DNA of 64,000 bases from Erpobdella octoculata (Eukaryota; Annelida; Clitellata; Hirudinida; Erpobdellidae). The position numbers were made by a program, and so were the translations under genes. The first letter of the stretch is position 1, and every line of letters begins with the position of its first letter. Where the stretch lies: the NCBI GenBank assembly GCA_963978895.1, contig OZ022239.1, positions 51,160,213-51,224,212 on the forward strand, in the 5' to 3' direction. The notes beneath the pieces were generated by a model. The model was given only the letters and a program-made list of their open reading frames with translations. It was not told the origin of the DNA and did no database searches. Shown piece by piece: positions 1 to 64,000 of the stretch.

Positions 1-198
1 AACTCGATGCGCTGATCACGAAAATCAAGTCAGTATTGCTCTACGACCCACCGTTTAGGCGCTAGAACGAAAAAAAGAGTCGATGATTTGAGTGATCACA
101 GAATAAGGTCCTTTTTGCTCTAGGACGAACCGTTTAGCCGCTAGAGCGATTTTAAGTTTTAGATAAAAATTAAATTTTTTTTACTTGTATTCTTATAG
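1..198 (+). repeat. Representative satellite monomer: two half-units plus A/T linker
   Basis: This copy shows the monomer's internal plan. Half-unit 1 carries TCGATG (4-9), GATCAC (14-19) and a 32-bp element at 38-69. Half-unit 2 carries TCGATG (80-85), GATCAC (94-99) and a related 32-bp element at 117-148. The two 32-bp elements match at 27 of 32 positions and share the core ACCGTTTAG. The landmarks repeat at an offset of 76-80 bp, so the monomer looks like an old duplication of a unit of about 77 bp (inference). The second element is bounded by the inverted pair GCTCTAG (117-123) and CTAGAGC (141-147). GTGATCAC at 92-99 is a perfect 8-bp palindrome. An A/T linker of about 50 bp (149-198) completes the monomer. 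Whether any of these motifs binds a protein is unknown. Confidence 0.85.
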
Positions 199-540
199 AA
201 CTCGATGCGCTGATCACGAAAATCAAGTCAGTATTGCTCTACGACCCACCGTTTAGGCGCTAGAACGAAAAAAAGAGTCGATGATTTGAGTGATCACAGA
301 ATAAGGTCCTTTTTGCTCTAGGACGAACCGTTTAGCCGCTAGAGCGATTTTAAGTTTTAGATAAAAATTAAATTTTTTTTTACTTGTATTCTTATAGAAC
401 TCGATGCGCTGATCACGAAAATCAAGTCAGTATTGCTCTACGACCCACCGTTTAGGCGCTAGAACGAAAAAAAGAGTCGATGATTTGAGTGATCACAGAA
501 TAAGGTCCTTTTTGCTCTAGGACGAACCGTTTAGCCGCTA

Positions 541-607
541 GAGCGATTTTAAGTTTTAGATAAAAATTAAAAAAAATTAAAATTATTTTGAACTTGTATT
601 CTTATAG
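541..607 (+). repeat. Example of the long A/T linker class
   Basis: Two main linker types separate the GC-rich elements. The short type reads TTAAATTTTTTTTACTTG, with small homopolymer changes, and gives monomers of about 198-200 bp. The long type contains ATTAAAATTATTTTGAACTTG and gives about 210 bp. This example, with a rare run of eight A's before the ATTAAAATT segment, is a private marker that reappears at about 52290-52330. The two types alternate in recurring orders, which makes them useful for tracing block duplications. Minor forms (TTAAAAATTTTTTTAC, TTAAAAAATTTTTTAC) are concentrated between about 24 and 36 kb and in their mirror in block B. Confidence 0.8.
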
Positions 608-3600
608 AACTCGATGCGCTGATCACGAAAATCAAGTCAGTATTGCTCTACGACCCACCGTTTAGGCGCTAGAACGAAAAAAAGAGTCGATGATTTGAGT
701 GATCACAGAATAAGGTCCTTTTTGCTCTAGGACGAACCGTTTAGCCGCTAGAGCGATTTTAAGTTTTAGATAAAAATTAAATTTTTTTTTACTTGTATTC
801 TTATAAAACTCGATGCGTTGATCACGAAAATCAAGTCAGTATTGCTCTACGACCCACCGTTTAGGCGCTAGAACGAAAAAAAGAGTCGATGATTTGAGTG
901 ATCACAGAATAAGGTCTATTTTGCTCTAGGACGAACCGTTTAGCCGCTAGAGCGATTTTAAGTTTTAGATAAAAATTAATTTTTTTTTACTTGTATTCTT
1001 ATAGAACTCGATGCGCTGATCACGAAAATCAAGTCAGTATTGCTCTACGACCCACCGTTTAGGCGCTAGAACGGAAAAAAGAGTCGATGATTTGAGTGAT
1101 CACAAAATAATGTCCTTTTTGCTCTAGGACGAACCGTTTAGCCGCTAGAGCGATTTTAAGTTTTAGATAAAAATTTAAAAAAATTAAAATTATTTTGAAC
1201 TTGTATTCTTATAGAACTCGATGCCCTGATCACGAAAATCAAGTCAGTATTGCTCTACGACCCACCGTTTAGGCGCTAGAACGAAAAAAAGAGTCGATGA
1301 TTTGAGTGATCACAGAATAAGGTCCTTTTTGCTCTAGGACGAACCGTTTAGCCGCTAGAGCGATTTTAAGTTTTAGATAAAAATTTAAAAAAATTAAAAT
1401 TATTTTGAACTTGTATTCTTATAGAACTCGATGCGCTGATCACGAAAATCAAGTCAGTATTGCTTTACGACCCACCGTTTAGGCGCTAGAACGAGAAAAA
1501 GAGTCGATGATTTGAGTGATCACAGAATAAGGTCCTTTTTGCTCTAGGACGAACCGTTTAGCCGCTAGAGCGATTTTAAGTTTTAGATAAAAATTAATTT
1601 TTTTTTTACTTGTATTCTTATAGAACTCGATGCGCTGATCACGAAAATCAAGTCAGTATTGCTCTACGACCCACCGTTTAGGCGCTAGAACGAAAAAAAG
1701 AGTCGATGATTTGAGTGATCACAGAATAAGGTCCTTTTTGCTCTAGGACGAACCGTTTAGCCGCTAGAGCGATTTTAAGTTTTAGATAAAAATTTAAAAA
1801 AATTAAAATTATTTTGAACTTGTATTCTTATAGAACTCGATGCGCTGATCACGAAAATCAAGTCAGTATTGCTCTACGACCCACCGTTTAGGCGCTAGAA
1901 CGAAAAAAAGAGTCGATGATTTGAGTGATCACAGAATAAGGTCCTTTTTGCTCTAGGACGAACCGTTTAGCCGCTAGAGCGATTTTAAGTTTTAGATAAA
2001 AATTAAATTTTTTTTTACTTGTATTCTTATAAAACTCGATGCGCTGATCACGAAAATCATGTCAGTATTGCTCTACGACCCACCGTTTAGGCGCTAGAAC
2101 GAAAAAAAGAGTCGATGATTTGAGTGATCACAGAATAAGGTCTATTTTGCTCTAGGACGAACCGTTTAGCCGCTAGAGCGATTTTAAGTTTTAGATAAAA
2201 ATTAATTTTTTTTTACTTGTATTCTTATAGAACTCGATGCGCTGATCACGAAAATCAAGTCAGTATTGCTCTACGACCCACCGTTTAGGCGCTAGAACGG
2301 AAAAAAGAGTCGATGATTTGAGTGATCACAAAATAAGGTCCTTTTTGCTCTAGGACGAACCGTTTAGCCGCTAGAGCGATTTTAAGTTTTAGATAAAAAT
2401 TTAAAAAAATTAAAATTATTTTGAACTTGTATTCTTATAGAACTCGATGCCTTGATCACGAAAATCAAGTCAGTATTGCTCTACGACCCACCGTTTAGGC
2501 GCTAGAACGAAAAAAAGAGTCGATGATTTGAGTGATCACAGAATAAGGTCCTTTTTGCTCTAGGACGAACCGTTTAGCCGCTAGAGCGATTTTAAGTTTT
2601 AGATAAAAATTTAAAAAAATTAAAATTATTTTGAACTTGTATTCTTATAGAACTCGATGCGCTGATCACGAAAATCAAGTCAGTATTGCTTTACGACCCA
2701 CCGTTTAGGCGCTAGAACGAGAAAAAGAGTCGATGATTTGAGTGATCACAGAATAAGGTCCTTTTTGCTCTAGGACGAACCGTTTAGCCGCTAGAGCGAT
2801 TTTAAGTTTTAGATAAAAATTAATTTTTTTTTTACTTGTATTCTTATAGAACTCGATGCGCTGATCACGAAAATCAAGTCAGTATTGCTCTACGACCCAC
2901 CGTTTAGGCGCTAGAACGAAAAAAAGAGTCGATGATTTGAGTGATCACAGAATAAGGTCCTTTTTGCTCTAGGACGAACCGTTTAGCCGCTAGAGCGATT
3001 TTAAGTTTTAGATAAAAATTTAAAAAAATTAAAATTATTTTGAACTTGTATTCTTATAGAACTCAATGCGCTGATCACGAAAATCAAGTCAGGTTTGCTC
3101 TACGACTCACCGTTTAGGCGCAAAAACGAAAAAAAGAGTCGATGATTTGAGTGATCACAGAATAAGGTCCTTTTTGCTCTAGGACAAACCGTTTAGCCGC
3201 TAGAGCGATTTTAAGTTTTAGATAAAAATTAAATTTTTTTTACTTGTATTCTTATAGAACTCGATGCGCTGATCACGAAAATCAAGTCAGTATTGCTCTA
3301 CGACCCACCGTTTAGGCGCTAGAACGGAAAAAAGAGTCGATGATTTGAGTGATCACAGAATAAGGTCCTTTTTGCTCTAGGACGAACCGTTTAGCCGCTA
3401 GAGCGATTTTAAGTTTTAGATAAAAATTAAATTTTTTTTTACTTTTATTCTTATAGAACTCGATGCGCTGATCACGAAAATCAAGTCAGTATTGCTCTAC
3501 GACTCACCGTTTAGGCGCTAGAACGAAAAAAAGAGTCGATGACTTGAGTGATCACAGAATAAGGTCCTTTTTGCTCTAGGACGAACCGTTTAGCCGCTAG

Positions 3601-6540
3601 AGCGATTTTAAGTTTTAGATAAAAATTTAAAAAAATTAAAATTATTTTGAACTTGTATTCTTATAGAACTCGATGCGCTGATCACGAAAATCAAGTCAGT
3701 ATTGCTCTACGACCCACCGTTTAGGCGCTAGAACGGAAAAAAGAGTCGATGATTTGAGTGATCACAGAATAAGGTCCTTTTTGCTCTAGGACGAACCGTT
3801 TAGCCGCTAGAGCGATTTTAAGTTTTAGATAAAAATTAAATTTTTTTTACTTGTATTCTTATAGAACTCGATGCGCTGATCACGAAAATCAAGTCAGTAT
3901 TGCTCTACGACCCACCGTTTAGGCGCTAGAACGAAAAAAAGAGTCGATGATTTGAGTGATCACAGAATAAGGTCCTTTTTGCTCTAGGACGAACCGTTTA
4001 GCCGCTAGAGCGATTTTAAGTTTTAGATAAAAATTAAATTTTTTTTTACTTGTATTCTTATAGAACTCGATGCGCTGATCACGAAAATCAAGTCAGTATT
4101 GCTCTACGACCCACCGTTTAGGCGCTAGAACGAAAAAAAGAGTCGATGATTTGAGTGATCACAGAATAAGGTCCTTTTTGCTCTAGGACGAACCGTTTAG
4201 CCGCTAGAGCGATTTTAAGTTTTAGATAAAAATTAAAATTTTTTTTACTTGTATTCTTATAGAACTCGATGCGCTGATCACGAAAATCAAGTCAGTATCG
4301 CTCTACGACCCACCGTTTAGGCGCTAGAACGAAAAAAAGAGTCGATGATTTGAGTGATCACAGAATAAGGTACTTTTTGCTCTAGGACGAACCGTTTAGC
4401 CGCTAGAGCGATTTTAAGTTTTAGATAAAAATTTAAAAAAATTAAAATTATTTTGAACTTGTATTCTTATAGAACTCGATGCGCTGATCACGAAAATCAA
4501 GTCAGTATTGCTCTACGACCCACCGTTTAGGCGCTAGAACGAAAAAAAGAGTCGATGATTTGAGTGATCACAGAATAAGGTCCTTTTTGCTCTAGGACGA
4601 ACCGTTTAGCCGCTAGAGCGATTTTAAGTTTTAGATAAAAATTAAATTTTTTTTACTTGTATTCTTATAGAACTCGATGCGCTGATCACGAAAATCAAGT
4701 CAGTATTGCTCTACGACCCACCGTTTAGGCGCTAGAACGAAAAAAAGAGTCGATGATTTGAGTGATCACAGAATAAGGTCCTTTTTGCTCTAGGACGAAC
4801 CGTTTAGCCGATAGAGCGATTTTAAGTTTTAGATAAAAATTAAATTTTTTTTTACTTGTATTCTTATAGAACTCGATGCGCTGATCACGAAAATCAAGTC
4901 AGTATTGCTCTACGACCCACCGTTTAGGCGCTAGAACGAAAAAAAGAGTCGATGATTTGAGTGATCACAGAATAAGGTCCTTTTTGCTCTAGGACGAACC
5001 GTTTAGCCGCTAGGGCGATTTTAAGTTTTAGATAAAAATTAAATTTTTTTTACTTGTATTCTTATAGAACTCGATGCGCTGATCACGAAAATCAAGTCAG
5101 TATTGCTCTACGACCCACCGTTTAGGCGCTAGAACGGAAAAAAGAGTCGATGATTTGAGTGATCACAGAATAAGGTCCTTTTTGCTCTAGGACGAACCGT
5201 TTAGCCGCTAGAGCGATTTTAAGTTTTAGATAAAAATTTAAAAAAATTAAAATTATTTTGAACTTGTATTCTTATAGAACTCGATGCGCTGATCACGAAA
5301 ATCAAGTCAGTATTGCTCTACGACCCACCGTTTAGGCGCTAGAACGAAAAAAAGAGTCGATGATTTGAGTGATCACAGAATAAGGTCCTTTTTGCTCTAG
5401 GACGAACCGTTTAGCCGCTAGAGCGATTTTAAGTTTTAGATAAAAATTAAATTTTTTTTTACTTGTATTCTTATAAAACTCGATGCGCTGATCACGAAAA
5501 TCAAGTCAGTATTGCTCTACGACCCACCGTTTAGGCGCTAGAACGAAAAAAAGAGTCGATGATTTGAGTGATCACAGAATAAGGTCTATTTTGCTCTAGG
5601 ACGAACCGTTTAGCCGCTAGAGCGATTTTAAGTTTTAGATAAAAATTAATTTTTTTTTACTTGTATTCTTATAGAACTCGATGCGCTGATCACGAAAATC
5701 AAGTCAGTATTGCTCTACGACCCACCGTTTAGGCGCTAGAACGGAAAAAAGAGTCGATGATTTGAGTGATCACAAAATAATGTCCTTTTTGCTCTAGGAC
5801 GAACCGTTTAGCCGCTAGAGCGATTTTAAGTTTTAGATAAAAATTTAAAAAAATTAAAATTATTTTGAACTTGTATTCTTATAGAACTCGATGCCCTGAT
5901 CACGAAAATCAAGTCAGTATTGCTCTACGACCCACCGTTTAGGCGCTAGAACGAAAAAAAGAGTCGATGATTTGAGTGATCACAGAATAAGGTCCTTTTT
6001 GCTCTAGGACGAACCGTTTAGCCGCTAGAGCGATTTTAAGTTTTAGATAAAAATTTAAAAAAATTAAAATTATTTTGAACTTGTATTCTTATAGAACTCG
6101 ATGCGCTGATCACGAAAATCAAGTCAGTATTGCTTTACGACCCACCGTTTAGGCGCTAGAACGAGAAAAAGAGTCGATGATTTGAGTGATCACAGAATAA
6201 GGTCCTTTTTGCTCTAGGACGAACCGTTTAGCCGCTAGAGCGATTTTAAGTTTTAGATAAAAATTAATTTTTTTTTTACTTGTATTCTTATAGAACTCGA
6301 TGCGCTGATCACGAAAATCAAGTCAGTATTGCTCTACGACCCACCGTTTAGGCGCTAGAACGAAAAAAAGAGTCGATGATTTGAGTGATCACAGAATAAG
6401 GTCCTTTTTGCTCTAGGACGAACCGTTTAGCCGCTAGAGCGATTTTAAGTTTTAGATAAAAATTTAAAAAAATTAAAATTATTTTGAACTTGTATTCTTA
6501 TAGAACTCGATGCGCTGATCACGAAAATCAAGTCAGTATT
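600..6540 (+). repeat. Nested higher-order repeats near the left edge (offsets 1,226 and 4,670 bp)
   Basis: Rare variants recur in the same order at fixed distances. The GGTCTATTTT variant lies at 913, 2139 and 5583. The ATAATGTCC variant near 1106 recurs near 5776, and GCTTTACGAC at about 1461 recurs near 2688 and 6131. The first interval (1,226 bp, six monomers) looks like a local tandem duplication. The 4,670-bp offset links about 600-1870 to 5270-6540. The copies are not identical: CGATGCGTTGATC occurs only at about 810, not in its 4,670-bp partner. Confidence 0.75.
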
Positions 6541-8344
6541 GCTTTACGACCCACCGTTTAGGCGCTAGAACGAGAAAAAGAGTCGATGATTTGAGTGATC
6601 ACAGAATAAGGTCCTTTTTGCTCTAGGACGAACCGTTTAGCCGCTAGAGCGATTTTAAGTTTTAGATAAAAATTAATTTTTTTTTTACTTGTATTCTTAT
6701 AGAACTCGATGCGCTGATCACGAAAATCAAGTCAGTATTGCTCTACGACCCACCGTTTAGGCGCTAGAACGAAAAAAAGAGTCGATGATTTGAGTGATCA
6801 CAGAATAAGGTCCTTTTTGCTCTAGGACGAACCGTTTAGCCGCTAGAGCGATTTTAAGTTTTAGATAAAAATTTAAAAAAATTAAAATTATTTTGAACTT
6901 GTATTCTTATAGAACTCAATGCGCTGATCACGAAAATCAAGTCAGGTTTGCTCTACGACTCACCGTTTAGGCGCAAAAACGAAAAAAAGAGTCGATGATT
7001 TGAGTGATCACAGAATAAGGTCCTTTTTGCTCTAGGACGAACCGTTTAGCCGCTAGAGCGATTTTAAGTTTTAGATAAAAATTAAATTTTTTTTACTTGT
7101 ATTCTTATAGAACTCGATGCGCTGATCACGAAAATCAAGTCAGTATTGCTCTACGACCCACCGTTTAGGCGCTAGAACGAAAAAAAGAGTCGATGATTTG
7201 AGTGATCACAGAATAAGGTCCTTTTTGCTCTAGGACGAACCGTTTAGCCGCTAGAGCGATTTTAAGTTTTAGATAAAAATTTAAAAAAATTAAAATTATT
7301 TTGAACTTGTATTCTTATAGAACTCGATGCCCTGATCACGAAAATCAAGTCAGTATTGCTCTACGACCCACCGTTTAGGCGCTAGAACGAAAAAAAGAGT
7401 CGATGATTTGAGTGATCACAGAATAAGGTCCTTTTTGCTCTAGGACGAACCGTTTAGCCGCTAGAGCGATTTTAAGTTTTAGATAAAAATTTAAAAAAAT
7501 TAAAATTATTTTGAACTTGTATTCTTATAGAACTCGATGCGCTGATCACGAAAATCAAGTCAGTATTGCTTTACGACCCACCGTTTAGGCGCTAGAACGA
7601 GAAAAAGAGTCGATGATTTGAGTGATCACAGAATAAGGTCCTTTTTGCTCTAGGACGAACCGTTTAGCCGCTAGAGCGATTTTAAGTTTTAGATAAAAAT
7701 TAATTTTTTTTTTACTTGTATTCTTATAGAACTCGATGCGCTGATCACGAAAATCAAGTCAGTATTGCTCTACGACCCACCGTTTAGGCGCTAGAACGAA
7801 AAAAAGAGTCGATGATTTGAGTGATCACAGAATAAGGTCCTTTTTGCTCTAGGACGAACCGTTTAGCCGCTAGAGCGATTTTAAGTTTTAGATAAAAATT
7901 TAAAAAAATTAAAATTATTTTGAACTTGTATTCTTATAGAACTCGATGCGCTGATCACGAAAATCAAGTCAGTATTGCTTTACGACCCACCGTTTAGGCG
8001 CTAGAACGAGAAAAAGAGTCGATGATTTGAGTGATCACAGAATAAGGTCCTTTTTGCTCTAGGACGAACCGTTTAGCCGCTAGAGCGATTTTAAGTTTTA
8101 GATAAAAATTAATTTTTTTTTTACTTGTATTCTTATAGAACTCGATGCGCTGATCACGAAAATCAAGTCAGTATTGCTCTACGACCCACCGTTTAGGCGC
8201 TAGAACGAAAAAAAGAGTCGATGATTTGAGTGATCACAGAATAAGGTCCTTTTTGCTCTAGGACGAACCGTTTAGCCGCTAGAGCGATTTTAAGTTTTAG
8301 ATAAAAATTTAAAAAAATTAAAATTATTTTGAACTTGTATTCTT

Positions 8345-8935
8345 ATAGAACTCAATGCGCTGATCACGAAAATCAAGTCAGGTTTGCTCTACGACTCACC
8401 GTTTAGGCGCAAAAACGAAAAAAAGAGTCGATGATTTGAGTGATCACAGAATAAGGTCCTTTTTGCTCTAGGACGAACCGTTTAGCCGCTAGAGCGATTT
8501 TAAGTTTTAGATAAAAATTAATTTTTTTTTTACTTGTATTCTTATAGAACTCGATGCGCTGATCACGAAAATCAAGTCAGTATTGCTCTACGACCCACCG
8601 TTTAGGCGCTAGAACGAAAAAAAGAGTCGATGATTTGAGTGATCACAGAATAAGGTCCTTTTTGCTCTAGGACGAACCGTTTAGCCGCTAGAGCGATTTT
8701 AAGTTTTAGATAAAAATTTAAAAAAATTAAAATTATTTTGAACTTGTATTCTTATAGAACTCAATGCGCTGATCACGAAAATCAAGTCAGGTTTGCTCTA
8801 CGACTCACCGTTTAGGCGCAAAAACGAAAAAAAGAGTCGATGATTTGAGTGATCACAGAATAAGGTCCTTTTTGCTCTAGGACGAACCGTTTAGCCGCTA
8901 GAGCGATTTTAAGTTTTAGATAAAAATTAAATTTT
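8345..8935 (+). repeat. 409-bp two-monomer tandem duplication
   Basis: A divergent monomer carrying CTCAATGCGC, CAGGTTTGCTC and GCGCAAAAACG appears twice in succession here, with CAATGC at 8353 and 8762 (409 bp apart) and one ordinary monomer between. In the otherwise collinear block C only one copy is present (CAATGC at 60086), so the offset between A and C changes from 51733 to 51324 at this point. This is a simple two-monomer gain in A or loss in C; direction cannot be told from the window. Confidence 0.85.
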
Positions 8936-10945
8936 TTTTACTTGTATTCTTATAGAACTCGATGCGCTGATCACGAAAATCAAGTCAGTATTGCTCTACG
9001 ACCCACCGTTTAGGCGCTAGAACGAAAAAAAGAGTCGATGATTTGAGTGATCACAGAATAAGGTCCTTTTTGCTCTAGGACGAACCGTTTAGCCGCTAGA
9101 GCGATTTTAAGTTTTAGATAAAAATTAAATTTTTTTTTACTTGTATTCTTATAGAACTCGATGCGCTGATCACGAAAATCAAGTCAGTATTGCTCTACGA
9201 CCCACCGTTTAGGCGCTAGAACGGAAAAAAGAGTCGATGATTTGAGTGATCACAGAATAAGGTCCTTTTTGCTCTAGGACGAACCGTTTAGCCGCTAGGG
9301 CGATTTTAAGTTTTAGATAAAAATTAAATTTTTTTTACTTGTATTCTTATAGAACTCGATGCGCTGATCACGAAAATCAAGTCAGTATTGCTCTACGACC
9401 CACCGTTTAGGCGCTAGAACGAAAAAAAGAGTCGATGATTTGAGTGATCACAGAATAAGGTCCTTTTTGCTCTAGGACGAACCGTTTAGCCGCTAGAGCG
9501 ATTTTAAGTTTTAGATAAAAATTTAAAAAAATTAAAATTATTTTGAACTTGTATTCTTATAGAACTCGATGCGCTGATCACGAAAATCAAGTCAGTATTG
9601 CTCTACGACCCACCGTTTAGGCGCTAGAACGAAAAAAAGAGTCGATGATTTGAGTGATCACAGAATAAGGTCCTTTTTGCTCTAGGACGAACCGTTTAGC
9701 CGCTAGAGCGATTTTAAGTTTTAGATAAAAATTAAATTTTTTTTTACTTGTATTCTTATAAAACTCGATGCGCTGATCACGAAAATCAAGTCAGTATTGC
9801 TCTACGACCCACCGTTTAGGCGCTAGAACGAAAAAAAGAGTCGATGATTTGAGTGATCACAGAATAAGGTCTATTTTGCTCTAGGACGAACCGTTTAGCC
9901 GCTAGAGCGATTTTAAGTTTTAGATAAAAATTAATTTTTTTTTACTTGTATTCTTATAGAACTCGATGCGCTGATCACGAAAATCAAGTCAGTATTGCTC
10001 TACGACCCACCGTTTAGGCGCTAGAACGGAAAAAAGAGTCGATGATTTGAGTGATCACAAAATAAGGTCCTTTTTGCTCTAGGACGAACCGTTTAGCCGC
10101 TAGAGCGATTTTAAGTTTTAGATAAAAATTTAAAAAAATTAAAATTATTTTGAACTTGTATTCTTATAGAACTCGATGCCCTGATCACGAAAATCAAGTC
10201 AGTATTGCTCTACGACCCACCGTTTAGGCGCTAGAACGGAAAAAAGAGTCGATGATTTGAGTGATCACAGAATAAGGTCCTTTTTGCTCTAGGACGAACC
10301 GTTTAGCCGCTAGAGCGATTTTAAGTTTTAGATAAAAATTTAAAAAAATTAAAATTATTTTGAACTTGTATTCTTATAGAACTCGATGCGCTGATCACGA
10401 AAATCAAGTCAGTATTGCTTTACGACCCACCGTTTAGGCGCTAGAACGAGAAAAAGAGTCGATGATTTGAGTGATCACAGAATAAGGTCCTTTTTGCTCT
10501 AGGACGAACCGTTTAGCCGCTAGAGCGATTTTAAGTTTTAGATAAAAATTAATTTTTTTTTTACTTGTATTCTTATAGAACTCGATGCGCTGATCACGAA
10601 AATCAAGTCAGTATTGCTCTACGACCCACCGTTTAGGCGCTAGAACGAAAAAAAGAGTCGATGATTTGAGTGATCACAGAATAAGGTCCTTTTTGCTCTA
10701 GGACGAACCGTTTAGCCGCTAGAGCGATTTTAAGTTTTAGATAAAAATTTAAAAAAATTAAAATTATTTTGAACTTGTATTCTTATAGAACTCAATGCGC
10801 TGATCACGAAAATCAAGTCAGGTTTGCTCTACGACTCACCGTTTAGGCGCTAGAACGAAAAAAAGAGTCGATGATTTGAGTGATCACAGAATAAGGTCCT
10901 TTTTGCTCTAGGACGAACCGTTTAGCCGCTAGAGCGATTTTAAGT
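8710..10945 (+). repeat. Segment duplicated at +9,536 bp (about 18245-20490)
   Basis: Variants in this stretch reappear in order 9,536 bp downstream: CAATGC 8762 to 18298, CTAGGGCG 9297 to 18833, GGTCTATTTT 9868 to 19404, and CTCAATGC 10793 to 20329. The match stops near 10945/20490 where the linkers differ. It is a dispersed duplication within the array rather than adjacent copies, so either other blocks were later inserted between them or exchange occurred between misaligned arrays. Confidence 0.75.
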
Positions 10946-12779
10946 TTTAGATAAAAATTTAAAAAAATTAAAATTATTTTGAACTTGTATTCTTATAGAA
11001 CTCGATGCGCTGATCACGAAAATCAAGTCAGTATTGCTCTACGACCCACCGTTTAGGCGCTAGAACGAAGAAAAGAGTCGATGATTTGAGTGATCACAGA
11101 ATAAGGTCCTTTTTGCTCTAGGACGAACCGTTTAGCCGCTAGAGCGATTTTAAGTTTTAGATAAAAATTAAATTTTTTTTACTTGTATTCTTATAGAACT
11201 CGATGCGCTGATCACGAAAATCAAGTCAGTATTGTTCTACGACCCACCGTTTAGGCGCTAGAACGGAAAAAAGAGTCGATGATTTGAGTGATCAGAGAAT
11301 AAGGTCCTTTTTGCTCTAGGACGAACCGTTTAGCCGCTAGAGCGATTTTAAGTTTTAGATAAAAATTTAAAAAAATTAAAATTATTTTGAACTTGTATTC
11401 TTATAGAACTCGATGCGCTGTTCACGAAAATCAAGTCAGTATTGCTCTACGACCCACCGTTTAGGCGCTAGAACGAAAAAAAGAGTCGATGATTTGAGTG
11501 ATCACAGAATAAGGTCCTTTTTGCTCTAGGACGAACCGTTTAGCCGCTAGAGCGATTTTAAGTTTTAGATAAAAATTAAATTTTTTTTTACTTGTATTCT
11601 TATAAAACTCGATGCGCTGATCACGAAAATCATGTCAGTATTGCTCTACGACCCACCGTTTAGGCGCTAGAACGAAAAAAAGAGTCGATGATTTGAGTGA
11701 TCACAGAATAAGGTCTATTTTGCTCTAGGACGAACCGTTTAGCCGCTAGAGCGATTTTAAGTTTTAGATAAAAATTAATTTTTTTTTACTTGTATTCTTA
11801 TAGAACTCGATGCGCTGATCACGAAAATCAAGTCAGTATTGCTCTACGACCCACCGTTTAGGCGCTAGAACGGAAAAAAGAGTCGATGATTTGAGTGATC
11901 ACAAAATAAGGTCCTTTTTGCTCTAGGACGAACCGTTTAGCCGCTAGAGCGATTTTAAGTTTTAGATAAAAATTTAAAAAAATTAAAATTATTTTGAACT
12001 TGTATTCTTATAGAACTCGATGCCCTGATCACGAAAATCAAGTCAGTATTGCTCTACGACCCACCGTTTAGGCGCTAGAACGAAAAAAAGAGTCGATGAT
12101 TTGAGTGATCACAGAATAAGGTCCTTTTTGCTCTAGGACGAACCGTTTAGCCGCTAGAGCGATTTTAAGTTTTAGATAAAAATTTAAAAAAATTAAAATT
12201 ATTTTGAACTTGTATTCTTATAGAACTCGATGCGCTGATCACGAAAATCAAGTCAGTATTGCTTTACGACCCACCGTTTAGGCGCTAGAACGAGAAAAAG
12301 AGTCGATGATTTGAGTGATCACAGAATAAGGTCCTTTTTGCTCTAGGACGAACCGTTTAGCCGCTAGAGCGATTTTAAGTTTTAGATAAAAATTAATTTT
12401 TTTTTTACTTGTATTCTTATAGAACTCGATGCGCTGATCACGAAAATCAAGTCAGTATTGCTCTACGACCCACCGTTTAGGCGCTAGAACGAAAAAAAGA
12501 GTCGATGATTTGAGTGATCACAGAATAAGGTCCTTTTTGCTCTAGGACGAACCGTTTAGCCGCTAGAGCGATTTTAAGTTTTAGATAAAAATTTAAAAAA
12601 ATTAAAATTATTTTGAACTTGTATTCTTATAGAACTCAATGCGCTGATCACGAAAATCAAGTCAGGTTTGCTCTACGACTCACCGTTTAGGCGCTAGAAC
12701 GAAAAAAAGAGTCGATGATTTGAGTGATCACAGAATAAGGTCCTTTTTGCTCTAGGACGAACCGTTTAGCCGCTAGAGC

Positions 12780-15700
12780 GATTTTAAGTTTTAGATAAAA
12801 ATTAAATTTTTTTTACTTGTATTCTTATAGAACTCGATGCGCTGATCACGAAAATCAAGTCAGTATTGCTCTACGACCCACCGTTTAGGCGCTAGAACGG
12901 AAAAAAGAGTCGATGATTTGAGTGATCACAGAATAAGGTCCTTTTTGCTCTAGGACGAACCGTTTAGCCGCTAGAGCGATTTTAAGTTTTAGATAAAAAT
13001 TAAATTTTTTTTTACTTGTATTCTTATAGAACTCGATGCGCTGATCACGAAAATCAAGTCAGTATTGCTCTACGACCCACCGTTTAGGCGCTAGAACGAA
13101 AAAAAGAGTCGATGATTTGAGTGATCACAGAATAAGGTCCTTTTTGCTCTAGGACGAACCGTTTAGCCGCTAGGGCGATTTTAAGTTTTAGATAAAAATT
13201 AAATTTTTTTTACTTGTATTCTTATAGAACTCGATGCGCTGATCACGAAAATCAAGTCAGTATTGCTCTACGACCCACCGTTTAGGCGCTAGAACCCAAA
13301 AAAGAGTCGATGATTTGAGTGATCACAGAATAAGGTCCTTTTTGCTCTAGGACGAACCGTTTAGCCGCTAGAGCGATTTTAAGTTTTAGATAAAAATTTA
13401 AAAAAATTAAAATTATTTTGAACTTGTATTCTTATAGAACTCGATGCGCTGATCACGAAAATCAAGTCAGTATTGCTCTACGACCCACCGTTTAGGCGCT
13501 AGAACGAAAAAAAGAGTCGATGATTTGAGTGATCACAGAATAAGGTCCTTTTTGCTCTAGGACGAACCGTTTAGCCGCTAGAGCGATTTTAAGTTTTAGA
13601 TAAAAATTAAATTTTTTTTTACTTGTATTCTTATAAAACTCGATGCGCTGATCACGAAAATCAAGTCAGTATTGCTCTACGACCCACCGTTTAGGCGCTA
13701 GAACGAAAAAAAGAGTCGATGATTTGAGTGATCACAGAATAAGGTCTATTTTGCTCTAGGACGAACCGTTTAGCCGCTAGAGCGATTTTAAGTTTTAGAT
13801 AAAAATTAATTTTTTTTTACTTGTATTCTTATAGAACTCGATGCGCTGATCACGAAAATCAAGTCAGTATTGCTCTACGACCCACCGTTTAGGCGCTAGA
13901 ACGGAAAAAAGAGTCGATGATTTGAGTGATCACAAAATAAGGTCCTTTTTGCTCTAGGACGAACCGTTTAGCCGCTAGAGCGATTTTAAGTTTTAGATAA
14001 AAATTAATTTTTTTTTACTTGTATTCTTATAGAACTCGATGCGCTGATCACGAAAATCAAGTCAGTATTGCTCTACGACCCACCGTTTAGGCGCTAGAAC
14101 GGAAAAAAGAGTCGATGATTTGAGTGATCACAAAATAAGGTCCTTTTTGCTCTAGGACGAACCGTTTAGCCGCTAGAGCGATTTTAAGTTTTAGATAAAA
14201 ATTTAAAAAAATTAAAATTATTTTGAACTTGTATTCTTATAGAACTCGATGCCCTGATCACGAAAATCAAGTCAGTATTGCTCTACGACCCACCGTTTAG
14301 GCGCTAGAACGAAAAAAAGAGTCGATGATTTGAGTGATCACAGAATAAGGTCCTTTTTGCTCTAGGACGAACCGTTTAGCCGCTAGAGCGATTTTAAGTT
14401 TTAGATAAAAATTTAAAAAAATTAAAATTATTTTGAACTTGTATTCTTATAGAACTCGATGCGCTGATCACGAAAATCAAGTCAGTATTGCTTTACGACC
14501 CACCGTTTAGGCGCTAGAACGAGAAAAAGAGTCGATGATTTGAGTGATCACAGAATAAGGTCCTTTTTGCTCTAGGACGAACCGTTTAGCCGCTAGAGCG
14601 ATTTTAAGTTTTAGATAAAAATTAATTTTTTTTTTACTTGTATTCTTATAGAACTCGATGCGCTGATCACGAAAATCAAGTCAGTATTGCTCTACGACCC
14701 ACCGTTTAGGCGCTAGAACGAAAAAAAGAGTCGATGATTTGAGTGATCACAGAATAAGGTCCTTTTTGCTCTAGGACGAACCGTTTAGCCGCTAGAGCGA
14801 TTTTAAGTTTTAGATAAAAATTAAATTTTTTTTACTTGTATTCTTATAGAACTCGATGCGCTGATCACGAAAATCAAGTCAGTATTGCTCTACGACCCAC
14901 CGTTTAGGCGCTAGAACGGAAAAAAGAGTCGATGATTTGAGTGATCACAGAATAAGGTCCTTTTTGCTCTAGGACGAACCGTTTAGCCGCTAGAGCGATT
15001 TTAAGTTTTAGATAAAAATTAAATTTTTTTTTACTTGTATTCTTATAGAACTCGATGCGCTGATCACGAAAATCAAGTCAGTATTGCTCTACGACCCACC
15101 GTTTAGGCGCTAGAACGAAAAAAAGAGTCGATGATTTGAGTGATCACAGAATAAGGTCCTTTTTGCTCTAGGACGAACCGTTTAGCCGCTAGGGCGATTT
15201 TAAGTTTTAGATAAAAATTAAATTTTTTTTACTTGTATTCTTATAGAACTCGATGCGCTGATCACGAAAATCAAGTCAGTATTGCTCTACGACCCACCGT
15301 TTAGGCGCTAGAACCCAAAAAAGAGTCGATGATTTGAGTGATCACAGAATAAGGTCCTTTTTGCTCTAGGACGAACCGTTTAGCCGCTAGAGCGATTTTA
15401 AGTTTTAGATAAAAATTTAAAAAAATTAAAATTATTTTGAACTTGTATTCTTATAGAACTCGATGCGCTGATCACGAAAATCAAGTCAGTATTGCTCTAC
15501 GACCCACCGTTTAGGCGCTAGAACGAAAAAAAGAGTCGATGATTTGAGTGATCACAGAATAAGGTCCTTTTTGCTCTAGGACGAACCGTTTAGCCGCTAG
15601 AGCGATTTTAAGTTTTAGATAAAAATTAAATTTTTTTTTACTTGTATTCTTATAAAACTCGATGCGCTGATCACGAAAATCAAGTCAGTATTGCTCTACG

Positions 15701-16850
15701 ACCCACCGTTTAGGCGCTAGAACGAAAAAAAGAGTCGATGATTTGAGTGATCACAGAATAAGGTCTATTTTGCTCTAGGACGAACCGTTTAGCCGCTAGA
15801 GCGATTTTAAGTTTTAGATAAAAATTAATTTTTTTTTACTTGTATTCTTATAGAACTCGATGCGCTGATCACGAAAATCAAGTCAGTATTGCTCTACGAC
15901 CCACCGTTTAGGCGCTAGAACGGAAAAAAGAGTCGATGATTTGAGTGATCACAAAATAAGGTCCTTTTTGCTCTAGGACGAACCGTTTAGCCGCTAGAGC
16001 GATTTTAAGTTTTAGATAAAAATTTAAAAAAATTAAAATTATTTTGAACTTGTATTCTTATAGAACTCGATGCCCTGATCACGAAAATCAAGTCAGTATT
16101 GCTCTACGACCCACCGTTTAGGCGCTAGAACGAAAAAAAGAGTCGATGATTTGAGTGATCACAGAATAAGGTCCTTTTTGCTCTAGGACGAACCGTTTAG
16201 CCGCTAGAGCGATTTTAAGTTTTAGATAAAAATTTAAAAAAATTAAAATTATTTTGAACTTGTATTCTTATAGAACTCGATGCGCTGATCACGAAAATCA
16301 AGTCAGTATTGCTTTACGACCCACCGTTTAGGCGCTAGAACGAGAAAAACAGTCGATGATTTGAGTGATCACAGAATAAGGTCCTTTTTGCTCTAGGACG
16401 AACCGTTTAGCCGCTAGAGCGATTTTAAGTTTTAGATAAAAATTAATTTTTTTTTTACTTGTATTCTTATAGAACTCGATGCGCTGATCACGAAAATCAA
16501 GTCAGTATTGCTCTACGACCCACCGTTTAGGCGCTAGAACGAAAAAAAGAGTCGATGATTTGAGTGATCACAGAATAAGGTCCTTTTTGCTCTAGGACGA
16601 ACCGTTTAGCCGCTAGAGCGATTTTAAGTTTTAGATAAAAATTTAAAAAAATTAAAATTATTTTGAACTTGTATTCTTATAGAACTCAATGCGCTGATCA
16701 CGAAAATCAAGTCAGGTTTGCTCTACGACTCACCGTTTAGGCGCTAGAACGAGAAAAAGAGTCGATGATTTGAGTGATCACAGAATAAGGTCCTTTTTGC
16801 TCTAGGACGAACCGTTTAGCCGCTAGAGCGATTTTAAGTTTTAGATAAAA
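12780..16850 (+). repeat. 2,019-bp tandem higher-order repeat
   Basis: The rare GAACCCAAAA variant occurs at 13292 and 15311 and GGTCTATTTT at 13743 and 15762, both 2,019 bp apart, so ten-monomer blocks are in tandem. The first copy holds an extra monomer: the CACAAAATAAGG variant is present in two successive monomers (13830-14030 and 14030-14190) but once in the second copy. This shows a one-monomer change after, or during, the block duplication. Confidence 0.8.
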
Positions 16851-19800
16851 ATTAAATTTTTTTTACTTGTATTCTTATAGAACTCGATGCGCTGATCACG
16901 AAAATCAAGTCAGTATTGTTCTACGACCCACCGTTTAGGCGCTAGAACGAAAAAAAGAGTCGATGATTTGAGTGATCAGAGAATAAGGTCCTTTTTGCTC
17001 TAGGACGAACCGTTTAGCCGCTAGAGCGATTTTAAGTTTTAGATAAAAATTAAATTTTTTTTTACTTGTATTCTTATAGAACTCGATGCGCTGATCACGA
17101 AAATCAAGTCAGTATTGCTCTACGACCCACCGTTTAGGCGCTAGAACGAAAAAAAGAGTCGATGATTTGAGTGATCACAGAATAAGGTCCTTTTTGCTCT
17201 AGGACGAACCGTTTAGCCGCTAGAGCGATTTTAAGTTTTAGATAAAAATTAAAATTTTTTTTACTTGTATTCTTATAGAACTCGATGCGCTGATCACGAA
17301 AATCAAGTCAGTATTGCTCTACGACCCACCGTTTAGGCGCTAGAACGGAAAAAAGAGTCGATGATTTGAGTGATCACAGAATAAGGTCCTTTTTGCTCTA
17401 GGACGAACCGTTTAGCCGCTAGAGCGATTTTAAGTTTTAGATAAAAATTAAATTTTTTTTACTTGTATTCTTATAGAACTCGATGCGCTGATCACGAAAA
17501 TCAAGTCAGTATTGCTCTACGACCCACCGTTTAGGCGCTAGAACGAAAAAAAGAGTCGATGATTTGAGTGATCACAGAATAAGGTCCTTTTTGCTCTAGG
17601 ACGAACCGTTTAGCCGCTAGAGCGATTTTGAGTTTTAGATAAAAATTAAATTTTTTTTTACTTGTATTCTTATAGAACTCGATGCGCTGATCACGAAAAT
17701 CAAGTCAGTATTGCTCTACGACCCACCGTTTAGGCGCTAGAACGAAAAAAAGAGTCGATGATTTGAGTGATCACAGAATAAGGTCCTTTTTGCTCTAGGA
17801 CGAACCGTTTAGCCGCTAGAGCGATTTTAAGTTTTAGATAAAAATTAAATTTTTTTTACTTGTATTCTTATAGAACTCGATGCGCTGATCACGAAAATCA
17901 AGTCAGTATTGCTCTACGACCCACCGTTTAGGCGCTAGAACGAAAAAAAGAGTCGATGATTTGAGTGATCACAGAATAAGGTCCTTTTTGCTCTAGGACG
18001 AACCGTTTAGCCGCTAGAGCGATTTTAAGTTTTAGATAAAAATTTAAAAAAATTAAAATTATTTTGAACTTGTATTCTTATAGAACTCGATGTCCTGATC
18101 ACGAAAATCAAGTCAGTATTGCTCTACGACCCACCGTTTAGGCGCTAGAACGAAAAAAAGAGTCGATGATTTGAGTGATCACAGAATAAGGTCCTTTTTG
18201 CTCTAGGACGAACCGTTTAGCCGCTAGAGCGATTTTAAGTTTTAGATAAAAATTTAAAAAAATTAAAATTATTTTGAACTTGTATTCTTATAGAACTCAA
18301 TGCGCTGATCACGAAAATCAAGTCAGGTTTGCTCTACGACTCACCGTTTAGGCGCAAAAACGAAAAAAAGAGTCGATGATTTGAGTGATCACAGAATAAG
18401 GTCCTTTTTGCTCTAGGACGAACCGTTTAGCCGCTAGAGCGATTTTAAGTTTTAGATAAAAATTAAATTTTTTTTACTTGTATTCTTATAGAACTCGATG
18501 CGCTGATCACGAAAATCAAGTCAGTATTGCTCTACGACCCACCGTTTAGGCGCTAGAACGAAAAAAAGAGTCGATGATTTGAGTGATCACAGAATAAGGT
18601 CCTTTTTGCTCTAGGACGAACCGTTTAGCCGCTAGAGCGATTTTAAGTTTTAGATAAAAATTAAATTTTTTTTTACTTGTATTCTTATAGAACTCGATGC
18701 GCTGATCACGAAAATCAAGTCAGTATTGCTCTACGACCCACCGTTTAGGCGCTAGAACGGAAAAAAGAGTCGATGATTTGAGTGATCACAGAATAAGGTC
18801 CTTTTTGCTCTAGGACGAACCGTTTAGCCGCTAGGGCGATTTTAAGTTTTAGATAAAAATTAAATTTTTTTTACTTGTATTCTTATAGAACTCGATGCGC
18901 TGATCACGAAAATCAAGTCAGTATTGCTCTACGACCCACCGTTTAGGCGCTAGAACGAAAAAAAGAGTCGATGATTTGAGTGATCACAGAATAAGGTCCT
19001 TTTTGCTCTAGGACGAACCGTTTAGCCGCTAGAGCGATTTTAAGTTTTAGATAAAAATTTAAAAAAATTAAAATTATTTTGAACTTGTATTCTTATAGAA
19101 CTCGATGCGCTGATCACGAAAATCAAGTCAGTATTGCTCTACGACCCACCGTTTAGGCGCTAGAACGAAAAAAAGAGTCGATGATTTGAGTGATCACAGA
19201 ATAAGGTCCTTTTTGCTCTAGGACGAACCGTTTAGCCGCTAGAGCGATTTTAAGTTTTAGATAAAAATTAAATTTTTTTTTACTTGTATTCTTATAAAAC
19301 TCGATGCGCTGATCACGAAAATCAAGTCAGTATTGCTCTACGACCCACCGTTTAGGCGCTAGAACGAAAAAAAGAGTCGATGATTTGAGTGATCACAGAA
19401 TAAGGTCTATTTTGCTCTAGGACGAACCGTTTAGCCGCTAGAGCGATTTTAAGTTTTAGATAAAAATTAATTTTTTTTTACTTGTATTCTTATAGAACTC
19501 GATGCGCTGATCACGAAAATCAAGTCAGTATTGCTCTACGACCCACCGTTTAGGCGCTAGAACGGAAAAAAGAGTCGATGATTTGAGTGATCACAAAATA
19601 AGGTCCTTTTTGCTCTAGGACGAACCGTTTAGCCGCTAGAGCGATTTTAAGTTTTAGATAAAAATTTAAAAAAATTAAAATTATTTTGAACTTGTATTCT
19701 TATAGAACTCGATGCCCTGATCACGAAAATCAAGTCAGTATTGCTCTACGACCCACCGTTTAGGCGCTAGAACGAAAAAAAGAGTCGATGATTTGAGTGA

Positions 19801-22800
19801 TCACAGAATAAGGTCCTTTTTGCTCTAGGACGAACCGTTTAGCCGCTAGAGCGATTTTAAGTTTTAGATAAAAATTTAAAAAAATTAAAATTATTTTGAA
19901 CTTGTATTCTTATAGAACTCGATGCGCTGATCACGAAAATCAAGTCAGTATTGCTTTACGACCCACCGTTTAGGCGCTAGAACGAGAAAAAGAGTCGATG
20001 ATTTGAGTGATCACAGAATAAGGTCCTTTTTGCTCTAGGACGAACCGTTTAGCCGCTAGAGCGATTTTAAGTTTTAGATAAAAATTATTTTTTTTTTTAC
20101 TTGTATTCTTATAGAACTCGATGCGCTGATCACGAAAATCAAGTCAGTATTGCTCTACGACCCACCGTTTAGGCGCTAGAACGAAAAAAAGAGTCGATGA
20201 TTTGAGTGATCACAGAATAAGGTCCTTTTTGCTCTAGGACGAACCGTTTAGCCGCTAGAGCGATTTTAAGTTTTAGATAAAAATTTAAAAAAATTAAAAT
20301 TATTTTGAACTTGTATTCTTATAGAACTCAATGCGCTGATCACGAAAATCAAGTCAGGTTTGCTCTACGACTCACCGTTTAGGCGCTAGAACGAAAAAAA
20401 GAGTCGATGATTTGAGTGATCACAGAATAAGGTCCTTTTTGCTCTAGGACGAACCGTTTAGCCGCTAGAGCGATTTTAAGTTTTAGATAAAAATTAAATT
20501 TTTTTTACTTGTATTCTTATAGAACTCGATGCGCTGATCACGAAAATCAAGTCAGTATTGCTCTACGACCCACCGTTTAGGCGCTAGAACGGAAAAAAGA
20601 GTCGATGATTTGAGTGATCACAGAATAAGGTCCTTTTTGCTCTAGGACGAACCGTTTAGCCGCTAGAGCGATTTTAAGTTTTAGATAAAAATTAAATTTT
20701 TTTTTACTTGTATTCTTATAGAACTCGATGCGCTGATCACGAAAATCAAGTCAGTATTGCTCTACGACCCACCGTTTAGGCGCTAGAACGAAAAAAAGAG
20801 TCGATGATTTGAGTGATCACAGAATAAGGTCCTTTTTGCTCTAGGACGAACCGTTTAGCCGCTAGGGCGATTTTAAGTTTTAGATAAAAATTAAATTTTT
20901 TTTACTTGTATTCTTATAGAACTCGATGCGCTGATCACGAAAATCAAGTCAGTATTGCTCTACGACCCACCGTTTAGGCGCTAGAACCAAAAAAAGAGTC
21001 GATGATTTGAGTGATCACAGAATAAGGTCCTTTTTGCTCTAGGACGAACCGTTTAGCCGCTAGAGCGATTTTAAGTTTTAGATAAAAATTTAAAAAAATT
21101 AAAATTATTTTGAACTTGTATTCTTATAGAACTCGATGCGCTGATCACGAAAATCAAGTCAGTATTGCTCTACGACCCACCGTTTAGGCGCTAGAACGAA
21201 AAAAAGAGTCGATGATTTGAGTGATCACAGAATAAGGTCCTTTTTGCTCTAGGACGAACCGTTTAGCCGCTAGAGCGATTTTAAGTTTTAGATAAAAATT
21301 AAATTTTTTTTTACTTGTATTCTTATAAAACTCGATGCGCTGATCACGAAAATCAAGTCAGTATTGCTCTACGACCCACCGTTTAGGCGCTAGAACGAAA
21401 AAAAGAGTCGATGATTTGAGTGATCACAGAATAAGGTCTATTTTGCTCTAGGACGAACCGTTTAGCCGCTAGAGCGATTTTAAGTTTTAGATAAAAATTA
21501 ATTTTTTTTTACTTGTATTCTTATAGAACTCGATGCGCTGATCACGAAAATCAAGTCAGTATTGCTCTACGACCCACCGTTTAGGCGCTAGAACGGAAAA
21601 AAGAGTCGATGATTTGAGTGATCACAAAATAAGGTCCTTTTTGCTCTAGGACGAACCGTTTAGCCGCTAGAGCGATTTTAAGTTTTAGATAAAAATTTAA
21701 AAAAATTAAAATTATTTTGAACTTGTATTCTTATAGAACTCGATGCCCTGATCACGAAAATCAAGTCAGTATTGCTCTACGACCCACCGTTTAGGCGCTA
21801 GAACGAAAAAAAGAGTCGATGATTTGAGTGATCACAGAATAAGGTCCTTTTTGCTCTAGGACGAACCGTTTAGCCGCTAGAGCGATTTTAAGTTTTAGAT
21901 AAAAATTTAAAAAAATTAAAATTATTTTGAACTTGTATTCTTATAGAACTCGATGCGCTGATCACGAAAATCAAGTCAGTATTGCTTTACGACCCACCGT
22001 TTAGGCGCTAGAACGAGAAAAACAGTCGATGATTTGAGTGATCACAGAATAAGGTCCTTTTTGCTCTAGGACGAACCGTTTAGCCGCTAGAGCGATTTTA
22101 AGTTTTAGATAAAAATTAATTTTTTTTTTACTTGTATTCTTATAGAACTCGATGCGCTGATCACGAAAATCAAGTCAGTATTGCTCTACGACCCACCGTT
22201 TAGGCGCTAGAACGAAAAAAAGAGTCGATGATTTGAGTGATCACAGAATAAGGTCCTTTTTGCTCTAGGACGAACCGTTTAGCCGCTAGAGCGATTTTAA
22301 GTTTTAGATAAAAATTTAAAAAAATTAAAATTATTTTGAACTTGTATTCTTATAGAACTCAATGCGCTGATCACGAAAATCAAGTCAGGTTTGCTCTACG
22401 ACTCACCGTTTAGGCGCTAGAACGAAAAAAAGAGTCGATGATTTGAGTGATCACAGAATAAGGTCCTTTTTGCTCTAGGACGAACCGTTTAGCCGCTAGA
22501 GCGATTTTAAGTTTTAGATAAAAATTAAATTTTTTTTACTTGTATTCTTATAGAACTCGATGCGCTGATCACGAAAATCAAGTCAGTATTGTTCTACGAC
22601 CCACCGTTTAGGCGCTAGAACGAAAAAAAGAGTCGATGATTTGAGTGATCAGAGAATAAGGTCCTTTTTGCTCTAGGACGAACCGTTTAGCCGCTAGAGC
22701 GATTTTAAGTTTTAGATAAAAATTAAATTTTTTTTTACTTGTATTCTTATAGAACTCGATGCGCTGATCACGAAAATCAAGTCAGTATTGCTCTACGACC

Positions 22801-23915
22801 CACCGTTTAGGCGCTAGAACGGAAAAAAGAGTCGATGGTTTGAGTGATCACAGAATAAGGTCCTTTTTGCTCTAGGACGAACCGTTTAGCCGCTAGAGCG
22901 ATTTTAAGTTTTAGATAAAAATTAAAATTTTTTTTACTTGTATTCTTATAGAACTCGATGCGCTGATCACGAAAATCAAGTCAGTATTGCTCTACGACCC
23001 ACCGTTTAGGCGCTAGAACGGAAAAAAGAGTCGATGATTTGAGTGATCACAGAATAAGGTCCTTTTTGCTCTAGGACGAACCGTTTAGCCGCTAGAGCGA
23101 TTTTAAGTTTTAGATAAAAATTAAATTTTTTTTACTTGTATTCTTATAGAACTCGATGCGCTGATCACGAAAATCAAGTCAGTATTGCTCTACGACCCAC
23201 CGTTTAGGCGCTAGAACGAAAAAAAGAGTCGATGATTTGAGTGATCACAGAATAAGGTCCTTTTTGCTCTAGGACGAACCGTTTAGCCGCTAGAGCGATT
23301 TTGAGTTTTAGATAAAAATTAAATTTTTTTTTACTTGTATTCTTATAGAACTCGATGCGCTGATCACGAAAATCAAGTCAGTATTGCTCTACGACCCACC
23401 GTTTAGGCGCTAGAACGAAAAAAAGAGTCGATGATTTGAGTGATCACAGAATAAGGTCCTTTTTGCTCTAGGACGAACCGTTTAGCCGCTAGAGCGATTT
23501 TAAGTTTTAGATAAAAATTAAATTTTTTTTACTTGTATTCTTATAGAACTCGATGCGCTGATCACGAAAATCAAGTCAGTATTGCTCTACGACCCACCGT
23601 TTAGGCGCTAGAACGAAAAAAAGAGTCGATGATTTGAGTGATCACAGAATAAGGTCCTTTTTGCTCTAGGACGAACCGTTTAGCCGCTAGAGCGATTTTA
23701 AGTTTTAGATAAAAATTTAAAAAAATTAAAATTATTTTGAACTTGTATTCTTATAGAACTCGATGTCCTGATCACGAAAATCAAGTCAGTATTGCTCTAC
23801 GACCCACCGTTTAGGCGCTAGAACGAAAAAAAGAGTCGATGATTTGAGTGATCACAGAATAAGGTCCTTTTTGCTCTAGGACGAACCGTTTAGCCGCTAG
23901 AGCGATTTTAAGTTT
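14820..23915 (+). repeat. Duplicated 3.4-kb block at 5,673-bp spacing
   Basis: Positions 14820-18245 recur at 20493-23915 with an exact offset of 5,673 bp. Linking variants are CGAGAAAAACAG (16341 and 22014), the TTTTGAGTTTTAG change (G at 17630 and 23303) and TGTCCTG (18091 and 23764). One visible substitution is GAACCC at 15311 against GAACCA at 20984. Outside these limits the monomers remain satellite but no longer share the private variants. The block is about 17 monomers. Confidence 0.8.
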
Positions 23916-24099
23916 TAGATAAAAATTAAATTTTTTTTTACTTGTATTCTTATAGAACTCGATGCGCTGATCACGAAAATCAAGTCAGTATTGCTCTACG
24001 ACCCACCGTTTAGGCGCTAGAACGGAAAAAAGAGTCGATGATTTGAGTGATCACATAATAAGGTCCTTTTTGCTCTAGGACAAACCGTTTAGCCGCTAG

Positions 24100-27000
24100 A
24101 GCGATTTTAAGTTTTAGATAAAAATTAAATTTTTTTACTTGTATTCTTATAGAACTCGATGCGCTGATCACGAAAATCAAGTCAGTATTGCTCTACGACC
24201 CACCGTTTAGGCGCTAGAACGAAAAAAAGAGTCGATGACTTGAGTGATCACAGAATAAGGTCTTTTTTGCTCTAGGACGAACCGTTTAGCCGCTAGAGCG
24301 ATTTTAAGTTTTAGATAAAAATTAAAAAATTTTTTACTTGTATTCTTATAGAACTCGATGCGCTGATCACGAAAATCAAGTCAGTATTGCTCTACGACCC
24401 ACCGTTTAGGCGCTAGAACGAAAAAAAGAGTCGATGATTTGATTGATCACAGAATAAGGTCCTTTTTGCTCTAGGACGAACCGTTTAGCCGCTAGAGCGA
24501 TTTTAAGTTTTAGATAAAAATTTTAAAAAATTAAAATTATTTTGAACTTGTATTCTTATAGAACTCGATGCGCTGATCACGAAAATCAAGTCAGTATTGC
24601 TCTACGACCCACCGTTTAGGCGCTAGAACGAAGAAAAGAGTCGATGATTTGAGTGATCACAGAATAAGGTCCTTTTTGCTCTAGGACGAACCGTTTAGCC
24701 GCTAGAGCGATTTTAAGTTTTAGATAAAAATTTAAAAAAATTAAAATTATTTTGAACTTGTATTCTTATAGAACTCGATGCGCTGATCACGAAAATCAAG
24801 TCAGTATTGCTCTACGACCCACCGTTTAGGCGCTAGAACGAAAAAAAGAGTCGATGATTTGAGTGATCACAGAATAAGGTCCTTTTTGCTCAAGGACGAA
24901 CCGTTTAGCCGCTAGAGCGATTTTAAGTTTTAGATAAAAAATTAAACAAATTAAAATTATTTTGAACTTGTATTCTTATAGAACTCGATGCGCTGATCAC
25001 GAAAATCAAGTCAGTATTGCTCTTCGACCCACCGTTTAGGCGCTAGAACGAAAAAAAGAGTCGATGACTTGAGTGATCACAGAATAAGGTCTTTTTTGCT
25101 CTAGGACGAACTGTTTAGCCGCTAGAGCGATTTTAAGTTTTAGATAAAAATTAAAAATTTTTTTACTTGTATTCTTATAGAACTCGATGCGCTGATCACG
25201 AAAATCAAGTCAGTATTGCTCTACGACCCACCGTTTAGGCGCTAGAACGGAAAAAAGAGTCGATGATTTGAGTGATCACAGAATAAGGTCCTTTTTGCTC
25301 TAGGACGAACCGTTTAGCCGCTAGAGCGATTTTAAGTTTTAGATAAAAATTAAAATTTTTTTTACTTGTATTCTTATAGAACTCGATGCGCTGATCACGA
25401 AAATCAAGTCAGTATTGCTCTACGACCCACCGTTTAGGCGCTAGAACGAAAAAAAGAGTCGATGATTTGAGTGATCACAGAATAAGGTCCTTTTTGCTCT
25501 AGGACGAACCGTTTAGCCGCTAGAGCGATTTTAAGTTTTAGATAAAAATTTAAAAAAATTAAAATTATTTTGAACTTGTATTCTTATAGAACTCGATGCG
25601 CTGATCACGAAAATCAAGTCAGTATTGCTCTACGACCCACCGTTTAGGCGCTAGAACGAAGAAAAGAGTCGATGATTTGAGTGATCACAGAATAAGGTCC
25701 TTTTTGCTCTAGGACGAACCGTTTAGCCGCTAGAGCGATTTTAAGTTTTAGATAAAAATTAAATTTTTTTTACTTGTATTCTTATAGAACTCGATGCGCT
25801 GATCACGAAAATCAAGTCAGTATTGCTCTACGACCCACCGTTTATGCGCTAGAACGAAAAAAAGAGTCGATGATTTGAGCGATCACAGAATAAGGTCCTT
25901 TTTGCTCAAGGACGAACCGTTTAGCCGCTAGAGCGATTTTAAGTTTAGATAAAAAATTAAAAAAATTAAAATTATTTTGAACTTGTATTCTTATAGAACT
26001 CGATGCGCTGATCACGAAAATCAAGTCAGTATTGCTCTTCGACCCACCGTTTAGGCGCTAGAACGAAAAAAAGAGTCGATGACTTGAGTGATCACAGAAT
26101 AAGGTCTTTTTTGCTCTAGGACGAACTGTTTAGCCGCTAGAGCGATTTTAAGTTTTAGATAAAAATTAAAAAATTTTTTACTTGTATTCTTATAGAACTC
26201 GATGCGCTGATCACGAAAATCAAGTCAGTATTGCTCTACGACCCACCGTTTAGGCGCTAGAACGAAAAAAAGAGTCGATGATTTGAGTGATCACAGAATA
26301 AGGTCCTTTTTGCTCTAGGACGAACCGTTTAGCCGCTAGAGCGATTTTAAGTTTTAGATAAAAATTAAATTTTTTTTTACTTGTATTCTTATAGAACTCG
26401 ATGCGCTGATCACGAAAATCAAGTCAGTATTGCTCTACGACCCACCGTTTAGGCGCTAGAACGGAAAAAAGAGTCGATGATTTGAGTGATCACAGAATAA
26501 GGTCCTTTTTGCTCTACGACGAACCGTTTAGCCGCTAGAGCGATTTTAAGTTTTAGATAAAAATTAAATTTTTTTTTACTTGTATTCTTATAGAACTCGA
26601 TGCGCTGATCACGAAAATCAAGTCAGTATTGCTCTACGACCCACCGTTTAGGCGCTAGAACGAAAAAAAGAGTCGATGACTTGAGTGATCACAGAATAAG
26701 GTCTTTTTTGCTCTAGGACGAACCGTTTAGCCGCTAGAGCGATTTTAAGTTTTAGATAAAAATTAAAAAATTTTTTACTTGTATTCTTATAGAACTCGAT
26801 GCGCTGATCACGAAAATCAAGTCAGTATTGCTCTACGACCCACCGTTTAGGCGCTAGAACGAAAAAAAGAGTCGATGATTTGAGTGATCACAGAATAAGG
26901 TCCTTTTTGCTCTAGGACGAACCGTTTAGCCGCTAGAGCGATTTTAAGTTTTAGATAAAAATTTAAAAAAATTAAAATTATTTTGAACTTGTATTCTTAT

Positions 27001-29620
27001 AGAACTCGATGCGCTGATCACGAAAATCAAGTCAGTATTGCTCTACGACCCACCGTTTAGGCGCTAGAACGAAGAAAAGAGTCGATGATTTGAGTGATCA
27101 CAGAATAAGGTCCTTTTTGCTCAAGGACGAACCGTTTAGCCGCTAGAGCGATTTTAAGTTTTAGATAAAAAATTAAAAAAATTAAAATTATTTTGAACTT
27201 GTATTCTTATAGAACTCGATGCGCTGATCACGAAAATCAAGTCAGTATTGCTCTTCGACCCACCGTTTAGGCGCTAGAACGAAAAAAAGAGTCGATGACT
27301 TGAGTGATCACAGAATAAGGTCTTTTTTGCTCTAGGACGAACTGTTTAGCCGCTAGAGCGATTTTAAGTTTTAGATAAAAATTAAAAAATTTTTTACTTG
27401 TATTCTTATAGAACTCGATGCGCTGATCACGAAAATCAAGTCAGTATTGCTCTACGACCCACCGTTTAGGCGCTAGAACGAAAAAAAGAGTCGATGATTT
27501 GAGTGATCACAGAATAAGGTCCTTTTTGCTCTAGGACGAACCGTTTAGCCGCTAGAGCGATTTTAAGTTTTAGATAAAAATTAAAAATTTTTTTACTTGT
27601 ATTCTTATAGAACTCGATGCGCTGATCACGAAAATCAAGTCAGTATTGCTCTACGACCCACCGTTTAGGCGCTAGAACGGAAAAAAGAGTCGATGATTTG
27701 AGTGATCACAGAATAAGGTCCTTTTTGCTCTAGGACGAACCGTTTAGCCGCTAGAGCGATTTTAAGTTTTAGATAAAAATTAAATTTTTTTTTACTTGTA
27801 TTCTTATAGAACTCGATGCGCTGATCACGAAAATCAAGTCAGTATTGCTCTACGACCCACCGTTTAGGCGCTAGAACGAAAAAAAGAGTCGATGATTTGA
27901 GTGATAACAGAATAAGGTCCTTTTTGCTCTAGGACGAACCGTTTAGCCGCTAGAGCCATTTTAAGTTTTAGATAAAAATTAAAAATTTTTTTACTTGTAT
28001 TCTTATAGAACTCGATGCGCTGATCACGAAAATCAAGTCAGTATTGCTCTACGACCCACCGTTTAGGCGCTAGAACGAAAAAAAGAGTCGATGATTTGAG
28101 TGATCACAGAATAAGGTCCTTTTTGCTCTAGGACGAACCGTTTAGCCGCTAGAGCGATTTTAAGTTTTAGATAAAAATTAAATTTTTTTTTACTTGTATT
28201 CTTATAGAACTCGATGCGCTGATCACGAAAATCAAGTCAGTATTGCTCTACGACCCACCGTTTAGGCGCTAGAACGGAAAAAAGAGTCGATGATTTGAGT
28301 GATCACAGAATAAGGTCCTTTTTGCTCTAGGACGAACCGTTTAGCCGCTAGAGCGATTTTAAGTTTTAGATAAAAATTAAATTTTTTTACTTGTATTCTT
28401 ATAGAACTCGATGCGCTGATCACGAAAATCAAGTCAGTATTGCTCTACGACCCACCGTTTAGGCGCTAGAACGAAAAAAAGAGTCGATGACTTGAGTGAT
28501 CACAGAATAAGGTCTTTTTTGCTCTAGGACGAACCGTTTAGCCGCTAGAGCGATTTTAAGTTTTAGATAAAAATTAAAAAAATTTTTACTTGTATTCTTA
28601 TAGAACTCGATGCGCTGATCACGAAAATCAAGTCAGTATTGCTCTACGACCCACCGTTTAGGCGCTAGAACGAAAAAAAGAGTCGATGATTTGAGTGATC
28701 ACAGAATAAGGTCCTTTTTGCTCTAGGACGAACCGTTTAGCCGCTAGAGCGATTTTAAGTTTTAGATAAAAATTTAAAAAAATTAAAATTATTTTGAACT
28801 TGTATTCTTATAGAACTCGATGCGCTGATCACGAAAATCAAGTCAGTATTGCTCTACGACCCACCGTTTAGGCGCTAGAACGAAGAAAAGAGTCGATGAT
28901 TTGAGTGATCACAGAATAAGGTCCTTTTTGCTCTAGGACGAACCGTTTAGCCGCTAGAGCGATTTTAAGTTTTAGATAAAAATTAAATTTTTTTTACTTG
29001 TATTCTTATAGAACTCGATGCGCTGATCACGAAAATCAAGTCATTATTGCTCTACGACCCACCGTTTAGGCGCTAGAACGAAAAAAAGAGTCGATGATTT
29101 GAGTGATCACAGAATAAGGTCCTTTTTGCTCAAGGACGAACCGTTTAGCCGCTAGAGCGATTTTAAGTTTTAGATAAAAAATTAAAAAAATTAAAATTAT
29201 TTTGAACTTGTATTCTTATAGAACTCGATGCGCTGATCACGAAAATCAAGTCAGTATTGCTCTTCGACCCACCGTTTAGGCGCTAGAACGAAAAAAAGAG
29301 TCGATGACTTGAGTGATCACAGAATAAGGTCTTTTTTGCTCTAGGACGAACTGTTTAGCCGCTAGAGCGATTTTAAGTTTTAGATAAAAATTAAAAAATT
29401 TTTTACTTGTATTCTTATAGAACTCGATGCGCTGATCACGAAAATCAAGTCAGTATTGCTCTACGACCCACCGTTTAGGCGCTAGAACGAGAAAAAGAGT
29501 CGATGATTTGAGTGATCACAGAATAAGGTCCTTTTTGCTCTAGGACGAACCGTTTAGCCGCTAGAGCGATTTTAAGTTTTAGATAAAAATTAAAAATTTT
29601 TTTACTTGTATTCTTATAGA
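24100..29620 (+). repeat. Variant-rich zone of block A with distinct linker classes
   Basis: From about 24.1 kb rightward the array changes character. Linkers of the forms TTAAAAATTTTTTTAC and TTAAAAAATTTTTTAC appear, together with a recurrent set of variants: CTCTTCGACC, GATGACTTGAG, GGTCTTTTTTG, GACGAACTG and GCTCAAGGAC. CTCTTCGACC occurs near 25020, 26036, 27253 and 29261. The monomer at about 25800-25990 is the most altered, with TTTATGCGC, GAGCGATCAC and a one-base loss in AAGTTTAGAT. This zone resembles the telomere-proximal part of the array more than the first 24 kb. Confidence 0.7.
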
Positions 29621-32600
29621 ACTCGATGCGCTGATCACGAAAATCAAGTCAGTATTGCTCTACGACCCACCGTTTAGGCGCTAGAACGGAAAAAAGAGTC
29701 GATGATTTGAGTGATCACAGAATAAGGTCCTTTTTGCTCTAGGACGAACCGTTTAGCCGCTAGAGCGATTTTAAGTTTTAGATAAAAATTAAATTTTTTT
29801 TTACTTGTATTCTTATAGAACTCGATGCGCTGATCACGAAAATCAAGTCAGTATTGCTCTACGACCCACCGTTTAGGCGCTAGAACGGAAAAAAGAGTCG
29901 ATGATTTGAGTGATCACAGAATATGGTCCTTTTTGCTCTAGGACGAACCGTTTAGCCGCTAGAGCGATTTTAAGTTTTAGATAAAAATTAAATTTTTTTT
30001 TACTTGTATTCTTATAGAACTCGATGCGCTGATCACGAAAATCAAGTCAGTATTGCTCTACGACCCACCGTTTAGGCGCTAGAACGAAGAAAAGAGTCGA
30101 TGATTTGAGTGATCACAGAATAAGGTCCTTTTTGCTCTAGGACGAACCGTTTAGCCGCTAGAGCGATTTTAAGTTTTAGATAAAAATTAAATTTTTTTTT
30201 ACTTGTATTCTTATAGAACTCGATGCGCCGATCACGAAAATCAAGTCAGTATTTCTCTACGACCCACCGTTTAGGCGCTAGAACGAAAAAAAGAGTCGAT
30301 GATTTGAGTGATCACAGAATAAGGTCCGTTTTGCTCTAGGACGAACCGTTTAGCCGCTAGAGCGATTTTAAGTTTTAGATAAAAATTAAAAAATTTTTTA
30401 CTTGTATTCTTATAGAACTCGATGCGCTGATCACGAAAATCAAGTCAGTATTGCTCTACGACCCACCGTTTAGGCGCTAGAACGAAAAAAAGAGTCGATG
30501 ATTTGAGTGATCACAGAATAAGGTCCTTTTTGCTCTAGGACGAACCGTTTAGCCGCTAGAGCGATTTTAAGTTTTAGATAAAAATTAAATTTTTTTTTAC
30601 TTGTATTCTTATAGAACTCGATGCGCCGATCACGAAAATCAAGTCAGTATTTCTCTACGACCCACCGTTTAGGCGCTAGAACGGAAAAAAGAGTCGATGA
30701 TTTGAGTGATCACAGAATAAGGTCCGTTTTGCTCTAGGACGAACCGTTTAGCCGCTAGAGCGATTTTAAGTTTTAGATAAAAATTAAAAATTTTTTTACT
30801 TGTATTCTTATAGAACTCGATGCGCTGATCACGAAAATCAAGTCAGTATTGCTCTACGACCCACCGTTTAGGCGCTAGAACGAAAAAAAGAGTCGATGAT
30901 TTGAGTGATCACAGAATAAGGTCCTTTTTGCTCTAGGACGAACCGTTTAGCCGCTAGAGCGATTTTAAGTTTTAGATAAAAATTAATTTTTTTTTTACTT
31001 GTATTCTTATAGAACTCGATGCGCTGATCACGAAAATCAAGTCAGTATTGCTCTACGACCCACCGTTTAGGCGCTAGAACGAAAAAAAGAGTCGATGATT
31101 TGAGTGATCACAGAATAAGGTCCTTTTTGCTCTAGGACGAACCGTTTAGCCGCTAGAGCGATTTTAAGTTTTAGATAAAAATTAAAAATTTTTTACTTGT
31201 ATTCTTATAGAACTCGATGCGCTGATCACGAAAATCAAGTCAGTATTGCTCTACGACCCACCGTTTAGGCGCTAGAACGAAAAAAAGAGTCGATGATTTG
31301 AGTGATCACAGAATAAGGTCCTTTTTGCTCTAGGACGAACCGTTTAGCCGCTAGAGCGATTTTAAGTTTTAGATAAAAATTAATTTTTTTTTTACTTGTA
31401 TTCTTATAGAACTCGATGCGCTGATCACGAAAATCAAGCCAGTATTGCTCTACGACCCACCGTTTAGGCGCTAGAACGAAAAAAAGAGTCGATGATTTGA
31501 GTGATCACAGAATAAGGTCCTTTTTGCTCAAGGACGAACCGTTTAGCCGCTAGAGCGATTTTAAGTTTTAGATAAAAAATTAAAAAAATTAAAATTATTT
31601 TGAACTTGTATTCTTATAGAACTCGATGCGCTGATCACGAAAATCAAGTCAGTATTGCTCTTCGACCCACCGTTTAGGCGCTAGAACGAAAAAAAGAGTC
31701 GATGACTTGAGTGATCACAGAATAAGGTCTTTTTTGCTCTAGGACGAACTGTTTAGCCGCTAGAGCGATTTTAAGTTTTAGATAAAAATTAAAAAATTTT
31801 TTACTTGTATTCTTATAGAACTCGATGCGCTGATCACGAAAATCAAGTCAGTATTGCTCTACGACCCACCGTTTAGGCGCTAGAACGAAAAAAAGAGTCG
31901 ATGATTTGAGTGATCACAGAATAAGGTCCTTTTTGCTCTAGGACGAACCGTTTAGCCGCTAGAGCGATTTTAAGTTTTAGATAAAAATTAAAAATTTTTT
32001 TACTTGTATTCTTATAGAACTCGATGCGCTGATCACGAAAATCAAGTCAGTATTGCTCTACGACCCACCGTTTAGGCGCTAGAACGGAAAAAAGAGTCGA
32101 TGATTTGAGTGATCACAGAATAAGGTCCTTTTTGCTCTAGGACGAACCGTTTAGCCGCTAGAGCGATTTTAAGTTTTAGATAAAAATTAAATTTTTTTTA
32201 CTTGTATTCTTATAGAACTCGATGCGCTGATCACGAAAATCAAGTCAGTATTGCTCTACGACCCACCGTTTAGGCGCTAGAACGGAAAAAAGAGTCGATG
32301 ATTTGAGTGATCACAGAATATGGTCCTTTTTGCTCTAGGACGAACCGTTTAGCCGCTAGAGCGATTTTAAGTTTTAGATAAAAATTAAATTTTTTTTTAC
32401 TTGTATTCTTATAGAACTCGATGCGCTGATCACGAAAATCAAGTCAGTATTGCTCTACGACCCACCGTTTAGGCGCTAGAACGAAGAAAAGAGTCGATGA
32501 TTTGAGTGATCACAGAATAAGGTCCTTTTTGCTCTAGGACGAACCGTTTAGCCGCTAGAGCGATTTTAAGTTTTAGATAAAAATTAAATTTTTTTTTACT

Positions 32601-33575
32601 TGTATTCTTATAGAACTCGATGCGCCGATCACGAAAATCAAGTCAGTATTTCTCTACGACCCACCGTTTAGGCGCTAGAACGAAAAAAAGAGTCGATGAT
32701 TTGAGTGATCACAGAATAAGGTCCGTTTTGCTCTAGGACGAACCGTTTAGCCGCTAGAGCGATTTTAAGTTTTAGATAAAAATTAAAAAATTTTTTACTT
32801 GTATTCTTATAGAACTCGATGCGCTGATCACGAAAATCAAGTCAGTATTGCTCTACGACCCACCGTTTAGGCGCTAGAACGAAAAAAAGAGTCGATGATT
32901 TGAGTGATCACAGAATAAGGTCCTTTTTGCTCTAGGACGAACCGTTTAGCCGCTAGAGCGATTTTAAGTTTTAGATAAAAATTAAATTTTTTTTTACTTG
33001 TATTCTTATAGAACTCGATGCGCCGATCACGAAAATCAAGTCAGTATTTCTCTACGACCCACCGTTTAGGCGCTAGAACGAAAAAAAGAGTCGATGATTT
33101 GAGTGATCACAGAATAAGGTCCGTTTTGCTCTAGGACGAACCGTTTAGCCGCTAGAGCGATTTTAAGTTTTAGATAAAAATTAAAAATTTTTTTACTTGT
33201 ATTCTTATAGAACTCGATGCGCTGATCACGAAAATCAAGTCAGTATTGCTCTACGACCCACCGTTTAGGCGCTAGAACGAAAAAAAGAGTCGATGATTTG
33301 AGTGATCACAGAATAAGGTCCTTTTTGCTCTAGGACGAACCGTTTAGCCGCTAGAGCGATTTTAAGTTTTAGATAAAAATTAATTTTTTTTTTACTTGTA
33401 TTCTTATAGAACTCGATGCGCTGATCACGAAAATCAAGTCAGTATTGCTCTACGACCCACCGTTTAGGCGCTAGAACGAAAAAAAGAGTCGATGATTTGA
33501 GTGATCACAGAATAAGGTCCTTTTTGCTCTAGGACGAACCGTTTAGCCGCTAGAGCGATTTTAAGTTTTAGATAA
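29220..33575 (+). repeat. 2.4-kb tandem higher-order repeat
   Basis: Two adjacent twelve-monomer blocks share ordered variants at an offset of about 2,397-2,398 bp: CTTCGAC 29262 and 31660, and ATATGG 29921 and 32318. CGAAGAAAAG (about 30087 and 32483) and the GCGCCGATCAC / GTATTTCTC pair (about 30226, 30622 and 32624, 33022) recur likewise. A private difference is CGAGAAAAAG at about 29488 against the usual CGAAAAAAAG in the second copy. The right part of this block lies inside the mirrored arm and is seen again, reversed, in block B. Confidence 0.8.
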
Positions 33576-36500
33576 AAATTAATTTTTTTTTACTTGTATT
33601 CTTATAGAACTCGATGCGCTGATCACGAAAATCAAGTCAGTATTGCTCTACGACCCACCGTTTAGGCGCTAGAACGAAAGAAAGAGTCGATGATTTGAGT
33701 GATCACAGAATAAGGTCCTTTTTGCTCTAGGACGAACCGTTTAGCCGCTAGAGCGATTTTAAGTTTTAGATAAAAATTAAAAATTTTTTACTTGTATTCT
33801 TATAGAACTCGATGCGCTGATCACGAAAATCAAGTCAGTATTGCTCTACGACCCACCGTTTAGGCGCTAGAACGAAAAAAAGAGTCGATGATTTGAGTGA
33901 TCACAGAATAAGGTCCTTTTTGCTCTAGGACGAACCGTTTAGCCGCTAGAGCGATTTTAAGTTTTAGATAAAAATTAATTTTTTTTTTACTTGTATTCTT
34001 ATAGAACTCGATGCGCTGATCACGAAAATCAAGCCAGTATTGCTCTACGACCCACCGTTTAGGCGCTAGAACGAAAAAAAGAGTCGATGATTTGAGTGAT
34101 CACAGAATAAGGTCCTTTTTGCTCTAGGACGAACCGTTTAGCCGCTAGAGCGATTTTAAGTTTTAGATAAAAATTAAATTTTTTTTTACTTGTATTCTTA
34201 TAGAACTCGATGCGCTGATCACGAAAATCAAGTCAGTATTGCTCTACGACCCACCGTTTAGGCGCTAGAACGAAAAAAGAGTCGATGATTTGAGTGATCA
34301 CAGAATAAGGTCCTTTTTGCTCTAGGACGAACCGTTTAGCCGCTAGAGCGATTTTAAGTTTTAGATAAAAATTAAAATTTTTTTTACTTGTATTCTTATA
34401 GAACTCGATGCGCTGATCACGAAAATCAAGTCAGTATTGCTCTACGACCCACCGTTTAGGCGCTAGAACGAAAAAAAGAGTCGATGATTTGAGTGATCAC
34501 AGAATAAGGTCCTTTTTGCTCTAGGACGAACCGTTTAGCCGCTAGAGCGATTTTAAGTTTTAGATAAAAATTAAATTTTTTTTTACTTGTATTCTTATAG
34601 AACTCGATGCGCTGATCACGAAAATCAAGTCAGTATTGCTCTACGACCCACCGTTTAGGCGCTAGAACGAAAAAAAGAGTCGATGATTTGAGTGATCACA
34701 GAATAAGGTACTTTTTGCTCTAGGACGAACCGTTTAGCCGCTAGAGCGATTTTAAGTTTTAGATAAAAATTTAAAAAAATTAAAATTATTTTGAACTTGT
34801 ATTCTTATAGAACTCGATGCGCTGATCACGAAAATCAAGTCAGTATTGCTCTACGACCCACCGTTTAGGCGCTAGAACGAAAAAAAGAGTCGATGACTTG
34901 AGTGATAACAGAATAAGGTCCTTTTTGCTCTAGGACGAACCGTTTAGCCGCTAGAGCGATTTTAAGTTTTAGATAAAAATTTAAAAAAATTAAAATTATT
35001 TTGAACTTGTATTCTTATAGAACTCGATGCGCTGATCACGAAAATCAAGTCAGTATTGCTCTACGACCCACCGTTTAGGCGCTAGAACGAAAAAAAGAGT
35101 CGATGATTTGAGTGATCACAGAATAAGGTCCTTTTTGCTCTAGGACGAACCGTTTAGCCGCTAGAGCGATTTTAAGTTTTAGATAAAAATTAAATTTTTT
35201 TTTACTTGTATTCTTATAGAACTCGATGCGCCGATCACGAAAATCAAGTCAGTATTTCTCTACGACCCACCGTTTAGGCGCTAGAACGGAAAAAAGAGTC
35301 GATGATTTGAGTGATCACAGAATAAGGTCCTTTTTGCTCTAGGACGAACCGTTTAGCCGCTAGAGCGATTTTAAGTTTTAGATAAAAATTAATTTTTTTT
35401 TTACTTGTATTCTTATAGAACTCGATGCGCTGATCACGAAAATCAAGCCAGTATTGCTCTACGACCCACCGTTTAGGCGCTAGAACGAAAAAAAGAGTCG
35501 ATGATTTGAGTGATCACAGAATAAGGTCCTTTTTGCTCTAGGACGAACCGTTTAGCCGCTAGAGCGATTTTAAGTTTTAGATAAAAATTAAATTTTTTTT
35601 TACTTGTATTCTTATAGAACTCGATGCGCTGATCACGAAAATCAAGTCAGTATTGCTCTACGACCCACCGTTTAGGCGCTAGAACGAAGAAAAGAGTCGA
35701 TGATTTGAGTGATCACAGAATAAGGTCCTTTTTGCTCTAGGACGAACCGTTTAGCCGCTAGAGCGATTTTAAGTTTTAGATAAAAATTAAATTTTTTTTT
35801 ACTTGTATTCTTATAGAACTCGATGCGCCGATCACGAAAATCAAGTCAGTATTTCTCTACGACCCACCGTTTAGGCGCTAGAACGAAAAAAAGAGTCGAT
35901 GATTTGAGTGATCACAGAATAAGGTCCGTTTTGCTCTAGGACGAACCGTTTAGCCGCTAGAGCGATTTTAAGTTTTAGATAAAAATTAAAAATTTTTTAC
36001 TTGTATTCTTATAGAACTCGATGCGCTGATCACGAAAATCAAGTCAGTATTGCTCTACGACCCACCGTTTAGGCGCTAGAACGGAAAAAAGAGTCGATGA
36101 TTTGAGTGATCACAGAATAAGGTCCTTTTTGCTCTAGGACAAACCGTTTAGCCGCTAAAGCGATTTTAAATTTTAGATAAAAATTTAAAAAAATTAAAAT
36201 TATTTTGAACTTGTATTCTTATAGAACTCGATGCGCTGATCACGAAAATCAAGTCAGTATTGCTCTTCGACCCACCGTTTAGGCGCTAGAACGAAAAAAA
36301 GAGTCGATGACTTGAGTGATCACAGAATAAGGTCTTTTTTGCTCTAGGACGAACCGTTTAGCCGCTAGAGCGATTTTAAGTTTTAGATAAAAATTAAAAA
36401 AATTTTTACTTGTATTCTTATAGAACTCGATGCGCTGATCACGAAAATCAAGTCAGTATTGCTCTACGACCCACCGTTTAGGCGCTAGAACGGAAAAAAG

Positions 36501-37219
36501 AGTCGATGATTTGAGTGATCACAGAATAAGGTCCTTTTTGCTCTAGGACGAACCGTTTAGCCGCTAGAGCGATTTTAAGTTTTAGATAAAAATTAAATTT
36601 TTTTTTACTTGTATTCTTATAGAACTCGATGCGCTGATCACGAAAATCAAGTCAGTATTGCTCTACGACCCACCGTTTAGGCGCTAGAACGAAAAAAAGA
36701 GTCGATGATTTGAGTGATCACAGAATAAGGTACTTTTTGCTCTAGGACGAACCGTTTAGCCGCTAGAGCGATTTTAAGTTTTAGATAAAAATTTAAAAAA
36801 ATTAAAATTATTTTGAACTTGTATTCTTATAGAACTCGATGCGCTGATCACGAAAATCAAGTCAGTATTGCTCTACGACCCACCGTTTAGGCGCTAGAAC
36901 GAAAAAAAGAGTCGATGACTTGAGTGATAACAGAATAAGGTCCTTTTTGCTCTAGGACGAACCGTTTAGCCGCTAGAGCGATTTTAAGTTTTAGATAAAA
37001 ATTTAAAAAAATTAAAATTATTTTGAACTTGTATTCTTATAGAACTCGATGCGCTGATCACGAAAATCAAGTCAGTATTGCTCTACGACCCACCGTTTAG
37101 GCGCTAGAACGAAAAAAAGAGTCGATGATTTGAGTGATCACAGAATAAGGTCCTTTTTGCTCTAGGAAGAACCGTTTAGCCGCTAGAGCGATTTTAAGTT
37201 TTAGATAAAAATTAAATTT

Positions 37220-38450
37220 TTTTTACTTGTATTCTTATAGAACTCGATGCGCTGATCACGAAAATCAAATCAGTATTGCTCTACGACCCACCGTTTAGGC
37301 GCTAGAACGAGAAAAAGAGTCGATGATTTGCGTGATCACAGAATAAGGTCCTTTTTGCTCTAGGACGAACCGTTTAGCCGCTAGAGCGATTTTAAGTTTT
37401 AGATAAAAATTAAATTTTTTTTACTTGTATTTTTATAGAACTCGATGCGCTGATCACGAAAATCAAGTCAGTATTGCTCTACGACCCACCGTTTAGGCGC
37501 TAGAACGAAAAAAAGAGTCGATGATTTGAGTGATCACAGAATAAGGTCCTTTTTGCTCTAGGACGAACCGTTTAGCCGCTAAAGCGATTTTAAGTTTTAG
37601 ATAAAAATTTAAAAAAATTAAAATTATTTTGAACTTGTATTCTTATAGAACTCGATGCGCTGATCACGAAAATCAAGTCAGTATTGCTCTTCGACCCACC
37701 GTTTAGGCGCTAGAACGAAAAAAAGAGTCGATGATTTGAGTGATCACAGAATAAGGTCCTTTTTGCTCTAGGACGAACCGTTTAGCCGCTAGAGCGATTT
37801 TAAGTTTTAGATAAAAATTAAATTTTTTTTACTTGTATTCTTATAGAACTCGATGCGCTGATCACGAAAATCAAGTCAGTATTGCTCTACGACCCACCGT
37901 TTAGGCGCTAGAACGAAAAAAAAGAGTCGATGATTTGAGTGATCACAGAATAAGGTCCTTTTTGCTCTAGGACGAACCGTTTAGCCGCTAGAGCGATTTT
38001 AAGTTTTAGATAAAAATTAAATTTTTTTTACTTGTATTCTTATAGAACTCGATGCGCTGATCACGAAAATCAAGTCAGTATTGCTCTACGACCCACCGTT
38101 TAGGCGCTAGAACGGAAAAAAGAGTCGATGATTTGAGTGATCACAGAATAAGGTCCTTTTTGCTCTAGGACGAACCGTTTAGCCGCTAGAGCGATTTTAA
38201 GTTTTAGATAAAAATTAAATTTTTTTTTACTTGTATTCTTATAGAACTCGATGCGCTGATAACGAAAATCAAATCAGTATTGCTCTACGACCCACCGTTT
38301 AGGCGCTAGAACGAGAAAAAGAGTCGATGATTTGCGTGATCACAGAATAAGGTCCTTTTTGCTCTAGGACGAACCGTTTAGCCGCTAGAGCGATTTTAAG
38401 TTTTAGATAAAAATTAAATTTTTTTTACTTGTATTTTTATAGAACTCGAT
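37220..38450 (+). repeat. 1,004-bp higher-order repeat at the telomere-proximal end
   Basis: A monomer with AATCAAATCAG, TTTGCGTGATC and TGTATTTTTATAG occurs twice, with the TGTATTTTTATAG marker at 37426 and 38430 (1,004 bp, five monomers). The distal copy adds a private GATAACG near 38258, and the last monomer carries TTTGGCCGC near 38576 instead of TTTAGCCGC. All are seen again in reverse orientation just after the telomeric tract, which shows that both arms derive from one ancestral end. Confidence 0.85.
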
Positions 38451-38597
38451 GCGCTGATCACGAAAATCAAGTCAGTATTGCTCTACGACCCACCGTTTAG
38501 GCGCTAGAACGAGAAAAAGAGTCGATGATTTGAGTGATCACAGAATAAGGTCCTTTTTGCTCTAGGACGAACCGTTTGGCCGCTAGAGCGATTTTAA

Positions 38598-38660
38598 GGG
38601 TTAGGGTTAGGGTTAGGGTTAGGGTTAGGGTTAGGGTTAGGGTTAGGGTTAGGGTTAGGG

Positions 38661-38701
<41 letters not shown>

Positions 38702-38721
38702 GGTTAGGGTTAGGGTTAGGG
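38598..38721 (+). repeat. Telomeric repeat tract, (TTAGGG)n, left half
   Basis: The satellite stops in its A/T linker after GATTTTAAG and passes into GGG followed by thirteen TTAGGG units (38601-38678), one TTTAGGG variant (38679-38685) and six more TTAGGG units (38686-38721). The G-rich strand reads 5' to 3' rightward, the orientation expected of a chromosome end lying to the right. At 124 bp it is short compared with typical functional telomeres. The tract should be able to form G-quadruplexes and bind telomere proteins (known for TTAGGG arrays), though it sits internally here. Confidence 0.97.
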
Positions 38722-38732
38722 TTTTTTCGTTC
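38722..38732. other. Junction spacer between opposed telomere tracts
   Basis: Eleven bases, TTTTTTCGTTC, separate the last TTAGGG from the first CCCTAA-type repeat. Together with the following TA, they match 13 consecutive bases (TTTTTTCGTTCTA) of the reverse-oriented satellite, just before its GCGCC. The filler is therefore most simply a fragment of satellite, with the TAG of the telomere repeat possibly acting as microhomology to the TAG of CTAGAACG (inference). It also shares the short string TTCGTTC with a commonly used nanopore adapter as I remember it, a weaker match, so a library chimera cannot be dismissed. Confidence 0.75.
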
Positions 38733-38797
38733 TAACCCTAACCCTAACCCTAACCCTAACCCTAACCCTAACCCTAACCCTAACCCTAACCCTAACC

Positions 38798-38838
<41 letters not shown>

Positions 38839-38895
38839 CCCTAACCCTAACCCTAACCCTAACCCTAACCCTAACCCTAACCCTAACCCTAACCC
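38733..38895 (-). repeat. Telomeric repeat tract, (CCCTAA)n, right half
   Basis: After a partial TAA, thirteen CCCTAA units (38736-38813) are followed by one CCCTAAA variant (38814-38820), twelve CCCTAA units (38821-38892) and CCC, then TTAAAATCGC of the reversed satellite. Read from the satellite outward it is GGG, twelve repeats, one TTTAGGG, then thirteen more. The left tract has thirteen, one variant, then six. The shared single variant shows common descent of the inner parts; the outer lengths differ. The C-rich strand on + places a chromosome end to the left, so the two tracts face each other. Confidence 0.97.
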
Positions 38896-41149
38896 TTAAA
38901 ATCGCTCTAGCGGCCAAACGGTTCGTCCTAGAGCAAAAAGGACCTTATTCTGTGATCACTCAAATCATCGACTCTTTTTCTCGTTCTAGCGCCTAAACGG
39001 TGGGTCGTAGAGCAATACTGACTTGATTTTCGTGATCAGCGCATCGAGTTCTATAAAAATACAAGTAAAAAAAATTTAATTTTTATCTAAAACTTAAAAT
39101 CGCTCTAGCGGCTAAACGGTTCGTCCTAGAGCAAAAAGGACCTTATTCTGTGATCACGCAAATCATCGACTCTTTTTCTCGTTCTAGCGCCTAAACGGTG
39201 GGTCGTAGAGCAATACTGATTTGATTTTCGTTATCAGCGCATCGAGTTCTATAAGAATACAAGTAAAAAAAAATTTAATTTTTATCTAAAACTTAAAATC
39301 GCTCTAGCGGCTAAACGGTTCGTCCTAGAGCAAAAAGGACCTTATTCTGTGATCACTCAAATCATCGACTCTTTTTTCCGTTCTAGCGCCTAAACGGTGG
39401 GTCGTAGAGCAATACTGACTTGATTTTCGTGATCAGCGCATCGAGTTCTATAAGAATACAAGTAAAAAAAATTTAATTTTTATCTAAAACTTAAAATCGC
39501 TCTAGCGGCTAAACGGTTCGTCCTAGAGCAAAAAGGACCTTATTCTGTGATCACTCAAATCATCGACTCTTTTTTTTCGTTCTAGCGCCTAAACGGTGGG
39601 TCGTAGAGCAATACTGACTTGATTTTCGTGATCAGCGCATCGAGTTCTATAAGAATACAAGTAAAAAAAATTTAATTTTTATCTAAAACTTAAAATCGCT
39701 CTAGCGGCTAAACGGTTCGTCCTAGAGCAAAAAGGACCTTATTCTGTGATCACTCAAATCATCGACTCTTTTTTTCGTTCTAGCGCCTAAACGGTGGGTC
39801 GAAGAGCAATACTGACTTGATTTTCGTGATCAGCGCATCGAGTTCTATAAGAATACAAGTTCAAAATAATTTTAATTTTTTTAAATTTTTATCTAAAACT
39901 TAAAATCGCTTTAGCGGCTAAACGGTTCGTCCTAGAGCAAAAAGGACCTTATTCTGTGATCACTCAAATCATCGACTCTTTTTTTCGTTCTAGCGCCTAA
40001 ACGGTGGGTCGTAGAGCAATACTGACTTGATTTTCGTGATCAGCGCATCGAGTTCTATAAAAATACAAGTAAAAAAAATTTAATTTTTATCTAAAACTTA
40101 AAATCGCTCTAGCGGCTAAACGGTTCGTCCTAGAGCAAAAAGGACCTTATTCTGTGATCACGCAAATCATCGACTCTTTTTCTCGTTCTAGCGCCTAAAC
40201 GGTGGGTCGTAGAGCAATACTGATTTGATTTTCGTGATCAGCGCATCGAGTTCTATAAGAATACAAGTAAAAAAAATTTAATTTTTATCTAAAACTTAAA
40301 ATCGCTCTAGCGGCTAAACGGTTCGTCCTAGAGCAAAAAGGACCTTATTCTGTGATCACTCAAATCATCGACTCTTTTTTTCGTTCTAGCGCCTAAACGG
40401 TGGGTCGTAGAGCAATACTGACTTGATTTTCGTGATCAGCGCATCGAGTTCTATAAGAATACAAGTTCAAAATAATTTTAATTTTTTTAAATTTTTATCT
40501 AAAACTTAAAATCGCTCTAGCGGCTAAACGGTTCGTCCTAGAGCAAAAAGGACCTTATTCTGTTATCACTCAAGTCATCGACTCTTTTTTTCGTTCTAGC
40601 GCCTAAACGGTGGGTCGTAGAGCAATACTGACTTGATTTTCGTGATCAGCGCATCGAGTTCTATAAGAATACAAGTTCAAAATAATTTTAATTTTTTTAA
40701 ATTTTTATCTAAAACTTAAAATCGCTCTAGCGGCTAAACGGTTCGTCCTAGAGCAAAAAGTACCTTATTCTGTGATCACTCAAATCATCGACTCTTTTTT
40801 TCGTTCTAGCGCCTAAACGGTGGGTCGTAGAGCAATACTGACTTGATTTTCGTGATCAGCGCATCGAGTTCTATAAGAATACAAGTAAAAAAAAATTTAA
40901 TTTTTATCTAAAACTTAAAATCGCTCTAGCGGCTAAACGGTTCGTCCTAGAGCAAAAAGGACCTTATTCTGTGATCACTCAAATCATCGACTCTTTTTTC
41001 CGTTCTAGCGCCTAAACGGTGGGTCGTAGAGCAATACTGACTTGATTTTCGTGATCAGCGCATCGAGTTCTATAAGAATACAAGTAAAAATTTTTTTAAT
41101 TTTTATCTAAAACTTAAAATCGCTCTAGCGGCTAAACGGTTCGTCCTAG

Positions 41150-44100
41150 AGCAAAAAAGACCTTATTCTGTGATCACTCAAGTCATCGACTCTTTTTTTC
41201 GTTCTAGCGCCTAAACGGTGGGTCGAAGAGCAATACTGACTTGATTTTCGTGATCAGCGCATCGAGTTCTATAAGAATACAAGTTCAAAATAATTTTAAT
41301 TTTTTTAAATTTTTATCTAAAATTTAAAATCGCTTTAGCGGCTAAACGGTTTGTCCTAGAGCAAAAAGGACCTTATTCTGTGATCACTCAAATCATCGAC
41401 TCTTTTTTCCGTTCTAGCGCCTAAACGGTGGGTCGTAGAGCAATACTGACTTGATTTTCGTGATCAGCGCATCGAGTTCTATAAGAATACAAGTAAAAAA
41501 TTTTTAATTTTTATCTAAAACTTAAAATCGCTCTAGCGGCTAAACGGTTCGTCCTAGAGCAAAACGGACCTTATTCTGTGATCACTCAAATCATCGACTC
41601 TTTTTTTCGTTCTAGCGCCTAAACGGTGGGTCGTAGAGAAATACTGACTTGATTTTCGTGATCGGCGCATCGAGTTCTATAAGAATACAAGTAAAAAAAA
41701 ATTTAATTTTTATCTAAAACTTAAAATCGCTCTAGCGGCTAAACGGTTCGTCCTAGAGCAAAAAGGACCTTATTCTGTGATCACTCAAATCATCGACTCT
41801 TTTCTTCGTTCTAGCGCCTAAACGGTGGGTCGTAGAGCAATACTGACTTGATTTTCGTGATCAGCGCATCGAGTTCTATAAGAATACAAGTAAAAAAAAA
41901 TTTAATTTTTATCTAAAACTTAAAATCGCTCTAGCGGCTAAACGGTTCGTCCTAGAGCAAAAAGGACCTTATTCTGTGATCACTCAAATCATCGACTCTT
42001 TTTTCCGTTCTAGCGCCTAAACGGTGGGTCGTAGAGCAATACTGGCTTGATTTTCGTGATCAGCGCATCGAGTTCTATAAGAATACAAGTAAAAAAAAAA
42101 TTAATTTTTATCTAAAACTTAAAATCGCTCTAGCGGCTAAACGGTTCGTCCTAGAGCAAAAAGGACCTTATTCTGTGATCACTCAAATCATCGACTCTTT
42201 TTTCCGTTCTAGCGCCTAAACGGTGGGTCGTAGAGAAATACTGACTTGATTTTCGTGATCGGCGCATCGAGTTCTATAAGAATACAAGTAAAAAAAAATT
42301 TAATTTTTATCTAAAACTTAAAATCGCTCTAGCGGCTAAACGGTTCGTCCTAGAGCAAAAAGGACCTTATTCTGTGATCACTCAAATCATCGACTCTTTT
42401 TTTCGTTCTAGCGCCTAAACGGTGGGTCGTAGAGCAATACTGACTTGATTTTCGTGATCAGCGCATCGAGTTCTATAAGAATACAAGTTCAAAATAATTT
42501 TAATTTTTTTAAATTTTTATCTAAAACTTAAAATCGCTCTAGCGGCTAAACGGTTCGTCCTAGAGCAAAAAGGACCTTATTCTGTTATCACTCAAGTCAT
42601 CGACTCTTTTTTTCGTTCTAGCGCCTAAACGGTGGGTCGTAGAGCAATACTGACTTGATTTTCGTGATCAGCGCATCGAGTTCTATAAGAATACAAGTTC
42701 AAAATAATTTTAATTTTTTTAAATTTTTATCTAAAACTTAAAATCGCTCTAGCGGCTAAACGGTTCGTCCTAGAGCAAAAAGTACCTTATTCTGTGATCA
42801 CTCAAATCATCGACTCTTTTTTTCGTTCTAGCGCCTAAACGGTGGGTCGTAGAGCAATACTGACTTGATTTTCGTGATCAGCGCATCGAGTTCTATAAGA
42901 ATACAAGTAAAAAAAAATTTAATTTTTATCTAAAACTTAAAATCGCTCTAGCGGCTAAACGGTTCGTCCTAGAGCAAAAAGGACCTTATTCTGTGATCAC
43001 TCAAATCATCGACTCTTTTTTTCGTTCTAGCGCCTAAACGGTGGGTCGTAGAGCAATACTGACTTGATTTTCGTGATCAGCGCATCGAGTTCTATAAGAA
43101 TACAAGTAAAAAAAATTTTAATTTTTATCTAAAACTTAAAATCGCTCTAGCGGCTAAACGGTTCGTCCTAGAGCAAAAAGGACCTTATTCTGTGATCACT
43201 CAAATCATCGACTCTTTTTTCGTTCTAGCGCCTAAACGGTGGGTCGTAGAGCAATACTGACTTGATTTTCGTGATCAGCGCATCGAGTTCTATAAGAATA
43301 CAAGTAAAAAAAAATTTAATTTTTATCTAAAACTTAAAATCGCTCTAGCGGCTAAACGGTTCGTCCTAGAGCAAAAAGGACCTTATTCTGTGATCACTCA
43401 AATCATCGACTCTTTTTTTCGTTCTAGCGCCTAAACGGTGGGTCGTAGAGCAATACTGGCTTGATTTTCGTGATCAGCGCATCGAGTTCTATAAGAATAC
43501 AAGTAAAAAAAAAATTAATTTTTATCTAAAACTTAAAATCGCTCTAGCGGCTAAACGGTTCGTCCTAGAGCAAAAAGGACCTTATTCTGTGATCACTCAA
43601 ATCATCGACTCTTTTTTTCGTTCTAGCGCCTAAACGGTGGGTCGTAGAGCAATACTGACTTGATTTTCGTGATCAGCGCATCGAGTTCTATAAGAATACA
43701 AGTAAAAAATTTTTAATTTTTATCTAAAACTTAAAATCGCTCTAGCGGCTAAACGGTTCGTCCTAGAGCAAAAAGGACCTTATTCTGTGATCACTCAAAT
43801 CATCGACTCTTTCTTTCGTTCTAGCGCCTAAACGGTGGGTCGTAGAGCAATACTGACTTGATTTTCGTGATCAGCGCATCGAGTTCTATAAGAATACAAG
43901 TAAAAAAAAATTAATTTTTATCTAAAACTTAAAATCGCTCTAGCGGCTAAACGGTTCGTCCTAGAGCAAAAAGGACCTTATTCTGTGATCACTCAAATCA
44001 TCGACTCTTTTTTTCGTTCTAGCGCCTAAACGGTGGGTCGTAGAGCAATACTGACTTGATTTTCGTGATCAGCGCATCGAGTTCTATAAGAATACAAGTA

Positions 44101-47100
44101 AAAAAAAAATTAATTTTTATCTAAAACTTAAAATCGCTCTAGCGGCTAAACGGTTCGTCCTAGAGCAAAAAGGACCTTATTCTGTGATCACTCAAATCAT
44201 CGACTCTTTTTTTCGTTCTAGCGCCTAAACGGTGGGTCGTAGAGCAATACTGACTTGATTTTCGTGATCAGCGCATCGAGTTCTATAAGAATACAAGTAA
44301 AAAAATTTTTAATTTTTATCTAAAACTTAAAATCGCTCTAGCGGCTAAACGGTTCGTCCTAGAGCAAAACGGACCTTATTCTGTGATCACTCAAATCATC
44401 GACTCTTTTTTTCGTTCTAGCGCCTAAACGGTGGGTCGTAGAGAAATACTGACTTGATTTTCGTGATCGGCGCATCGAGTTCTATAAGAATACAAGTAAA
44501 AAAAAATTTAATTTTTATCTAAAACTTAAAATCGCTCTAGCGGCTAAACGGTTCGTCCTAGAGCAAAAAGGACCTTATTCTGTGATCACTCAAATCATCG
44601 ACTCTTTTTTTCGTTCTAGCGCCTAAACGGTGGGTCGTAGAGCAATACTGACTTGATTTTCGTGATCAGCGCATCGAGTTCTATAAGAATACAAGTAAAA
44701 AATTTTTTAATTTTTATCTAAAACTTAAAATCGCTCTAGCGGCTAAACGGTTCGTCCTAGAGCAAAACGGACCTTATTCTGTGATCACTCAAATCATCGA
44801 CTCTTTTTTTCGTTCTAGCGCCTAAACGGTGGGTCGTAGAGAAATACTGACTTGATTTTCGTGATCGGCGCATCGAGTTCTATAAGAATACAAGTAAAAA
44901 AAAATTTAATTTTTATCTAAAACTTAAAATCGCTCTAGCGGCTAAACGGTTCGTCCTAGAGCAAAAAGGACCTTATTCTGTGATCACTCAAATCATCGAC
45001 TCTTTTCTTCGTTCTAGCGCCTAAACGGTGGGTCGTAGAGCAATACTGACTTGATTTTCGTGATCAGCGCATCGAGTTCTATAAGAATACAAGTAAAAAA
45101 AAATTTAATTTTTATCTAAAACTTAAAATCGCTCTAGCGGCTAAACGGTTCGTCCTAGAGCAAAAAGGACCATATTCTGTGATCACTCAAATCATCGACT
45201 CTTTTTTCCGTTCTAGCGCCTAAACGGTGGGTCGTAGAGCAATACTGACTTGATTTTCGTGATCAGCGCATCGAGTTCTATAAGAATACAAGTAAAAAAA
45301 ATTTAATTTTTATCTAAAACTTAAAATCGCTCTAGCGGCTAAACGGTTCGTCCTAGAGCAAAAAGGACCTTATTCTGTGATCACTCAAATCATCGACTCT
45401 TTCTTCCGTTCTAGCGCCTAAACGGTGGGTCGTAGAGCAATACTGACTTGATTTTCGTGATCAGCGCATCGAGTTCTATAAGAATACAAGTAAAAAAATT
45501 TTTAATTTTTATCTAAAACTTAAAATCGCTCTAGCGGCTAAACGGTTCGTCCTAGAGCAAAAAGGACCTTATTCTGTGATCACTCAAATCATCGACTCTT
45601 TTTTTCGTTCTAGCGCCTAAACGGTGGGTCGTAGAGCAATACTGACTTGATTTTCGTGATCAGCGCATCGAGTTCTATAAGAATACAAGTAAAAAATTTT
45701 TTAATTTTTATCTAAAACTTAAAATCGCTCTAGCGGCTAAACAGTTCGTCCTAGAGCAAAAAAGACCTTATTCTGTGATCACTCAAGTCATCGACTCTTT
45801 TTTTCGTTCTAGCGCCTAAACGGTGGGTCGAAGAGCAATACTGACTTGATTTTCGTGATCAGCGCATCGAGTTCTATAAGAATACAAGTTCAAAATAATT
45901 TTAATTTTTTTAATTTTTTATCTAAAACTTAAAATCGCTCTAGCGGCTAAACGGTTCGTCCTTGAGCAAAAAGGACCTTATTCTGTGATCACTCAAATCA
46001 TCGACTCTTTTTTTCGTTCTAGCGCCTAAACGGTGGGTCGTAGAGCAATACTGGCTTGATTTTCGTGATCAGCGCATCGAGTTCTATAAGAATACAAGTA
46101 AAAAAAAAATTAATTTTTATCTAAAACTTAAAATCGCTCTAGCGGCTAAACGGTTCGTCCTAGAGCAAAAAAGACCTTATTCTGTGATCACTCAAGTCAT
46201 CGACTCTTTTTTTCGTTCTAGCGCCTAAACGGTGGGTCGAAGAGCAATACTGACTTGATTTTCGTGATCAGCGCATCGAGTTCTATAAGAATACAAGTTC
46301 AAAATAATTTTAATTTTTTTAAATTTTTATCTAAAATTTAAAATCGCTTTAGCGGCTAAACGGTTTGTCCTAGAGCAAAAAGGACCTTATTCTGTGATCA
46401 CTCAAATCATCGACTCTTTTTTCCGTTCTAGCGCCTAAACGGTGGGTCGTAGAGCAATACTGACTTGATTTTCGTGATCAGCGCATCGAGTTCTATAAGA
46501 ATACAAGTAAAAAATTTTTAATTTTTATCTAAAACTTAAAATCGCTCTAGCGGCTAAACGGTTCGTCCTAGAGCAAAACGGACCTTATTCTGTGATCACT
46601 CAAATCATCGACTCTTTTTTTCGTTCTAGCGCCTAAACGGTGGGTCGTAGAGAAATACTGACTTGATTTTCGTGATCGGCGCATCGAGTTCTATAAGAAT
46701 ACAAGTAAAAAAAAATTTAATTTTTATCTAAAACTTAAAATCGCTCTAGCGGCTAAACGGTTCGTCCTAGAGCAAAAAGGACCTTATTCTGTGATCACTC
46801 AAATCATCGACTCTTTTCTTCGTTCTAGCGCCTAAACGGTGGGTCGTAGAGCAATACTGACTTGATTTTCGTGATCAGCGCATCGAGTTCTATAAGAATA
46901 CAAGTAAAAAAAAATTTAATTTTTATCTAAAACTTAAAATCGCTCTAGCGGCTAAACGGTTCGTCCTAGAGCAAAAAGGACCTTATTCTGTGATCACTCA
47001 AATCATCGACTCTTTTTTTCGTTCTAGCGCCTAAACGGTGGGTCGTAGAGCAATACTGGCTTGATTTTCGTGATCAGCGCATCGAGTTCTATAAGAATAC

Positions 47101-50100
47101 AAGTAAAAAAAAAATTAATTTTTATCTAAAACTTAAAATCGCTCTAGCGGCTAAACGGTTCGTCCTAGAGCAAAAAGGACCTTATTCTGTGATCACTCAA
47201 ATCATCGACTCTTTTTTCCGTTCTAGCGCCTAAACGGTGGGTCGTAGAGAAATACTGACTTGATTTTCGTGATCGGCGCATCGAGTTCTATAAGAATACA
47301 AGTAAAAAAAAATTTAATTTTTATCTAAAACTTAAAATCGCTCTAGCGGCTAAACGGTTCGTCCTAGAGCAAAAAGGACCTTATTCTGTGATCACTCAAA
47401 TCATCGACTCTTTTTTTCGTTCTAGCGCCTAAACGGTGGGTCGTAGAGCAATACTGACTTGATTTTCGTGATCAGCGCATCGAGTTCTATAAGAATACAA
47501 GTTCAAAATAATTTTAATTTTTTTAAATTTTTATCTAAAACTTAAAATCGCTCTAGCGGCTAAACGGTTCGTCCTAGAGCAAAAAGGACCTTATTCTGTT
47601 ATCACTCAAGTCATCGACTCTTTTTTTCGTTCTAGCGCCTAAACGGTGGGTCGTAGAGCAATACTGACTTGATTTTCGTGATCAGCGCATCGAGTTCTAT
47701 AAGAATACAAGTTCAAAATAATTTTAATTTTTTTAAATTTTTATCTAAAACTTAAAATCGCTCTAGCGGCTAAACGGTTCGTCCTAGAGCAAAAAGTACC
47801 TTATTCTGTGATCACTCAAATCATCGACTCTTTTTTTCGTTCTAGCGCCTAAACGGTGGGTCGTAGAGCAATACTGACTTGATTTTCGTGATCAGCGCAT
47901 CGAGTTCTATAAGAATACAAGTAAAAAAAAATTTAATTTTTATCTAAAACTTAAAATCGCTCTAGCGGCTAAACGGTTCGTCCTAGAGCAAAAAGGACCT
48001 TATTCTGTGATCACTCAAATCATCGACTCTTTTTTTCGTTCTAGCGCCTAAACGGTGGGTCGTAGAGCAATACTGACTTGATTTTCGTGATCAGCGCATC
48101 GAGTTCTATAAGAATACAAGTAAAAAAAATTTTAATTTTTATCTAAAACTTAAAATCGCTCTAGCGGCTAAACGGTTCGTCCTAGAGCAAAAAGGACCTT
48201 ATTCTGTGATCACTCAAATCATCGACTCTTTTTTCGTTCTAGCGCCTAAACGGTGGGTCGTAGAGCAATACTGACTTGATTTTCGTGATCAGCGCATCGA
48301 GTTCTATAAGAATACAAGTAAAAAAAAATTTAATTTTTATCTAAAACTTAAAATCGCTCTAGCGGCTAAACGGTTCGTCCTAGAGCAAAAAGGACCTTAT
48401 TCTGTGATCACTCAAATCATCGACTCTTTTTTTCGTTCTAGCGCCTAAACGGTGGGTCGTAGAGCAATACTGGCTTGATTTTCGTGATCAGCGCATCGAG
48501 TTCTATAAGAATACAAGTAAAAAAAAAATTAATTTTTATCTAAAACTTAAAATCGCTCTAGCGGCTAAACGGTTCGTCCTAGAGCAAAAAGGACCTTATT
48601 CTGTGATCACTCAAATCATCGACTCTTTTTTTCGTTCTAGCGCCTAAACGGTGGGTCGTAGAGCAATACTGACTTGATTTTCGTGATCAGCGCATCGAGT
48701 TCTATAAGAATACAAGTAAAAAATTTTTAATTTTTATCTAAAACTTAAAATCGCTCTAGCGGCTAAACGGTTCGTCCTAGAGCAAAAAGGACCTTATTCT
48801 GTGATCACTCAAATCATCGACTCTTTCTTTCGTTCTAGCGCCTAAACGGTGGGTCGTAGAGCAATACTGACTTGATTTTCGTGATCAGCGCATCGAGTTC
48901 TATAAGAATACAAGTAAAAAAAAATTAATTTTTATCTAAAACTTAAAATCGCTCTAGCGGCTAAACGGTTCGTCCTAGAGCAAAAAGGACCTTATTCTGT
49001 GATCACTCAAATCATCGACTCTTTTTTTCGTTCTAGCGCCTAAACGGTGGGTCGTAGAGCAATACTGACTTGATTTTCGTGATCAGCGCATCGAGTTCTA
49101 TAAGAATACAAGTAAAAAAAAAATTAATTTTTATCTAAAACTTAAAATCGCTCTAGCGGCTAAACGGTTCGTCCTAGAGCAAAAAGGACCTTATTCTGTG
49201 ATCACTCAAATCATCGACTCTTTTTTTCGTTCTAGCGCCTAAACGGTGGGTCGTAGAGCAATACTGACTTGATTTTCGTGATCAGCGCATCGAGTTCTAT
49301 AAGAATACAAGTAAAAAAATTTTTAATTTTTATCTAAAACTTAAAATCGCTCTAGCGGCTAAACGGTTCGTCCTAGAGCAAAACGGACCTTATTCTGTGA
49401 TCACTCAAATCATCGACTCTTTTTTTCGTTCTAGCGCCTAAACGGTGGGTCGTAGAGAAATACTGACTTGATTTTCGTGATCGGCGCATCGAGTTCTATA
49501 AGAATACAAGTAAAAAAAAATTTAATTTTTATCTAAAACTTAAAATCGCTCTAGCGGCTAAACGGTTCGTCCTAGAGCAAAAAGGACCTTATTCTGTGAT
49601 CACTCAAATCATCGACTCTTTTTTTCGTTCTAGCGCCTAAACGGTGGGTCGTAGAGCAATACTGACTTGATTTTCGTGATCAGCGCATCGAGTTCTATAA
49701 GAATACAAGTAAAAAATTTTTTAATTTTTATCTAAAACTTAAAATCGCTCTAGCGGCTAAACGGTTCGTCCTAGAGCAAAACGGACCTTATTCTGTGATC
49801 ACTCAAATCATCGACTCTTTTTTTCGTTCTAGCGCCTAAACGGTGGGTCGTAGAGAAATACTGACTTGATTTTCGTGATCGGCGCATCGAGTTCTATAAG
49901 AATACAAGTAAAAAAAAATTTAATTTTTATCTAAAACTTAAAATCGCTCTAGCGGCTAAACGGTTCGTCCTAGAGCAAAAAGGACCTTATTCTGTGATCA
50001 CTCAAATCATCGACTCTTTTCTTCGTTCTAGCGCCTAAACGGTGGGTCGTAGAGCAATACTGACTTGATTTTCGTGATCAGCGCATCGAGTTCTATAAGA

Positions 50101-51185
50101 ATACAAGTAAAAAAAAATTTAATTTTTATCTAAAACTTAAAATCGCTCTAGCGGCTAAACGGTTCGTCCTAGAGCAAAAAGGACCATATTCTGTGATCAC
50201 TCAAATCATCGACTCTTTTTTCCGTTCTAGCGCCTAAACGGTGGGTCGTAGAGCAATACTGACTTGATTTTCGTGATCAGCGCATCGAGTTCTATAAGAA
50301 TACAAGTAAAAAAAATTTAATTTTTATCTAAAACTTAAAATCGCTCTAGCGGCTAAACGGTTCGTCCTAGAGCAAAAAGGACCTTATTCTGTGATCACTC
50401 AAATCATCGACTCTTTTTTCCGTTCTAGCGCCTAAACGGTGGGTCGTAGAGCAATACTGACTTGATTTTCGTGATCAGCGCATCGAGTTCTATAAGAATA
50501 CAAGTAAAAAAATTTTTAATTTTTATCTAAAACTTAAAATCGCTCTAGCGGCTAAACGGTTCGTCCTAGAGCAAAAAGGACCTTATTCTGTGATCACTCA
50601 AATCATCGACTCTTTTTTTCGTTCTAGCGCCTAAACGGTGGGTCGTAGAGCAATACTGACTTGATTTTCGTGATCAGCGCATCGAGTTCTATAAGAATAC
50701 AAGTAAAAAATTTTTTAATTTTTATCTAAAACTTAAAATCGCTCTAGCGGCTAAACAGTTCGTCCTAGAGCAAAAAAGACCTTATTCTGTGATCACTCAA
50801 GTCATCGACTCTTTTTTTCGTTCTAGCGCCTAAACGGTGGGTCGAAGAGCAATACTGACTTGATTTTCGTGATCAGCGCATCGAGTTCTATAAGAATACA
50901 AGTTCAAAATAATTTTAATTTTTTTAATTTTTTATCTAAAACTTAAAATCGCTCTAGCGGCTAAACGGTTCGTCCTTGAGCAAAAAGGACCTTATTCTGT
51001 GATCACTCAAATCATCGACTCTTTTTTTCGTTCTAGCGCCTAAACGGTGGGTCGTAGAGCAATACTGGCTTGATTTTCGTGATCAGCGCATCGAGTTCTA
51101 TAAGAATACAAGTAAAAAAAAAATTAATTTTTATCTAAAACTTAAAATCGCTCTAGCGGCTAAACGGTTCGTCCTAGAGCAAAAA
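41150..51185 (-). repeat. 5,014-bp tandem duplication in block B
   Basis: Copy 1 (about 41150-46150) and copy 2 (about 46150-51160) are aligned at a constant offset of 5,014 bp, about 25 monomers. Markers include CTAAAATTTAAAATCG (41317 and 46331), ACAGTT (45741 and 50755) and CTGGCTTG (about 46052 and 51066). The crossover lies in a stretch identical in both contexts, about 46116-46171. Two substitutions separate the copies: 42005 C against 47019 T, and 45403 C against 50417 T. At both, copy 2 agrees with the mirrored left arm and copy 1 is the odd one. The left arm has a single copy of this segment. Confidence 0.88.
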
Positions 51186-51189
51186 GGAC

Positions 51190-52179
51190 CTTATTCTGTG
51201 ATCACTCAAATCATCGACTCTTTTCTTCGTTCTAGCGCCTAAACGGTGGGTCGTAGAGCAATACTGACTTGATTTTCGTGATCAGCGCATCGAGTTCTAT
51301 AAGAATACAAGTTCAAAATAATTTTAATTTTTTTAAATTTTTATCTAAAACTTAAAATCGCTCTAGCGGCTAAACGGTTCGTCCTAGAGCAAAAAGGACC
51401 TTATTCTGTGATCACTCAAATCATCGACTCTTTTTTTCGTAGAGCAATACTGACTTGATTTTCGTGATCAGCGCATCGAGTTCTATAAGAATACAAGTAA
51501 AAAAATTTTTAATTTTTATCTAAAACTTAAAATCGCTCTAGCGGCTAAACGGTTCGTCCTAGAGCAAAAAGGACCTTATTCTGTGATCACTCAAATCATC
51601 GACTCTTTTTCTCGTTCTAGCGCCTAAACGGTGGGTCGTAGAGCAATACTGACTTGATTTTCGTGATCAGCGCATCGAGTTCTATAAGAATACAAGTAAA
51701 AAATTTTTTAATTTTTATCTAAAACTTAAAATCGCTCTAGCGGCTAAACAGTTCGTCCTAGAGCAAAAAAGACCTTATTCTGTGATCACTCAAGTCATCG
51801 ACTCTTTTTTTCGTTCTAGCGCCTAAACGGTGGGTCGAAGAGCAATACTGACTTGATTTTCGTGATCAGCGCATCGAGTTCTATAAGAATACAAGTTCAA
51901 AATAATTTTAATTTTTTTAATTTTTTATCTAAAACTTAAAATCGCTCTAGCGGCTAAACGGTTCGTCCTTGAGCAAAAAGGACCTTATTCTGTGATCACT
52001 CAAATCATCGACTCTTTTTTTCGTTCTAGCGCCTAAACGGTGGGTCGTAGAGCAATACTGACTTGATTTTCGTGATCAGCGCATCGAGTTCTATAAGAAT
52101 ACAAGTAAAAATTTTTTTAATTTTTATCTAAAACTTAAAATCGCTCTAGCGGCTAAACGGTTCGTCCTAGAGCAAAAAA
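51190..52179 (-). repeat. Rearranged satellite mosaic at the end of block B
   Basis: Read in reverse, the order of variants here is GGTCTTTTTTG with the TTAAAAAAATTTTTAC linker, then GCTCAAGG, then CTCTTCGACC with CGAACTG, then CGAGAAAAAG, a monomer with an internal deletion, and CGAAGAAAAG. This resembles A at about 28.5-29.6 kb, but two monomers found there (about 28600-28990) are skipped and the private TCATTATTG at 29041 is absent. It is collinear with neither the mirror nor the 5,014-bp duplication, so at least one further rearrangement has taken place. Confidence 0.65.
51425..51470 (-). repeat. Monomer with 24-bp internal deletion
   Basis: At about 51440 the sequence passes from CTTTTTTTCG directly to TAGAGC, losing 24 bases that include most of the first GC-rich element (the CTAGCGCC...GGTGGG part). 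TCG lies at both edges of the missing segment in intact monomers, so this looks like a microhomology or slippage deletion. I saw no other monomer in the window with this loss, which makes it a unique marker. Confidence 0.85.
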
Positions 52180-52240
52180 GACCTTATTCTGTGATCACTC
52201 AGAAAAGAGTCGATGATTTGAGTGATCACAGAATAAGGTC
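52180..52240. repeat. Fold-back inversion junction between blocks B and C
   Basis: Reverse satellite ends at 52200 and forward satellite begins within a few bases. The arms 52180-52200 and 52220-52240 are perfect 21-bp reverse complements beginning GACCTTATTC, separated by a 19-nt spacer (52201-52219), with the centre at 52210. After one mismatch (52179/52241) pairing continues as generic satellite, because both sides are in the same monomer register. The two sides carry different variant sets, so it is not a long mirror like the one at 38.7 kb. It is either a fold-back inversion in the array or an assembly join between oppositely oriented satellite reads. Confidence 0.85.
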
Positions 52241-55200
52241 CTTTTTGCTCTAGGACGAACCGTTTAGCCGCTAGAGCGATTTTAAGTTTTAGATAAAAAT
52301 TAAAAAAAATTAAAATTATTTTGAACTTGTATTCTTATAGAACTCGATGCGCTGATCACGAAAATCAAGTCAGTATTGCTCTACGACCCACCGTTTAGGC
52401 GCTAGAACGAAAAAAAGAGTCGATGATTTGAGTGATCACAGAATAAGGTCCTTTTTGCTCTAGGACGAACCGTTTAGCCGCTAGAGCGATTTTAAGTTTT
52501 AGATAAAAATTAAATTTTTTTTTACTTGTATTCTTATAAAACTCGATGCGTTGATCACGAAAATCAAGTCAGTATTGCTCTACGACCCACCGTTTAGGCG
52601 CTAGAACGAAAAAAAGAGTCGATGATTTGAGTGATCACAGAATAAGGTCTATTTTGCTCTAGGACGAACCGTTTAGCCGCTAGAGCGATTTTAAGTTTTA
52701 GATAAAAATTAATTTTTTTTTACTTGTATTCTTATAGAACTCGATGCGCTGATCACGAAAATCAAGTCAGTATTGCTCTACGACCCACCGTTTAGGCGCT
52801 AGAACGGAAAAAAGAGTCGATGATTTGAGTGATCACAAAATAATGTCCTTTTTGCTCTAGGACGAACCGTTTAGCCGCTAGAGCGATTTTAAGTTTTAGA
52901 TAAAAATTTAAAAAAATTAAAATTATTTTGAACTTGTATTCTTATAGAACTCGATGCCCTGATCACGAAAATCAAGTCAGTATTGCTCTACGACCCACCG
53001 TTTAGGCGCTAGAACGAAAAAAAGAGTCGATGATTTGAGTGATCACAGAATAAGGTCCTTTTTGCTCTAGGACGAACCGTTTAGCCGCTAGAGCGATTTT
53101 AAGTTTTAGATAAAAATTTAAAAAAATTAAAATTATTTTGAACTTGTATTCTTATAGAACTCGATGCGCTGATCACGAAAATCAAGTCAGTATTGCTTTA
53201 CGACCCACCGTTTAGGCGCTAGAACGAGAAAAAGAGTCGATGATTTGAGTGATCACAGAATAAGGTCCTTTTTGCTCTAGGACGAACCGTTTAGCCGCTA
53301 GAGCGATTTTAAGTTTTAGATAAAAATTAATTTTTTTTTTACTTGTATTCTTATAGAACTCGATGCGCTGATCACGAAAATCAAGTCAGTATTGCTCTAC
53401 GACCCACCGTTTAGGCGCTAGAACGAAAAAAAGAGTCGATGATTTGAGTGATCACAGAATAAGGTCCTTTTTGCTCTAGGACGAACCGTTTAGCCGCTAG
53501 AGCGATTTTAAGTTTTAGATAAAAATTTAAAAAAATTAAAATTATTTTGAACTTGTATTCTTATAGAACTCGATGCGCTGATCACGAAAATCAAGTCAGT
53601 ATTGCTCTACGACCCACCGTTTAGGCGCTAGAACGAAAAAAAGAGTCGATGATTTGAGTGATCACAGAATAAGGTCCTTTTTGCTCTAGGACGAACCGTT
53701 TAGCCGCTAGAGCGATTTTAAGTTTTAGATAAAAATTAAATTTTTTTTTACTTGTATTCTTATAAAACTCGATGCGCTGATCACGAAAATCATGTCAGTA
53801 TTGCTCTACGACCCACCGTTTAGGCGCTAGAACGAAAAAAAGAGTCGATGATTTGAGTGATCACAGAATAAGGTCTATTTTGCTCTAGGACGAACCGTTT
53901 AGCCGCTAGAGCGATTTTAAGTTTTAGATAAAAATTAATTTTTTTTTACTTGTATTCTTATAGAACTCGATGCGCTGATCACGAAAATCAAGTCAGTATT
54001 GCTCTACGACCCACCGTTTAGGCGCTAGAACGGAAAAAAGAGTCGATGATTTGAGTGATCACAAAATAAGGTCCTTTTTGCTCTAGGACGAACCGTTTAG
54101 CCGCTAGAGCGATTTTAAGTTTTAGATAAAAATTTAAAAAAATTAAAATTATTTTGAACTTGTATTCTTATAGAACTCGATGCCTTGATCACGAAAATCA
54201 AGTCAGTATTGCTCTACGACCCACCGTTTAGGCGCTAGAACGTAAAAAAGAGTCGATGATTTGAGTGATCACAGAATAAGGTCCTTTTTGCTCTAGGACG
54301 AACCGTTTAGCCGCTAGAGCGATTTTAAGTTTTAGATAAAAATTTAAAAAAATTAAAATTATTTTGAACTTGTATTCTTATAGAACTCGATGCGCTGATC
54401 ACGAAAATCAAGTCAGTATTGCTTTACGACCCACCGTTTAGGCGCTAGAACGAGAAAAAGAGTCGATGATTTGAGTGATCACAGAATAAGGTCCTTTTTG
54501 CTCTAGGACGAACCGTTTAGCCGCTAGAGCGATTTTAAGTTTTAGATAAAAATTAATTTTTTTTTTACTTGTATTCTTATAGAACTCGATGCGCTGATCA
54601 CGAAAATCAAGTCAGTATTGCTCTACGACCCACCGTTTAGGCGCTAGAACGAAAAAAAGAGTCGATGATTTGAGTGATCACAGAATAAGGTCCTTTTTGC
54701 TCTAGGACGAACCGTTTAGCCGCTAGAGCGATTTTAAGTTTTAGATAAAAATTTAAAAAAATTAAAATTATTTTGAACTTGTATTCTTATAGAACTCAAT
54801 GCGCTGATCACGAAAATCAAGTCAGGTTTGCTCTACGACTCACCGTTTAGGCGCAAAAACGAAAAAAAGAGTCGATGATTTGAGTGATCACAGAATAAGG
54901 TCCTTTTTGCTCTAGGACAAACCGTTTAGCCGCTAGAGCGATTTTAAGTTTTAGATAAAAATTAAATTTTTTTTACTTGTATTCTTATAGAACTCGATGC
55001 GCTGATCACGAAAATCAAGTCAGTATTGCTCTACGACCCACCGTTTAGGCGCTAGAACGGAAAAAAGAGTCGATGATTTGAGTGATCACAGAATAAGGTC
55101 CTTTTTGCTCTAGGACGAACCGTTTAGCCGCTAGAGCGATTTTAAGTTTTAGATAAAAATTAAATTTTTTTTTACTTTTATTCTTATAGAACTCGATGCG

Positions 55201-58200
55201 CTGATCACGAAAATCAAGTCAGTATTGCTCTACGACTCACCGTTTAGGCGCTAGAACGAAAAAAAGAGTCGATGACTTGAGTGATCACAGAATAAGGTCC
55301 TTTTTGCTCTAGGACGAACCGTTTAGCCGCTAGAGCGATTTTAAGTTTTAGATAAAAATTTAAAAAAATTAAAATTATTTTGAACTTGTATTCTTATAGA
55401 ACTCGATGCGCTGATCACGAAAATCAAGTCAGTATTGCTCTACGACCCACCGTTTAGGCGCTAGAACGAAAAAAAGAGTCGATGATTTGAGTGATCACAG
55501 AATAAGGTCCTTTTTGCTCTAGGACGAACCGTTTAGCCGCTAGAGCGATTTTAAGTTTTAGATAAAAATTAAATTTTTTTTACTTGTATTCTTATAGAAC
55601 TCGATGCGCTGATCACGAAAATCAAGTCAGTATTGCTCTACGACCCACCGTTTAGGCGCTAGAACGAAAAAAAGAGTCGATGATTTGAGTGATCACAGAA
55701 TAAGGTCCTTTTTGCTCTAGGACGAACCGTTTAGCCGCTAGAGCGATTTTAAGTTTTAGATAAAAATTAAATTTTTTTTTACTTGTATTCTTATAGAACT
55801 CGATGCGCTGATCACGAAAATCAAGTCAGTATTGCTCTACGACCCACCGTTTAGGCGCTAGAACGAAAAAAAGAGTCGATGATTTGAGTGATCACAGAAT
55901 AAGGTCCTTTTTGCTCTAGGACGAACCGTTTAGCCGCTAGAGCGATTTTAAGTTTTAGATAAAAATTAAAATTTTTTTTACTTGTATTCTTATAGAACTC
56001 GATGCGCTGATCACGAAAATCAAGTCAGTATCGCTCTACGACCCACCGTTTAGGCGCTAGAACGAAAAAAAGAGTCGATGATTTGAGTGATCACAGAATA
56101 AGGTACTTTTTGCTCTAGGACGAACCGTTTAGCCGCTAGAGCGATTTTAAGTTTTAGATAAAAATTTAAAAAAATTAAAATTATTTTGAACTTGTATTCT
56201 TATAGAACTCGATGCGCTGATCACGAAAATCAAGTCAGTATTGCTCTACGACCCACCGTTTAGGCGCTAGAACGAAAAAAAGAGTCGATGATTTGAGTGA
56301 TCACAGAATAAGGTCCTTTTTGCTCTAGGACGAACCGTTTAGCCGCTAGAGCGATTTTAAGTTTTAGATAAAAATTAAATTTTTTTTACTTGTATTCTTA
56401 TAGAACTCGATGCGCTGATCACGAAAATCAAGTCAGTATTGCTCTACGACCCACCGTTTAGGCGCTAGAACGAAAAAAAGAGTCGATGATTTGAGTGATC
56501 ACAGAATAAGGTCCTTTTTGCTCTAGGACGAACCGTTTAGCCGATAGAGCGATTTTAAGTTTTAGATAAAAATTAAATTTTTTTTTACTTGTATTCTTAT
56601 AGAACTCGATGCGCTGATCACGAAAATCAAGTCAGTATTGCTCTACGACCCACCGTTTAGGCGCTAGAACGAAAAAAAGAGTCGATGATTTGAGTGATCA
56701 CAGAATAAGGTCCTTTTTGCTCTAGGACGAACCGTTTAGCCGCTAGGGCGATTTTAAGTTTTAGATAAAAATTAAATTTTTTTTACTTGTATTCTTATAG
56801 AACTCGATGCGCTGATCACGAAAATCAAGTCAGTATTGCTCTACGACCCACCGTTTAGGCGCTAGAACGGAAAAAAGAGTCGATGATTTGAGTGATCACA
56901 GAATAAGGTCCTTTTTGCTCTAGGACGAACCGTTTAGCCGCTAGAGCGATTTTAAGTTTTAGATAAAAATTTAAAAAAATTAAAATTATTTTGAACTTGT
57001 ATTCTTATAGAACTCGATGCGCTGATCACGAAAATCAAGTCAGTATTGCTCTACGACCCACCGTTTAGGCGCTAGAACGAAAAAAAGAGTCGATGATTTG
57101 AGTGATCACAGAATAAGGTCCTTTTTGCTCTAGGACGAACCGTTTAGCCGCTAGAGCGATTTTAAGTTTTAGATAAAAATTAAATTTTTTTTTACTTGTA
57201 TTCTTATAAAACTCGATGCGCTGATCACGAAAATCAAGTCAGTATTGCTCTACGACCCACCGTTTAGGCGCTAGAACGAAAAAAAGAGTCGATGATTTGA
57301 GTGATCACAGAATAAGGTCTATTTTGCTCTAGGACGAACCGTTTAGCCGCTAGAGCGATTTTAAGTTTTAGATAAAAATTAATTTTTTTTTACTTGTATT
57401 CTTATAGAACTCGATGCGCTGATCACGAAAATCAAGTCAGTATTGCTCTACGACCCACCGTTTAGGCGCTAGAACGGAAAAAAGAGTCGATGATTTGAGT
57501 GATCACAAAATAATGTCCTTTTTGCTCTAGGACGAACCGTTTAGCCGCTAGAGCGATTTTAAGTTTTAGATAAAAATTTAAAAAAATTAAAATTATTTTG
57601 AACTTGTATTCTTATAGAACTCGATGCCCTGATCACGAAAATCAAGTCAGTATTGCTCTACGACCCACCGTTTAGGCGCTAGAACGAAAAAAAGAGTCGA
57701 TGATTTGAGTGATCACAGAATAAGGTCCTTTTTGCTCTAGGACGAACCGTTTAGCCGCTAGAGCGATTTTAAGTTTTAGATAAAAATTTAAAAAAATTAA
57801 AATTATTTTGAACTTGTATTCTTATAGAACTCGATGCGCTGATCACGAAAATCAAGTCAGTATTGCTTTACGACCCACCGTTTAGGCGCTAGAACGAGAA
57901 AAAGAGTCGATGATTTGAGTGATCACAGAATAAGGTCCTTTTTGCTCTAGGACGAACCGTTTAGCCGCTAGAGCGATTTTAAGTTTTAGATAAAAATTAA
58001 TTTTTTTTTTACTTGTATTCTTATAGAACTCGATGCGCTGATCACGAAAATCAAGTCAGTATTGCTCTACGACCCACCGTTTAGGCGCTAGAACGAAAAA
58101 AAGAGTCGATGATTTGAGTGATCACAGAATAAGGTCCTTTTTGCTCTAGGACGAACCGTTTAGCCGCTAGAGCGATTTTAAGTTTTAGATAAAAATTTAA

Positions 58201-61200
58201 AAAAATTAAAATTATTTTGAACTTGTATTCTTATAGAACTCGATGCGCTGATCACGAAAATCAAGTCAGTATTGCTTTACGACCCACCGTTTAGGCGCTA
58301 GAACGAGAAAAAGAGTCGATGATTTGAGTGATCACAGAATAAGGTCCTTTTTGCTCTAGGACGAACCGTTTAGCCGCTAGAGCGATTTTAAGTTTTAGAT
58401 AAAAATTAATTTTTTTTTTACTTGTATTCTTATAGAACTCGATGCGCTGATCACGAAAATCAAGTCAGTATTGCTCTACGACCCACCGTTTAGGCGCTAG
58501 AACGAAAAAAAGAGTCGATGATTTGAGTGATCACAGAATAAGGTCCTTTTTGCTCTAGGACGAACCGTTTAGCCGCTAGAGCGATTTTAAGTTTTAGATA
58601 AAAATTTAAAAAAATTAAAATTATTTTGAACTTGTATTCTTATAGAACTCAATGCGCTGATCACGAAAATCAAGTCAGGTTTGCTCTACGACTCACCGTT
58701 TAGGCGCAAAAACGAAAAAAAGAGTCGATGATTTGAGTGATCACAGAATAAGGTCCTTTTTGCTCTAGGACGAACCGTTTAGCCGCTAGAGCGATTTTAA
58801 GTTTTAGATAAAAATTAAATTTTTTTTACTTGTATTCTTATAGAACTCGATGCGCTGATCACGAAAATCAAGTCAGTATTGCTCTACGACCCACCGTTTA
58901 GGCGCTAGAACGAAAAAAAGAGTCGATGATTTGAGTGATCACAGAATAAGGTCCTTTTTGCTCTAGGACGAACCGTTTAGCCGCTAGAGCGATTTTAAGT
59001 TTTAGATAAAAATTTAAAAAAATTAAAATTATTTTGAACTTGTATTCTTATAGAACTCGATGCCCTGATCACGAAAATCAAGTCAGTATTGCTCTACGAC
59101 CCACCGTTTAGGCGCTAGAACGAAAAAAAGAGTCGATGATTTGAGTGATCACAGAATAAGGTCCTTTTTGCTCTAGGACGAACCGTTTAGCCGCTAGAGC
59201 GATTTTAAGTTTTAGATAAAAATTTAAAAAAATTAAAATTATTTTGAACTTGTATTCTTATAGAACTCGATGCGCTGATCACGAAAATCAAGTCAGTATT
59301 GCTTTACGACCCACCGTTTAGGCGCTAGAACGAGAAAAAGAGTCGATGATTTGAGTGATCACAGAATAAGGTCCTTTTTGCTCTAGGACGAACCGTTTAG
59401 CCGCTAGAGCGATTTTAAGTTTTAGATAAAAATTAATTTTTTTTTTACTTGTATTCTTATAGAACTCGATGCGCTGATCACGAAAATCAAGTCAGTATTG
59501 CTCTACGACCCACCGTTTAGGCGCTAGAACGAAAAAAAGAGTCGATGATTTGAGTGATCACAGAATAAGGTCCTTTTTGCTCTAGGACGAACCGTTTAGC
59601 CGCTAGAGCGATTTTAAGTTTTAGATAAAAATTTAAAAAAATTAAAATTATTTTGAACTTGTATTCTTATAGAACTCGATGCGCTGATCACGAAAATCAA
59701 GTCAGTATTGCTTTACGACCCACCGTTTAGGCGCTAGAACGAGAAAAAGAGTCGATGATTTGAGTGATCACAGAATAAGGTCCTTTTTGCTCTAGGACGA
59801 ACCGTTTAGCCGCTAGAGCGATTTTAAGTTTTAGATAAAAATTAATTTTTTTTTTACTTGTATTCTTATAGAACTCGATGCGCTGATCACGAAAATCAAG
59901 TCAGTATTGCTCTACGACCCACCGTTTAGGCGCTAGAACGAAAAAAAGAGTCGATGATTTGAGTGATCACAGAATAAGGTCCTTTTTGCTCTAGGACGAA
60001 CCGTTTAGCCGCTAGAGCGATTTTAAGTTTTAGATAAAAATTTAAAAAAATTAAAATTATTTTGAACTTGTATTCTTATAGAACTCAATGCGCTGATCAC
60101 GAAAATCAAGTCAGGTTTGCTCTACGACTCACCGTTTAGGCGCAAAAACGAAAAAAAGAGTCGATGATTTGAGTGATCACAGAATAAGGTCCTTTTTGCT
60201 CTAGGACGAACCGTTTAGCCGCTAGAGCGATTTTAAGTTTTAGATAAAAATTAAATTTTTTTTACTTGTATTCTTATAGAACTCGATGCGCTGATCACGA
60301 AAATCAAGTCAGTATTGCTCTACGACCCACCGTTTAGGCGCTAGAACGAAAAAAAGAGTCGATGATTTGAGTGATCACAGAATAAGGTCCTTTTTGCTCT
60401 AGGACGAACCGTTTAGCCGCTAGAGCGATTTTAAGTTTTAGATAAAAATTAAATTTTTTTTTACTTGTATTCTTATAGAACTCGATGCGCTGATCACGAA
60501 AATCAAGTCAGTATTGCTCTACGACCCACCGTTTAGGCGCTAGAACGGAAAAAAGAGTCGATGATTTGAGTGATCACAGAATAAGGTCCTTTTTGCTCTA
60601 GGACGAACCGTTTAGCCGCTAGGGCGATTTTAAGTTTTAGATAAAAATTAAATTTTTTTTACTTGTATTCTTATAGAACTCGATGCGCTGATCACGAAAA
60701 TCAAGTCAGTATTGCTCTACGACCCACCGTTTAGGCGCTAGAACGAAAAAAAGAGTCGATGATTTGAGTGATCACAGAATAAGGTCCTTTTTGCTCTAGG
60801 ACGAACCGTTTAGCCGCTAGAGCGATTTTAAGTTTTAGATAAAAATTTAAAAAAATTAAAATTATTTTGAACTTGTATTCTTATAGAACTCGATGCGCTG
60901 ATCACGAAAATCAAGTCAGTATTGCTCTACGACCCACCGTTTAGGCGCTAGAACGAAAAAAAGAGTCGATGATTTGAGTGATCACAGAATAAGGTCCTTT
61001 TTGCTCTAGGACGAACCGTTTAGCCGCTAGAGCGATTTTAAGTTTTAGATAAAAATTAAATTTTTTTTTACTTGTATTCTTATAAAACTCGATGCGCTGA
61101 TCACGAAAATCAAGTCAGTATTGCTCTACGACCCACCGTTTAGGCGCTAGAACGAAAAAAAGAGTCGATGATTTGAGTGATCACAGAATAAGGTCTATTT

Positions 61201-64000
61201 TGCTCTAGGACGAACCGTTTAGCCGCTAGAGCGATTTTAAGTTTTAGATAAAAATTAATTTTTTTTTACTTGTATTCTTATAGAACTCGATGCGCTGATC
61301 ACGAAAATCAAGTCAGTATTGCTCTACGACCCACCGTTTAGGCGCTAGAACGGAAAAAAGAGTCGATGATTTGAGTGATCACAAAATAAGGTCCTTTTTG
61401 CTCTAGGACGAACCGTTTAGCCGCTAGAGCGATTTTAAGTTTTAGATAAAAATTTAAAAAAATTAAAATTATTTTGAACTTGTATTCTTATAGAACTCGA
61501 TGCCCTGATCACGAAAATCAAGTCAGTATTGCTCTACGACCCACCGTTTAGGCGCTAGAACGGAAAAAAGAGTCGATGATTTGAGTGATCACAGAATAAG
61601 GTCCTTTTTGCTCTAGGACGAACCGTTTAGCCGCTAGAGCGATTTTAAGTTTTAGATAAAAATTTAAAAAAATTAAAATTATTTTGAACTTGTATTCTTA
61701 TAGAACTCGATGCGCTGATCACGAAAATCAAGTCAGTATTGCTTTACGACCCACCGTTTAGGCGCTAGAACGAGAAAAAGAGTCGATGATTTGAGTGATC
61801 ACAGAATAAGGTCCTTTTTGCTCTAGGACGAACCGTTTAGCCGCTAGAGCGATTTTAAGTTTTAGATAAAAATTAATTTTTTTTTTACTTGTATTCTTAT
61901 AGAACTCGATGCGCTGATCACGAAAATCAAGTCAGTATTGCTCTACGACCCACCGTTTAGGCGCTAGAACGAAAAAAAGAGTCGATGATTTGAGTGATCA
62001 CAGAATAAGGTCCTTTTTGCTCTAGGACGAACCGTTTAGCCGCTAGAGCGATTTTAAGTTTTAGATAAAAATTTAAAAAAATTAAAATTATTTTGAACTT
62101 GTATTCTTATAGAACTCAATGCGCTGATCACGAAAATCAAGTCAGGTTTGCTCTACGACTCACCGTTTAGGCGCTAGAACGAAAAAAAGAGTCGATGATT
62201 TGAGTGATCACAGAATAAGGTCCTTTTTGCTCTAGGACGAACCGTTTAGCCGCTAGAGCGATTTTAAGTTTTAGATAAAAATTTAAAAAAATTAAAATTA
62301 TTTTGAACTTGTATTCTTATAGAACTCGATGCGCTGATCACGAAAATCAAGTCAGTATTGCTCTACGACCCACCGTTTAGGCGCTAGAACGAAGAAAAGA
62401 GTCGATGATTTGAGTGATCACAGAATAAGGTCCTTTTTGCTCTAGGACGAACCGTTTAGCCGCTAGAGCGATTTTAAGTTTTAGATAAAAATTAAATTTT
62501 TTTTACTTGTATTCTTATAGAACTCGATGCGCTGATCACGAAAATCAAGTCAGTATTGTTCTACGACCCACCGTTTAGGCGCTAGAACGGAAAAAAGAGT
62601 CGATGATTTGAGTGATCAGAGAATAAGGTCCTTTTTGCTCTAGGACGAACCGTTTAGCCGCTAGAGCGATTTTAAGTTTTAGATAAAAATTTAAAAAAAT
62701 TAAAATTATTTTGAACTTGTATTCTTATAGAACTCGATGCGCTGTTCACGAAAATCAAGTCAGTATTGCTCTACGACCCACCGTTTAGGCGCTAGAACGA
62801 AAAAAAGAGTCGATGATTTGAGTGATCACAGAATAAGGTCCTTTTTGCTCTAGGACGAACCGTTTAGCCGCTAGAGCGATTTTAAGTTTTAGATAAAAAT
62901 TAAATTTTTTTTTACTTGTATTCTTATAAAACTCGATGCGCTGATCACGAAAATCATGTCAGTATTGCTCTACGACCCACCGTTTAGGCGCTAGAACGAA
63001 AAAAAGAGTCGATGATTTGAGTGATCACAGAATAAGGTCTATTTTGCTCTAGGACGAACCGTTTAGCCGCTAGAGCGATTTTAAGTTTTAGATAAAAATT
63101 AATTTTTTTTTACTTGTATTCTTATAGAACTCGATGCGCTGATCACGAAAATCAAGTCAGTATTGCTCTACGACCCACCGTTTAGGCGCTAGAACGGAAA
63201 AAAGAGTCGATGATTTGAGTGATCACAAAATAAGGTCCTTTTTGCTCTAGGACGAACCGTTTAGCCGCTAGAGCGATTTTAAGTTTTAGATAAAAATTTA
63301 AAAAAATTAAAATTATTTTGAACTTGTATTCTTATAGAACTCGATGCCCTGATCACGAAAATCAAGTCAGTATTGCTCTACGACCCACCGTTTAGGCGCT
63401 AGAACGAAAAAAAGAGTCGATGATTTGAGTGATCACAGAATAAGGTCCTTTTTGCTCTAGGACGAACCGTTTAGCCGCTAGAGCGATTTTAAGTTTTAGA
63501 TAAAAATTTAAAAAAATTAAAATTATTTTGAACTTGTATTCTTATAGAACTCGATGCGCTGATCACGAAAATCAAGTCAGTATTGCTTTACGACCCACCG
63601 TTTAGGCGCTAGAACGAGAAAAAGAGTCGATGATTTGAGTGATCACAGAATAAGGTCCTTTTTGCTCTAGGACGAACCGTTTAGCCGCTAGAGCGATTTT
63701 AAGTTTTAGATAAAAATTAATTTTTTTTTTACTTGTATTCTTATAGAACTCGATGCGCTGATCACGAAAATCAAGTCAGTATTGCTCTACGACCCACCGT
63801 TTAGGCGCTAGAACGAAAAAAAGAGTCGATGATTTGAGTGATCACAGAATAAGGTCCTTTTTGCTCTAGGACGAACCGTTTAGCCGCTAGAGCGATTTTA
63901 AGTTTTAGATAAAAATTTAAAAAAATTAAAATTATTTTGAACTTGTATTCTTATAGAACTCAATGCGCTGATCACGAAAATCAAGTCAGGTTTGCTCTAC
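52201..64000 (+). repeat. Subtelomeric satellite array, block C (+), copy of A 470-12676
   Basis: About 58 forward monomers are collinear with block A from about 470, at an offset of 51733 up to about 60240 and 51324 thereafter. Shared rare markers include the eight-A linker near 52295, CGATGCGTTGATC near 52546, GGTCTATTTT at 52646, 53872, 57316, 61192 and 63036, AGTATCGCTC near 56025, CCGATAGAGCG near 56540, and CTGTTCACG near 62744. Differences I found are 54243 T against A at 2510, 55469 A against G at 3736, and the missing 409 bp. It continues past the end of the window. Confidence 0.93.

Follow-up and report, generated by a model that had tools for sequence, protein, structure and literature searches.

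A single inward-facing junction between two telomere repeat tracts lies near 38.7 kb in the 64-kb stretch of DNA analyzed here (the window). From its anatomy, we give slightly better than even confidence to reading it as a true telomere-telomere fusion that joins two copies of one chromosome end bearing satellite. The partners in such an event might have been sister chromatids, homologues, or two chromosomes sharing a subtelomere. If real, the junction preserves an end-to-end fusion at base-level detail, with the two partners, the insert left by repair, and the rearranged array all legible in a setting, satellite beside telomere, that is difficult to assemble. If not, it warns that an assembly may read straight through a telomere and onward into another copy of that end, yet appear sound, gapless, and equipped with a plausible repair scar. 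Coordinates of the relevant features are collected in Table 1.

Table 1. Features of the window in order of position; L denotes the array left of the joint and R the arm to its right.
Feature	Coordinates	Strand	Remarks
Satellite array L, ending at left telomere tract	1-38598	+	Tandem Repeats Finder
Telomere-bearing unit	38573-38600	+	Variant CGTTTGGCCGC (38573), breakpoint GATTTTAAGGG (38590); one mirror copy on right arm
TTAGGG tract	38597-38723	+	AGGGTT x21.0, 98% match (Tandem Repeats Finder); exact hexamer runs
Joint	38722-38734	.	13 bp identical to - satellite
CCCTAA tract	38732-38896	-	CTAACC x27.3, 98% match (Tandem Repeats Finder); exact hexamer runs
First copy in arm R, mirroring L to ~7.28 kb from telomere	38894-46172	-	3 mismatches/7,278 ungapped bases
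Second copy in arm R (L distance 2203-7318)	46110-51224	-	5,115/5,115 bases identical
Patchwork satellite before turn	51225-52203	-	Best whole-length identity 95.9%
Tail, direct copy of window 471-12676	52204-64000	+	2 mismatches, one 409-bp deletion

Telomere tracts and the insert between them

The two tracts face inward (5'-TTAGGG..CCCTAA-3') and adjoin almost directly, separated by a strict insert of 9 bp. Their location by Tandem Repeats Finder and by exact runs bears out an earlier note on this DNA, which had described TTAGGG followed by CCCTAA with the 3' ends of the G-rich strands converging; the tract lengths of 124-163 bp given there agree with the present measurement. Counted as exact runs, the left tract comprises 13 TTAGGG units, an extra T, and 7 further units, and the right tract 14 CCCTAA units, an extra A, and 12 further units, for 20 exact units on the left versus 26 on the right. 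Each tract contains a single TTTAGGG unit, placed after 13 exact units in the left tract and after 12 in the right. The earlier note saw tracts this short as consistent with eroded ends; a length of 120-165 bp could also represent the full length of a telomere. No TTAGGG or CCCTAA hexamers are found outside the junction tracts across the 64-kb window, a confinement that puts the arrangement far beyond chance, and the window consists of A, C, G, and T only, with no N letters and, therefore, no scaffold gap at the joint. An Rfam scan of positions 38000-39500 returned 19 rows, all of them miRNA families and every one below the gathering score. RNA genes at 38669-38787 were accordingly rejected, the sub-threshold miRNA matches all overlapping the inverted telomere repeats that cause them.

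The strictly inserted bases between the tracts occupy positions 38724-38732; the earlier note is silent on them, as it is on the turn at 52.2 kb and on the copying of the window's start by the sequence beyond that turn. At the edges of the insert, TT and TA are common to the telomere tracts, giving a 2-bp overlap on each side and a joint sequence of 13 bp in total. This sequence matches the satellite exactly and recurs in 43 copies in right arm R. Among 200,000 shuffles of the joint letters, 118 also match satellite; a chance match is unlikely, though not overwhelmingly so for a sequence that is short and partly a T run. A short insert copied from nearby, accompanied by microhomology at the edges, is a footprint of polymerase-theta-type or template-switching repair. 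Both elements of templated end joining are present here, a short insert that matches nearby DNA and microhomology at either edge. A nanopore adapter presumably has a short word in common with the insert, but the exact 13-base satellite match provides a better account than leftover sequencing adapter. In the fusion reading, the two ends would have been joined via microhomology-mediated end joining or template switching, one 3' end having used satellite as a template for a short stretch of synthesis and then been linked to the opposite telomere. In human cells, microhomology and templated insertions are both described as more frequent at intra-chromosomal (sister-type) telomere fusions than at inter-chromosomal fusions (PMC4864465).

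The putative chromosome end on the two arms

The window is almost wholly satellite, built from 199- and 210-bp units. The 312 units cut out of it have a mean identity of 97.5% (3,000 sampled pairs, substitutions only). In addition to array L, Tandem Repeats Finder delimits satellite blocks at 38895-51440 (- strand) and 52203-64000 (+ strand), and inspection by eye shows the - satellite running on to 52.2 kb. Sign flips in GC skew coincide, at 2-kb resolution, with the changes in satellite orientation. The claim that both flanks of the junction are the same satellite in opposite orientation thus stands, with the 199/210-bp array at 1-38598 and its inverted counterpart from 38895. High identity by itself proves little in an array so full of recent duplications. 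Thirty random 2-kb pieces of L find their best match elsewhere in L at 97.3-99.9%, and at least 99.85% in 4 of the 30; L also contains 55 direct-repeat pairs of at least 600 bp, 41 of them at least 621 bp, with a longest exact direct repeat of 1,680 bp.

Against this background, the two arms are linked by features of the end itself. Both tracts pass into satellite at the same breakpoint, GATTTTAAGGG, which falls at the same base on the two sides and has a single occurrence on each strand, confined to the joint; the usual form at this position, GATTTTAAGTT, is present in 244 and 64 copies on the two strands. The terminal-unit variant CGTTTGGCCGC is similarly found once per strand, only in the telomere-bearing units, whereas the normal form is present 241 and 63 times. 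We infer that the satellite-telomere breakpoint marks a chromosome end. From the telomere outward, the arms mirror each other with 3 mismatches in 7,278 ungapped bases. Two of these mismatches can be assigned as private to the first R copy, the second having the base of L at those positions; the third falls beyond the bounds of the duplication. One of the three is 1.43 kb from the telomere. The longest exact blocks shared between the arms measure 3,397 and 5,115 bp, compared with 1,680 bp within L. The arm pair stands out from the rest of the array in the length of its match, in beginning right at the telomere, and in having a terminal variant in common. The common breakpoint and variant, the nearly equal TTTAGGG placement, and the mirror identity mark the two arms as copies of a single, particular end. 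The earlier suggestion that sister or homologous ends had fused fits the mirror arms and the end-only variant on each strand; the joint more likely than not exists in cells.

Near-identical arms extending outward from a telomere are also what two haplotypes would yield, and a chimeric read (arising by ligation, amplification, or fold-back) may have linked two molecules of the same end, such as two haplotypes, without any fused chromosome. We consider such an artefact a real possibility, though short of probable. A 5,014-bp duplication and one telomere unit are differences that two haplotypes could show, and satellite blocks of high identity are not rare, given the 4 in 30 random pieces of L that reach the 99.85% threshold elsewhere. 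A telomere is, in addition, expected to form a dead end in an assembly graph, where a single chimeric read would extend unopposed. One survey put fold-backs at ~0.55-0.6% of genomic reads from ONT and cites an earlier study in which the share was 1-4% and in rare cases 20-30% (PMC12870357). The same survey describes PacBio HiFi data, from three PacBio samples only, as having virtually no fold-backs (PMC12870357). Further points against an artefact come from the joint and its surroundings. An insert that matches satellite and overlaps the tracts by 2 bp on each side is not expected of ligation, and it speaks mildly against a chimeric link of allelic ends. Homopolymers of at least 7 bases agree within the identical blocks (38 runs in 5,115 bp and 40 runs in 4,785 bp), indicating that the consensus is not noisy. 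A fold-back read from a single molecule at 38.7 kb predicts matching arms and was rejected in view of the 5,014-bp duplication and the differences in tract length and by one unit; a duplication on the kilobase scale in one arm alone is beyond what one folded molecule can produce.

Inward junctions have been proposed to form by two routes, ligation of two telomeres or fold-back of the G-rich 3' end (PMC10762111). The second of these routes enters into an explanation in which no two ends ever met: an internal break would have acquired telomere repeats, or the 3' end of a G-rich strand would have folded on itself, with replication then making the inverted arms. There is a partial precedent in horse interstitial telomeric sequence, where head-to-head stretches are attributed to telomere insertion and, as here, the flanks are duplicated in inverted orientation (PMC7215372). 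The horse flank inversions and duplications reported span only 286, 38, and 53 bp (PMC7215372), however, versus at least 7.3 kb in the window, and a hairpin in one molecule leaves the differences between the arms unexplained unless they are later in origin. We regard this insertion or hairpin origin as very improbable.

The right arm beyond the mirror region and the turn at 52.2 kb

Unequal exchange may account for a tandem duplication of 5,014 bp that sets the right arm apart from L. The arms also diverge from about 12.3 kb onward, and the right side then turns to + orientation. The earlier note had also entertained an isochromosome-like end; neither this, in its plain form, nor a perfect palindrome is supported, given the unequal tract lengths, the 5,014-bp duplication, and the divergence beyond about 12.3 kb. 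Within the patchwork that precedes the turn, positions 51437-52057 match L distance 8935-9556 exactly over 621 bp, a length that is ordinary for this array. A 24-bp deletion at 51440, which leaves a 186-bp unit, lies just before the orientation switch.

No telomere repeats are present at the return to + orientation at 52.2 kb. A comparison of its two sides yields no exact mirror match of at least 450 bp, and the best mirror comparison reaches 95.7%. The sequence beyond the turn is a direct copy of L and not a mirror of R; a simple fold-back at 52.2 kb was rejected on this finding, which also excludes that the same molecule folded back a second time. A strict ~51.7-kb tandem repeat carrying the junction was likewise rejected, positions 1-470 being in + orientation whereas 51.2-52.2 kb is in -. 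The match between the tail and positions 471-12676 shows a segmental duplication of ~12 kb within or between arrays. If the junction arose by fusion of two ends, then the array may have been rearranged afterward, or the partners may already have differed beforehand; a second inverted join at 52.2 kb would have attached the copy of the L array.

The same layout invites comparison with minichromosomes. The sequence from 38.73 kb rightward might constitute a minichromosome-like linear unit (a telomere, - satellite, the 52.2-kb turn, + satellite, and a second telomere outside the window) that was fused or assembled onto another copy. The order and orientation of the blocks from 38.73 to 64 kb fit such a unit, and the tail copies L in the direction of L's telomere, so that the next telomere is predicted near 89.9 kb. 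Trypanosoma brucei minichromosomes offer a model, being described as linear molecules that end in TTAGGG and have a palindromic core of 177-bp repeats containing one inversion (PMC3866873). The window resembles them in its satellite core, its inversion point, and its TTAGGG repeats, with repeat units of 199/210 bp here compared with the 177 bp reported there. It departs from them in that the two halves about 52.2 kb are not mirror copies, as the comparison across the turn shows, and in that a telomere is seen at one end only, the sole telomere inside the window being that at 38.73 kb and the other predicted to lie past its end. This explanation is, in our view, decidedly unlikely. The palindromic minichromosome suggested in the earlier note loses its palindrome to the mirror test at the turn; an asymmetric variant still fits the order and orientation of the blocks.

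A broader version of the fusion reading is also conceivable. End-derived units, each consisting of telomere, satellite, inversion, satellite, and telomere, may have been fused tip to tip, kept, and duplicated, so that fused telomeres would recur as a standard structural element of a chromosome rich in satellite or of small linear chromosomes composed of it. We consider this extension unlikely. If true, it predicts more telomeres or joints outside the window, the next near 90 kb; within the window, there is the one junction.

Known inward junctions and the composition of the satellite

By its anatomy, the junction is likely a member of the inward telomere fusions, and the closest points of comparison are in human sequence. 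At the chromosome-2 fusion site (2q13/2q14.1), inward TTAGGG/CCCTAA repeats lie, as here, in subtelomeric duplicated DNA (PMC12926204). The flanks at that site are described as different segmental duplications, whereas those in the window are copies of one satellite end, and the human site is reported as structurally fixed in 94 haplotypes (PMC12926204). The present tracts are, in addition, nearly perfect (98%) and enclose an insert that matches satellite, unlike the human chromosome-2 site. Inward fusions in tumours and sister-chromatid fusions share the inward orientation and a short sequence at the breakpoint, with microhomology described as common (PMC10762111, PMC4864465). These fusions are somatic and were detected in reads or amplicons (PMC10762111, PMC4864465); the junction described here is in assembled sequence and has multi-kilobase arms that differ from each other.

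Searches with the satellite itself gave no relative in the collections covered. Satellite words of two patterns had 0 matches each among viral contigs, a 22-mer had 0 matches among genome contigs, and a 20-mer had 1 match among genome contigs, with ~0.5 expected by chance. The single match, in a bacterial metagenome-assembled genome, was set aside, having only 20-21 bp in common and no surrounding satellite. A plasmid search with one 501-bp query gave no match, and six satellite words were absent from the paper texts searched. The two papers that surfaced for 199-bp satellites with TTAGGG concern vertebrates, judging by title and abstract.

The satellite unit appears, by eye, to consist of two related halves of ~100 bp, with two similar motifs centred on CCGTTTAG. 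The 210-bp form is zoned within L. When the first 28 kb are divided into 4-kb bins, it accounts for 6 to 9 of the 19 or 20 spacings per bin, compared with 5 of the 40 spacings that start between 28 and 36 kb. The CpG observed/expected ratio is 1.75 across the window, unusual for satellite in a methylated genome, and transitions at CpG are not in excess (30 in 7,482 unit positions versus 125 in 15,592 other C/G positions). These figures disfavour a vertebrate source and would fit animals, fungi, or protists that have TTAGGG telomeres and little methylation. CpG enrichment of this kind, together with the lack of a transition excess, suggests that heavy CpG methylation of the genome is unlikely.
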